From Xestospongia bergquistia (taxonomy: Eukaryota; Porifera; Demospongiae; Haplosclerida; Petrosiidae): DNA of 64,000 nt. Below the pieces are notes generated by a model, which did not search any database, had not been told where the DNA came from, and saw only the letters and a list, made by a program, of their open reading frames with translations. Below, piece after piece: positions 1 through 64,000 of the stretch (its first letter is position 1; every line of letters starts with the position of its first letter). The stretch lies in assembly GCA_963965975.1 (NCBI GenBank), contig OZ014414.1:5989501-6053500 (forward strand), written 5' to 3'. A program made the translations under genes and the position numbers.

Positions 1-2595
1 ATGCCAGAAACTTCTTCGATCTGATATCATTCATAAATATCATAGAAGTTCTCAATATTTCAAGACCAACTAGGTTTTCTTTATCAAAATGCAAACTAAA
101 GAAACATAGTGAACACTGAGTCATGGCTAGTGTTTCACACCCACTAAGGACATTTGACAAAACTTCTTGTCGAACTATCCAAATAGTTACATATTTGCTC
201 ATGGTTTATCATAAATTATACAAATAACAGGTGACATAACTAATATGTCCTTTAGGAAGCCATCATAAACTTCAATACCAGATGTTTCTAACTGAATTAA
301 TTCATGTAATGGGCACCGCCATATCCAGACAAGTAGCATGGTCAGAGTAGGATAGCAAATGAATGTTTAAGTCTGAAGTACACACTATGACAGTGATTAA
401 AGTAGTAATCATAATCACAAATAGATTTATCTATTTTACCTTCAATACAATTATTGGCTGCCATATTTTCTAATAAAAGTCATATTTAAATTTTCTTTTC
501 CATCATGAGTGGAAACATTCAGTGGATCATCATTGTAGGTTACATCTTGCTACAACATCAAAATGCAATACTGTTACAGTTATAGACTTTCATCCAGGAT
601 GATACCACACCATAGCACATTGCTGAATTAATATTATATTCATTAGGGGATTGATTCAGGTTGTAAATTTTTGGCTGTGTGCAATGTACGTGTGGGTGGA
701 GATCATTAATTTTTATACTAATGAATCATTAATCACACGGTTACAAATGGTGGTGATAGCAATTTTATAGACAGTATTGGTCATCGTAATAAAAGATAAA
801 AGTTATTATATGAATACAAATAAAGTAACGAATATAATTAGTAAATAGACTAATGACTAACAAAGTTATAAAACAAAGAAAATATAAATTTTATCTTATA
901 AAGAAATTGACTAGTCAATTAATATAATTCCTTTCAAATTCCAAACTACATGAAGATTCCTCTATACATTAATCACAAATATCAGCTTCAATGAGAGGTG
1001 CAACATTGTGAATAAGTTCACTAAAAGCCACTCACAGTTGATTGATCAAGGTCATATTGATAGTGTGTATAGATGAGTTCCATATATTGATGGACATACG
1101 TTCTACGCCTTACTCCAACGACAGTTCATTAAGGGAGTTTGACGCTCCTTCACGTCGCTTCACAACACTCATGCACTCCTGGTGATTCCTTAAAATGAAA
1201 ATTTGACAAGCTATAAAATAATTTTTGAAATTGCAATGAAAATTACGTTCATTCTTTGTGGTATGTGCATATTATAACAACGTGGATCAACAAGTCATTA
1301 TTATAAGCAACCACAACAAAATTCTAAAAAACGCAAAACATTTGAGGTCTTGTGGTACATATGGCATGGCAGGTTCGACTTTGAGCTTAAATAAGGCAAA
1401 TGATGTTATAATAGATACGAGCAAACTAATTAGGTTAAACAACAATAGCATGACATAGAACTCTATTTCTATAACCCTACTATATAACATCATGAATGTC
1501 ATGCAGAATGTCCTAAATGCTTCATTTAATATATATGTATAAATAATTATATAACATTATATATTATATATACTCTGCTCATTTCATTCATTATAGTAAA
1601 GTCTGTAGTCTGTAGTCAAATAAATGGCTATCAATTTGGTACACCAGATGGATATTCACCTTTGTATAGTTCATAATGCCATTCTCAACATTGAGAACTG
1701 TAATACATATGTTGATAGTGTTACCATTACTTATGGCAGCACAATGATTGTAATCAACTATACTCTTGTTAGACATCTACAATGTACAAGTATATATAAA
1801 TTGTTTTATTTAGCTTCATTTTTAACAAGATCATACGTTTTTGATAAATCTGTGCAAATGTCATATCATTGTACAATAATGTAGTTTAAATAAAAGGACT
1901 TGAGAATAATATTAGTTTGACTTTGTAATACTGTGTTACTAGACACTCTGGCCTTATCATATTAAAGCAGCATTGATCACGACTGATCAATCTATTAGAC
2001 AAATATGGCAGCTAGTACATAGTTAACATGTAATACTACTAATACTATAATGCTTGTATCATGTCAATGGTAGCACTAGTGGACATGGCAGTCTACAGTA
2101 GAATACAATGTATATTACCTAACTACCTGTTGTTGTTTGTACTGATGTAAATTAAACAATTATTCATTAACCCAAAAATAAAAAGGGACATATTACAAAT
2201 AATTCAATGTATTAGTATGCAAAAAAGCTCATTACAGTAATTGAGCAAGATACCTAATATTGCTTATAAACTATTTGATAGGAATAAACAGTTTAGTGTT
2301 TAACATTTCCACACATCTTGAGCCTCTTTATCTCTATACAGAAAATTAAAAAAATGTACATGAGCATAAATAATGTTTTATGTATAATAATGATGCCTTA
2401 TTTCACACTGTATGTACAATTCATTGTTATCATTTAAAGACAAAAATATATATATAACGCACCTCAGCAAAGTTTAAATATAAAAAAATTGCTTCATCAA
2501 CAGATGACAAATCTATCTAAGAATTTAATGTATAATATATTTAAACAGCTAAAATTTTTATTCAATTAAGTTTAAAATTTACAACAGTTCTCACT
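1..2595. other. AT-rich non-coding stretch
   Basis: No gene is recognisable here. The open frames of 60-90 codons at 1258-1884 have low-complexity compositions, overlap one another on both strands and lack family motifs. I see no transposon ends and no RNA gene. Confidence 0.6.
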
Positions 2596-2599
2596 TTAT

Positions 2600-2787
2600 T
2601 TTTCAGATATTCTTTATTATATTCTTACAGTATTGTTCAGTCCTATTGCTATTAGTGCAGTTATCAAATTTCTTCTAGTGGCATTTTCAGCTTTCTCCAT
2701 AATCCTTAACTGATACATACTGACATAGTCATGATATTCAGTTAGACTCACACCCAAAAGATTCCATTGTGCAGTTCTAGCATGTAC
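2600..2787 (-). pseudogene. Death-domain exon relic
   Basis: The minus strand encodes about 55 residues that line up with the Death domains of the TIR-Death locus at 35666 and 41228. It shares the HART.xW.LLGV start, the block Y-V-S-M-Y-Q-L-x-I-M-E-K-A and the helix A-T-R-R-N-L-x-x-A-L. The last helix is broken by stops and a frameshift near 2617; an E-Y-L-K like remnant follows in another frame. It has no start codon or partner exons nearby. It looks like a dispersed copy, over 30 kb from the intact copies and in the opposite orientation. Its upstream end abuts a transposon-gene fragment. Confidence 0.65.
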
Positions 2788-2880
2788 ATCAAAATACAAA
2801 ATTATTTAAAGACCTTGAAGGATCTGAAGAGAAAAGAGGATGTTGTTTATTTATTGAAACATCACAGTAATCTGAAAGAA
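2788..2880 (-). pseudogene. Transposon-gene fragment (element A family, inverted piece)
   Basis: Read on the minus strand this gives DYCD, then HPLFSSDP, then after a frameshift LYFDV. In the MHD-type transposon gene family the matching order is DYCDG, HPLFS and LYYDD, and element B has the same motif (YCDGTAY.IHPLFS) on its minus strand near 6180. The neighbouring part of the gene (GGFKQA onward, 3030 and up) is on the plus strand, so this piece has been inverted relative to the rest or belongs to another copy. It runs straight into the Death-domain relic. Confidence 0.5.
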
Positions 2881-3029
2881 CATCATGCAGTTGACAATTG
2901 ATGTCCACTAAGAACCTATACAATAGATTAATACATATTATGATGAATTATTGATTGCTATAATCTGTAAGTTTATGTTACTTTTCATTATGTAGGGTGT
3001 TGTTATGATTATCAAAAGGTAAGAGTACA

Positions 3030-3874
3030 ATTTTAAGGGCACCATTATTGTTTTATCAGCAAATAATCCAACTAGTCAAGAAGTAGGTGGATTTAAACAA
3101 GCTTAAGGTCATACTGCTTTTTAATAAGTATCTCCACTGTCTTTCTACTGACATTGATATTCAATCTAAGGTAAGCAATTTATAATGTAGTAAATATTTT
3201 TATTATTTGGTAGTTTCTGAAATCATCTACCGATTTAAGGAATGCCGAAAAGCACAATCAACAGTGTACTAGAATTGAAGAGCAAACCAGGGATGACATG
3301 TATCAGCTTTATTAAGTCCTGTACGGTATTAATCGACGGTCTATTTTGGACAGTCTTACTTATTTTAAAGTAGCTGCAGGTGCAATAATTCCAGGCATAA
3401 TGCACGATTTACTTGCTGTATTAGTACTTGAGACTAAATTAATGCTGAAGGTAAAAGTAATCAATTTTAATGCAAAGTTATTAAATTTTTTAATAGGAAT
3501 TTGTTTCATGTAAGATTGTCACCTTACAGACAATTGATGACAATTTTGAAAAGTTCAATTTCTTATATATGGTCAAGCCATCTCCAGTTTTTAAAGTTGA
3601 TATTTCATCATCAGAATGTAGCATGAAACAACACGGTATATATAGCTTGTATAAGTATTTTATATGTAATCTACAGCTATGCAAATGTGGACTTTTTCAA
3701 GGTTTTGCCACTTATAATATGACATCTGATTACATAAGTCAATGAGTTCTGGTTGAATTTCCTTCATCTGTTGGATATAATCAATATTTTATTCGCTATT
3801 TCTATTTCTAAGGAAACTTGCACTTCTTTAGAATCTCTAATATCAGATAATCATATCGGCTTTCGTCAACTCTA
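3030..3874 (+). pseudogene. Element A, MHD-type transposon gene, part 1
   Basis: Decayed gene on the plus strand. Recognisable pieces in order are ANNPTSQEVGGFKQA (3060-3105), YGINRRSILDSLTYF (near 3330-3365), IPGIMHDLL (3390-3415) and LNFLHLLDIINILFA with RQLY (3755-3874). Element B encodes the same series (YGVARNAIL, DIMHDVLEGV, LNFLHLLTIIDYLFAPVIS) on its minus strand, so this is a second, more decayed copy. The reading frame stops at the Tyr codon ending at 3875 and resumes with Pro-Ser at 9385, which shows that element B was inserted inside it. It has several stops and is not functional. I recall the family from fish and cnidarian genomes as an unnamed transposon protein with N-terminal C2H2 fingers. 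Confidence 0.6.
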
Positions 3875-3884
3875 CACTGTAAAA

Positions 3885-4025
3885 AGAGGAGTGTTTGCTG
3901 CACACTTCACTTGGCACACCTATGGTGTGGTAGGACACAGTGTGCTCTGCACACTATTAGTGTGCAGAGCACACTAATATTTTGCTCTGGCACACTAATA
4001 GTGTGCCCTAAACACTTAGTGTGAC
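3885..4025. repeat. Subterminal GTGTGC/GCACAC inverted repeats, left end of element B
   Basis: The stretch contains at least eight GTGTGC or GCACAC words. It includes a near-perfect hairpin around 3942-3978 (TGCTCTGCACACTATTAG and its complement) and further CACTAATAGTGTG copies to 4025. The right end (9270-9370) carries the same words. In CACT-type elements such repeats are transposase binding sites; here that role is inferred. Confidence 0.5.
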
Positions 4026-4182
4026 TACCACCTTACTGGTATTGTTCACAAATATTAAAGTTAATCTATGTCTTTTCAACAAGGTAATATTTAAGTGTTA
4101 CAAAATTAGAACCTTATCTGTTGTATAAACCAATTACATTATGATCAATAAGACTAGATGTTTCAGAAATAGAGAAACTAAA

Positions 4183-4688
4183 GTCTGTTCGCGTTCACCT
4201 TGCCGCCGGAAATTAGTAGTGGGTGTAAGTAGTTTACATAACACATACTACACTTCATAAATTAAATACTTGTGGTGTTATTCTTATATCAAAAATCCAC
4301 GTGTCCGTGTGTATAGAGTTGATTTTCTTTTCTTGTAAGAACAAATTTATTAACTAAAGTAGTATAGTATTTTCATCTATATCTATATGATTAGACTTTT
4401 ATAGTTAGAATGTATTTCTAACAATACTGGTTTCTCTCTTCAAACGACAGCCATTTTATTGATTAACGAAATTCACGAGATCACATTCCTCGTGGTCAAT
4501 GGCATCTCCTATACTTTGCATATGGAAAGTACAATAAATCTTGTTCTTGTGGGTCCTATCATATAAAAAATGACGTCAAAAGAACCGGATGGTCGTCAGA
4601 AGACAACTTGACTTTGAAATTTTGAATTTGGTCGAGTTATTAGAAAGTTATGATAATTTTTTTACCGGCAAGGTGAACGCGAACAGAC
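4183..4688. mobile_element. 506-bp miniature inverted-repeat transposon
   Basis: The left end GTCTGTTCGCGTTCACCTTG continues CCG, and the right end (4666-4688) is its exact complement over 23 bases. The interior is AT-rich and encodes nothing. I see no clear target-site duplication: the left flank is ACTAAA and the right flank ATTAAT. It lies in the 3' region of element B, so it is younger than B. Confidence 0.65.
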
Positions 4689-5062
4689 ATTAATAGATTC
4701 CTTGTGCATAACTTCATACGAATGGAAGTGAGATTGAAAGCATAATGTGACAAGTTCTTCACACACTATGTAATAGGTGTCAACATCAAAAACAAGGATA
4801 ACATGAATGAGACCAAAATTAGGAACTAAGTTCATTGAGAGCACAACGACCCCACCTAATTTATATAACGTGCCATTAACTTTAATCCATGTTACTCTAT
4901 TTAAAGGAAGGGCAAATAAAATTAATGTAATTATGTCATAACCTAGTAATCACAGAGTCTGATCTCAGTTCTCCTCTTAATAGCATCAGCTGTGACTGAT
5001 ATGGCAAATAATTAACGGAAACTTGCTGATCTACATGTAAACATGTAATGGAATAAATAAAA

Positions 5063-7060
5063 TCAATTTATACATGAACCAGACAATGACTCCTTAGATA
5101 GTTTGAAAGCATTGTCAGCATTAATGTACAAACACACAAGCCTTTGGTGATGGCTTGCAAGGCTTTTTGGAATGTTTAAAAAGCATTTAATCCTCTGAGC
5201 AATAATTCTTGAAGTAAGTGTGCTTAGCTTCATAGCGCATGCACCAAAAACGAACCAAAGGTCCACACCTACCAAAGGGTATATTTAATTTCATGAAATA
5301 ATACTTACCTATCAATCCACTCAGGGTAATGTACCATGTAGTGGAATTGGGTGTTATTGGACATGATGGATACAGTTTCGTAAACTCTAGGTGGTGATCT
5401 TTAATAAGAACTCCAAGATGACTTGTAACGTTATGAGAAATAACAGGGGCAAATAGGTAGTCGATTATAGTCAGTAAGTGTAAGAAGTTGAGACAGTGGT
5501 GGTCAGATGTGGGAATACTGTGACCAATCATTAAAGGAACTAGTCTTGCTAAACACCACATTTGTGTAGCTATAAATAACATACATGTATGATTAAAATT
5601 AATGATACTACATGCTCACTTACCTTTCTGCTTAATATTGTGGTCAGAAGAATATGATGTTGTTGAAGATATAGGAGCAGGTTTATCATTTTTGTCAGAA
5701 TAGGAGTATGGAAATTTCTCAAGTTCATTGTTAAAAGAGTTCAAAATGATATATTTTTTGTCAATGAGATACTTCAGAAGTTCCTTCAATTCGTATTGAG
5801 CGACTCCTTCCAAAACATCATGCATAATGTCTGTAACCAATCCTTCAGTAACATGAAAAAACTTTGAAGATTTCAGAATAGCGTTTCTAGCCACACCATA
5901 TGTCGTGGAAGCATATGCCTGAAGTGTAACATCCAATGATTAACATGATGAGCATGTGTTTCTCTAGTTCGTGCTATGAAAGCATTTCACAACATAGACA
6001 AACCTCAGTCCTCATATCGTCTGATATTGCCATGCAGTGCCGATATTTACAAAATGACCCAGAGGGTTCTTTGAAACCTCCAGTGTACGTTGAGCCAAGG
6101 TTATCACTGGACGCAATAGAAACCTCGTAATAAATCATCAATTGCTAAGCACACAGCTCACAAGAGAAAAGGGGATGAATTGCATATGCAGTACCATCAC
6201 AGTAATCACCAAGTAATTGTCACTTTGCTCATGGCCTCTTAGAATCTACATCATATATGCACAACGAATAATTATTAAAATATTAGCTCACTTAATCTTG
6301 AATAAATTGGTCTGACAGGAACTGTTTGAGAGACAAAATTACAGGCACATCATACACATAGTCATTCACAGTTATATCAGGTGTGGCCTGTCAGTGTGTC
6401 GCGTTAACTGAAATCTCTGCCCAACCTTCCTTTCCACTGGCTCCTATAGTAAGTACCACTCCATGCATGTCATATCAAGAACCAGGCATACCACAATGTG
6501 GAATGTCTCCTTAAAGTACTTTTCCTGTAGGTACTTTGAATACAGTCCTTGAAAAGGCTTAAAATCTTCTTGGCTTTCACTTTCATTAACTAAATCAGGA
6601 AATTTACACTTTAGTTCCGAATGATAATACTGGTTAAATGAGATTGTTAAGTCAGCTATAAGTCCATCCAGTGCGGTCTGAGAAATTTTGTGAATTTCCT
6701 TTGCTTTTAAATGAAAAAGAGCAGATTGCTTCTTCATATCCTTTGGAGAAGGGTCTGCATGAGAGCAACAATAGTATAGTCATTATCAAAATGTGCCTCA
6801 TCAGTTATACTCAGATTTCCCAATGTTCCTAGAGTTTCAACATTACAGTGCTTATGGTAGAAATGCCTTCTGAAGGAATGGAAGACTGTGTATACTCTGG
6901 AGCATCCATTGATTCCACAATGGATATGAAAATTGGGATCATGAACATGAACAGCCCCAATATGCTGAATGACTGCTTTTAGAGTTGGAGCAGCATACTT
7001 TCAACAAATCCAACATGAAACCGAGCACGAAACACCTTGTGTAACACCGACAACACTCTC
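5063..7060 (-). pseudogene. Element B gene 1: C2H2-finger / MHD-type transposon protein
   Basis: Read on the minus strand from about 7060: VHVHDPNFHIHCGINGCSRVY and HSFRRHFYHKHC form a C2H2-like finger (near 6870-6960). A helical region with FKPFQGLYSKYLQEKYF follows (6444-6737), then DVPVILSLKQFL, YCDGTAY.IHPLFS and TGGFKEPSGSFCKYRHC. The YGVARNAIL-DIMHDVLEGV block lies at 5616-5936. The last block (5187-5582) includes SQMWCLARLVPLMIG-type sequence, NFLHLLTIIDYLFAPVIS and FWCMRYEAKHTYFKN. A shifted-frame tail with SLASHHQRLVC ends near 5063. The frame changes and lost start suggest a recently dead gene unless some breaks are introns. Its biochemical role is unknown to me; it may be the transposase or a partner of it. 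It is divergent from the plus-strand gene at 7165. Confidence 0.6.
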
Positions 7061-7164
7061 ACCCAAAACAGTAGACTGAGCAGCAGCCATTTTTCTTATT
7101 AGAGCCCAATCTCCACCTTATTGTCACAACTCTTCAGTCATCACATCAATCTCGTGCTACTATT

Positions 7165-9151
7165 ATGAAGTCTGTGCTTGTCTCGTTCCTAGACCATAGC
7201 AAAGTTATCAAGATTCCTTGTGAGTCAGAAGAAGGAGATATTCCACTCTTGAAAAGAGAATTCAGAAAAGAATTTGGTTTTGAAGAGCACGTCGCAGTTG
7301 ATGTAGCATTTCAGCGATATGACAATTACTGGAACGAATTTGTGGATTTGAATGATGATGAAAAGGTTGGCAATAAAGAGAAACTGAAGGTTGTTGTTAC
7401 ATCAACACTACATTCTCCAGCTGAAACTGATACACAGGATGATAAGGTAATTATAATTATTGTAAAATGATGGCAGCACTCTGCCATTTGTGTTCCATAA
7501 TATCTTGTATAGTCTAGCGAAGCTGGTATGCCAAAATCTACACCAACTGGTACACCTCAGGTCACAAGTCTGAAACTAAGACTTTTACTGGAAGAGTAAG
7601 AAGGACATTGCCCCTGTTAGAAGATGAAGATAATACTGATAGGTCATCATTAGATGCTAACACAAGTGATGTATCATTGTTTGACAGTAGCAACAGTAAA
7701 AAGAGAATAAAAGTTGAAAAATGTTCAAATGACTCCATACCTTTGCCAAACCCATTTCCTTTGCCGAAGCACTTTCATTGTGATGTAGAGGTGGCATTGG
7801 AAACTAAGCAGTTGACAAAGGAGACTCGTAGTCAATTTTTTTCAGCTGTAGCATCTTCTATGCTAGCTTACAAGTGTTATCCAACTGCTGAGGACTATAG
7901 AAATGTCAGTGTTAGTATTTGTGACAAGAACAAATATATGAAGTCACCTGCGGGATCACCAAATGTACGGTTATATATATATAATGTAACTATAATTACA
8001 ATTACCATTTCAGGGTGCAATTATTCAATCCCTTATGAACCGTTTCAAGGATTTCAGAAGAGAGAAAAAACCACAGCCTGTGAAACAAGAATCCTCAGAT
8101 GATATGGAAGTAGTTCCTTCAAATTCAAGTGGTATAATTATGTGAATTATGTTGTGTAACATGATGCCTAATGTAGCTGTCAAGTCACAATCTCCTGGGC
8201 AAGCTGTTGTTTTAAAGAAACCATTACCAATATCTGGTAGTCAACAGATTTTAAAAATCTTTATTATTTTGTTTCATAGGTAAAGACAAAATGGCCTTTA
8301 TGAAACACAACAAGGCTCCTATTGCTGAATTCAAAAAAAACAAAGCTAATGTTCAAGTTGTGGATGAGCTCATGGATTCTTCCTTTCCCATGCGTTGGCA
8401 GGACATCCTTGATAACCCTTGTGATTTAGTGTCTTTATTTTAAAAGTATACATTCCTACAAAAAGAAAGAGAAGTAAGACATTTTTTTTTCTACTGATGG
8501 ACATTTTTTTTGCATTTGAAGCTATTGAAGGAGATGCAGAGGCTTTGTAACAACAGTATTACACTTAAAGATTCTCAAGATGCATGGCAAGAGCTTTATC
8601 CAATGTTACTTCAACAGGCTAAATTTGATGCTCAACATTCTGTACAGTTAAAGAAACTGCTGGATGACATACCAGATAGTCAGTTCATAATTTGTAAAAA
8701 ATTGTGCTAATTTGACATACATAGGTAATGATTCATTGTTAAGTTTGGTTATCCTGCCAATGTTACTTCCAGATTGCAGGACAAGCTGACCCAAGCAAGG
8801 TTATCTACTTTACAAAGGTATAGTATGACGAAAAGTGTTAATGTGAAATGAAATGTTTGACATAGGGTGCCATGGATATTGAGAAAATTGTAAAGGAAAA
8901 TCAGCAGCCACAAACTTACTTTTTAGCAACTGGTGATTTCGAAAGACTCGGTCAATGCTAGTGTCATTATTTATGAGGTGAAGGAGTGTCCTCCATTGAG
9001 TCTTTTTGCTGCATACTTCATCTACAATATCTGTTACCCAAAGGGATGTAAGAACATGTATTCATTTATGGAGGCTTTTTTTCTTAAATCACCCACAGAC
9101 AAAGTACCTCTATCAGTTAAAAAATTGTATAGTAACATGAAGCTTCCATAG
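7165..9151 (+). pseudogene. Element B gene 2: PB1-like transposon protein (SAMD3-like family)
   Basis: Exon 1 (7165-7446) starts at ATG and encodes an N-terminal PB1-like domain of about 85 residues (FLDHSKVIKIPCESEEG..., RYDNYWNEFVDLNDDEK). Likely exons follow at 7513-7964, 8014-8130, 8176-8235, 8281-8475, 8523-8710 and 8867-9151, with GT-AG borders at most junctions. The middle has FPLPKHFHCDVEVALE and a region that includes YPTAEDYRNVS, typical of proteins labelled sterile alpha motif domain-containing 3-like. The C-terminus has FLATGDFERLGQ and a CYPKGCKNMYSFME block. A frameshift near 7560-7600, an in-frame stop near 8440 and a frameshift near 8935 suggest it is dead or assembled from unclear exons. 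It probably works with the divergent gene in transposition (inference). Confidence 0.55.
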
Positions 9152-9269
9152 AACAAAGGGCTTCAACTTGTTTGTCTTTATACTTTTTCATGTTTTATTT
9201 ATGTTCATTTATAAACAAATAAAATTCTTTGAGATAAGTATTAACATCACTCTGAAAATAAGGGTTGAG

Positions 9270-9381
9270 AACACACTTCATGGTAAAAGGTGTGTCTTAC
9301 ACACTAAGACAGGTGTGCGTACTGCGACAACGTGAGCACACTTGATTTACTGTGATTTACCCACTAAATTTTTTTACAGAG
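9270..9381. repeat. Right terminal and subterminal region of element B
   Basis: The segment GTACTGCGACAACGTGAGCA to TTTTTACAGAG is nearly the same as 14740-14805 (ATACTGCAACAGCGTGAGCA to TTTTTACAGTA). The two therefore represent right ends of two related transposons in the same orientation. GTGTGC-type words repeat through it. Confidence 0.55.
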
Positions 9382-9810
9382 TACCCAAGTGTAAATGTTA
9401 CACCCAAGATGTATGGAATGATTCACATGCTACGTCTTATGTTGGAGTGAGCTGTATTATATATATATACTATAACTATAGTTTATTATAACTATAGGTA
9501 TGGACCTCTTCTATCATATGGGACAACACGATTTAAGGGAAAACATCGTTATTTTAAACATCTAGGTCATGTAACTGGGAACTTTACCAATATTTGTGTC
9601 TTGTCAAGTTTAAGGCATCAACTCTACCAATGCTATTTAATGATAAATACCTGCACACTCCCAGGAGAGAAAGCAGAAATAGGTCCAGGTATAGGCATTG
9701 GCACATTTGTTGGTGTTCTTTTAATTGTACACATATAGGTAATGTCATAGCCTGTCCTGATACTCCAGTGTTACATTCATGGAATACAGTTCTTCCTCAG
9801 TGGATAACAA
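9382..9810 (+). pseudogene. Element A, MHD-type transposon gene, part 2
   Basis: The frame interrupted at 3874 resumes here with YPSVNVTPKMYGMIHML (9382-9435). A likely intron (about 9443-9497, ending TATAG) follows. Next comes YGPLLSYGTTRFKGKHRYFK and ICVLSSLRHQLYQCYL (9498-9640), which match GPLVRFWCMRYEAKHTYFKN and SLASHHQRLVC of element B. Later sequence includes an LPGEKAEIGPGIGIGTF stretch. The piece ends where the hAT element was inserted at 9811. Confidence 0.55.
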
Positions 9811-11870
9811 CATAGGGGTATGAGGGTAAAAATTATTGGGGGTGCTCATCAACACTGAAGTACAGTAATCGCAGGCTCCTAGGGGGTCTGGGGGTATGCC
9901 CCCAGGAAAATTTTGAAATTTGAAGGTTTCAGAGTGTGGTTATTATCTATGTTTAGGACAATTTGAGGTTCCATAATGATAAGCTTTACTTACCTAATTA
10001 ATTGCATCTTGCTTTATTTCTCATTGTAAGCAGTGTGACTGCTGTAAAGCAACTATAATTATAATGCTTATATGTTACTAATTAAACAATTATGTGCATG
10101 CAGAAAACATTTAAACGTAAACAATAATAGTTAAATGTATAATACTTGTGCATGACAGGTGTAAATGCATGTGGTTTGTTAAAATGTTCCAAAATGAGCT
10201 CTACGTTCTTCGCTAGTAGCTATAAACTCTTTAGCAATGCTCTTTATATCAATAGAGTCTGCTATATGCTTGTGCATGTGTAAAAGAAGACAGTGGTTGA
10301 GCCGTTGCTCGGTCATTGTTAAGCGAAGATAGGTTAGTACTCGTATGAGTACTGAAAAAGATCTCTCTGATGTTACCGATGTGATAGGAATTATGAGGTA
10401 TAGACGAAGCAATTTGTGCACTTCGGACAGCATTGACTTATATGTGCTGTTAGTGTTCATGGCCTCACATAGTGTGTGCACAGATGTAACCTTTTTTACC
10501 ATAGGTAAAGCCTGCTTGATGACCTCAGCACAGAAGAGAAGTTGGTGACGAAGCTTGTCACAATCTAAGTCATCTTGATAACACGAGGCTTCCAGAACAT
10601 TCAGATCTTCTTCATGTGGCTCACCATTGCAGGCTTTCAAAAAAAGATTTTCAAGAGCAAGAATGGGGTCTAGAGATGTGGTCAAACCTCTTTTCAAGTG
10701 CTTCTCTAAGAAGGTCACATGCTTCAAGAAGTGTGCGCAAAACGGCTAGCCCCATGATTGACATCTGCTCATTGACAATGGCAGGGGAGATGTACTTCTT
10801 TTCTCTCAGCCAAGTTGACATCTCAGAATCATAAGCAGACACCATCACAAGCAACTGATAGAGGTTACCCTCAATTTCCTTATGGCCTCGCACTGCGAGA
10901 CCTTGTCGAAGGAGATACCAAAGGCAATAGAGCTGCTTCACCAATGTGTGTCTTCTAGACTGTTGTAATTTTTGTACTTGGGTCTGCAGTTGGGCATTGA
11001 TCGGTGCTGAATGGAGCATTTGCCATTTCATGACAGCCTCGACATGGGCATTGGAAGCATCATGATGTTTAAACTTCTCCAATGCCTTCCTCCAGTTGTT
11101 AAAACCCCTTGTAGAGAAGGTTGGCTCTGCCTTTGTGCTGAATGAAAGGATGCCTTTGTGTTCAGCTAGCCTATAGTAGAAGCAGAATGCTTTCTTGTTG
11201 TTAGTGCACAGAATAATCCAGCTAAATGCCCCATACCACCTAGCTTGAAAATTTCTTCCCCCGTTAGCCATGCTAAAAAGAGTTTGAGCATTTGTTGGCT
11301 GGTAGGCTTTGGTCTCATCAGCACAACACAATAATTGACAGTCAGAGCTTTGACCACAACCAGGCAACACCTCACAGACACTTGACTCTATGACTGCCTC
11401 CTTGCTCAAGTCAGCTTCATGCTCTACCAGTTCTTCTTCAGCTGCAGAGTCATCAGATTCATCATCACAAAGTTCCCCACTCACAGGCAATTCCTCCAGC
11501 AAAACACTTGGCTCAATCTCATCAGTTGCACGCTACTTGGCAAGAGTTTCTAAAAGATTTGCTTGTCTAAGTCTTTTAGCCATTGCTTTTGCAGCTGCTG
11601 GTGACTAAGCTAAGGAGTTAACTAAAACTGAGCACTGGCAGCTGAGTCACACTATTTACAATGTATTTGTAGTTGAATTTTACAAGCATCTTGTAAACGA
11701 CAGAACATTTACATGTATAGGTGTACATTGTTACATTGCAAAGCTGTTAACTTGGTGCTTTGGCAATGTGAATTCACCTGAAGAATAATTATATTGGGGG
11801 TGCTCTGCACCCCTCACCAAATTATTGGGGATGCCTGAGCACCTCCAGCCCCTACCCTCCTACGCCTATG
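9811..11870. mobile_element. hAT-type DNA transposon, internally deleted
   Basis: The left end CATAGGGGTATGAGGGTAAA (9811) and the right end, which reads CATAGGCGTAGGAGGGTAGG on the other strand and ends at 11870, form imperfect terminal repeats followed by GGGGGTGCTC-type sequence on both sides. AACAA lies directly outside both ends. hAT elements normally duplicate 8 bp, so either the duplication has decayed or only 5 bp are shared by chance. The single minus-strand gene lacks its catalytic core, making the 2.06-kb element non-autonomous. Confidence 0.6.
10179..11583 (-). pseudogene. hAT transposase, core-deleted (TTF finger plus dimerisation domain)
   Basis: From an ATG at 11583 the frame gives MAKRLRQANLLETLAK and then a TAG at 11533-11535. 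It resumes as an acidic stretch, then a TTF-type zinc-finger region (FQARWYGAFSWI, EHKGILSF, FSTRGFNNWRKALEKFKHHD) and a helical segment with QGLAVRGH and REKKYISP, to about 10660. After a frame change it continues directly into the C-terminal hAT dimerisation domain (IPITSVTSERSFSVL, LRLTMTEQRLNHCLLLH) ending at 10179. The central RNase-H-like DDE region, usually several hundred residues, is missing. The layout matches ZMYM6/ZNF862-like hAT proteins. It could not catalyse transposition itself. Confidence 0.7.
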
Positions 11871-11896
11871 AACAAGGTAATTGATATGTGCTTTAA
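11871..11896 (+). other. Element A sliver between the hAT and piggyBac insertions
   Basis: These 26 bases separate the hAT right end from the piggyBac left end, which uses the TTAA at 11893-11896. By position they are host (element A) sequence that once joined 9810 to 14401. Confidence 0.45.
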
Positions 11897-14400
11897 CCCT
11901 TTGAGCGCGTGGGCGGGGCACGTTTTTGACACCCCCACGCGAGTGTTGATTTAAGGGTAACCTTTGAGTCAGAGGCAGTTGCTACGAGTCTTTCTTTTTG
12001 AGTTTTCTAGCGTTTTTACTTGTTGTTGCTGTCAAACAGCATTGCTTAAACATTTTAGTAACTCTAGTTCTCAAGTAAGTGTTGATTGTACTAACTCTAA
12101 ACGTCAGGCGAGTTGCCGTTTTCTGTGAATAACTCATGAAATAAGTAAGCTACTGTTTGAATTGATTGTGGTGTGGTACAACAGTGGTAAAATATATATA
12201 GTGATTTGTTGATAGTTATAAGGTATTATATTATGTTTGTAGGTAAGACAATGTAATAATATCAAAGTTATAAGTGTCGTTTGGGGTCTTTGTATGTATG
12301 ATAAAGTTCGAAGCAAGGTACGACGCACAATGGTACATCACACTGCTTACATTTGTATGTTGTTGTCTTCCGTCCAAAGGTTTGTCTTTTGCTGCATACA
12401 CAACAGTCTTTCTGATGTGGTTTCCCAGTTGTTCGATCTTCAATCTTGGACGGAAAATGTCGATCAGTAAGACGAATTGGAGATTCAACACAGAGTTGAC
12501 TTTGAGAAGTTGACTGTAAGTGTCCTCCTCTCTCAACTAACTCTCTTGCGAGTTCTGTTATATATTCTTTTTGAGTTAGATAACGGCCACTTTGATCAGA
12601 CAGTTTATATAATATGTAGCTATTAACTACAGCTACCTCAATGAGATGAAATGCTGCCCTTTTCCACCATTTGATGGTCCTGTGAGAAAAGCTGTAATAC
12701 GACAGCATTTGGTCAGCTTTATCAACACCCCCCATGTGTCTATTGTACTCTTCAACCATAACAGGTTTCATCACCTCTTCCCGTCCTCCATTAGCTAACT
12801 TTCTTCTCCTAGTCTTATGAATCATTGTATCATCGTGGATAGTACTGATCATCGTAACAACCCTCTTGTCTTTCCACTGTAAAGCCTTCAAATTGCCTTT
12901 TAAATTTTTGATTCTTACTTCTCCTTTTTTTAGTGGTGGTAACTCCTTTATTATATTATCCTCTTTTGTCCTTTTACATGTTTTCTTTTTCTGCCATTCT
13001 TTAGGCATCCCCATTCTATTAACTGAAACAGTTCCACATGCTCCGAAACCCTTTTCATGCAAATCATGGAAGAGATTTGGGCTCGAGTAGTAGTTATCCA
13101 TGTATATATGATGTCCTTTTAATTCGAGGCCTTCAATTACTTTCATAACTACTGCATGGGTAACTTTTGTATAGGTAGTAATATCCAGAGATTCGTCTTT
13201 TCCTATATAATTTATAATATATATGCATGTTGCATAAATGACTAATTCTAACCTGTATATAGCTTCCAGTTATATATATATCCATAGTGTGAGTCTGCCA
13301 AGACAAAAGCTTTCATGCCCCATCGAGTTGGCTTTTTAGGTATATACTGCAGAAAGGACAGTCTCCCCTTATAGCTGACCATTTGCTCATCTACTGATAA
13401 CTCCTTTCCTAGAATGAAGTTACACCTGAAATTTCTTAAAAGAGGTTCTAATAGTGGTCGTAATTTATACAAAGGATCATAGCCAGGTGAACCCTTGGGA
13501 ATGAAGTTTGAATTGTCATTGAGATGAAAGAATTTTAGAATGACAGAGAAACGATCTCGAGATATTACGTCAGAAAATGTACGAATGTGGAAAGGCCACG
13601 TAGTAGACCAATAATCCTCCAGCTTAGGATATCGTATCAAACCCATACACAGAATAATGCCCAAAAACTTCAGTAATTCACCTGCACAAAAGGCCTTCTT
13701 CTTCCAAACATGGACACGAGAGTATCTTGGGAGCTCACCATTATTTTCTAGAAACTGGTTGGCATAGAGATTTGTTTCATCGACAATCTTTTCAATTATA
13801 TCATCAGTTATGAGTAAGTCAAAAAAATCAACAGGTTTTTTGTTTGTCATGTCAACTCTCCCACCAGGATAAGCAGAATAATTAGGAAGAATTAAATCAT
13901 CACTTTCATTGCTTTCAATATTTGAGTTATCATTGTCCTCCTCCTCATCCAACTCAACAGCTTCATACTCATTATCACCTTCGTTTGTTTCATTTTCATC
14001 TTCATAATTTTCACATTCCTTTTCTTTTTCATTTCCACCTTCATTACCTTCATCATACTCATATTCATTATGTCTTGTAATTCTTTCAATTTCACCATCA
14101 TCAATGTAGCCATCAAAGTCATCTTCACTATCATGTTCATCAAAGCAGTCATCATCAAGAACAAGGTCCAATACTTCCTTCCTAGATAATATTCTTGCCA
14201 TTGTACAGAAAAACTTGACAAAGAAGATCAAAGCAGAGTCCAAAAGAAGATCAAAGCACCAGTAATCAAAACTCTAAAAGCCACAGACACTCCTGTTTTA
14301 ATCAATAATGAATAATTTTCAGCTGGTTATAAAAATATGACTTCCGCTTTTTTACAACGTATTCCGCGTGTATAAATATATGCCCTTCGCGCTCAAAGGG
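11897..14400. mobile_element. piggyBac element 1, apparently complete
   Basis: The ends are CCCTTTGAGCGCG (11897-11909) and its exact complement (14388-14400), flanked by TTAA at 11893-11896 and 14401-14404. TTAA target duplication is the hallmark of the piggyBac superfamily. The 2504-bp element encodes one transposase on the minus strand with no stop or frameshift that I can see. It is inserted in the relic of element A and is one of the youngest insertions here. Confidence 0.85.
12268..14201 (-). CDS. piggyBac transposase (PGBD-like), two exons, intact
   Basis: Exon 1 is 14201-13253 and exon 2 is 13202-12268, with a 50-bp GT-AG intron. The split codon gives Tyr-Thr-Gly-Lys and the total is 627 residues, close to the usual 550-650. 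I chose the ATG at 14201 (MARILSRKEV) because the preceding in-frame sequence is hydrophobic and the MAR start recurs in a related fragment at 57408. Residues 15-105 are very acidic. The transposase core (DDE_Tnp_1_7 type) has Asp271 (SVDEQ), Asp352 (YMDNYY), and Asp477 with Asp480 (GGVDKADQ), matching the catalytic Asp residues of piggyBac. A C-terminal Cys-rich zinc finger spans about 581-613 (CCVCSK, CKQCDVPLC, CF). It should cut and join at TTAA in the nucleus. It could be active or domesticated; the terminal repeats favour a mobile copy. Confidence 0.88.
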
Positions 14401-14404
14401 TTAA

Positions 14405-14805
14405 TTTTGAAAATTAGGCATAATAGGGATTTAATTATAGTGTTAATTGGGTTAGAATACATGGACTTTACATGAAACTCCATCAGTGCTAGTCATAAGA
14501 AAAAATGAAGATGACCCAGTTTTTGGTGAACTATTACAAATTATATGGTTCTATGACTTCATTTTATTTCATGTTGAAGTGCTAGAATATATGTTCTACT
14601 CTTCACACTATCATGCACACATGAGTTGAACAAAACATTGTAATCAAAATTTTTTGATTTATCCAGATGTCCTTGTTGACAATTAACATATGTGGTTATA
14701 TGATTTTATTTACCTGTTTCTATGACATCTTCAGAATCTGTGCATACTGCAACAGCGTGAGCACACTTGATTTAGTGTGCTTTACCTACCAAAATTTTTA
14801 CAGTA
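14405..14805 (+). pseudogene. Element A, part 3 with right transposon end
   Basis: Past the piggyBac insertion the plus strand encodes VRKNEDDPVFGELLQIIWFY and then FHVEVLEYMFYSSHYHA (about 14485-14615). The pattern D-D-P-V-F-G ... F-x-S-H-x-H-A is how I recall the C-terminus of this transposon family. The end TTTTTACAGTA at 14795-14805 matches the right end of element B. Element A therefore runs from about 3.0 kb to 14805, with B, hAT and piggyBac inside. Its left end is not visible and is probably deleted or inverted. Confidence 0.5.
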
Positions 14806-14811
14806 TAAGGG

Positions 14812-15090
14812 GTATATGTATCATTAGCATCCCAAGAATCATTTTCTAGAGCTGCTTCAATGGCTTGGATTCTTTCATTGTTGTTATGAGCATGATCCAT
14901 GGAGACACCAGGGTAACAGCGAGAAACATGGGAGGTAAAGGAAGAATAAACCTTGAAGGTTCTGCCACACAAGAGGCACTTGATATGAAAGCCAAGACTA
15001 TTTATATGGCATTCTTTCAGATGTTTCAGGAGATGTTTTTTTACTGAAGACTTAAATGAACAAACTCTACATGGAAAAAAATTTTGAGCA
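14812..15090 (-). pseudogene. C2H2-finger N-terminus of a third MHD-type transposon gene
   Basis: The minus strand reads FPCRVCSFKSSVKKHLLKHL, then HIKCLLCGRTFKVYSSFTSH, then VSRCYPG. That gives two C2H2-type fingers (C-x2-C ... H-x3-H and C-x2-C ... H-x3-C) followed by an acidic linker. It stops at the end of element A at 14806. It is divergent from the SAM-type gene at 15150, the same layout as in element B, so both probably belong to one two-gene element truncated here. Confidence 0.55.
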
Positions 15091-15149
15091 CCGATAATTA
15101 GATCTAGTAGGTGTGGTTAATCATTCTTGACAACAATATCCCATGAAAA

Positions 15150-16010
15150 TCTCTGAAAATGGCTGATAAGTTGGGAGTCAATGACTACTGATGAAATTTG
15201 TGAGTGGCTAAAGGCTTGCTCAACAGTCAAAAAGCCAATCAATGTATCCATTTTAGAAGCTCTTTGTGGTACATTTTGTCATGCTATCTATGATAGAGGG
15301 GAACTTTGTGTCCTTTTTTAGCTGTGAGCAAATTTTGTATTTTAGACCATGATCTAGATGGAAAGGCTCTTGCAACTGCTGTAGCTGTCAGATCAGAGTG
15401 TTTGAAGGAAGTAATTCCTTCCCTTACTAAAAGATTAAAGTTAATTGGTGGTATAAAATTATTAAGATGATCTTTAGCCTGTGAATGTGATGAATCTCGT
15501 GGAGCCAGCATGGTATATTATGTCCGTTTTTCTTATTTATGATGCTCTGTTACATTTTATTTAGTTGATTTTAACTCCTTTTGGATCTGCATGTGTGTCA
15601 GATATATCTGAGGTATTAATCCAATGTGAAAGTGACTGTAACTAACCTTTTATAGTGTATTATTGAAATTTCCGAATCTACCAGTAACAAGGTCACATCT
15701 TCCCATGGTGTAAAAATATCCAGCAGTAAACCAGTGATTATTTCAAAGGTGGATTTGATACTTGTAATTTAAGTGTCACCAATTTATACTTAGAAACAGT
15801 AGCATCAGTTATTACATTTTCAAATGCCAATCTTCCGTCCAGAAACTAACAAAAAATTGGAAGCTGAACCGCTGCCTGAACGTGATAGGCGCTATATTGT
15901 GCAGACAATTTCTACTGTGCTTCTGGCTTCTTTGCCTTGTCCAATCATACATGACTGCTCTGTTCCCACAAAAACCATTGTAAAAAATTATCCATGTGTT
16001 AATAGATAAA
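15150..16010 (+). pseudogene. SAM-domain transposon protein relic
   Basis: The first block (about 15165-15275) encodes TTDEICEWLKACSTVKKPIN. After a gap, 15320-15470 encodes LDHDLDGKALATAVAV and LTKRLKLIGGIKLL. Together these look like the two halves of a sterile alpha motif domain (W-L ... I-D-G-x-x-L ... L-G-x-x-x-K-L). A block at 15824-16009 has ERDRRYIVQTISTVLL and a KNYPCV ending, similar to the middle of SAMD3-like proteins. Breaks and missing parts suggest decay. This is the counterpart of the PB1-like gene of element B, with a different N-terminal domain. Confidence 0.5.
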
Positions 16011-16679
16011 TCTATTGAAGCATTCAATTTGTTAATCAATTTGACCAATTCAAAAAGAAAAAGAGATATTAAGTATCACATAGTTCTTTCAGTTAAGGCG
16101 TGTCATGTTTATTCCATATATACAAACAATTTATATATTCACATGTATATAGGTACCCCTTATGGAGAAATTATTGTGTTAACTAACAATCCAATGATCG
16201 TGCTTATGTATAATTCTGAGGAGTTTTTGAAACAAGAATTACATAATGATTGAGCAAGAACTAGTAGTCGAAACTAATTGCTTTGATGAAGCTATTTTCC
16301 TGCTACTTGCTCCTCATTACGTCTTCAATTAGGAATATGATGCTTCAATTTCTGATACTCCTCTCTTTATTCAGGAGTCTGCATGCAAGTTAAAAGGCGG
16401 TAAGACAAAGCATTCACTAGTCTACTGAGCAGTATCTAATAGACTCTATCAAGCCTCAAGTGAACAATGAAAATTGCATACTTCTTTGTTATATTCATTT
16501 ATTCATTTTGTTAAATGAAAAGTTGATGCAAGTTTGGCGATAACCTCATCATTGAAACAACAATAACTTCTGCTGATTTGACAATAAAAAATCTTTGTTA
16601 AAATAGCACACTAAGTGGTTGCTATTCTAGCTGCAAAAAACAGCAACATTTTGTTGTCATAACAACATGAATATATTTA

Positions 16680-17391
16680 CAGTGCATTTATGGTAGTTGG
16701 CTATACTAAGTTTGCTCCAGATGCTGGTTTTGGATTAATTAAACAAAACTACAAAATGTTGAATGCCTGCAAGACATAGTTCAAATGATTAATGACTCAG
16801 TGGCACTCAACAAAACAAGACTTGTAGGAACACAGGATGGACAGACGATAGTTCCAACTTATGATTGGTCCACTCATCTTGGTGTACATTTCAAAAAGGT
16901 GCCAAACATCAAGCAGTACCATCAGTTTTACTTTGTTGCTGCAAAGCCAGAAAGGGTCATGTTCAAAAGGTTCAGCGATTCTGAACAGCTGGAGCTTGAT
17001 CTCAGGAAGTGTGATTTATCTTGGAGCCCATCATCAGCACCTATAGTTCATCCAAAGGGATTGTCTGATGAGAGGCAGTGGTATCTTTTCGAAAAAATTC
17101 GACAATTTTGTACTTCTTTGAGATCAAAGGATCTCATTTGTCTACAACCTACTGCCTTACGATTGCTCCAAATTGCTCCAATGAACAACATGTCTTCTCT
17201 TCAGTACAAGATGTTCAAGCTCCTCTTGACTTACAAAGTCAAGAATCAACATCAGGTAAATGAACTAAATCATGTATAAAAAAACTAATTATGCTATTCT
17301 AGTTTCCCCTCTAAGAAAGCGATTGAGAATCTGTGGTAATTGTGGAATTACCGGTCATAATCGTAGATCCTGTCAAAAGAGCAACTAATTT
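16680..17391 (+). pseudogene. DUF7869-like transposon protein C-terminus with CCHC zinc knuckle
   Basis: The block begins VVGYTKFAPDAGFGLIKQNY, a pattern I recall from DUF7869 proteins (H-x-K-F-x-P-D-x-x-F-G-L-I-K). It continues VPTYDWSTHLGVHFKKVP, YHQFYF and PKGLSDERQWYLFEKIRQFC to about 17255. A likely intron (17256-17302) leads to a final exon ending ICGNCGITGHNRRSC, a C-x2-C-x4-H-x4-C zinc knuckle, and stop at 17391. The N-terminal part, including any DDE or integrase-like region, is missing upstream. It is a fragment of another mobile-element or element-derived gene. The family name comes from memory and is uncertain. Confidence 0.5.
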
Positions 17392-17730
17392 CTTAGCCTC
17401 GTTATTACTGGGCATTTCAACTTCTAACATTCCTGTTAATGGTTCTTTTCAAAACCACCATTCCCATTCTTTACAACATTCTTTTTAGAGCCAAAACAAT
17501 TTTTAACAGGTCTCTGAAGAACTAACATTTACAAAAAAAAGATTTCAATTGTTACATTAACAGTTAAACAGGAATGAGGAAATAAGCATTCTGGTAGAGT
17601 GTGTAAATGCCTAATCCAACATTTAAAAAGTAACATTTAGAACTATTGATATATCACTAACAATACACAACAATTACCACAATGATATACTTATTCGACA
17701 TTTCGACTTCAAAATCAGTAATAAGTTTAA

Positions 17731-20700
17731 CCCTTAACCCACGTGGGTGGTAGGCATGTTTTGCTATCTCTCACGTGACGCTTGTTATCATTTTTGAAAA
17801 AAGAAAGATGGTTGAAAGTGTCTCTGTCTTTTTCTCTTGCTATTACGATATTCAACTTGTGATCGATGTAGTCCAGTGTCAAGAAATGCTGTAAATACAT
17901 TTGTGAACTAAGGTTTGTACTTCTTTTCGTGAGCGCTGAGGTTTAGTGAGTAATTATGGGCTGTTGTTCATCGATCGATCAGACGTAAGCGCTATTTTGT
18001 TATGTAAAGCTTTTTTCCCTTATGATCAATGTTGTGCATGTCCTGAGTTGCTGGAAATATATTTGTGAGTTAAATTTTGAGCGTCTTTTCGTGAGCGCCT
18101 GTGCTTAGGGGCTGTTGTTCATCAATGGATGGATCAGACGTGAGCACCATTTTTTCGTGTAAATATGGATAGAAACTCATCAAGAGAAATGGTAAGATAA
18201 AGTTATTACTACATAATATTATACTTTTATGCATACAGTATTCTTTACTTTTCATCCCTACAGATATGTAGTGTTGTGGATCTGGTACAACTCAGAACTA
18301 ACATGACTAACATGTAATTGTACATTACAATGTCTACAATAGTATGTTATTTTTGTGTGTGTATGCGCGTGTCTGTATGAGTATAGTTAGTGTGTGTGTT
18401 TCTTTGTCTGTATGAGTATAGTTTGTGTTTGAATATAGTTATGTGGTTTGTTTATGTTTACATAAACAAACCACATAACATAAAATAAAACATGTTCTGT
18501 ATATAATGTATAATTTTGTGTAAGGTTTGCTTACATTTTATTCAGCATCCTTATGGATAGAGAGTTCTTCATCAGGAGAAGATTATACATGTATAAGGTG
18601 AATTTATTATTATAATATCATGATCATACTTTTAGAGATATAATTATACTTTTTTGGATACAATGAATATACATTTACACATATAATATTCTTTGTTGAT
18701 CATCACTGTGAATCTTTATGAGTAAGGTACAACTCAAAACATGGAGTAACACATAATGGTACGTTACAATGTCGACAATAGTATGTGGCTGTTTTTCATT
18801 TCCTTCCTTTCTTAAAGCTGCACACCACGCACTCTCTTTGAGACTTGAGACCACTCGCACGTAGAGAAAGTTTAGAAGGAATGTGACGACCAGTGAGCCG
18901 ATTGTGTGGTGATTGAAGTCCCTCATTTTCTTCCGTTGTTGTGTGCCCAGCTTCAAGAAGTAAGCTGTTAGCAATGTCTATCCTGTATTGAGCATGAGAC
19001 TTGTGTTTCCTTCCTTGATGGGAAAGTTTGTACAATATTAACTATTCACAATTGCCAAGTCCAGTAGGTGAAATGCTGCTCGATTCGACCATTTCAGGGT
19101 CTTATGTATAAACCCATAATATGAGAGAAGTTGGTCAATTCTGTCTACTCCTCCCATGTGCTTATTGTATTCCTCAATACATAGTGGTTTGTTTACATCC
19201 TCTTCATTGTCCTTTCCGAATCGGCTCCTCCTCTTTTTGGATATCATTTTGTTGTCATGAATTGTTGTGAGCATTGTAATCAATCGTTTGTCTTGCCATT
19301 GTAAAGCCATTACCCTATTTAACTTCTTTGTTCTTACATCTCCTTTATTCATTTTACACTCTTTTCTTTTCTAGATATTTTCCATTCCTCAGGCATTCCT
19401 TGTCTGTTCACTCGAGCAGTTCCACAGGCTCCAAATCCATTTTGAGCCATCTCAAGGAACACTGCTGGACTTGTATAATAATTGTCCATGTATACGTGGT
19501 GGTCATTTCTTTCATACCCCTCCAGCAACCGCATAACGATACAGTGTGTTGTCATTCTTTCGCTTGTCACCTGTAAAGTGCCATCTTTGCCTATAACATT
19601 GGAAGGTAAAGGATATTATTGATATGCATCTACAATTTGTAGTTAGATGCCTGTTTGGTGTACCATAATTTGCTTATACTTCATTATTGATTGTTCAAAA
19701 AATTATTTCCTTAGTGCATACCTCAATTTTGTTTCAAGGTGAATGAAATAAGCAATAAATGTACATAGTGTTTTAGTAATTGAAGCTAACTTTGCAACAC
19801 CTATAGTAGAAGTTATTACTAATGTTTACACTGATAGGGTGAGAGTAAAAAAGGCAAATTACGGTACATAGCATTGCGTGATTATAATGGTAATCAATCA
19901 TACCTGCATACAGTTTCCAATTTAGTGTGTAACCTGTTTTTGCATCTGCCAGTGAAATGCCTTCAGTCCCAATTTTTTGGGTTTTTTAGGCATATGTTTT
20001 AAAAACCAGGCTCTGCCTTTGAAGCTCACCATTGCTTCATCTAATGAGAGTTCTTTATTTGGAGTATACCATTTATTGAAATTGTGAATAAGAGAAGTGA
20101 GTATAGGTCTTATTTTTTACAGTGGATCATGCCCGACTTCACCTCTTTTGACATATTTAGAGCTGTCGTTTACATGAAAAAACTTCAAGATTAGTGAGAA
20201 ACAATCTCGGGTCATTATCTTACTAAAGGAATGTGATTCAAATGGCCATTTTTGTGCCCAGTGGTCTTCCATCCTTGGAAGTCGGACCACACCCATTACA
20301 ACAATGAGAGCAAGAACCTTCAAAAATTCTGAAACACTCAAAAAAATTTTTTTCCAGGAATGAAGTCGTGACCTTGGTGGTATTGCACTGTGGTTTTCGA
20401 AGAATTCATTAGCATACAGGTTGGTTTGATCAACAATGTTATCCAGTGTGACCAGCATCTTGAAAAAGTCAATCGGTGATTTATTATTCATATCTATTTT
20501 GCATTTGCCTGTAGATGTGTCAACTGAAATTGTACTAGGTATAGTAGGTGGTAAGCACTTGGAACAGTACTTGGAGGACAAGCACTTGGAGCAGCGGATA
20601 CAGCAGAATCTTCATACTCATCAACATACATTTCATCAGGCACTTCATTGACCATAAATAATTCATTTAATTCGTCATTCTTGCATTCAACTTCATCACA

Positions 20701-21303
20701 ACCATCTACATCCATTTTGTCCAGTTCATGCCTTACAGCAAATTCCATTTCATTCACACATTCATTCACATCGCATCCAATCGGCACACATTCTTCAATA
20801 TCACTCTTATCTGTTTTGCATTCACCAAGTAGCTTCTCCATTTCTTCACATTCTAAATATCCATCAAATTCATCATCGCTGTCATCAGACTCATCCATTT
20901 CATTATTGCATACCATCTCAATTACATCATCAACACCAAATTTGCCATTTTCTGCTATAAATTACAATGAAAAGTTTATAATTTTTTAGCTTCTATATGT
21001 GTGTGTATATATATATATACATACATGTAATAGAGTGCATGGCTTACCAGTAAAGGCTCAGGTATTGTCTCCAGAATCGAAGTCTCACAGTGAAGTAGTT
21101 TTGAAAAAAAACTGTTTTAGTACAATAGGCAGTCAAAGCAGCAAGATAAACAGCAGAATATCAATTGGCAACACTTCGCTTCAGGAACAACGTCCTTTCT
21201 AGCAGTATTTTATTTGACAGCCTGTGAAGCATATATATATGGGCACCGCTATAAAGCGTATGTGGACATGGCGCATATTTATATGCCCGTCGCGGGTTAA
21301 GGG
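17731..21303. mobile_element. piggyBac element 2, degenerate
   Basis: The ends CCCTTAACCC (17731-17740) and GGGTTAAGGG (21294-21303) are flanked by TTAA at 17727-17730 and 21304-21307. The 3573-bp element carries a broken minus-strand transposase. Its right end shares the TATATGCCC-x-TCGCG motif with piggyBac 1, so the two are related subfamilies. The longer left part contains internal duplications: 17870-17960 against 18020-18110, and about 18165-18355 against 18550-18790. Confidence 0.85.
18280..20960 (-). pseudogene. piggyBac transposase, frameshifted
   Basis: The order is that of piggyBac 1: acidic N-terminus (DDEFDGYLECEE, 20494-20916), core block 1 (20117-20470, with FFKMLVTLDNIVDQTNLYAN), DPL followed by a premature stop near 20118, then ELSLDEAMVSFKGRAWFL near 20030-20070. 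A 313-bp intron (19591-19903) follows. Exon 2 has HHVYMDNYYTSPAVF, then a stop, then NKHMGGVDRIDQLLSYYGF (19038-19352). The Cys-rich tail is shifted and partly duplicated at 18790-18840 and 18280-18345. The Asp residues are still readable, but at least four frame breaks prevent a full product. Confidence 0.8.
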
Positions 21304-22358
21304 TTAACAAACAATAAGGCAGAAACAGTTTTTATTGTACATTATCCAACGTTTTCATTTGCATGAGTACTGTCACTTACAGCTAATATACGTTATCTAG
21401 TAAAGTCTGACCTTTAACTAATGAGATATTGACACATCTCGGATAGTGACAGAATAGTGTACTAATCTATCAAATACTTCACTTACTAATCAGGCATAGT
21501 TTAGCCTTCTTAATGTTAGTAAAGAAGTCAAATGAGAGCATTTTTCCTGGTTAGTAACCCATCACGAGGTCCTGTGGTTTAATCATGTACCATTATTCAA
21601 TACGGAGTAAGATTACGGAAACATTGAAAAATAGCTAAAAATCCATTTTTCTCGATAAAAAAACTTACAAACGAAGCGTCTTCTTTCTGTGGTATCTTGG
21701 AAATGGAACGCGTGATTCCAAAGGACAAACATATTTTGTAGCCAAAAACAGGTACTATTTTCGTATTAAGGGTCACATATTATAATATTACACGAACATA
21801 AGTATTTCGGCATAAATAAAAAAAGCCGTGCATGCGTTTTCATCATTCTTGTGTAGAAGCTTTAATTCGGATTTATTTTTCTCCTGACCTTTTCTTACTA
21901 GTAAGAACAGGTAGAATAACTAATAGAAGTGCCTATAGGTCTGGTAACTGGACAAGTTAATTCAAGATTATAGGCCCGGCCATTGAAACAACGCCTAAAA
22001 GGTAAACTACACCCAACTGACCCAAGCAGCAACTATATACCTCTTTTACTGTGTTTGGCTTCAAGATATGTTCTTTTACTTTTATGATTATATTTATGTC
22101 GTAAAGATAATTATAAATACTACAAACTCGTCTACAAAATGGCTTATTGTCCTTCTGTTATTTTGAACTAAGAATCAAAGCAATTACAGTAGTAATTGCT
22201 TTGTTAATACTTTTAGCCTATATAACAGTACTCATGCAATAAACAGTACCTGTTAATTCAAGTACCAATGATCACTTGAAGTATCAAGTATCAATGATCA
22301 CCACATGTGCAGGTGTATAGGGACTTCATTATTTATTTTATGTAAATCTGTTAAACTT
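21304..22358. other. Spacer between piggyBac 2 and the TIR array
   Basis: About 1 kb without recognisable coding sequence, RNA gene or transposon end. The array begins sharply at GAATAGAGGAGTTTAGAGCT (22359). Confidence 0.5.
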
Positions 22359-22779
22359 GAATAGAGGAGTTTAGAGCTACATGTAGCATATCCTTTTATT
22401 CACTTTTTATTTCTTGTAATTTACGTAAGCTTAATCACTATTGACTCTTCTATAGTAAAGTTAAATAGTTAAATTTTAGACTTCTTTATTTGGACATATG
22501 TTAAAAATCTATTGTACATTTAATTTTTATTAACTAAAAATAATGAGAAAATATAGTTGATCAGAAGAACAACTGACTTTATCAACTTTAAATGATATAA
22601 AATGTATAAAACTAATGATCACTCTGTGTCAATTCCAAAAGTACACTGTCAGTTGACTCTATTGTTAAACCTTAGCCCTATCAGCTATACTTAAACACTG
22701 ACATTAAAGTATGTGGTCTAAGATTTGGACTCTCCCAAAAGGTGTAATATACTTATTGTGAAGCGTTTGCATAATCTAC

Positions 22780-23085
22780 TAATTAGATTGATAATCTAAA
22801 CAGAAGGTGGTCTTAGATGGTGTATAATATACACTTTATCATGGAACACCTTCATATTCTGAGAAGGCTGGTAATCCAAACAGAAGGTTGTCTTAGTTGT
22901 ACATTCTTATGGAACACTGAGTAATCTGGGAAGACTAGTAATTTCAAACAGAAGGTGGTCTTAGTTGGTATATAATGTACTGTATCATGGAACACCTAAG
23001 TAATCTGGGAGGCTGGTAATCCAAACAGAAGGTGGTCTTATAGATTATAATCTTTTCATTAACTTGTTGTGGTAGTATTCAAGGT
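22780..23085 (+). repeat. About 70-bp repeats in the upstream region of each TIR gene
   Basis: Upstream of every TIR gene lie about four related sub-repeats built from GGTAATCCAAACAGAAGGTG, GTCTTAG, a TATAAT-like word, ATCATGGAACAC and TAATCTGGGA. Equivalent blocks precede each unit (for example 24020-24275 and 29535-29790). The tandem arrangement next to a core promoter suggests enhancer or promoter elements, which is inference. An inverted decayed copy occurs at 41905-42015. Confidence 0.6.
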
Positions 23086-23094
23086 GAACATTAC

Positions 23095-23102
23095 TATATA
23101 AA
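23095..23102 (+). promoter_or_regulatory. TATA box of TIR gene 1 (repeated in every unit)
   Basis: TATATAAA lies 53 bp before the ATG at 23156. The same word sits at the same spacing before each other TIR gene (about 24330, 25850, 27085, 28605 and 29833). Transcription would start about 30 bp downstream, leaving a very short leader. The position and conservation support an own promoter per unit. Confidence 0.6.
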
Positions 23103-23155
23103 CCATTTACCCAACTCTCAAATTTGCGAAGTGATTATTCATTCTCTGTCTAGTG

Positions 23156-23599
23156 ATGAAGATCTTCATTAGTTACAGTACTAAAGAAGTCAGCCAGTTT
23201 GCTAAAGAGCTGAAATCAAACTTCAAGGGTAAGCCTGGTGTTGCTGAAGTATTTATCTGTGAAGAAGATATTTCTCCTGGTGAAGTATGGGTAGAGCATA
23301 TTGCCAAAAAAGTAAATGATTGCGATGCTTTTATTCCTATAATAACACAAGAATATCTTAATTCAAAACAATGTTATGAAGAGATCCATTTTGCTCATTA
23401 TAACAAAGAGAAAAAAAGGCATATCTTTCCAATCCTCATTAAAGACCGTAAACCAGAGTTTGAAAAAGGTCAATATGGTGGGGATATACAAATGATGGTG
23501 AACATAGTTCAACACACAACTTTCAAAACCACAAAAGTGGAGCAGGACGTATTTGATAAGTTCCTAGAAGATATCAAGCAGAAAGTTCTGGGTGAATAG
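23156..23599 (+). CDS. TIR-domain protein, array copy 1
   Basis: A 147-residue protein that is a TIR domain and little else. It starts at ATG 23156 (MKIFISYST); a GTG one codon earlier is not the start. Visible landmarks are box-1-like FISYS (residues 4-8), the BB-loop region with EEDISPGEVW (36-45), DAFIPIITQEYLNS (57-70), C-x-x-E-I at 73-77 (Cys73, Glu76) and a basic RHIFPILI strand (88-95). The C-x-x-E motif matches the position of the catalytic Glu in NAD-cleaving TIR domains such as those of SARM1, plants and bacteria. NADase activity is therefore possible but untested. There is no signal peptide or membrane segment, so it should be cytosolic. It ends LGE-TAG with no second domain. It could act as an enzyme, an adaptor or a decoy for the TIR-Death protein encoded by copy 6. 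Confidence 0.88.
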   Translation: MKIFISYSTKEVSQFAKELKSNFKGKPGVAEVFICEEDISPGEVWVEHIAKKVNDCDAFIPIITQEYLNSKQCYEEIHFAHYNKEKKRHIFPILIKDRKPEFEKGQYGGDIQMMVNIVQHTTFKTTKVEQDVFDKFLEDIKQKVLGE

Positions 23600-24390
23600 A
23601 GGAGTTTAGAGCTACATGTAGTATTTCCTTTTATTCACTTTTTGTTTCTTGTAATTTACTTAAGCTTAATCACTATTGACTCTTCTATAGTAAAGTTAAA
23701 TAGTTAAATTTTAGACTTCTTTATTTGGACATATGTTAAAAATCTATTGTACATTTAATTTTTATTAACTAAAAATAATGAGAAAATATAGTTGATCAGA
23801 AGAACAACTGACTTTATCAACTTTAAATGATATAAAATGTATAAAACTAATGATCACTCTGTGTCAATTCCAAAAGTACACTGTCAGTTGACTCTATTGT
23901 TAAACCTTAGCCCTATCAGCTATACTTAAACACTGACATTAAAGTATGTGGTCTAAGATTTGGACTCTCCCAAAAGGTGTAATATACTTATTGTGAAGCG
24001 TTTGCATAATCTACTAATTAGATTGATAATCTAAACAGAAGGTGGTCTTAGATGGTGTATAATATACACTTTATCATGGAACACCTTCATATTCTGAGAA
24101 GGCTGGTAATCCAAACAGAAGGTTGTCTTAGTTGTACATTCTTATGGAACACTGAGTAATCTGGGAAGACTAGTAATTTCAAACAGAAGGTGGTCTTAGT
24201 TGGTATATAATGTACTGTATCATGGAATACCTAAGTAATCTGGGAGGCTGGTAATCCAAACTGAAGGTGGTCTTATAGATTATAATCTTTTCATTAACTT
24301 GTTGTGGTAGTATTCAAGGTGAACATTACTATATAAACCATTTACCCAACTCTCAAATTTGCGAAGTGATTATTCATTCTCTGTCTAGTG

Positions 24391-24834
24391 ATGAAGATCT
24401 TCATTAGTTACAGTACTAAAGAAGTCAGCCAGTTTGCTAAAGAGCTGAAATCAAACTTCAAGGGTAAGCCTGGTGTTGCTGAAGTATTTATCTGTGAAGA
24501 AGATATTTCTCCTGGTGAAGTATGGGTAGAGCATATTGCCAAAAAAGTAAATGATTGCGATGCTTTTATTCCTATAATAACACAAGAATATCTTAATTCA
24601 AAACAATGTTATGAAGAGATCCATTTTGCTCATTATAACAAAGAGAAAAAAAGGCATATCTTTCCAATCCTCATTAAAGACCGTAAACCAGAGTTTGAAA
24701 AAGGTCAATATGGTGGGGATATACAAATGATGGTGAACATAGTTCAACACACAACTTTCAAAACCACAAAAGTGGAGCAGGACGTATTTGATAAGTTCCT
24801 AGAAGATATCAAGCAGAAAGTTCTGGGTGAATAG
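24391..24834 (+). CDS. TIR-domain protein, array copy 2
   Basis: Identical in protein sequence to copy 1, with the same ATG, TATA spacing and TAG after LGE. The upstream region differs from copy 1 by only a few bases (for example GGAATACC for GGAACACC near 24224). Identity over both gene and flanks points to very recent duplication or gene conversion. Confidence 0.88.
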   Translation: MKIFISYSTKEVSQFAKELKSNFKGKPGVAEVFICEEDISPGEVWVEHIAKKVNDCDAFIPIITQEYLNSKQCYEEIHFAHYNKEKKRHIFPILIKDRKPEFEKGQYGGDIQMMVNIVQHTTFKTTKVEQDVFDKFLEDIKQKVLGE

Positions 24835-25264
24835 AGGAGTTTAGAGCTACATGTAGTATTTCCTTTTATTCACTTTTTGTTTCTTGTAATTTACTTAAGC
24901 TTAATCACTATTGACTCTTCTATAGTAAAGTTAAATAGTTAAATTTTAGACTTCTTTATTTGGACATATGTTAAAAACCTATTGTACATTTAATTTTTAT
25001 TAACTAAAAATAATGAGAAAATATAGTTGATCAGAAGAACAACTGACTTTATCAACTTTAAATGATATAAAATGTATAAAACTAATGATCACTCTGTGTC
25101 AATTCCAAAAGTACACTGTCAGTTGACTCTATTGTTAAACCTTAGCCCTATCAGCTATACTTAAACACTGACATTAAAGTATGTGGTCTAAGATTTGGAC
25201 TCTCCCAAAAGGTGTAATATACTTATTGTGAAGCGTTTGCATAATCTACTAATTAGATTGATAA

Positions 25265-25835
25265 TCTAAACAGAAGGTGGTCTTAGATGGTGTATAATAC
25301 ACTTTATCATGGAACACCTTCATAATCTGAGAAGGCTGGTAATCCAAACAGAAGGTTGTCTTAGTTGTACATTCTTATGGAACACTGAGTAATCTGGGAA
25401 GACTAGTAATTTCAAACAGAAGGTGGTCTTAGTTGGTATATAATGTACTGTATCATGGAACACCTGAGTAATCTGGGAGGCTGGTAATCCAAACAGAAGG
25501 TGGTCTTATAGATTATAATCTTTTTGTTAACTTGTCGTGGTAGTATTCAAAGTGAAACAGAAAGTGGTCTTAGATGGTGTATAATACACTTTATCATGGA
25601 ACACCTGCGTAACCTGAGAAGGCTGGTAATCCAAACAGAGGGTTGTCTTAGTTGTACATTCTTATGGAACACTGAGTAATCTGGGAAGACTAGTAATTTC
25701 AAACAGAAGGTGGTCTTAGTTGGTATATAATGTACTGTATCATGGAACACCTAAGTAATCTGGGAGGCTGGTAATCCAAACTGAAGGTGGTCTTATAGAT
25801 TATAATCTTTTCATTAACTTGTTGTGGTAGTATTC
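25265..25835 (+). repeat. Extra 285-bp duplication in units 3 and 5
   Basis: In the 1520-bp units the sub-repeat block, including the TTAACTTGT.GTGGTAGTATTC end, is present twice (about 25265-25550 and 25551-25835). The same duplication is in unit 5 at about 28020-28590. This explains the difference between 1235 and 1520. Confidence 0.75.
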
Positions 25836-25910
25836 AAGGTGAACATTAGTATATAAACCATTTACCCAACTCTCAAATTTGCGAAGTGATTATTCATTCT
25901 CTGTCTAGTG

Positions 25911-26354
25911 ATGAAGATCTTCATTAGTTACAGTACTAAAGAAGTCAGCCAGTTTGCTAAAGAGCTGAAATCAAACTTCAAGGGTAAGCCTGGTGTTGCT
26001 GAAGTATTTATCTGTGAAGAAGATATTTCTCCTGGTGAAGTATGGGTAGAGCATATTGCCAAAAAAGTAAATGATTGCGATGCTTTTATTCCTATAATAA
26101 CACAAGAATATCTTAATTCAAAACAATGTTATGAAGAGATCCATTTTGCTCATTATAACAAAGAGAAAAAAAGGCATATCTTTCCAATCCTCATTAAAGA
26201 CCGTAAACCAGAGTTTGAAAAAGGTCAATATGGTGGGGATATACAAATGATGGTGAACATAGTTCAACACACAACTTTCAAAACCACAAAAGTGGAGCAG
26301 GACGTATTTGATAAGTTCCTAGAAGATATCAAGCAGAAAGTTCTGGGTGAATAG
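25911..26354 (+). CDS. TIR-domain protein, array copy 3
   Basis: The same 147-residue TIR protein as copies 1 and 2. Its unit has the longer 1520-bp spacer, with a second set of upstream sub-repeats and a small change just before the TATA box (TTAGTATATAAA instead of TTACTATATAAA). If the sub-repeats are regulatory, its expression may differ from that of the short-spacer copies. Confidence 0.87.
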   Translation: MKIFISYSTKEVSQFAKELKSNFKGKPGVAEVFICEEDISPGEVWVEHIAKKVNDCDAFIPIITQEYLNSKQCYEEIHFAHYNKEKKRHIFPILIKDRKPEFEKGQYGGDIQMMVNIVQHTTFKTTKVEQDVFDKFLEDIKQKVLGE

Positions 26355-27145
26355 AGGAGTTTAGAGCTACATGTAGTATTTCCTTTTATTCACTTTTTGT
26401 TTCTTGTAATTTACTTAAGCTTAATCACTATTGACTCTTCTATAGTAAAGTTAAATAGTTAAATTTTAGACTTCTTTATTTGGACATATGTTAAAAACCT
26501 ATTGTACATTTAATTTTTATTAACTAAAAATAATGAGAAAATATAGTTGATCAGAAGAACAACTGACTTTATCAACTTTAAATGATATAAAATGTATAAA
26601 ACTAATGATCACTCTGTGTCAATTCCAAAAGTACACTGTCAGTTGACTCTATTGTTAAACCTTAGCCCTATCAGCTATACTTAAACACTGACATTAAAGT
26701 ATGTGGTCTAAGATTTGGACTCTCCCAAAAGGTGTAATATACTTATTGTGAAGCGTTTGCATAATCTACTAATTAGATTGATAATCTAAACAGAAGGTGG
26801 TCTTAGATGGTGTATAATATACACTTTATCATGGAACACCTTCATATTCTGAGAAGGCTGGTAATCCAAACAGAAGGTTGTCTTAGTTGTACATTCTTAT
26901 GGAACACTGAGTAATCTGGGAAGACTAGTAATTTCAAACAGAAGGTGGTCTTAGTTGGTATATAATGTACTGTATCATGGAACACCTAAGTAATCTGGGA
27001 GGCTGGTAATCCAAACTGAAGGTGGTCTTATAGATTATAATCTTTTCATTAACTTGTTGTGGTAGTATTCAAGGTGAACATTACTATATAAACCATTTAC
27101 CCAACTCTCAAATTTGCGAAGTGATTATTCATTCTCTGTCTAGTG

Positions 27146-27589
27146 ATGAAGATCTTCATTAGTTACAGTACTAAAGAAGTCAGCCAGTTTGCTAAAGAGC
27201 TGAAATCAAACTTCAAGGGTAAGCCTGGTGTTGCTGAAGTATTTATCTGTGAAGAAGATATTTCTCCTGGTGAAGTATGGGTAGAGCATATTGCCAAAAA
27301 AGTAAATGATTGCGATGCTTTTATTCCTATAATAACACAAGAATATCTTAATTCAAAACAATGTTATGAAGAGATCCATTTTGCTCATTATAACAAAGAG
27401 AAAAAAAGGCATATCTTTCCAATCCTCATTAAAGACCGTAAACCAGAGTTTGAAAAAGGTCAATATGGTGGGGATATACAAATGATGGTGAACATAGTTC
27501 AACACACAACTTTCAAAACCACAAAAGTGGAGCAGGACGTATTTGATAAGTTCCTAGAAGATATCAAGCAGAAAGTTCTGGGTGAATAG
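27146..27589 (+). CDS. TIR-domain protein, array copy 4
   Basis: Identical protein to copies 1-3, in a short (1235-bp) unit. With copy 5 it forms the second round of the 2755-bp higher-order repeat, so it is the counterpart of copy 2. Confidence 0.87.
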   Translation: MKIFISYSTKEVSQFAKELKSNFKGKPGVAEVFICEEDISPGEVWVEHIAKKVNDCDAFIPIITQEYLNSKQCYEEIHFAHYNKEKKRHIFPILIKDRKPEFEKGQYGGDIQMMVNIVQHTTFKTTKVEQDVFDKFLEDIKQKVLGE

Positions 27590-28665
27590 AGGAGTTTAGA
27601 GCTACATGTAGTATTTCCTTTTATTCACTTTTTGTTTCTTGTAATTTACTTAAGCTTAATCACTATTGACTCTTCTATAGTAAAGTTAAATAGTTAAATT
27701 TTAGACTTCTTTATTTGGACATATGTTAAAAACCTATTGTACATTTAATTTTTATTAACTAAAAATAATGAGAAAATATAGTTGATCAGAAGAACAACTG
27801 ACTTTATCAACTTTAAATGATATAAAATGTATAAAACTAATGATCACTCTGTGTCAATTCCAAAAGTACACTGTCAGTTGACTCTATTGTTAAACCTTAG
27901 CCCTATCAGCTATACTTAAACACTGACATTAAAGTATGTGGTCTAAGATTTGGACTCTCCCAAAAGGTGTAATATACTTATTGTGAAGCGTTTGCATAAT
28001 CTACTAATTAGATTGATAATCTAAACAGAAGGTGGTCTTAGATGGTGTATAATACACTTTATCATGGAACACCTTCATAATCTGAGAAGGCTGGTAATCC
28101 AAACAGAAGGTTGTCTTAGTTGTACATTCTTATGGAACACTGAGTAATCTGGGAAGACTAGTAATTTCAAACAGAAGGTGGTCTTAGTTGGTATATAATG
28201 TACTGTATCATGGAACACCTGAGTAATCTGGGAGGCTGGTAATCCAAACAGAAGGTGGTCTTATAGATTATAATCTTTTTGTTAACTTGTCGTGGTAGTA
28301 TTCAAAGTGAAACAGAAAGTGGTCTTAGATGGTGTATAATACACTTTATCATGGAACACCTGCGTAACCTGAGAAGGCTGGTAATCCAAACAGAGGGTTG
28401 TCTTAGTTGTACATTCTTATGGAACACTGAGTAATCTGGGAAGACTAGTAATTTCAAACAGAAGGTGGTCTTAGTTGGTATATAATGTACTGTATCATGG
28501 AACACCTAAGTAATCTGGGAGGCTGGTAATCCAAACTGAAGGTGGTCTTATAGATTATAATCTTTTCATTAACTTGTTGTGGTAGTATTCAAGGTGAACA
28601 TTACTATATAAACCATTTACCCAACTCTCAAATTTGCGAAGTGATTATTCATTCTCTGTCTAGTG

Positions 28666-29109
28666 ATGAAGATCTTCATTAGTTACAGTACTAAAGAAGT
28701 CAGCCAGTTTGCTAAAGAGCTGAAATCAAACTTCAAGGGTAAGCCTGGTGTTGCTGAAGTATTTATCTGTGAAGAAGATATTTCTCCTGGTGAAGTATGG
28801 GTAGAGCATATTGCCAAAAAAGTAAATGATTGCGATGCTTTTATTCCTATAATAACACAAGAATATCTTAATTCAAAACAATGTTATGAAGAGATCCATT
28901 TTGCTCATTATAACAAAGAGAAAAAAAGGCATATCTTTCCAATCCTCATTAAAGACCGTAAACCAGAGTTTGAAAAAGGTCAATATGGTGGGGATATACA
29001 AATGATGGTGAACATAGTTCAACACACAACTTTCAAAACCACAAAAGTGGAGCAGGACGTATTTGATAAGTTCCTAGAAGATATCAAGCAGAAAGTTCTG
29101 GGTGAATAG
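28666..29109 (+). CDS. TIR-domain protein, array copy 5
   Basis: Identical protein to copies 1-4, in a long (1520-bp) unit like copy 3. It is the last of the identical copies before the diverged copy 6. Its TAG-containing 3' end (GGTGAATAG) is where copy 6 has the splice-donor-like GGTGAGTGAG. Confidence 0.87.
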   Translation: MKIFISYSTKEVSQFAKELKSNFKGKPGVAEVFICEEDISPGEVWVEHIAKKVNDCDAFIPIITQEYLNSKQCYEEIHFAHYNKEKKRHIFPILIKDRKPEFEKGQYGGDIQMMVNIVQHTTFKTTKVEQDVFDKFLEDIKQKVLGE

Positions 29110-29893
29110 AGGAGTTTAGAGCTACATGTAGTATTTCCTTTTATTCACTTTTTGTTTCTTGTAATTTACTTAAGCTTAATCACTATTGACTCTTCTATAG
29201 TAAAGTTAAATAGTTAAATTTTAGACTTCTTTATTTGGACATATGTTAAAAACCTATTGTACATTTAATTTTTATTAACTAAAAATAATGAGAAAATATA
29301 GTTGATCAGAAGAACAACTGACTTTATCAACTTTAAATGATATAAAATGTATAAAACTAATGATCACTCTGTGTCAATTCCAAAAGTACACTGTCAGTTG
29401 ACTCTATTGTTAAACCTTAGCCCTATCAGCTATACTTAAACACTGATATTAAAGTATGTGGTCTAAGATTTGGACTCTCCCAAAAGGCGTAATATACTTA
29501 TTGTGAAGTATTTGCATAATCTACTAATTAGATTGATAATCTAAACAGAAGGTGTTCTTAGATGGCACTTTATCATGGAACACCTGCATAATATGAGAAG
29601 GCTGGTAATCCAAACAGAAGGTTGTCTTAGTTGTACTTTCTTATGGAACACTGAGTAATCTGGGAAGACTAGTAATTTCAAACAGAAGGTGGTCTTAGTT
29701 GGTGTATAATGTACTGTATCATGGAACACCTGAGTAATCTGGGAGGCTGATAATCCAAACAGAAGGTGGTCTTATAGATTATAATCTTTTTGTTAACTTG
29801 TTGTGGTAGTATTCAAGGTGAATTAACATTAGTATATAAACCATTTACCCAACTCTCAAATTTGTGAAGTGATTATTCATTCTCTGTCTAGTG

Positions 29894-32800
29894 ATGAAGA
29901 TCTTCATTAGTTACAGTACTAAAGAAGTCAGCCAGTTTGCTAAAGAACTGCAATCAAACTTCAAGGATAAGCCTGGTGTTGCTGAAGTATTTGTCTGTGA
30001 AAAAGATGTTTCTGGTGGTGATGTATGGGGAGAGCATATTGCCAAAAAAGTAAATGATTGCGACGCTTTTATTCCTATAATAACACAAGAATATCTTAAT
30101 TCAAAACCATGTTATCAAGAGATCCATCATGCTCATTATAACAAAGAGAAAAAAAGGCATATCTTTCCAATCCTCATTAAAGACCGTAAACCAGAGTATG
30201 AAAAAGGTGAATATGGTAGGGATATACAAATGATGGTGAACATACTTCAATACACAACTTTCAAAACCACAAAAGTGGAGCAGGATATATTTGATAAGTT
30301 CCTAGCAGATATCAAGCAGAAAGTTCTGGGTGAGTGAGTAACTTAACAGTTCTTACTAATGTTACTGTTGTTATCTATTTGTAGGTGTACATGTAGCTAC
30401 TGAGACAGCACAAGGTAATAAATTATAATTATATTATGAATAACTTCTTGGCATATACAATTTAATTATATATAGGACATTCAGTTGAAACAAACAAAGA
30501 AACAGTCATATCAGGTAAACATTCTGTATTGTTAACTGTTATAGTACACCAAAATAAAGTTAAACTATCCACACAACATAGAAATCACATAATAGCCAAA
30601 CACCTCAACACAAGGCAGCTAATCTGAACAGCGCATCAATATCTCATCATAGTTTCTATAATTATACATATGTATATAGTATATACGTGGTTCAGTCTAG
30701 TCTCGTCCCCAGACCTACTCGCAAGCGAAAGTATGTCGAGTTGTCCCAATGTGGCGCGGGTGTTGGTATGCAATTAGAGGTAGTGTGAAATATAAATATT
30801 ATTTAATTGAAGTGTTTAAAGCGTAGAGATATATCTACTTCAAATGTTCTCTTTATAATCAACGAAGTTGCAAAAAAATTTGGATTTACTCTCAAAAAGA
30901 ATCAAAAAATTTACAAAATAGATTGTCTATTTCTTTGTGAATCTTCTCTGGTTGCATTTCAAGTTTATTTGTTAAATTACACAGGAACTACTTAGCAACC
31001 TCAGGGTCGTTATTTATTACAATGTGGCTATCACAGATTCATTGATACAATGTAAGCTCAATGTTGAATTAACATAAAGCCAAAACTAGTCAAAGAATGT
31101 ATGTTAAGCAAACTAGAAACCAAAAGGATTTCTTGTAGTTTTATTGAAGCCATGAACAAGAGATGGACTGGATACTATTTGATCTAAAATAACAACAGCT
31201 AACTTTAACTTTAGAGGTCAAATTGAGGATTCACTTTGTTCAAACATTTTTAGGATGAAATTACACAGTGCGATTTGCTGCATTGTCTACAACACAGTAA
31301 GCAACAGTGGAGAAAAGTGTTATGTACATACAACATTGTCGACAACAGCAGACAAGAGGTTATGTATAGACAAAATAGTAGACAATGTTGATTGTAGCAG
31401 TATAATTGAGCACTGTTATTGTTATAAATGTTCAGGTTATATTATAGCCATGTGTTGCTTCTAAGGTTTTTATGAAATAATTATTGCCCACAACAAATGT
31501 TTTGCTAGTAATTTTGGCATTCACAATGACTTCTTAAAAATATGCTAGTGTTACATTTTTTACAAAAATAATGTCATTTCCTTTTAAATGAAAAAGGAAT
31601 GAAAAGCCTTACATTATTTGGAATCTTCTACTTCTGTGTAAGCAAAAGTCTACTTAGTTTATTCCTTATTGTGGTTACATGAAGAAAAGTGCACTATATG
31701 AAAACCATCCATACATGTATAGGGAACTGTACTGTCTGTGTCTGATTGAGGTTCAAATATAATCTTAAAACTTATTTAAGCTTTCATTACTTTTGCAACA
31801 ACATAATTCTGCAAATACTCTGATAAACTCTACGCTATATCCAAGATGTTAGGTTATTAATAATCAGTATAGTATTATCCATTCATAGTATATAGAATTG
31901 CAGTGAATAATACACATATGAGAGAATTTGTTGACGCAACAATTAATTTTGTCATAACACTCGAAGTCAAACAAATTTTAGCCACTGGCATTATAATCAT
32001 GAATGATAGTGCCTGCCTGTTAAACTACAACTGAGGCCACAGGATTTTTAATCAATCACATTGCTAATAGACCTGTTACACAGGGACATTCTATGCTGTA
32101 TATTATATAGGTAGCTGTTCCTATACTGATATTTTTCTCTTGGTAAAAAAAAAATTCTCCATTTTTATAGAAGATAAGCCAGAACATGGCAGTGTGACAC
32201 AGAGCGGTCATCATCAGGTAAATGTGTCTGGAGTTACTGCTGGAGGTAATATAACGATTCACATGGCTGGACAAAGTATGTTATATTATTATTATCCCAG
32301 GCATACTTCATATCTTGTGTAGTCCTAAGATTGTTCTGAGATAAATGTTTAATATTTATGTCATGTGGGTTGTTTATAGGTAATGAGTAACATTCAACCC
32401 TTCTATATAAAAAAAACTTACATAATGTTGTTGAACAAGCAGTTATTTTTTGCTGAATAGGAGGATATTTATGTAACAATACATGTATAATAAAATATGG
32501 AATGATACAAGGATTTTGAAAGTCCTACAATCATTTGGAGCATGTGTTAAGTATGAATTTCTCTGTATATCTATACACTATCATTAATAATATACAAAAC
32601 TTAATTCCTAAATGAGCAGCTATAGCTTCATTGAAAGATCATCATTATTCATTATACCTAAACATTATAGTCAATATTCACAATTTAATTTTGGTTGCAA
32701 GTTATTTGATTGTTGAGAATTCATCTTAGTTAAAATCTATGTTGTATACATGCGTTTGTAGACAATCATCATTTTTCTGCCTGACACAATACACAGTGTG

Positions 32801-35800
32801 TTTGACAGTCCTACAATCATTCAGAGCATGTGTTAACTATGCATTTCTCTGTGTATCCATTCACTAAAATTTATTTTATTGTTGTATGTGACAATTAAAA
32901 GTGATAAATGAAATTAAATGGTATCCTTTGACTTCAATAACACTAACTGTCAATCTTTGATGATGGATGTGACTGATCACATTGGTTATTTGCCTACATT
33001 TCTAGCATTCTATAAGATAGTAGTCTTCCTTAGACACTGCTGCTAATTATTCTAATCTTATATCTCTAGTTATTGTTTCACAGTAAAGTCAGTAAGTATC
33101 TTGATAATTTTCAAATGTTTGGTAGATATCTGTGTATTGTTGCATGATACATGTTTTTCAAATGACTTCCCAGTTTTCCATATGTTTACATTGTCAAGTA
33201 TGACTTATGACTATTGTAAATACATATAAATTAGGTAATGTGATAAAGCCAAATCAATTGTCTTTTTTTTGTTGGACCATTTCTGTATGTGTCCCAATAC
33301 CAATGACATGATTACATTTGTTTTATTGCCTATAACAAAGAAAGGTTGATATGTTAGACAACACTAAATATATTTTTCTGTTCATATCAGTTAATATGGC
33401 TGAAGGTGATGTATGTAAATTTGATTTTCGAGACCATGTCTTGGATCAGCAACCTACTATTGAAGAATTAATTACACATGTATAGAGTTAACTTGAAAGG
33501 GTATAAATTAATTAGCTAACAAAAATAAGCATAATTATTATCTTGTTATTAACAAATCAACTAGTTATGACCTCAATTAGGAAAATGTACTCCTATATAC
33601 ATGTTTGATATATATCACTAAATTCTCCTTCAGTTTTTAATCTCTTAGTTTCACATTGATTTATCAAAATTTTTAAACAAAACATTAGCCTGACATTATT
33701 TTATAAACTTTTAAAGTGCTTCAGAAACATTTTTAACTCCATTTTTTAACTCCATTTTTTTATTTGGACACATTCTTAATACACTGTAGTGACTGTACAT
33801 TAAATGACTTATAATAACACTGCTGTCATCATTATACTCACAAATCATATGTTTGAATTTAAAGGTTGTACGAATATTATAATAGTACACCATAATAATT
33901 TCATAGTTGCATTTTTGGTAGTATTAAATTCCTTTTTATATTTTATCACAACATGCATTGTTGTCACACAAACTGTAATGAGTTTAATAAATTTTCATTG
34001 GTTGCCTATCATATCAGTAGGTATGCATTTAAGTTATGTTATTTATAAACATTCTTCATGAATTAGATAACCTTGGGAAAATCCATGGTATCATCATTGC
34101 ACTCTATGATGAAAGTCATATAATTATAATACAATGAAAAGAACCACAAGAATGTAAGGAATCCAATGATATCAAAGTTAACTCAGTTTCAAGCAGTATA
34201 GCACAAGTTATGATTAAAATTAGTTGTGCAAAGTCAAACGGACAGAGTGTAGCTAAGTCTGAAAGAATTGTTAAAACCAAAAACCTTTCTTAATAGGTAA
34301 TTGCCATTATTATCTGAATAATTGAAAAATGCTATGACTATAGTCATAACATTTTTCAATTATTCAGATTCCTAGTTGAGCTGTTACATAGGAAAACATT
34401 CTATTGTCCATATATATAGCTGTTCCTATACTGATATTTTTCTGTTGGTAGTGAGTTTCCATTACTATAGAAGATGATAAGCCAGAACATGGAAGTGTGA
34501 CACAGAGTACTCAGCAAAACCTGTCTGGAACTACTGTTGGAGGTCATGGAGTGACTCCACAGGATGAACAAATTAATATGTATTATACTATTATTGTGCC
34601 AGGCACACTTCAAATCTCATTTAGTCCTAAGATTGTTTCAGCTGAATGTTTACTAGTAAATATCCATGCATATCACATCATTTTACTAGCCACCACATTA
34701 ATTTTGTAGTAATATAGTCTGTTATTACTGAATTGCAGTGGATATAGATCATTTTAGGCTATGACTAACATGCAACACTATCATTAATATACAAAACTTA
34801 ATTCCTAAATGAGCAGCTATAGCTTCATTGAAAGGTCATCATTATTCACTATACTTAAACATTATAGTCGATATTCACAATTTAATTTTGGTTGCATTTT
34901 ATTGTCTAATATATATATTATATATAATATAATATATTTTTTATCATTTTTTATAAATTAACTTAAAGTTATTTGATTGTTGAGAAATTCATCTTAGTTG
35001 AAGTCTATGTTGTATACATGCGTTTGTAGACAATCATCATTTTTCTGCCTGACACAATACACAGTGTGTTTGACAGTCCTACAATCATTCAGAGCATGTG
35101 TTAACTATGTACTTCACTATGTATCCATTCACTTAAATTTACTTTATTGTTGTATGTGACAAATGAAAGTGATATATGAAATTAAACAGTCTCCTTTAAT
35201 TTAAATAACACTAATTGTCAGTCTTTAATGATAGGTGTGACTGATCACATTGGTTATTTGCTTATATTTCTAGCATTCTTTTATGACATTGGTCTTCCTT
35301 AGGCACTGCTCTAATTATTCAATCTTGTATCTCTAGTCATTGTTTCACAGTAAAGTCAGTGTCTTGATAACTGTCAAATGTTTGGCTGATTTCTATGTAT
35401 TGTTGAATGATGCATGCTTTTCAAATGACTACTCATTTTTCCATTTGTTTACATTGTCAAATATGAATTACGACTATTGTAAATACATATAAATTAAGTA
35501 ATGTGATAACAAACCCACAATTATTAAGTTGATTGTCTTTTTAAGGACCATTTCTGCATGTGTGTCAATACCAATTACATCATTACACTTATTTTATTGC
35601 CTATAACAAATAAAAGCTTGATACGTTTGATCAATACTAAATATTTTTTTCTGATTTCATACCAGGTAATATGGCTGAAGGAGATGTATATGAATCTGAT
35701 TTACCAAAACATGTCTTGGATCAACAACCTACTCCTGAAGAATTAATTACACATGCTAGAACAGGGAAGTGGAAGCTACTGGGTACAAAACTAAAACTGG

Positions 35801-35991
35801 ACGATGTGAATCTAGAAGAATGTCATGATTTAGTTAGTGTGTATAAGTTATGGATTATGGAGAAAGCAAGGGAAGCAACTAGAAGGAATTTATTAAAGGC
35901 TTTATATGCTATTGGACAGCAAAATGTATTAGAGAAATATGAAGATTATCTTAGAAAATTGTTAGTTGACATGCACTATTTAATTTATTAA
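29894..35991 (+). CDS. TIR-Death protein (reverse MyD88 order), exons spread over 6 kb
   Basis: Proposed exons: 29894-30329 (TIR), 30385-30414, 30476-30514, 32171-32275 (Gly-rich) and 35666-35991 (Death), all joined in phase 1 with GT-AG borders. The total is 936 nt, 311 residues and stop. The TIR domain (1-145) differs from copies 1-5 at about 18 sites, including G25D, E37K, P41G, V46G, E75Q and F79H, but keeps Cys73 and Glu76. Residues 146-203 are a linker with SGVTAGGNITI. The Death domain (about 215-300) has W-x-L-L-G, an I-M-E-K-A helix and E-K-Y-E-D-Y-L-R near the end. MyD88 has Death first and TIR last, so the order is reversed. If left unspliced, the TIR exon ends at TGA 30337. It would act as a cytosolic adaptor or effector. 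The exon chain is an inference from phase and splice sites. Confidence 0.65.
30385..30414 (+). CDS. Small linker exon of the TIR-Death gene
   Basis: A 30-nt exon, preceded by TATTTGTAG and followed by GTAATA. In phase 1 it encodes VHVATETAQ. It has no stop in that phase and its length keeps the frame. Confidence 0.5.
30476..30514 (+). CDS. Second small linker exon of the TIR-Death gene
   Basis: A 39-nt exon between TATATAG and GTAAAC. In phase 1 it encodes HSVETNKETVIS. It is polar and probably unstructured. Confidence 0.5.
30690..32100. other. Long intron of the TIR-Death gene with transposon-like debris
   Basis: About 30695-30760 is richer in GC and has the look of a transposon end (GTCTCGTCCCCAGACC). 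A 62-codon frame follows at 30807 that I cannot place with confidence. The rest to 32100 is AT-rich. The segment 31435-31540 is repeated in the same orientation at 48224-48340. Confidence 0.3.
32171..32275 (+). CDS. Gly-rich linker exon of the TIR-Death gene
   Basis: A 105-nt exon (35 codons) following TTTTTATAG and ending before GTATGT. It encodes EDKPEHGSVTQSGHHQ, then VNVSGVTAGGNITI and HMAGQ. The second half alternates small, polar and beta-branched residues and could form a beta strand or amyloid-like contact, as RHIM-type motifs do; this is speculative. A second donor-like CAG/GTAAAT lies inside the exon after 32217. Its use would drop the Gly-rich half and shift the Death exon out of frame. 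Related copies are at 34471 (+), 43332 (-) and 47759 (-). Confidence 0.55.
32780..33390 (+). repeat. Triplicated intron block preceding the Death exons
   Basis: The block with GACAGTCCTACAATCATTCA, a GAGCATGTGTTAAC word, GATGTGACTGATCACATTGG and TTCACAGTAAAGTCAGT occurs here, at about 35060-35665 and at 40370-41227. Each copy ends in a Death exon. The Death exons therefore multiplied by segmental duplication together with about 600 bp of upstream intron. The third copy is split by a solo LTR. Confidence 0.75.
33391..33485 (+). pseudogene. Truncated Death exon 1 of the TIR-Death locus
   Basis: It follows TTCATATCAG and encodes MAEGDVCKF, then DHVLDQQPTIEELITHV, then TAG at 33483-33485, exactly where the intact exons continue with ARTxxW. 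Spliced to the Gly-rich exon it would give a 234-residue TIR protein lacking the Death fold. It may be a dead exon or a natural truncated isoform. Confidence 0.6.
33700..34075 (+). repeat. Dispersed non-coding repeat, copy 1
   Basis: The block containing an NHMFEFKGCT-like frame is similar to 44780-45090 (NHIFEFKCCT) in the same orientation. The frames are hydrophobic and unlikely to be genes. The duplication is part of the wider segmental copying of this locus. Confidence 0.45.
34471..34575 (+). pseudogene. Second Gly-rich linker exon, donor site lost
   Basis: It begins after ATTACTATAG with EDDKPEHGSVTQSTQQ, then LSGTTVGGHGVTPQD. Compared with the exon at 32171, GGNITI has been replaced and the donor GTATGT reads ATATGT, so normal splicing to the Death exon at 35666 is doubtful. 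It is probably a decayed duplicate. Confidence 0.45.
35666..35991 (+). CDS. Death-domain exon 2, intact (terminal exon of TIR-Death gene)
   Basis: It follows TTTCATACCAG and is open in phase 1 for 108 codons to TAA. The protein has a short acidic lead (MAEGDVYESDLPKHVLDQQP) and a six-helix Death-type pattern: ELITHAR, W-x-L-L-G-T-K-L-x-L, LEECHD, YKLWIMEKAR, RRNLLKALYAIG and VLEKYEDYL. Death domains bind other Death domains; candidate partners are those of the gene at 52564-63580. Its second upstream ATG is also usable, so a Death-only protein from a local promoter is possible. Confidence 0.75.
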
Positions 35992-36377
35992 GTCATATAT
36001 GGCTATGTGCAGAGAGTGGTTCCTAGTGTCTGTTTGTCCTGTATATGTAATTACATTAGTCCTTATACTAATAAAATAATCTATAGGTGACCAAGTATTT
36101 TTTTAATGTTATAGAATTTATAAATGAGGAGCTTTATAACTCTGAATAGCACTATAAGTTAGCTGAATATTTCAAAATCTTGTTTCACAGTGTAGCATAT
36201 AATATATACTATTAGAGATAGCCCTGAACTTGCTAAAGTCATCTGGTATGTACATATTATATAGTATTTATACATGATTTGATACAGAAATCTATATACA
36301 TAATTTGCCAAGGAGTGATTTGTAAAATATTGAGTCGACATTTTTGCATATAGCCTATGGCCCCTTGATTCATGACA

Positions 36378-36380
<3 letters not shown>

Positions 36381-36438
<58 letters not shown>

Positions 36439-36440
36439 GA
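36381..36440. repeat. (TA)n microsatellite
   Basis: About 50 bp of pure AT/TA repeat followed by imperfect copies. No other feature is visible from 36000 to 37000. Confidence 0.9.
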
Positions 36441-37217
36441 TATATAAGATTGTATCACCATTTACAAATTAAAGAAGCATCTACTTACTTAATTTTATCT
36501 TCCAGAAATTTTTTATCTGCCTGACATTGTAAAAGCTCTTCTTTTAGTTTTGTACCATATTCTAAGGATACGACTGTTTCTTTTAATATGTTTTTTATTG
36601 TTATATGCACTATAGAGATATAAAAATGAAATTAACCTGACTAACCTAACCATGTATGATTGAATTATAAATAGATAACACTTTGTTCAACAATTTGGTC
36701 CATGGAAAAGTTGTTATATGTATGTACTCTTTTGTATTTTAATTATAGATAATTTAGTATCAAAAGACAGCTGTGATCTATGTCTCTATGAACATTGCTA
36801 GTAGGAATAAAACAGCTGACTGTAGTTAACAAATTTAGTTTTCTGTTTAACCATACATAATGCTAGTAGTGACTTAATAAAAAACAAGCTAAAAGTATGA
36901 CATACATTGTATTTTTTGTAATATATTGTTCATACTACATTATTTCAGTTATTGATTAAAAAGTATCTTTCATTTGTAATCACAGCAATTAACAATAAGG
37001 GAATCCCTAGTGGGGAGGTGCTACCTTAATAGGCTGTATCCAAAGGAGTCAGCCTGTCACCAAAAATGTGGTCCGGGTGAAAAAATTTGGGCCTAGTTCC
37101 AGATTTTAAATTTGCAACGAAATGGTTGCAAAATTAATTCTGTCTTGCAATATTTGGACCCAAGGTTGTCGGACTGTGATAATTTGGCAAAGAGAAGTGG
37201 AATTCGACGCATGTGTG

Positions 37218-37579
37218 CTACGGAAGCCTCAGACGATTCCTATTTCCAATTTCAATATAACGGGATTATACGGAGTTTTAATGTCCGTTCTCGGCTTCTC
37301 TAAATAACAGAAATATAATATACAACCAAAGTCAGGGACCCAACCTAACTGGAAATATCTCGCTGACGCTCGATTCTAAGAGACGGCTCGTGGTACTCAC
37401 GCTCCGCATTTTATAAAGTAACAAGAAAAGCCTAGAAATGGCGCACGTGCCAAAAATGGAATTAGGAATAAGAAATTGGACTCATCAACTGGATCGTTAA
37501 TTGGAATTTTTTAAATACGCCAAGGTTCGCGGAAGAAATAAGAAAAAGGAATTTGAATGTCCGTCTGCGGCTTCCGTAG
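37218..37579. mobile_element. 362-bp inverted-repeat element (CTACGGAAGCC ends)
   Basis: The left end CTACGGAAGCCTCAGACGAT matches the complement of the right end (CTACGGAAGCCGCAGACGGA) with few differences. The interior includes a CTAAGAGACGGCTCGTGGTA stretch shared with 45990-46020 and 46767-46790. It has no coding capacity and is GC-richer than its surroundings. The target duplication is not clear. Confidence 0.6.
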
Positions 37580-37639
37580 TATACAAATCGTTTTATCACT
37601 TCTTAGGTTGTGTCTACTTAAATGGAGAGCTTTTAGCCA

Positions 37640-38460
37640 CCTATGGAAGCTTGTAACAGCAGAAAGGACGGGAACCTGACTGAGGAATCAATAAACTACA
37701 TAGAAAATGGAACTTATGCCTCAGATTGTTTTGCTAACATTAAGAGAAGTATTAGGAAAAAGGCTGCTAAACTAGCATTGAGAGAAGGAGAAGTGTAGTA
37801 TGAGAAGAAGCCAGGACAAGTTTGTATTATTTTATTTTCAATTTCTTTTTTTACTATCTTACTATAATTTATAATAGTGTTCCTGTTTTCTGACTTACTT
37901 TAAGTATCTGCATGTGATGGGAGTCAAAGAAAGAGAGACAAGTTGACAACTATGAGACCAGAGGCTACACCTATACCAGTTTATTCCTCATGGTACCACA
38001 CTGCAATTGATTTGATTGGACTATTTGTCACCTGTGTCTTAATCAGGAAATTGATATATTTTAACAATTAGTCATTATTTTACAAAATGGGTCGTAACAA
38101 CAAAAATACCTGGGATGAATATCTAGTTGGCTGTATTTTTGCCTATAACACATCCAGGTTTCTGAGAATTATTAGCAAACTGTTTTCTATTGACTGCTTT
38201 CTTTCTATTCAGGCATGAATTTTCACTGTATTCACCATTTGAAGTAATGTTTGGTCGTAAACCTGCTTTATCTGTAGATATAAACAAAAACAGACCAAAG
38301 CAGATTCAGAGAATCAAGCAGTGTAATATGGACTTGTGGTATACTGCAAGTGTCGTCAACCAGAAGAAGGTTAATTGATTGATTGAGAAGACTGTAAAGA
38401 GTGGTATCATGAAGATTGTGTTGAAGTCCTAAGTGCCATTTGGCAGACGAAGAGGCACAT
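37640..38460 (+). pseudogene. Integrase relic of a Ty3/gypsy-like retroelement (KRBA2/GIN1-like)
   Basis: The pieces are in order on the plus strand. TEESINYIENGTY and IRKKAAKLAL look like the zinc-binding lead of such integrases. CDGSQRKRDKLTTMRPEATP and SSWYHTAIDLIGLF mark the start of the catalytic domain. WDEYLVGCIFAYNTSRF and SPFEVMFGRKPALSVD mark its end. A WYHEDCVEVLSAIWQ remnant recalls the PHD-like tail of some KRBA2-like proteins. Stops and frame changes separate the pieces and most of the catalytic domain is absent, so it is a dead fragment. No LTR is visible at either side. Confidence 0.6.
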
Positions 38461-38595
38461 ATCATGAATATGCGACACTTTTATTAAAAAATCTTAATTA
38501 ATTGTAATATTGCCTACATAATATAACTTATAATTACATAACATATTATATTGTCTTTATTTAGATTAAATGTTAAATCTTATTATAATCAGATC

Positions 38596-38804
38596 AAATT
38601 GGATCTATATAGGACCATGTCTTGCTGCCAAACGTGGACCTAGGACCAAATTTTGCTGGCTAAGATTGACCTATCTCTGGAAACAAATTTTGCAGCATAG
38701 GTCTAAATTAGGCAGCAAAATTTGGTCTTAGGTCTAGATTTAACTTGCCTAAATTGGACATAGGTCCAAACTTTGCATGCAAAAAATGGGCCTAGATCCA
38801 ATTT
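38596..38804. mobile_element. 209-bp palindromic miniature element
   Basis: The left end AAATTGGATCTA and its complement at 38793-38804 bound a segment with several internal inverted words (ACCAAATTTTGCTG against CAGCAAAATTTGGT). It looks like a foldback miniature transposon. No coding potential. Confidence 0.5.
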
Positions 38805-39054
38805 TAACTAGGAACAAATTTACCATGACAGGAGAGTCTGTAAAGGAGGTAGGTTGTGGGCACAAGCGTACTTAGGACTTTTATAGCCTCCAAAAATCAT
38901 GAACGCCACGGTAATGCCTCCCAACTCCTCCTTTACGTATACACTTAATACCGCCCGTTCCATATGAATGGTATAAACTAGAGGTAGAGCCATTAATTCA
39001 ATAGTTGTAAGAGGTAAGTGTAGATTAAATATTACAGTGCAGTTAAATTGTTCT

Positions 39055-39125
39055 TTATCTTCAACCTCTTCTTCTGTAACATAGCCATCAAAATCATCTT
39101 CTGACTCAGAGTCACTATAGGCATT
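39055..39125 (-). pseudogene. piggyBac N-terminal acidic fragment
   Basis: The minus strand encodes YSDSESEDDFDGYVTEEEVE, close to SEDDFDGYIDDGE of the intact transposase at 12268-14201. No other transposase part is found beside it, so it is a small relic. Confidence 0.5.
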
Positions 39126-39129
39126 TTCT

Positions 39130-40370
39130 CAAAGTAATTAATAAAAAGTTCGGGTCCAAGGGCAGAAATCTATTCTGTACGACCCATAATTCCACTTTGT
39201 TTACTATATGATTTTGATACTAATTTTGATAGGTGGTGAACAAATTTCGCATCCATTCATACTCAGACTAAAAAGTTGAGTTAGCCTTTAAATTTGTATC
39301 TACCTTGCTAAGTTTTAGTAGGTCCAAGAAATGTATCCTTGTTAGACTACAACCTGTTTATTATTCTACACAGTAGCATTCATTTTGTATTTCATGATGT
39401 TGGTTGCTCAAGATATAATCTTATTTTTATCAAGAATTAACATGATGGAGATATATCAGAGAGGATATCATTAGTCATGGAATTGCTTAATATGTAGGGA
39501 TGGCCTGGGAAAGAAATAGTCACTACACTCAACAATCAAGAGTATTGAATCTGTATGTCTATTCATCCTTTTGTAATGTGAGAGCCAAGAGAAACCTTTT
39601 TTTCAAATTTCAGCATATCAGCATAATTATATATAAAAGTTCTTTCTTTATTTACATGTAGGGTTTCATTTAGATATCCACTATCTTCATCAAACTTGTA
39701 TGGGTTAGGAATCTCTTGACACTATATCTTCTGTAGCTACCAATGTAGTGGTGGCTGAACTCTTTAACTTCCTACTCAATGTGTAAAAATTTACAAAGTT
39801 TGTGTCCATGATATCATAGGAAAAAAATCCTGAAGCCTAATGAAAATACAATTAATGTTGTACTTACCAACTGGAAATTAACTTTGTAAAGTGCCTGAAC
39901 GATGTCATAGAGTTGTGTTTCAGACTAAATCATAAGTAATTTATTTACAATAGCAATTATACTATACATGACTGCATGCCTGCTAAAACATTTATCAATG
40001 AGAGTTTATTAATTATAACACTCATGCATGATATACCATGTGTCCTGGTATGTAATTTTGCCTTATCTTTTTCCGTAAAACTGTATAGATGTTTGTTATT
40101 GTTTAGATGAGCTATAAACACTCTTAAAAATTTATAATATTATGCAAGGAGCATAAGAGAAATAGCTAACTCCTTGACTTGATTGTATCATAGGTCTCTC
40201 AAAAATCAATGCATTTGCTAGCTTCTCATGCACTAATATTACTAGATGACTTTTATTGTTATACAGTGTTGTGGCAGAGAAATCACTGAAACAACCTGGA
40301 AACCTTAACATAGTGTCCTAAAAATATTGATAATGGAATACAAGAAACAAGAACAAGTATTTGTTTAGGA
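39130..40370. other. Stretch without recognisable features
   Basis: AT-rich sequence with no open frame of note and no repeat ends that I could recognise. Confidence 0.5.
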
Positions 40371-40511
40371 TGCATTTCTCTGTGTATCCATTCACTTAAA
40401 TTTATTTTATTGTTGTATGTGACAATTAAAAGTGATAAGTGAAATTAAATGGTATCCTTTGACTTCAATAACACTAACCGTCAATCTTTCATGATGGATG
40501 TGACTGATCAC

Positions 40512-40805
40512 TGTGATGTAGGGTAGACACTTGTGATTAGTATTAAGAGTATATCAGAACAACCATGAGGAAAACAACAATAAGAACTATAACAACACTC
40601 AATCTACTAGACACATATGGCAATGAGTATTTATACAAAATCAAAAATGAGAAGGGTTCTAGAATGTTCTAGTAACTAATTTAAGAACATGTGGTGCAGC
40701 CCTAGTATGTGATTAAATACAGATAAAATGAGAGTTTACAATAATTAACAAGGGCTATAGACATGATAAATAAACATTCACATAATAAGTCTATAGTACA
40801 CTACA
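40512..40805. mobile_element. Solo LTR with ATCAC target duplication
   Basis: The 294-bp insert begins TGTGATGTAG and ends ACACTACA. It is flanked by ATCAC at 40507-40511 and 40806-40810. TG...CA ends with a 5-bp duplication are the signature of an LTR retroelement, and with no internal region this is a solo LTR. The empty site is seen in the two paralogous blocks (near 32970 and 35235), which read GTGACTGATCACATTG without interruption. Confidence 0.8.
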
Positions 40806-41227
40806 ATCACATTGCTTATTTGCCTATATTTCTAGCATTCTATAAGATAGTAGTCTTCCTTAGACACTGCTGCTAATTATTCTAATCTTATATCTCTAGT
40901 CATTGTTTCACAGTAAAGTCAGTAAGTATCTTGATAATTTTCAAATGTTTGGCAGATATCTGTGTATTGTTGCATGATACATGTTTTTCAAATGACTTCA
41001 CAGTTTTCCATATGTTTACATTGTCAAATATAACTTATGACTATTGTAAATACATATAAATTAGGTAATGTGATAAAGCCACAATTATTAAATCAATTGT
41101 CTTCTTTTTTGTTGGACCATTTCTGTATGTGTCCCAATACCAATGACATGATTACATTTGTTTTATTGCCTATAACAAAATATAGCTCTTCAAATCACTA
41201 CAAGTATTTTTTTTGATTTCATATCAG

Positions 41228-41529
41228 GTGTTGTTGCTGAAGGTGATGTATACAAATCTGATTTACCAAATCATGTCTTGGATCAACAACCTACAATTCA
41301 AGAATTAACTAAACATGCTAGAACTGCAGATTGGAATAAGTTGGGTGTGGAACTAAAACTGGACTGTGTGTCTCTAGCTGAGTGCAATGACTATACTAGT
41401 ATGTATCAACTGTGGATTATGGAGAAAGCAAGAAAAGCTACTAGATGGAATTTATTAAATGCTTTACATGCTCTCAAATTAGGCGCTATAATTCAGAAAT
41501 ATGAAGATTATCTGAAAACAGTTAGTTGA
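41228..41529 (+). CDS. Death-domain exon 3, intact alternative terminal exon
   Basis: It follows ATTTCATATCAG and is open in phase 1 for 100 codons to TGA. It encodes VVAEGDVYKSDLPNHVLDQQ, then HARTADWNKLGVELKL, CVSLAEC, YQLWIMEKARKATRWNLLNA and IIQKYEDYL. It differs from exon 2 mainly in the loop after helix 2 and in the last third. Joined to the upstream exons in place of exon 2 it gives a 303-residue TIR-Death variant in frame. No TIR gene of its own lies between 36000 and 41228. Confidence 0.65.
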
Positions 41530-41904
41530 AGCTATTTATTTAGTCATACATGGCCCTATGTACAGAGAAAATACTTCCTAGTGTCAGTTTGTTCTGTATA
41601 TGCATCAAAATCTTAACAAATTATTCTATAGGTGACCTAATATTATTAATATTATAGCATATGAAAATGAGGAGCATTAAAGCTCTGAATAATACTGTAA
41701 AAAAAATTAGCTGAATATTTTAATATCCTGTTTTTTACTTAATCATGACAGATTTGATACACAAGATTTGCTCTAATATTTAGAAAAAATATATAGTCTT
41801 TAATCTCTTAGATAATATCTTTCCCTGGCATGTAAAGGCTTGTTTAACCTTTTCAGACAATGTAGGGGTTCCTCTCTTAAATAATAATTATTATAAACCA
41901 ACAA

Positions 41905-42015
41905 AGACCACTTTCTGTTTGGATATGATTATGAACCTTCCAAGAATATGCAGGTGTTCTGTAATATAATTTACTATTGTCAACATTATAACACCACATT
42001 CTGTTTGGACTATGG
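41905..42015 (-). repeat. Inverted, decayed copy of the TIR-gene upstream sub-repeat
   Basis: AAGACCACTTTCTGTTTGGA, then GCAGGTGTTC, then CACATTCTGTTTGG matches the complement of the repeats upstream of the TIR genes. It marks the edge of a duplicated segment in opposite orientation. Confidence 0.5.
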
Positions 42016-42129
42016 ACTTATTTATTTATTCATTTGTTCAATTGCTATAATATCAAAAGAATATTACTACTTATTATCTACCTGACACTAAGCATATTCA
42101 TTGCTTTTAATTAATAAAATGTCCTTCAG

Positions 42130-43560
42130 TAGGTAATTTTATGGTTACTCACTTCAACCTTGCTTCCATATTAATTCTTAATTTTATACAACTACCGCAA
42201 TTCAATTTGTCACATCAAATCAATTAAAAACAATGTTTCTAGCAAACAGGCAACATTTACATTTATGTATTTTTTAAAATTTTATTTGGCATACATTAAG
42301 TTGCCAAGGAGTCTTAAATTTACTACAGGAAGTTGTGTTGACTTCATACAATTATTGGAAAAACACACTTCACAAGTGTGAATTGATCTCTGCCATTTTT
42401 ATAGTGTTTCATTAACAATAAACAACAACAATCAATTGACTAGATATCAGTACAGTAGAAGGTATGTACAAAATTATTAAAAGTCATCTATAATTAAAAG
42501 TTTTTTTTGAGCCTTTATTTCAAATAATTACATAGTTTTATTTAATGATGTGCAAATACTTCTGCGACTGGAAGAAATTTTATTTTTTATTAGTATCTAT
42601 AAAAAGGAAAATATTTATGATATAAAAGTAAATATCCAATTCAGTTAGACTCTCTAAGATTAAATTGTCCTAAGATTATTTTGATGGCCTGCTCAGTTTT
42701 TAAATTCACAACTAGACTTGACAGAAACAATTGAGCAAAGACACTTTCTTGGATTACAGTACAACACTATTAGAATGTACTAGCAATGATTTAAAGAAGA
42801 GTAAAATCCTTGCATCACTTTATATTTTATTAAACATGTATTGTTACGTAAATATCCTGCTATCTTACAACAAATGATTGCTTGTTCAACAAGTTTATAT
42901 AAGTTTTAACTTTTTATGGAAGGGTTGAATGTTACTCATTACCTATTGTGATAAGTTAAACAGTTGAATTCAAAAAGTAAAACTTGAAATAATTCTCTAT
43001 GATCAACAACAACAACAAATCAAACCGTAGCTGCAATATTTAAATACAAAACTGAACAAAGTTATAAAATAAAAAGTAGCAAATTAAGATGTACTATTGA
43101 AGAATGAGTATTAACACTACTAAGTATTGTTACTAATCACAAAATAAACATAGAAAGCACCTATTAACAAATACACATGAAAATTTAACCTAACAAAAGA
43201 CACATCATAAACAATTAGTAGGTGACTAAATAAAATACAATTACAATATATTACACCTATAAACAACCCATATAACGTAAGTATTAAAGACTTATCTCAA
43301 AATAATCTGGCATAATGATAGTATAACATACCTTATCCACCACCCATGTGAATCGTTATATTACCTCCAGCAGTAACTCCAGACATGCTTACCTGATGAT
43401 GACCACTCTGTGTCACACTGCCATGTTCTGACTTATCTTCTATAGAAATGGAGATTTTTTTACCAAGAGAAAAATACCAGTAGAGGAACAGCTACATATA
43501 TAATATGCAGCATAGAATGTCCCTGTGTAACAGGTCTACTAGCAATGTGATTGATTAAAA
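42130..43560 (-). repeat. Inverted segmental copy containing a Gly-rich exon, copy A
   Basis: On the minus strand this matches 32060-32500 of the TIR-Death gene (Gly-rich exon and the following intron). On the plus strand it is a direct repeat of 46900-47930, sharing the AAGTTGCCAAGGAGTC, CACACTTCACAAGTGTG and CAATTGACTAGATATCAGTA blocks. The locus was therefore duplicated first in inverted and then in direct orientation. Confidence 0.6.
43332..43439 (-). pseudogene. Gly-rich exon, inverted copy A
   Basis: It encodes EDKSEHGSVTQSGHHQ, then VSMSGVTAGGNITIHMGGG, then TAA just before the donor GTATGT. An internal CAG/GTAAGC donor is stronger than in the other copies. There is no TIR exon upstream of it on this strand, so it is an orphan. 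Confidence 0.5.
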
Positions 43561-45850
43561 ATGCTTTGGGCACAGTTGTAGCTTAAAAGGGAGTCACTAT
43601 CATTCATTATTATAATGCCAGTGGTTAAACTTGTTTGACTACCTTGTTTGACTTGGGAGCATTGTTACTAAGTTAATTGCGGCACCGATAAATTCTCTTA
43701 AATGTATACTATTCACTTTAAGGTCAAAATTGGGATAAGGTTAACTTACTACTACTCTGTATACCATAAATGCTACTGCTACTCTGTATACCATAAATGG
43801 ATGATAATAACAATACTGATTATTAATGACCTAACATATTGTATATAGGTTAGAATTTAAGGTTTATGACCAAACAAGAGAATATTACAAAAAAAAGTTG
43901 AAGGGGAAGAAGCATGATTCACCCATAAATTAATGTGATAATTCAAGAAGAATCTGAAATTTTTTAGAGAGCCAAAGATTGTCTATCATATATCTAAGTC
44001 AGTGTCAAAGTGAATGAGACTATTACAAACTTCATATATTGCAATGTCAATGCTAAAGTCTATTTTTCTTCTAGACACACATACTGGACTAAGCAGTCAA
44101 TGCTGCAATCATTAATATTATATCTTACTCATTTACTGTAGAAGATAGAAGTGCATGTTTATACATTCTTATTAATTATCAATATAACATGATATATTCT
44201 TAATTTAATTATAATAATTACAATTTTGGCCTAATTATGATTATGATTCCATTATTAAGTTTTCATTTATAATATGACTATATAACTAGAGATCATGCAT
44301 GAGTGCAATAACATTGTAGGTAGTTACAGATATGATTTTTGTTTTGTTTTATACAGGTAGCTGGAAAAGAAAGTGCAAAACAAACTATAAACAGTGCTAC
44401 TACTGCATCAGGACTTAAGTAAGTATATGCATAATTATCACGCTATGGCATATAGAATTATCATTTTTTTAAAGAAAAGATGTTAAACATAGCAACATGA
44501 ACAAGCACACAAAGCATGTCATAAAAATATTGTCAGGGTAGGAGTTTGTGAAAATTTTTGATAAATCAATGGGTAAGTTAGGCGTAAAAAACAGAAAGAA
44601 ACTTTAATGATAATTATATATCAAATTTATACATAGGAGTATATTTCTCCTATTCAAAGTCCTAAACCAGTTGGCTTGTTGACATATAACAGTATGCATG
44701 CTTATTCCTGTAAGCAAATTAATTGTGACCTTCTAAGTGGTCATGAGCTCTATATACCCTTTTAAATGCTTCATGAGCAGTTTGTAACTGTTTATTTTTT
44801 TTTTGGAGAAAGTCTTAGAAGTCTTTATAACAATACATTATAAGATTTATGGTAAACAGTGCTATCATCATTGCATTCACAAATCATATTTTCGAGTTTA
44901 AATGTTGTACTATAATTACAATTGTGCACAATAACTATTTCATAATTGCATTATTAGGTAGTAGTAAATTTCTTAGATATTTTTATAACCACACATTGTT
45001 GTTGCACTTTCAATGGCTGTTTATAGTGCATCAGTTGCTAATGTATGCAAGTTATTTCTCTTTATTACGTAATTCTTACAGCTTTTAGCAGCCTTGCTAT
45101 CTTCTGTCAAATAGTTCAGAATTATCTGTTTACTGATTAGTCTTATGTGTTTAGAAACACAAGGTATTTATTTTGTAAATAATAGTCATGTTTCTAATCT
45201 AGAATTTTACTGCATCATCACAGGGGTAAAATATAATTACCTTCAATACATTATTCATTGATCTATTTGATAGCTGCATTCACCTTTTAATAGAAAGTGG
45301 CTAGAACTCTAAATGTCATGAATGTACAATTTCATTAAAAAAATTAGACTTATAACAAGTTTATTACCACTTCAATTATAAAGCAATATCACTAAACTTC
45401 ATCCCTGTGCAAGACAGGTTAGACAATAGGTTGGATATTAGTGACCTAATTTACAAAGGGACCACTTCTTTTTAAAAATGTGTTTTTCATTGATTATTCC
45501 AATTTAGAGACTATTTGTTATGGCAATCTTGCTCTTTTACTGTTATACATTTGCCCATCGTCAGCTCAGGAATATATTATTGACATATAAACTGTCTATT
45601 GAGTTTCCTCAACTAGTTTGAGGTTTGCTTAGCTAATGTAATTAGATATGTAAAAAGGGACCATTTGAGTCATTTCTATCATTTTTGATCTTTTGAATAT
45701 AAGCATAGACCTTCCTTTACTAACTACCACTTCCTTCTGTCATGTACTGCTTTAAGAGGAAAGTTTCTGAAAGCTTCAAGGACTTTACTATCCGTCATTA
45801 ACTCAGATGTAATAGGTGATAACTGAAAAGGAGGACCTCATGACTATAGA
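43560..45850. other. Region with one dispersed repeat and no clear gene
   Basis: Between about 44780 and 45090 lies the second copy of the block at 33700-34075. A 62-bp open segment at 44358-44419 is bounded by CAG and GTAAGT but has no partner exons. Otherwise I see nothing. Confidence 0.4.
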
Positions 45851-46175
45851 AACTGAGGACAGACATTCTAATTCCTATTTTCAATTTCTTCTGCACACTT
45901 TCACGTCTTTTGATTTGAAATTTCCAATTGACAACCCAATAAACAACCAAAGTCAGGAATCCAACACAATTGTAAACATCTCTTTGACACTTTATTCTAA
46001 GAGACAGATCATGGTATTAGTGCTCTCTATTTAATTAAGTAACAAAAAATTAAATAATGTGCCACATGCCGAAGAATTGGAATTACAAAATTGTCAATTG
46101 GGCTGTTATTTTGAATTTTCAAACACATGAAGGTGAATTGAAGAAAAAGGAATTAGAATGTATACGTCCTTGTCT
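45848..46175. mobile_element. Relative of the 37218 inverted-repeat element, copy 2
   Basis: The ends GGACAGACATTCTAATTCC and GGAATTAGAATGTATACG are inverted. Internal words (CAAAGTCAGGAATCCAAC, TTCTAAGAGACAGATCATGG) match those in the 37218 element. It is more decayed. Confidence 0.5.
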
Positions 46176-46659
46176 ACCATATGAAACTACATAAGGCATT
46201 TCTATGACCTGCAATATTTATGCAAAGGGTTGGCAATGCCATGCAGACCGTGTAGTAACCACTGTTTTTTTGTCCATATTGTTACTGTAACAACAAATGC
46301 GTTTATTTAAGGTATCAATAAATTCAACATTGTGAATACTTCAAAATGGTATGAAAAAGTAAAAATGACAGTAATGACTCAAGTAGTCCCTTTTTACATA
46401 TCTGGTTATATTAGCTATGTAAACCTCCAATCTATTGTCTAATCATTTGCAAGATCACATAATACCTCGGTATCTTCAATAATTCAAATAGTATCTCTTA
46501 CTCATGGCTTATATTGATTTAGAAACATTATTACTTTGATGCTTCCAGTTGGCTTTAAATATTGAGTTACACTAATTTAGATGTTGTTTTGGTAACATTG
46601 CATTGATGAAAATACGGTAACTGAGACCTCTGTCAAAAGTATACCAATTCTACTTTGTA

Positions 46660-46840
46660 GTTTTCCCAATTCCAATTCTATTTTCTATCCTTCGATGGAA
46701 TATTTAACAACTAAAATCCTATCCCCCACCCTAACCGGAAACATGTCGCTTCGATCCATTCTAAGAGACGGCTCGCGGTGCTCGCTTCACTTCACGAAAT
46801 TACGAAGTAGAATTGGATGTCCGCCTTCGCCTTCGTACTT
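46660..46840. mobile_element. Relative of the 37218 inverted-repeat element, copy 3 (short)
   Basis: It contains CTAACCGGAAACATGTCGCT, TTCTAAGAGACGGCTCGCGG and GAATTGGATGTCCGCCTTCG, matching the core and right end of the 37218 element. It is shorter, so probably internally deleted. Confidence 0.5.
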
Positions 46841-46899
46841 ATTCTACCTTTAGACTACCCAGTAGACTACTCTTTTCTCCATTCATCTATAAAGTATAA

Positions 46900-47919
46900 A
46901 TGTTCATCAGTAGGTAATCTTTTGACTTCTCACTTCAACCATGCTACCATATTAATTCTTAATTTTATACAAGTACCACAATTTATTATGTCTCATTATC
47001 AAATCAATTAAAAACAATGTTTCAAGCAAAGTAAGCCACATATGCATTTAATTATTTTTTAAAATTTAATCTGGCCTGCACGAAGTTGCCAAGGGGTCAT
47101 AAAATTACAACAGGAAGTGGTGTTGTCTTCATACAATTTTGGGAAAAGCACACTTCACAAGTGTGAGTGGACTTACATCATTTTTAAAGTGTTTCATTAA
47201 CAATAAACAATAATAATCAATTGACTGGATATCAGTACAGTAGAAGGTTTATACAAAATTTATATTAAAAGTCATCTATAGTCATGAAGTGTTTCTACAA
47301 CTGGAAGAAAAATTCTAGTTTTTATTAATACCTATAAAAAGGAAAATATTTATCATTATAAAAGTAATTATCTAATCCATTTATACTCTATAAGATTAAA
47401 ATGTCCTAAGATTATTTTGATGGCATGCTTATTGAAAAATACAGAGTTGATGGAAGCTATGGACCAAAGAAACTTTCTTGGATTACAGTACAACATTATT
47501 AGAATCTACTGGCAATGATTTAGAAAGAGTAAAATCCTTGCATCACTCCATGTTTTATCAAACATATATTGTTACAAAAATACCCTGCTATCCTCAACAA
47601 ATGTTTGCTTGCTTAACAAGTTTATGTACTTTTTTATGGAAGGGTTGAATGTTACTCATTACCTATAAACAACCCATATGACATAAGTATTATGTCAAAA
47701 CAATGTTAGGACCACACAAGATATAAAGTGTGTCTGGCGTAATAATAGTATAACATACCTTGTCCACTCAGTTGAATTGTTATATTACCTCCAGCTGTAG
47801 CTCCAGACACATTTACCTGATGATGACCACTCTGTGTCACACTGCCATGTTCTGAGTTGTCTTCTATAGATATGGAGAATTTTTTACCAAGAGAAAAATA
47901 CCAGTATAGGAACAGCTAG

Positions 47920-47930
<11 letters not shown>
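46900..47930 (-). repeat. Inverted segmental copy containing a Gly-rich exon, copy B
   Basis: A direct repeat of 42130-43560 and the inverse of 32060-32500. The Gly-rich exon at 47759-47863 is preserved better than in copy A. An AT microsatellite has expanded at its upstream edge. Confidence 0.6.
47759..47863 (-). CDS. Gly-rich exon, inverted copy B, open
   Basis: A 105-nt exon, open in phase 1, after a TCTATAG acceptor and before a GTATGT donor. It encodes EDNSEHGSVTQSGHHQ, then VNVSGATAGGNITI and QLSGQ. The frame and both splice sites survive although no partner exon is seen on this strand, so it may be used by a gene outside what I can assemble, or be a recent orphan. Confidence 0.4.
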
Positions 47931-48004
<74 letters not shown>

Positions 48005-48027
48005 TATATATAATATATATATATATT
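47922..48027. repeat. (TA)n microsatellite
   Basis: About 80 bp of uninterrupted TA followed by imperfect ATATAAT copies. Confidence 0.9.
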
Positions 48028-50850
48028 TAATATTTTTTAATATTCTCTTCTTTGTTCATAAACCTTTTAACTTTCACAACGTGTTATCAAAATGTGTATG
48101 ACTGACAAAATGAATTTGTTGGTGCTATATAGTACAGAACTAGTTTATAGCAAGAGCTGCAAAAACATTATATCATCTGTCTACATTCTGTGCTCTTACT
48201 TTGTACACCATTTGAAACATATAGGTTATATTATAGCCATGTGTTGCTTCTAACTTTGCTTAAAATAATTATTGCCCATATCAAAAACATTTACAAGCAA
48301 AATTTGCCTTCACAATGTCTTCTTTAAAAATATACTGCAGTTATAGATGATTTTTAATAGTTTAATATATACCTTCTACTGTACTGATTTCTAGTCAATT
48401 GAATGTTTTGTTTATTATAATGAAACACTAATTGTGTTAGTGTATTGAAGGTGATTAAATAAATATATCGATGGAGTTTGTAAGCAAAATATGTAGATTT
48501 GATTGGATTATCAAACACTTACATATCTACTATAGAGTTCTACGTTTTATATGACATAAGTTACATTGTCTTTTGTTAATGTATCATTTGTTAAAATGCT
48601 AGGAAAATGTTATTTATTAGTATTAACATAACAACTGGACTAGGATCATGACTAGCAGGACAAGCAGTTGACAATAGTGTATAGCTTCAAAGTGAAAATT
48701 AAAAAAAATAATAATAATTGCAGTTGGAAAACGATATAAATAATTAAAAAAAACAATTAATTGGCCCATCAATTTTTCTATCTTAGTGAGGTCTGTTGAC
48801 AATGTCATTTGTTACTCTCTATACCTTCTTTTAATTGAGTTGGTTGTTCCTTTGCTAGTTGCAACTTTTTTAGCTCTAGATGCTCAGTTTCACTATGCTA
48901 CAACAGTTTTTCCACTACTAATAATATACCGAATTATGAGGATAAAGATAACTAATGTATACACAAACATAAACTATCATTTAATAAACAACGTTAGAAG
49001 ACAACCAGTCTTGCCTATTTATACAACTCATGTATTGTACAATATCAATTATCAATAGATCATAGTCAAGACGAAAGAAACTATAGACACGTTATAGTCT
49101 CAGTAGTAGTCACTATGAAGCAAATAAAGGATAGGTAGTGCTTATTAAGATAACAGTCTTTAAATCTAGTCAGTATTTTGAATATAGTTCAAAGTGAAGA
49201 TGAACACTACATATCCTTGTCAAGCACATAAACTGTTATAGCAAATTGACTCTAAGCAAGCTAAATAAAAAAATGTATGTGTGCCTGTCAAAAATGGGAG
49301 CTTCTATGTTAAGTGTTGGTTATTCAATACATTAAAGATTGTGTTCTCCTGCAAAAAAAGTTGTTAGTATTAACTGTTAGTGTGATGTCAATTCATGCAT
49401 GTATATACTTTAGTATATAAACTCTGTGACATTTTACTGCCTATCACATACAGCTTGCCTAATTCTATAATCGTTTTGGACCACAAGTTTACTATATTTA
49501 GTATATGTCACACATGAAAATTTCCAACTATAATATAAGCATATGTACCCACATTGCAGTTGATTTAATGTTAACATTTTCCACAGCAGCGTAGAAAGTA
49601 TACAAAATCAATAACAAACAGTATAAAAGTAGGCAATATTATAAAGTCACATCTGTTACTCTGCTACTGTTGTGGCTAGGATGGCAAACTTTGACTCACT
49701 GGTCAATGCTTAGAATTGAATTCTTCTCCATGTGATAGTTTAGCACTTCTAACTACTGAGATGACTAGTCTACATCATTTTTTATATTTGGCTTAAGGCC
49801 AGAGACTTAAGCACCCATTGTCACAAATGGAATCATTGTTGCAACTGAAGAAATATGTACTCATAATAGTTTATAATGTCATCAACTATTGAATTTGTTC
49901 GAGGCAACTTGAATATGTAAGACAAATTCTTGATGAATTTTATCATGTAATAGTATATTTCATGCATGGATTCATTGATACAAGCCTACCTTTATACAGT
50001 GGATATAGGTGAGATTTATTGTAAATATTCTTGTCAATTATTCATATTTCCTTTGTGTTCCTCCCTCAGGATGCATGAATAATTAACTCATATATTTACA
50101 ATGAAACATATCCATTACATAACTCTAGTGTATCAGTAAGATATCACACATGGGAAGGTATCACTAAGACCAAAAATTATTATAACACAAAGTAAAGGCA
50201 AGTTTGTAAAAGCAAATATATATGTACTAATTTATAAAGAACAATTATCATGATGCTTGATCTGAATATAATATATTTATATAGTTATTATCAATACATG
50301 GGTTATGAAAGAAGTAATTCAAAGGAGGACATAGTTGTATCAGGTTACTGAGACTTATGTAAACAGAAATTTAATTAATCTATATCCTACCTAAAGTCTG
50401 TTTTCATTATCATGGAACAAACATATGGATTTTTCTATAACTTTTCATTGATTCATGCTCAAACAAAGTACTCTTTATTAAGTTGGCCTTTAGTTTTGAT
50501 AATAATTAGTTTTAGTAAACGCAGAATACAAAGCTCACCATGGAGTCTTTAAAACCACTTTTATGCATACATGTACATACATGCATATATATTTGCTTTA
50601 TATCATATTATTCTACTGTCATATGCAGCTATAAAAAGCAATTAACGCCATTTAAAGACCACCTAGCACTCTGGTTTTTAATATAAAGGAAAGTCATATA
50701 ACATCAGGAACCATTGCCTAATAATAAGAATGCAAATATCTGCTACAGACAAAAACATATAACACTACAACATGATCTTATAAGGAAATGGGGCTGTGGA
50801 CCAGTTAAGAGTGCTAAATACATTCATAGCCTATCAGGTATTTAAAGTAG
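48028..50850. other. AT-rich stretch without clear genes
   Basis: The part 48224-48340 repeats 31435-31540. Near 48640-48700 the minus strand resembles the small exon at 53394-53447 but is full of stops. The hydrophobic frame at 48786-49058 has no recognisable family pattern. Confidence 0.45.
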
Positions 50851-50852
50851 TA

Positions 50853-51454
50853 ATGAAATAAATGTAATTATCTAGATATCCATTGTGGAAAAAGTATAGT
50901 GAAACGAGAACAAGAAGACAGGAGTACTACTCCTCAGTGTCCTGTAAAATATATTTACAGTGTACATGTATATACACATTATATTATGCATTAATTGGAA
51001 AAACATTATTGTATAATAAATGTAAAATAAAATTAAAACTTTTTCAAACGTCTTCACCTAAACATTAAACATAAAAATTAAACTTGAAAATAGGCATGTC
51101 TGGAATATCATGTAGGACATTTATTATCAGTATAAATCTAGATTCAGGGACATGAAATAAATGTAATTATCTAGATATCCATTGTGGAAAAAGTATAGTG
51201 AAACGAGAACAAGAAGACAGGAGTACTACTCCTCAGTGTCCTGTAAAATATATTTACAGTGTACATGTATATACACATTATATTATGCATTAATTGCATG
51301 GAAAAACATTATTGTATAATAAATGTAAAATAAAATTAAAACTTTTTCAAACGTCTTCACCTAAACATTAAACATAAAAATTAAACTTGAAAATAGGCAT
51401 GTCTGGAATATCATGTAGGACATTTATTATCAGTATAAATCTAGATTCAGGGAC
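50853..51454. repeat. Tandem duplication of about 300 bp, two copies
   Basis: The copies at 50853-51151 and 51152-51454 are almost identical. The second has a 4-bp insertion (ATTGCATGGAAA against ATTGGAAA). The copies have no coding capacity. A diverged relative lies near 59530-59640. Confidence 0.85.
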
Positions 51455-52045
51455 ATTTGCACAGTGTATATCCTCTGTACATATTAGTATAGTTATATAT
51501 AATAACTTTAACTAATAGTAACTATGAACTAAACAGATAAGAATTACTATAAAGTCAATATGTTGGTTCCATGTGTGTACATGTTACAAGACATATTGTA
51601 AGATAGACACACACTGAAAATGCAATAAAAGTTCATTCTAAATACCAGTAGTACATACTACATATATGTTGTGATGTAGAGAAGTAGTTAATAAAAATTA
51701 TATCAAAGTTCTTGACAATAGAGTGATAAAAGTTTGTCACTAATAACTTCTTATTATACAGTTTATTGACAGTCACAGTATTAAAAGTAATTCAATGTAA
51801 AAACTGATTGGCTGATTTAATCAATATTATTGCTATACAAATTGCATTTATCAATCTTCTTTAATGGCAAAATCAACAGTTCTTGTATTCAACTATTAAT
51901 TATTTTAGATGCTGTGCCATGGTTGTTACTCAAGATTTCATGCATTCAATGTATTATATTGAAAATCACGCAATGAAACATCCATGAATTAGTTAAGACA
52001 ACTAATCTAGCATTACGATATTATCACCATGCAGCCTGTTGAGTG

Positions 52046-52050
<5 letters not shown>
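51455..52050. repeat. Dispersed non-coding repeat shared with the Death-ROCO introns
   Basis: The block with GAACTAAACAGATAAGAATT, CAATATGTTGGTTCCATGTG and TAGACACACACTGAAAATGC is found again at about 60010-60310 and 61710-62060, each downstream of a Death exon on the minus strand. It is a trace of duplication of exon-intron units. Confidence 0.6.

Positions 52051-52076
<26 letters not shown>
52048..52076. repeat. (AT)n microsatellite
   Basis: About 29 bp of pure AT repeat. Confidence 0.85.
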
Positions 52077-52079
<3 letters not shown>

Positions 52080-52563
52080 ACATTAATATATATCCATATA
52101 TTAAATGCTTACTATTATCATCTCCAAAAGCATGTATAATACACCAAAAAAAGACTGCAGCTATACTGTTTCTCCAACAATAATGCATACAATTACAAGC
52201 AGGTATTTTTTAAAATAATGCCACCTACCTATTAAGGGATTATTACGGTTAAATACATACATAAATGCTTACTATTTTTTTCCAAATGCATATAGTAAAG
52301 ACAAGAAAAACAGTGCAATTATAGTCACTTAACATCCAAGAAATATTATGACCAGCAATTATCTGTATTATATATAAAACATTAAATTTACAGTCATACC
52401 AACATTAACTGCAGATATTAGTTTAAACATATCTTAAAGACAATCAAGACCACTTTAAGAACTAATGTCTTTCTCACATATTTAATATACGTCCCTTTAG
52501 CAAGTAAGTGTCATCAGTATCGTTTACAGTTTGGAACATAATCATTGATGAGCATGTTATTAA

Positions 52564-52736
52564 TCAATATATGCAAATATCACATGTACTACTTTCTAAT
52601 GTTGGCTTTAATAAAAAGCAATCTAATCCTTTCCAAATTATATGCAATATAATTGAGTTCACCCACTGACTTGAAGTAGTAGTAGGTACCCTTTTTGATG
52701 CTGACATTTCCTCTGCCTGTTTGGGTCGTTTATGAC
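52564..52736 (-). CDS. Possible last exon of the Death-Death-Roc-COR gene
   Basis: It follows TTTATAG, is in phase 1 and encodes HKRPKQAEEMSASKRVPTTT, then SQWVNS and a hydrophobic end with Cys residues. The first part is basic, like a nuclear-localisation or flexible tail. It could instead be 3' untranslated sequence. Confidence 0.35.
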
Positions 52737-55700
52737 CTATAAACACAAAAGGGAGATAAGCACTGTTTTAGACATACAAACAATTAGCTTTGATTTGTTT
52801 CTTGTAATTACAAAAATATATAGAAATAATTTTAAAATTTCAACCATTATACTGTCATCAATGGTATACATGAACTAAGAGTAAACTAGCTATTTTATAG
52901 ACATAGTTTATTGAATCTGATAATGATGTTAATAATAGCTGGTTTTAAAATAGTAAAGGTAGAGCTTGTGTCTTTATATCGTTAGGACAGGGAGGTATAC
53001 ATATGTACAAACTCAAGCACATAGCATAGGATATTACAAGAAACTATGAATGCTGATGGTCTTAAGCTTTGGATAGCATGCTATTTGGTTGGTAAATAGT
53101 TGCTAAACAATTCTTCCAAATAGTATTAATATTGATAAAAGTGTACAACGCTGTCACATTATTTCTACTAATAACTAAAACAAAGTTTTTTTCTTATTTT
53201 GAAAATAACTATATAAGCAAAGCAACAATCTTTCCAATCATAGCTTTTGTCAGCATTGAGATCACAACCATGTCATGTCTGAATACTAAGATGTTGATTA
53301 ATGTCAACAATTTACATACTATATTACATATGTGCCTTACATAAATAAGTTATAATACAGGTTATTAAAATAGAAAAATGGTTATTGGCATACCAACTGA
53401 TTTAGGATCTTGACTAACGGGATGAAGAGGTGAAGATAGTGTATCTGCTGAATGTAAAAGGATAATATTAAAAGAAAAAAGTACAATATAATATTTATAA
53501 TGTAATACAAGCAAGTAACTGGTAATGACTATTACTGACATAATAATGCAAAGTTATTTTAAAGTTATCTAGCAGTGTCCTTGACTTGATTTTTCAGTGT
53601 GTTAGAATGTCAAAGCAGAATAATATTTATTTTATTTTATAAAATTTACATAATACACAATCTCAGAATTATCTTTTCTTTTATTTCCTTGGATTCATCA
53701 AGCTAAGCTGTGCCTCACATCTAGACAAAGAAATTATTCTAACTTAATTTGGGAATATTTACTATTTTCATGTAATGCTAATGATATCATTTTAAGTACA
53801 AATTATCACATTCAAGTTGACAACCACATCATGTGTGGGTGAAAAGACATCTAATTTTTGCTAGATCTAGCTATAGTGACAAATGTAAATTGCTAACTAA
53901 GACTGGTTTTGAAATATTGATGTTGCTTTAACAAGTAATTGGCTCAAAAGGCTAAGACACACCTCCTGTTCACTATTGATTTATATATATGGCCAATAAT
54001 GTAGAGGTAATGTACCTACTACACATCAAGCAGTAATCGTGTTCATTGGACAAGTTTAAACACACCTTCTACTGAAACCCAAGGGAGTTGATGATATTCG
54101 TCAATAAAGACAGTAGTATGGCTGTCACAACAGGTAACTGTTTTTTGGTCGTGATTTAAATAACAAAAATGTTCTGAAGATTCATTGGAACATATCTTAC
54201 AATAAAAGTATTTTTCAAGATTTTCAAATTTAGCCATATAACGGAAATTGCTAATGATTTCACTGATCCCAGTCTGGACAGCATGACAAAAAGCACAGCA
54301 TCTTTTTAATGGGTCAGTACTGTATATAGCTATCCAGTAAATTCCATCGACTAAAAGAATGTCACCATAATCAGTGTGTAAAGTAATAGCATTACGATAA
54401 AGTGGAGTTGAATGTAAAGGATGTCTAAGATGAAACTTTGGTGAATGATTACAATGTAGAAGGTTGACAACTAATGCAGGGAAGACACCTCGAGGAAGAG
54501 GTTTCATATTCCATGACAGAATTAGAGGGTCAGTGTATTGCTTGAATGGAGGTGGTATAGATTTATATTCTGTAAAGGAGGTAGTAGGAAGGACAGTTGG
54601 TAGAAAGTATTCTCCTTTCTCAGGTAAAGAAGCCATTATAAATAAACTTGTCATTAACTTGAGAAAGTCTTGTGGCGTAAACTCATCATAGAATCCTTGT
54701 GATAAATGTGAATTTGGTGATGTCAATAAGTCTTCTTTAAATGTTCCTTTACCTTTTAGGTCTTCATGAGCAGTAGGAATGTGTAGGTAAATACCATTCT
54801 CCTCCAACTGATCAACAGCATCAGCAAATGAGATACTTATTAAATCAGAGAGCCTATCAAATAGCGGCTGTGGATGTAGGAATACTACATTAGGTAAGAC
54901 TTTAGGGAAGTAGAGGAAGATGGTCAGATCATTATAGTACATCAAGGCTGCTTCAACGCTTTTATCATCCATATATAAGCTTTTTCCAATATCTAAACAA
55001 ACAGTCTTACTTACTATGTTGGACTTAGAAGACTTCTGATGTCGATCTAATTCTAGTTGAAACAAATACCAACGGACAGGAATTTCTGCTTCAATATAAT
55101 GCTGCCTTATTTTATTACGAATTTCTCTAGCCATTTTTAGTTCACTCTCACGTCTGGCCATAGTGTTGACAGGAAAAATTATTTGATTACCCACTTTGCG
55201 ATGTTTAATTAGGACACTACTGAATTTCTCTAACTTTGTCCAGAGAATTTCATTTTTGGCTTTAAGAATGTCATCAGAGGAATTACATTTCTGGAGCTCA
55301 TCTAAGAATGTCCCTAATACTATGTGGTAAGTTTCTTCAATATGTTTGATATGGTCATTTGGTAAGTCAGAACAGTCCACAGACGGTACCGAATGAAGCA
55401 AAGCTTCAAGAAGTTGTAAATTTGTAATCTGCCTTTCTTCTGGCTCACCAATCAGATTACCTTCAATACTGAAAAAAAATTTTGCTTTTTCTTCAAGTTT
55501 CTCCGTTAGTTTGTGAGTGATAATATTTACAGAGTGATATCGTAACAAGGCTGGAGCAATATCTATAAAAGCTGCTTGACCACCAGTATCAACACCATAT
55601 ATCCAATGAGATTGATAAAGCTCTGCAGACTGATGTGCATAAGGCAAGATCTCATTAATTTCTTGAGTTACAGTAAGTTTAAAAGAGCTCTGATTGACAT

Positions 55701-58700
55701 TTAGATGTCCAATTGCAGATGTAGATTCACTGTCTGATGTCTCTTTTGTTGGAAGATCAACTGATTTCTCTAATGTCTCTTTTGGTTTGAGACGTAGTAT
55801 GCTATGTTTAACTCCTTTAGCAATAATTGCTTCAAGAGACTCGTGGTCTATCTTTCTCCATACAGAATCCTTACCTACAGCAGCAGATATGATCCTTGCT
55901 TCTTTTGGTGCAATTACTAGAGTACTGTTATGGCAATTTGGAGGATTTTCATTGTAAAGTAGTTTGAGAAAAGACGATTTGCCAGTTCCAGGAGCACCTG
56001 AAACCGAAAACTTGGTCCACTTAACTGTGACATAACCTTCCTTTATAGCTTCATCCAATAGCTTCTTGTTAGCACCTAGCATTTAATAGAAATAAAATTT
56101 CAAACTTTGATTTGAGTAAACAATGCTAAGAAGGATTTTAGTGGCACCTAAATATGTATTCTAGGAAATGTATGTTCACGTAGATGATTTCAATGGTGCA
56201 CTCTCAATCAGGGAGTTAAAATGAATCTTTTTTTGATTAGGACATCGCGTATATGTGCACACTTTCTAATTAAGTGCATTTCCTGATTCTTGTTCCTACT
56301 TACAACTTTTAATACGTTACAAAAATGAATCAAGAATGCATGTATTAGAATGACAAACATGAACAAGAATGTCACTTAGAGCTTTCATAGCATTAAAATT
56401 GGTCAATTTTAAGGACTATTTAGTAACCTGGGATATATAGGATTGTTAGGTAATACAAAGGGCAAGACATGATAGAACTGAATGTCACTCTTTCTTGAAA
56501 CTAAAGATCAGGACGAGTGAAAGAAAACTTTTTATTATAACAAATGATAGGACTACCTGTCATGCCATGAAAATTAATTAATGGTACCACCTTTCACATC
56601 AGCTTTCATTTCTAATTGATGACTTATTGGAGCTATGGCATCACTCATATTATTAACAATCAAAAAATAAAACCAAAAAGTAAGCTTGGGAAGAATTTAA
56701 AATTATAATACTAGAGTAAATGTTTCAGTGGAACAGTCAACATAACGAATTGACATATTATAACTAGAATTAAAAGTACCTGAGTCAGATATTTTGATAT
56801 CTTCATTTATAAAAGGTAGACGTAGTTTTCCTGTACCTACATGAACAAACAAATTATAGATTATATAGTAACAGTCAAGATTACTTGATCAATAATAACC
56901 TAATGTTTTGATATACTAATTAGAAGTTATTACAGTTGTTAGTTATGTTGTTGTCAATTTGTATAAAATTAATAAACTATAACTATAACAACTGCGTTAT
57001 TCAATTATTGCTCGTTAGGGGCGTGGTGCGGGATAAAAATTGCTTGAATCAACTATTGTCCTGTCTTAACATTTCAAGGCGTTTTGCGGTTTCTATTTAT
57101 AGTAGAAGTCTAAAAATAACTTTGTGGTTAGCCACGAGGTTCTGTGGGAAGAAGTGAGTCAGCAAGAGAGTTGTAATTTATGGATGCTTGTACCTTTATC
57201 TACGTATAAACGGTAACTTTATAACTGACTGTTTCGTTAGAATTAGTCTTCCTTTGGCCTATATTCCTCTTTCATAGGCTATTGTTGGTATCAGATTACT
57301 GTTGAAAGAAATGGACTACTAGTATCAGCATAATTAGTAGGAGGTTTTGAAGAAGAGGTGGTACCAGAAGAAGAGAGAGTTGTAGTAACATTACTAGTTT
57401 CTTCATCTTAAAAACAATCATCTTTTTTTTCATTGTCATCAATAAAACCATCGAAATCGTCATCGCTAAAAGCGCTATCTATTTCTTCCATCAATAGTAA
57501 CAATGTCTCAGGATCATTTGAGCTTAGAAAACGAGCCATTTCAAAAGAAAAATCGATCCAAAAAGCAAATGTTTTGGTGCCTAAAAGAGCCTTCCGCATT
57601 TTGCAATGAAATTCGGTGGGGCTCCGTATGGAGCCTTCCGCAAACGAAGGGTTCAAACCTAATATTACATGTTTTGAACACATGTTCTGTATCAGACACC
57701 AAGTAACTTTGTCTATCTAATTAAGGATAGCCTGGTGAGTCTATTAAAATATATAGTTATGCTAGATTAAATTGTTCCAGTATCTATAATAATGAAGGAA
57801 CATCTCAATTGGCTTTTAGACACAAACATGTTTTTTTCCTTTCTCAATTTTCCTATTCTTTTAATGATAAATTTGGTAAATTTCATAGTATAAGATAGAA
57901 AGCAGATGTGTTGCTATTTAATAAACTAATATAATACTGAAAAGAAAAAAACATAGTAACCAAATTTAGTGAACTAACAACATTGGACACCACACACAGA
58001 AAAAAATGAAAATAAACTTTGATAATATCCAAGGTGTCTTCATTAATATAACTTTGATTTCCACAAACCCTCAATTCAATATATTCAGTAGTATTCTTAC
58101 TATATATTTTCATAAACCATGGCAGTTTAGGATTTATATAACATGGACCTTCTAATTCTCCACATTTTTGACCCATCCCACAATGTATAATAAGAGTATA
58201 AGATTAACTGGTGAGCTTGTCCTAATGGTATATATAGCTGATTCACAGTAGTAAATATTAGTAATCATTTAAACATATCAGAATATTTTAATACTTCATA
58301 GCCTTCCTCTTTAGGAAAATATACATGTTGTGACTGATTTATAAGTTAAAGCAATGTTTGTAAGCACCACAGAAGAAATTGCTTTAAATGTTGAATTGTT
58401 TATGTTACTTCTTTTGTTTACAACATTAACTCAAAAGTATATAAAAGATTGCTATCATTTCCACAGATGCAGCACATTTTGACTCTGCTTTTGCATCTCA
58501 TATTTGAGTGCTTTTGAAAAGAAATAATGTAATTTCAGTAGTTTGTTAACAGAGCTATTCTTGAGAAGCCATTTTATGAATAATTAATTTTAATAGATAT
58601 AAATAGATACAAACAGAGAATATTGGTCTTTTACTGCTGGCAGACTAATTGCTATTTTGCTGTTCAGTTTAAAAAGAAGATCCAGGATAGCTATTGTTAT

Positions 58701-61700
58701 GACTGGTTGGCCTAACTATGATGATAATGAATTGAATATTATTATAAGTTTATTATTGCAATTGGAGAACGTCCTTGTTGATGGAATGATCCAATCACCT
58801 AGCTAATTTTCTGTTATCATAATAATAATTACTTTTGTCATTATAATATGTTAATATACTTTTTACAAACTGGTTGAACATGAATGTAACTGCCTTGCAA
58901 CATGCTACAGCTTTCTCCATTAGTTGTAAAAGTTTGCATTTAAAAATTAAGTAAACAAGTAAATAAATAAATTTTATAAAAAATGAAGTAAATGTATCAG
59001 TCCATTACAAAGAATGCAAAGAAGGTATAGTATTGATGTCAAATGCATCACAGCCATCCCTACAAATATTTCAATAATTTGTAAGTATTTTTTATTTACT
59101 TGTGTATTTCATACAATTCTGGTATCAGTAGCATAACATGTATGAGAAAGGATCACTATGACTGATATATTAGTATAGCAAACAAGGTGTTAGGAAATTT
59201 AAATAAACATTGAGACACTACCCCTTGTGTATACTATATGTTTCACACTTCAACTAATACAATATATACATGCATTAATTTATAAACAGTACAAGTCATG
59301 ACACATGATCTTAATATATGTATTTGTTGTTGTTATCAGTACATGAATCGTCAAAAGAAGTACAAGCTTAAGGAATTCAAGAGAGAACATGATTATAACT
59401 GTTTACTAAGACTTTTTCTAAATTAACTCAATCATTGTACATAAAACCTTTGATAAAAAACATAGTTTGTCCAGTCTTTATTGTTTGAAAGAAGTCATAT
59501 AACAAACTTAGATGTTCATAATAAACATACATGTACATGTATATACATTACCTTTTACAAAATAAGACATTATTGTATGGTATATGCACAATATAAAATA
59601 AAAGTTTGAGATTTTTAAAATGTCCTTATATAAAAAACTTTTTAAAAAATCAGCACTCTAATTTAAATATTATTTTGAAATTATGTTCTGACATTATTGC
59701 TAATAATTCACCATTAAGATTAATTTCTAAGGATTTTAATTCTGGTACATTCCTCTATACTGAACATGTGTGCTCAAGTATGATATCATGGAAAGAGCTA
59801 AATGTAACAGCTGTTTAAAGTACAAGTTCTATGTTTACCTCTAACATTGTCAAAAATAATTTTTATTTCAATAAACATCAAATTTTATATCTCTAATAAT
59901 TCAATATCAAATCTAATTATACACAAATCTAATTTGCCAAATTTTAGAAGCTTTATTAAAATGAATTATGTGTTTAGAAAATTATGGAGACTACTATGAT
60001 CAGCACAGGTTTGTACTCAGAGACATTTACACAGCGTACAGCTTCTTTATATAATAGTATAGTAACTACAACATTTTAACTACAACAGTAGCTGTGAACA
60101 AACAGATAAGACTTATATTAGAGTCAATGTGTTGGTTTCATGTGTGTAAATGTTTTGAGACATATTGTATGATAGACACACACTAAAAATACAATCAAAC
60201 TCCATTTTAAGCACCAGTACTACATACTCCATGTATGTTGTAATGTACAGAACTATTTAAAAAAACATCACACTCTGACAACAGAATGATTAAATCAAAA
60301 AATGGCACTATACACTTAATTGACAAAATTGAAAACAATTTCATAATTAAATAATAACTTACTTAATCTCAGATGTTGACGTATCATATCAGCTTTTGCT
60401 TTCTTGTTAAGAATGGGACTCTCCATAGCAGTAATCACTGTTTCCCATGTAACAGGGGATGGTTGAGTATCTTTCCAGCAGTTGAGGATTTTCATGACTT
60501 TAGATAGATCATCATCATCCTGACTGTGTGTTAAATCATCCAAAATACTGCGATCAACTTGTAAGGTCAATCCAATATCATACCATTTATCCATAATATC
60601 AAGTAGTAGATGGTATAGTTCATATTTCTCAGGAGTATCCTTTAAAATACTGGTAATATCTGAAAAAGCAACAAAATAATTATTATAACAAACTTAATAT
60701 TAAAAAAATAATTAATGTCTTGTAAGTGTTTCATTATAATAATAGAAAGGATATATATTCTTTTTACTAAATGTATATAATATTTGAAGTGATTTTGATC
60801 ATTGCAACTTAAATAAACAAATTATAATACCAACTCTCTTTTTCATAGTAAACAGTTGTCAATGTATGATAGTATGTGTCATTTTAATAACATAAAAGTA
60901 TTAATGTTTTACTATTTTCTATAGTATATAGAGACAATCATACAAACAGTATCACAGAGACAAAGTGGAATTCTAAAACTTAGCCTCATACTCAGATATT
61001 ACTTCAAGGGAATGATGGCCTATAGTCTATTGAGCTACATGTCCTGTTTGCTGATGAACAAGAAGGATCTAGTAAAAGTCACAAATGATTAACCTCAACT
61101 GAACAATCAGATTTCACTACTCACATTCTGGCTAGTCTGGGTGGTAGGAAGTACAATCTATATGTTGTTCTACTACAGTTGTTTAAATTCTGAAAATCTT
61201 CAAGTATAGCCAAAATGCATTTTAAGGAAATAGTATACTCCAGAATGAGTGTGGCTTTTTTGTTCACTTATCATAATTTGAAATTTTGATGAGAGCTTTG
61301 CAAGACATTTCTAAAAGATCAGCTAAGAGGAGGGTATATTTAACTGGATAGACTAGATGTACTAGTAAGTAATATTTATACACTTACCAATTAATTGAAA
61401 TCAATGATCAAGTCATTCATGAGCTAAACTTTTAAATATGAAGTAATCTCGTTTGAATTATAATAATAAATCGATGATATGTATTCATGCTTTAATATTA
61501 TGGTTGACTATAGAAAAAGTTGGACTCTGTCTTCTAAAGCAGATATCATCAACTCTACTATGTGACATACAACAGAATGGCAGGCCTTGAAATTACAAAT
61601 GAAATAAAGATTACAATTACATAACTCATCCTTAGATTGTTGTTGGACTACAAACGCTTTGAGTTGACAAAATCTTTTGTATTATTTTGTAAGTACTGAA

Positions 61701-63580
61701 GAATAGTTTTGAGTCTAACTTTAACTACAACAGTAATTATGAGTTAAACAGATAACTGTTACTATTGAGTCAATGTGTTGGTGTGGTATACGTTCTATGT
61801 GTGTACACGTTACATGTTATGAGATTATTTTGTTAGTTAGGCACATCCAAAACACAATAGAACTTTATTCTAAATACAAGTACTACATACTCATTGACAA
61901 AATAGTTGCAAAAATTACGAATTTAAGCATTTTACACTATAAAATGTTTTGACATTGACGGTGACATTTAGTGTGTTCATATTCAATTAAGCTCAATGAT
62001 GTTTGCATCTATAAACTGATTTAATTCCATTCAATAAAGATTGTTGTCCTTCACACTAAAGTGTATTAACCTCTTTTATTGAAATTTTAATGTTAACTAC
62101 AAATGGCTTCGCAGATACAGGAAAGTTGGTTACACTAACATTGCTTGGTTATTGTCAATTTCTGTTTCCTTACAAATAAAAGCTTTTTTTTTAAGAGAAA
62201 AAGTTATTACAAAAAAGATTGACTACTAAGGTTGCATTTCTCATACATACGATGACAAAGGTTTTGGATTATACAGACAGATAAGAGTAAGGTCTTTCTT
62301 CATGATGTTTTTATATGACTATATACAAACTGATCACAACTATTCATAGCATGTGCAAAACATTCCTTCATTCACATTATAACTGATACAATCAGCATCA
62401 AATCACTTTGAAACCACATAACAAAGTAGACTGACACTAATTCGATTTTTCAACAGATTCAGCTGATGTGCATAGTGTCTGATTAATTTCTCATTCAAAC
62501 TGAATTGAATGTACTTTACGAAAGTAGTCTGAACACCACTATTAATAACTTCATTACTTGATAAAAAATAACTTATTTATCTTACCTACACTAAGATACT
62601 GACGTATCTCATCAGCTCTTGCCTTGTTATTAACAGTAGGACTTTCAATAGCAGTTATCACTGTTTCCCAAGTAACAGTGGATGGCTGAGTATCTAGAAT
62701 GTTTTTGATGACTTTCAAAAGTTTATCCACATTGCTGTCTTGACTGCAACTTAAATAATCTAAAATACTGCGATGCACTTGTAATGCTAATCCAATATCA
62801 TACCATTTGTCACTAATATCATTTAATAAGTCATGTAGTATAAACTTTGCAGGAGTTTCCTTTAATGTACTGGTCATATCTGAGATAACAACAATTATTA
62901 TAACATATTGTCACATTATTAATTAATATCCTAAAATTATCATTTTAAATGTATGTGGTATTGATTAAGTGTTGACAAAGGAAACTTTCAATTATCAATA
63001 AACGAATATCTCATTTAATACAAAAAATGTTGTAAAATAAATTTTTAATTATATTCATACAATTAACTAGGACATTATATGTACTACTATTCATCTACTG
63101 TTAATAAAGTTTACTGTATTTCATTCAATGAATCAATGACACTGATCTAACAAATTGACTACTTATCATACAATAGTTTGTGATTAGGCTATAAATAGAA
63201 TATGTACTCACTGTAAAAATTAATATGTCATTTTAACAACTAATTTGTAGTTTACATGGATAGATTACTATGGAATGTAGAATGTATGTGAACTACTCAC
63301 TGTATAATTTGTTAGTATGTACAGGTACAACATACCATCAAATTACATAGTGAGTAATTTGCAAGAATTCTACATTCCATAGTAATCCATCCGTGTAAAC
63401 TACAAATTAGTTGTTAAAATGACATATTAATTTTTACAGTGCTCTAACTTCTGTGTGAAATAAATACTAAATAAAGTGGACATTGAACACAATAGGGTTT
63501 ATTATTAACTGGTAATACATGAACAGTTATCTTGTTACTGTCTGCAATTATAATGATCATTTACCTGATGCCATTTTCAT
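52564..63580 (-). CDS. Death-Death-Roc-COR protein (ROCO-like GTPase), seven exons
   Basis: Proposed exons on the minus strand: 63580-63565 (MKMAS), 62879-62586 (Death 1), 60659-60363 (Death 2), 56836-56780 (linker), 56075-54066 (Roc-COR), 53447-53394 and 52736-52564. Every junction is phase 1 with GT-AG borders, and the sum (2901 nt) is an exact 966 codons plus stop. The main exon has a P-loop (GAPGTGKS, residues 248-255), a G3-type DTGGQ (384-388) and THKLTE (about 408) in the G4 place. A COR-like region follows (GIYLHIPTAHEDL, FLKLMTSLFIMASLPEKGEYF, LPRGVFPALVVNLL), then a Cys/His-rich tail. ROCO proteins switch by GTP binding and dimerise through COR. The paired Death domains suggest recruitment of other Death proteins in immunity or cell death. 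If the donor at 54066 is not used, the main exon runs to a stop at 54043. Confidence 0.7.
53394..53447 (-). CDS. Possible 54-nt tail exon of the Death-Death-Roc-COR gene
   Basis: It lies between TTACATTCAG and GTATGC, phase 1 in and out, and encodes ADTLSSPLHPVSQDPKSV. A decayed homologue lies near 48640-48700. It would be a short Pro/Ser-rich linker. Support is the frame and splice sites only. Confidence 0.35.
54066..56075 (-). CDS. Roc-COR exon of the Death-Death-Roc-COR gene
   Basis: A single 2010-nt exon of 670 codons without a stop, by far the longest open frame in the window. It holds the whole GTPase and COR-like region. A Ser/Thr-rich insertion (LPTKETSDSESTS) separates the P-loop half from the DTGGQ half. 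The C-terminal 100 residues contain paired Cys (CCAFC, YFYCKIC, HFCYLNH, TCCDSH), probably metal-binding. The architecture resembles NLR- or ROCO-like predicted proteins of sponges and molluscs. The catalytic G1 and G3 motifs are intact. Confidence 0.85.
56780..56836 (-). CDS. 57-nt linker exon of the Death-Death-Roc-COR gene
   Basis: It lies between CATGTAG and GTACTT, phase 1 in and out. It encodes TGKLRLPFINEDIKISDS, a short linker before the GTPase. Confidence 0.5.
57408..57540 (-). pseudogene. piggyBac N-terminal fragment 2
   Basis: The minus strand encodes MARFLSSNDPETLLLLMEEI, then DDDFDGFIDDNE, matching the MARILS start and DDFDGYIDDGE of the transposase at 12268-14201. The rest of the transposase is missing. 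It lies in the intron between Death exon 2 and the linker exon of the Roc-COR gene. Confidence 0.6.
57900..58176 (-). pseudogene. Orphan receptor-type exon
   Basis: The minus strand encodes GPCYINPKLPWFMKIYSKNT, then EYIELRVCGNQSYINEDTLD, then a hydrophobic end. The pattern Cys ... P-P/L-W-F ... E-x-R-x-C-x-x-Q ... D-E-D recalls exons of large sponge surface proteins that I remember from Amphimedon predictions. With no partner exons it is probably a displaced exon inside an intron. The family has no firm name. Confidence 0.35.
58200..60300. other. Intron sequence of the Death-Death-Roc-COR gene
   Basis: AT-rich, without recognised exons. The parts 59510-59640 and 60010-60310 are relatives of the 50853-51860 repeats. 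Confidence 0.45.
60363..60659 (-). CDS. Death-domain exon 2 of the Death-Death-Roc-COR gene
   Basis: A 297-nt exon, phase 1 at both ends, after TTTTTCAG and before GTAAGT. It encodes ITSILKDTPEKYELYHLLLD, then W-Y-D-I-G-L-x-L, SILDDLTHSQDDDD, DTQPSPVTWETVITAMESP and ADMIRQHL. The W-x-x-I-G and T-W-x-x-V-I-x-A-x-x-S-P blocks give a Death-type helix pattern. It is a duplicate of the exon at 62586, about 60 percent identical by eye. Confidence 0.7.
62586..62879 (-). CDS. Death-domain exon 1 of the Death-Death-Roc-COR gene
   Basis: A 294-nt exon, phase 1 at both ends, after GTTATCTCAG and before GTAAGA. It encodes MTSTLKETPAKFILHDLLND, then DKWYDIGLALQVHRSILDYL, DTQPSTVTWETVITAIESP and ADEIRQYL. 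An ATG at its start could serve as an alternative start if exon 1 is not used. Confidence 0.72.
63209..63441. mobile_element. 233-bp foldback miniature transposon with CACTGTAAAAA ends
   Basis: The arms of about 74 bp (63209-63282 and 63368-63441) are almost perfect complements, starting CACTGTAAAAATTAATATGT. The flanks share CT on both sides. The terminal word is the same as that of elements A and B, so it is probably a non-autonomous derivative moved by the same machinery. It sits in intron 1 of the Death-Death-Roc-COR gene. Confidence 0.75.
63565..63580 (-). CDS. First coding exon of the Death-Death-Roc-COR gene
   Basis: It encodes MKMAS plus one base, then GTAAAT. A second in-frame ATG at 63574 may be used. 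No TATA box is evident in the 400 bp upstream (63581-64000), which hold nothing else that I can name. Confidence 0.5.
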
Positions 63581-64000
63581 GTAAATATACTCTCTTGGTG
63601 CTATAACTTCACAGTGTAGTCAGAGGGTCACCTGACTTGTTAACAAGTGTCAGGCCAGGCCTGATGTTTCTTCCAAAAGTACCAATTCGCAGTGCTAAAT
63701 ATACAAAATTTATCATTAATTGTCTTGTTTTTATAAGTTCATATTAACGTTAATATTCAGTTATTAATAGACATCTGCATACAAGGTGGTCTATTGATCA
63801 GTTAATCTTCTTGTAGATTGTCAAGTTAAATTGGTAACTAAATTATCATAGATATACTACATCAGGCCCACACACAGGACTTTAAAGAGGATTACTTGTT
63901 TAGTGTGTAAAGGGTGCTGTAAAAGATTTTCTGTCATAAATATTATTTACTGCACAGGTTTATAGCTATTTTTTATTAATTGATATTCATGTATTAATTA

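Follow-up and report, generated by a model that had tools for sequence, protein, structure and literature searches.

The assembly modules of SARM1, the plant TIR-NLR proteins and the SPARTA/Cat1 effectors are SAM, NB-ARC, Argonaute and cyclic-nucleotide sensor modules, and in MyD88 an N-terminal Death domain is followed by a C-terminal TIR domain. Among animal TIR proteins, SARM1 is the only one named as a known NADase in the part of PMC7075850 covered here. For the sponge Amphimedon, the section covered of another study describes expansions of Death domains, in the form of TRADD-N proteins that combine Death-like units with enzymatic effectors (PMC8195603).

Here we describe a locus of the sponge Xestospongia bergquistia that lies on the forward strand of a stretch of 64,000 nucleotides, analysed as a whole and termed the window (GenBank assembly GCA_963965975.1, contig OZ014414.1; C4:5989501–6053500), and compare it with the genome searched, which comprises 146 Mb in 21 contigs. 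A first-pass annotation had read the locus as a TIR-linker-Death gene carrying the domains of MyD88 in reverse order.

Results

The exon chain of 436, 30, 39, 105 and 326 nt adds up to 936 nt, i.e. 311 codons and a stop at 35991, and all four junctions are in phase 1 with GT–AG borders. Exon 1 (29894..30329) starts with the ATG at 29894, encodes a TIR domain (TIR_2) according to Pfam, AlphaFold and fold matches, and ends at the phase-1 donor CTGG/GTGAGT. It is followed by two linker exons, namely exon 2 (30385..30414) with 30 nt, compared with 30 nt in the paralogous locus L018 and 39 nt in L016, and exon 3 (30476..30514) with 39 nt, compared with 39 nt in L018 and 36 nt in L016. The Gly-rich exon 4 (32171..32275; 105 nt, EDKPEHGSVTQSGHHQVNVSGVTAGGNITIHMAGQ) is intact here and interrupted by TAG in a duplicate of the gene, and exon 5 (35666..35991) holds an intact Death domain, again according to Pfam, AlphaFold and fold matches, together with the TAA stop. 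An AATAAA starts 79 nt past the stop codon (36070..36075). The features that the first-pass annotation had described, from the strong donor via the phase-1 exons and the Gly-rich exon to the intact Death domain and the total of 936 nt or 311 codons and stop, were all recovered at their positions. Read from the DNA, the exons, the frame and the splice-site matches probably constitute a sound model of a single gene with a predicted TIR–linker–Death product, which we infer to be transcribed and spliced accordingly.

Two further elements of intron 4, absent from the first-pass annotation, were noticed on the same strand. Death-A (33391..33485) is a truncated Death exon with a stop after about 31 codons and a possible rival terminal exon, and Gly-B (34471..34570, the end being approximate) is a second copy of the Gly exon that lacks the phase-1 donor. 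Among the 275 AG sites in 30516-35900, the acceptor of exon 5 ranked first with 19.3 bits and that of Death-A second with 15.2 bits; as 27 acceptors from related loci had served to set up the scoring matrix, the top rank of the Death acceptor is partly expected by homology. Random stretches of the window are open in the same phase in approximately 11% (105 nt) or 43-53% (39/30 nt) of cases. Since such frames are often open by chance, the open chain carries little weight by itself, and paralogues were therefore used for support.

The TIR search of the genome yielded 25 matches, which are divided into five copies ending in TAG, 18 other TIR loci (including the partial L028 and L031) and two fragments. 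The five TAG copies form an array of TIR-only units upstream of the gene on the same strand (23156..29109), encode an identical protein and end in GGTGAATAG. The first-pass annotation had contrasted the TAG of these copies with the strong donor of the last TIR unit, and the five copies do exist. A point change of the donor as the step that separates them from the last TIR was rejected, however, because homology stops at GGTGA and the 3' flanks are unrelated. If left unspliced, the last TIR would run into the TGA at 30335-30337, two codons past the donor, and give a protein of 147 aa, equal in length to that of the TAG copies. A phase-1 GT donor with G at position +5 is present at the TIR end in 17 of the 18 non-TAG loci, the exception being L020 with GTGAAT.

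Three paralogous arrangements could be read across several exons. L018, whose TIR is 62% identical to that of the window, has the structure TIR(436)-30-39 with all junctions in phase 1; its exons 2 and 3 equal those of the window in length, phase and splice sites, and the frame stays open into a Death exon that belongs to another class. On contig C10, L022 has the chain TIR(433)–36–36–45–Death(317), all in phase 1 and to the stop, inside 1.2 kb, and its Death domain also belongs to a class other than that of the window gene. L016 together with L074 reads TIR(442)–39–36–Gly(108), all in phase 1 and open. In an alignment of the window with L016, L017, L018 and L020, indels measured 9 nt in exon 2 and 3 nt in exon 3, compared with 1, 2, 4, 7, 9 and 12 nt in the flanking introns, and the TIR exon contained a compensating pair of 2-nt gaps. 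In this alignment, most stretches of the flanking introns were more similar (73–88% identity) than the exons (64–73%), and the argument is therefore one of frame conservation and not of sequence conservation. Exon 3 is lost in L028, a truncated copy.

The search with the Gly exon gave 25 matches including the window's own, 14 of them strong (E <1e-11) and 11 weak (E 2.5e-4 to 0.035); the strong copies kept acceptor and donor, and their lengths varied by 3 nt. A Gly match was located downstream on the same strand within 6 kb at six of the seven non-TAG TIR loci in C4:5.4–6.2 Mb, two of these six matches (L080, L083) being weak and 5'-truncated. At L071, a match to the segment comprising the end of exon 2 and exon 3 lies approximately 1.2 kb upstream of the Gly exon. 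A Gly exon followed by Death on one strand was observed from L067 to L037 and from L065 via L085 to L039, and the Death-exon family has at least 150 related matches in the genome.

In the spliced product, TIR_2 scored 59.1 bits (Pfam cut-off 28), and an AlphaFold model, for which 16 TIR members had been aligned, reached a pLDDT of 87.5. The best Foldseek match of this model was the TIR chain of RPS4/RRS1 (E 6e-6); RPS4/RRS1, L7 and SPARTA were leading, while TLR15, MyD88 and SARM1 occupied ranks 21, 26 and 38, respectively. Given that all these matches fall between E 6e-6 and 1e-3, the leading TIR domains are ahead of MyD88 and TLR15 by a modest distance. When the TIR profile was compared with solved structures, Cat1 (E 7e-8) was followed by L6 (3e-5), SIGIRR (4.5e-5) and MyD88 (approximately 4e-4). 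Glu76 is invariant in 16 of the 16 aligned TIR members, which had been chosen out of the 25 matches, and aligns with the Glu of Cat1 and L6, which we take to be the catalytic residue of NAD-cleaving TIR domains. From similarity only, the TIR domain of the window would thus be of the NAD-cutting type.

The Death domain (PF00531) scored 24.7-25.1 bits for the exon alone and 21.6 bits in the whole 311-aa product, with a cut-off of 22.6. Its AlphaFold model, based on 24 Death members, consists of six helices (pLDDT 81.7). The best 14 of 31 Foldseek matches were Death domains, none of them reaching E 0.001, and those of RAIDD, FADD, Fas, RIPK1 and TRADD were among the fold matches. The Death class of the window gene is large and local. 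In L048, a class-1 Death exon follows a COR-type ORF, which scored 32.3 bits for COR-A, below the cut-off of 35.3, and shares 61% identity with part of the ORF at 54046–56082 in the window. For the Gly-rich exon, no Pfam match above cut-off was obtained, and a search for plasmid matches was also empty.

According to the comparison with its paralogues, the window gene is a recent recombinant, whose exons 1-3 derive from the front part of a TIR gene and are joined within intron 3 to a Gly–Death back. This intron is common to the window and L065, L067, L068, L069, L076 and L077 only from about position 31434 onward. Upstream of this point, L065, L067, L068 and L069 and the outgroups L076 and L077 are alike and the window is different, and the TIR paralogue L018 matches the window at 31048–31183. 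In a tree of the shared intron part, the window paired with L065 (support 88/90), and both belonged to a group of five with a support of 100/99. Because the window nests among L065, L067, L068 and L069, and the outgroups have the upstream intron of these loci, the window lineage is the one that recombined, with the junction between TIR-gene side and Gly–Death-gene side bracketed on the plus strand at about 31184..31434. The halves of this chimeric gene come from two paralogous families and are joined in a phase-compatible intron; with phase 1 on both sides of the junction, the reading frame is preserved.

A near-identical duplicate (L089) is located approximately 125 kb away at C4:6144801–6151300. 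The junction is present in both duplicates, and the fusion is therefore older than the duplication. Non-coding divergence of the window amounts to 27/729 (3.7%) from L065 and, from the duplicate, to 15/730 (2.05%) on the Gly–Death side and 12/778 (1.54%) on the TIR side. The Death exon and the next 99 nt exhibit 0/425 differences to the duplicate, compared with about 1.4% in introns 3 and 4. In the Gly exon of the duplicate, CAG is changed to TAG, so that no more than one member of the pair can encode the complete chain across this exon.

Between the TIR domains of the window and the duplicate, we counted 3 N : 1 S changes, and 20 N : 3 S (w=1.56) between the window and a TAG copy; none of the 18 amino-acid differences in the latter comparison falls on a family-invariant column. 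The dN/dS values were 0.55-0.95 for the window Death domain against five paralogues and 0.68 for the pooled Gly copies, ratios so high that purifying selection on the window gene itself is not demonstrated by them. They fit a fast-evolving immune gene as well as relaxed constraint.

Discussion

The exons are best read as one TIR-linker-Death gene, in which TIR precedes Death, the opposite of the arrangement in MyD88. The assignment of these domains to MyD88, however, was not supported. Among solved structures the TIR domain is nearer to Cat1 and L6 than to MyD88, which took fold rank 26, and the Death domain stems from a large local class. Since the order TIR then Death is found in other genes of this genome, the window gene is not a flipped MyD88, and we suggest on these comparisons that the label "reverse MyD88" is misleading and should go. 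The idea that a TIR in front of a Death domain is unique to this locus was likewise rejected, as L018 and L022 read in frame into Death. The novelty of the TIR–Gly linkage as such was also dropped, because L016 and L074 read through; only the join to the present Gly–Death back half is new.

A Death match on the same strand, no more than 6 kb downstream and not beyond the next TIR, was recorded for at least six of the 18 non-TAG TIR loci (the window gene, the duplicate, L018, L021, L022 and L023), and one within 6 kb upstream for at least five of the 18 (L019, L022, L024, L028 and L030). By position, the arrangement is not one-sided, and neighbour order alone does not settle domain order; the TIR was followed exon by exon into Death only in the window gene, L018 and L022. 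Near the minus-strand TIR–Gly genes, no class-1 Death was seen among the matches listed. A canonical MyD88 was not found in the one PF01582-strong locus covered, L092, which is an Ig–TIR receptor; two more such loci lie at C13:5.86 Mb. At C13:6409201–6411200, an Ig-like segment (Ig_3 29.3 bits, below the cut-off of 30) is followed by a TIR exon, and similar Ig–TIR receptors have been described for sponges in the parts covered of two reports (PMC12909245, PMC6208332), which is in keeping with a sponge genome. Contig C3 contains a SEFIR ORF with a Death ORF after it (L091).

Several other explanations of the locus have to be weighed. It seems fairly unlikely to us that it represents two genes, with TIR-only transcripts in which intron 1 is retained and the reading frame closes at 30337, besides an independent Gly–Death transcript, given that exons 2 and 3 stay in frame in the paralogues, that the TIR-to-Gly linkage reads through in L016/L074 and that L018 and L022 share the TIR-linker-Death plan. 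What speaks for two genes is that the TAG copies encode TIR-only proteins, that the unspliced last TIR stops two codons past its donor, and that in the 30 kb upstream of the Gly loci L065, L067, L069 and L076 no TIR match lies on the same strand as the Gly exon. A main product ending in Death-A would comprise TIR, linker and Gly-rich part plus about 31 residues without a working Death domain, and might be a decoy or a TIR-only effector. Acceptor, phase and stop of Death-A are kept in L065, L068 and the duplicate, not in L069, and its acceptor is the second best and the first in transcript order. We nevertheless regard this end as quite unlikely, as its acceptor reaches 15.2 against 19.3 bits and the nearest AATAAA (33986) lies approximately 500 nt past its stop (ATTAAA at 33799), compared with 79 nt for the intact Death exon.

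A decaying, untranscribed fusion, i.e. a pseudogene in an unstable immune-gene cluster, would account for the stop in the Gly exon of the duplicate, for broken neighbours such as L020 with two stops and Death copies with stops or split frames, and for TIR dN/dS values near or above 1; but it appears improbable in view of a window copy that is intact throughout, of a Death exon unchanged between the duplicates together with the 99 nt after it, and of donors, acceptors and AATAAA that are all there. Very doubtful, finally, is the view of the first-pass annotation that the product is a MyD88-like adaptor with permuted domains, bridging TIR receptors to Death-domain kinases. Although the gene has one TIR, one Death domain and little else, and an Ig–TIR receptor locus exists in the genome, the TIR domain scores higher to those of Cat1, L6 and RPS4 than to MyD88, and recent recombination has brought the two halves together out of different local families.

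To the reading that we prefer, we assign an even chance: a single gene for an intracellular TIR–linker–Gly–Death protein of 311 aa, which arose by recent intron recombination, was later duplicated and may encode a Death-recruited TIR effector. The front of a TIR gene with exons 1-3 and the back of a Gly–Death gene were joined by intron recombination, and the fused gene was then duplicated approximately 125 kb away. The locus can thus be regarded as a datable wiring event consisting of one in-frame intron recombination, which is later than the separation from L065 (3.7% non-coding divergence) and earlier than the local duplication (about 1.5–2%). Sensors with the same Death class, for instance COR-type proteins with a class-1 Death exon, might sense and assemble by their Death domains, and the Death domain of the window gene might dock onto such sensors by homotypic assembly. 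This assembly would crowd the TIR domains and thereby activate them for NAD+ cleavage or a nucleotide signal via the conserved Glu.

With the partners and the enzyme activity that we infer, the product would be a Death-recruited effector or executioner and not an adaptor, and its logic would resemble MyD88 less than it resembles SARM1, a plant TIR or an effector caspase. A family that pairs NADase-type TIR domains with Death domains would tie death-domain assembly directly to NAD+ loss. A more far-reaching and unlikely interpretation is a modular Death code, with phase-1 exon shuffling as the means by which TIR enzymes are linked to Death domains of different classes. The window gene would then be a newly formed, Death-recruited TIR NADase executioner, whose Death class comes from an exon family also located behind COR-type ORFs; the Gly exon might in that case act as an amyloid-like motif for self-assembly, which is a guess.

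In the literature covered, mostly outside the subscription journals, no TIR-then-Death gene of the type described here was found. The window gene resembles MyD88 in that its soluble product has a single Death and a single TIR domain. It differs from MyD88 in the opposite order, in a TIR domain that scores better to those of Cat1, L6, RPS4 and SPARTA, in a Death domain from a lineage-expanded class and in its construction by recent local exon shuffling. With SARM1, the plant TIR-NLR proteins and SPARTA/Cat1 it shares the TIR fold, the conserved Glu motif and, as proposed here, a possible activation by clustering, whereas its assembly module would be a Death domain. The Amphimedon proteins are similar as sponge Death-like adaptors with effector domains and fast-changing architectures, but in the section covered they are combined with caspase, PNPase and HD effectors, and no TIR effector is named for Amphimedon (PMC8195603). 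A sponge gene with TIR and DEATH is reported for Dysidea avara in the part covered of PMC12909245. A placozoan protein likewise combines a TIR-related domain with Death, comparable to L091 here, but this domain is SEFIR and not TIR_2, and the protein is termed MyD88-like in the part of that source covered (PMC6321704). Set beside these systems, the window gene is probably a new variety within the known domain-shuffled immunity of invertebrates.

Duplicate and other Death-domain loci

The near-identical duplicate of the TIR-linker-Death gene, locus L089 (C4:6144801-6151300), carries a stop in the first of the two Gly-rich exon copies, Gly-A, while in the second, Gly-B, a possible weak phase-1 donor (CAGG|GTGAAG) is retained. 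The state of the two exons in L089 is the reverse of that in the window copy, and the two genes may use different Gly exons. Further exons of these kinds are located near the TIR-linker-Death gene, namely an additional class-1 Death exon on the forward strand (41229-41529) and two Gly exons on the reverse strand (43339-43440 and 47760-47864), the former with an in-frame TAA immediately 5' of its donor. The window also contains a COR-type (Roc-COR-like) ORF (54043-56082) and a pair of class-2 Death exons (60316-60693 and 62554-62910), all on the reverse strand.

Elsewhere in the genome, a compact TIR-linker-Death gene was modelled on C10 (L022:1501-2723), with five exons, all of phase 1, and 288 codons plus stop. 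On the reverse strand of C3 (L091, 2651401-2653100), a SEFIR ORF is followed by a Death ORF, which likely represents a SEFIR-Death gene.

TIR-only array and repeats

Five TIR-only ORFs encoding identical proteins are arranged in tandem at 22358-29872, in units spaced 1235 and 1520 bp, and the two 1235-bp units compared are 99.8% identical. A sixth copy of the array's 3' flank, at 22358, has no listed TIR ORF preceding it. The array could have arisen by very recent amplification or be a product of assembly. A minisatellite of ~68-78 bp is located 5' of TIR copies (25262-25843, 28017-28598 and 29537-29701); short recurring matches were also observed 5' of the TIR of locus L018. The reverse strand further carries DDE_Tnp_1_7 transposase ORFs in two places (12268-14273 and 19038-20611) and a hAT dimerisation ORF (10179-10745). 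Within intron 3 of the TIR-linker-Death gene, a repeat (30698-30966) shows ~81% identity to copies 5' of three TIR genes at other loci (L016, L017 and L031) and, judged by these sequence matches, is a dispersed element.
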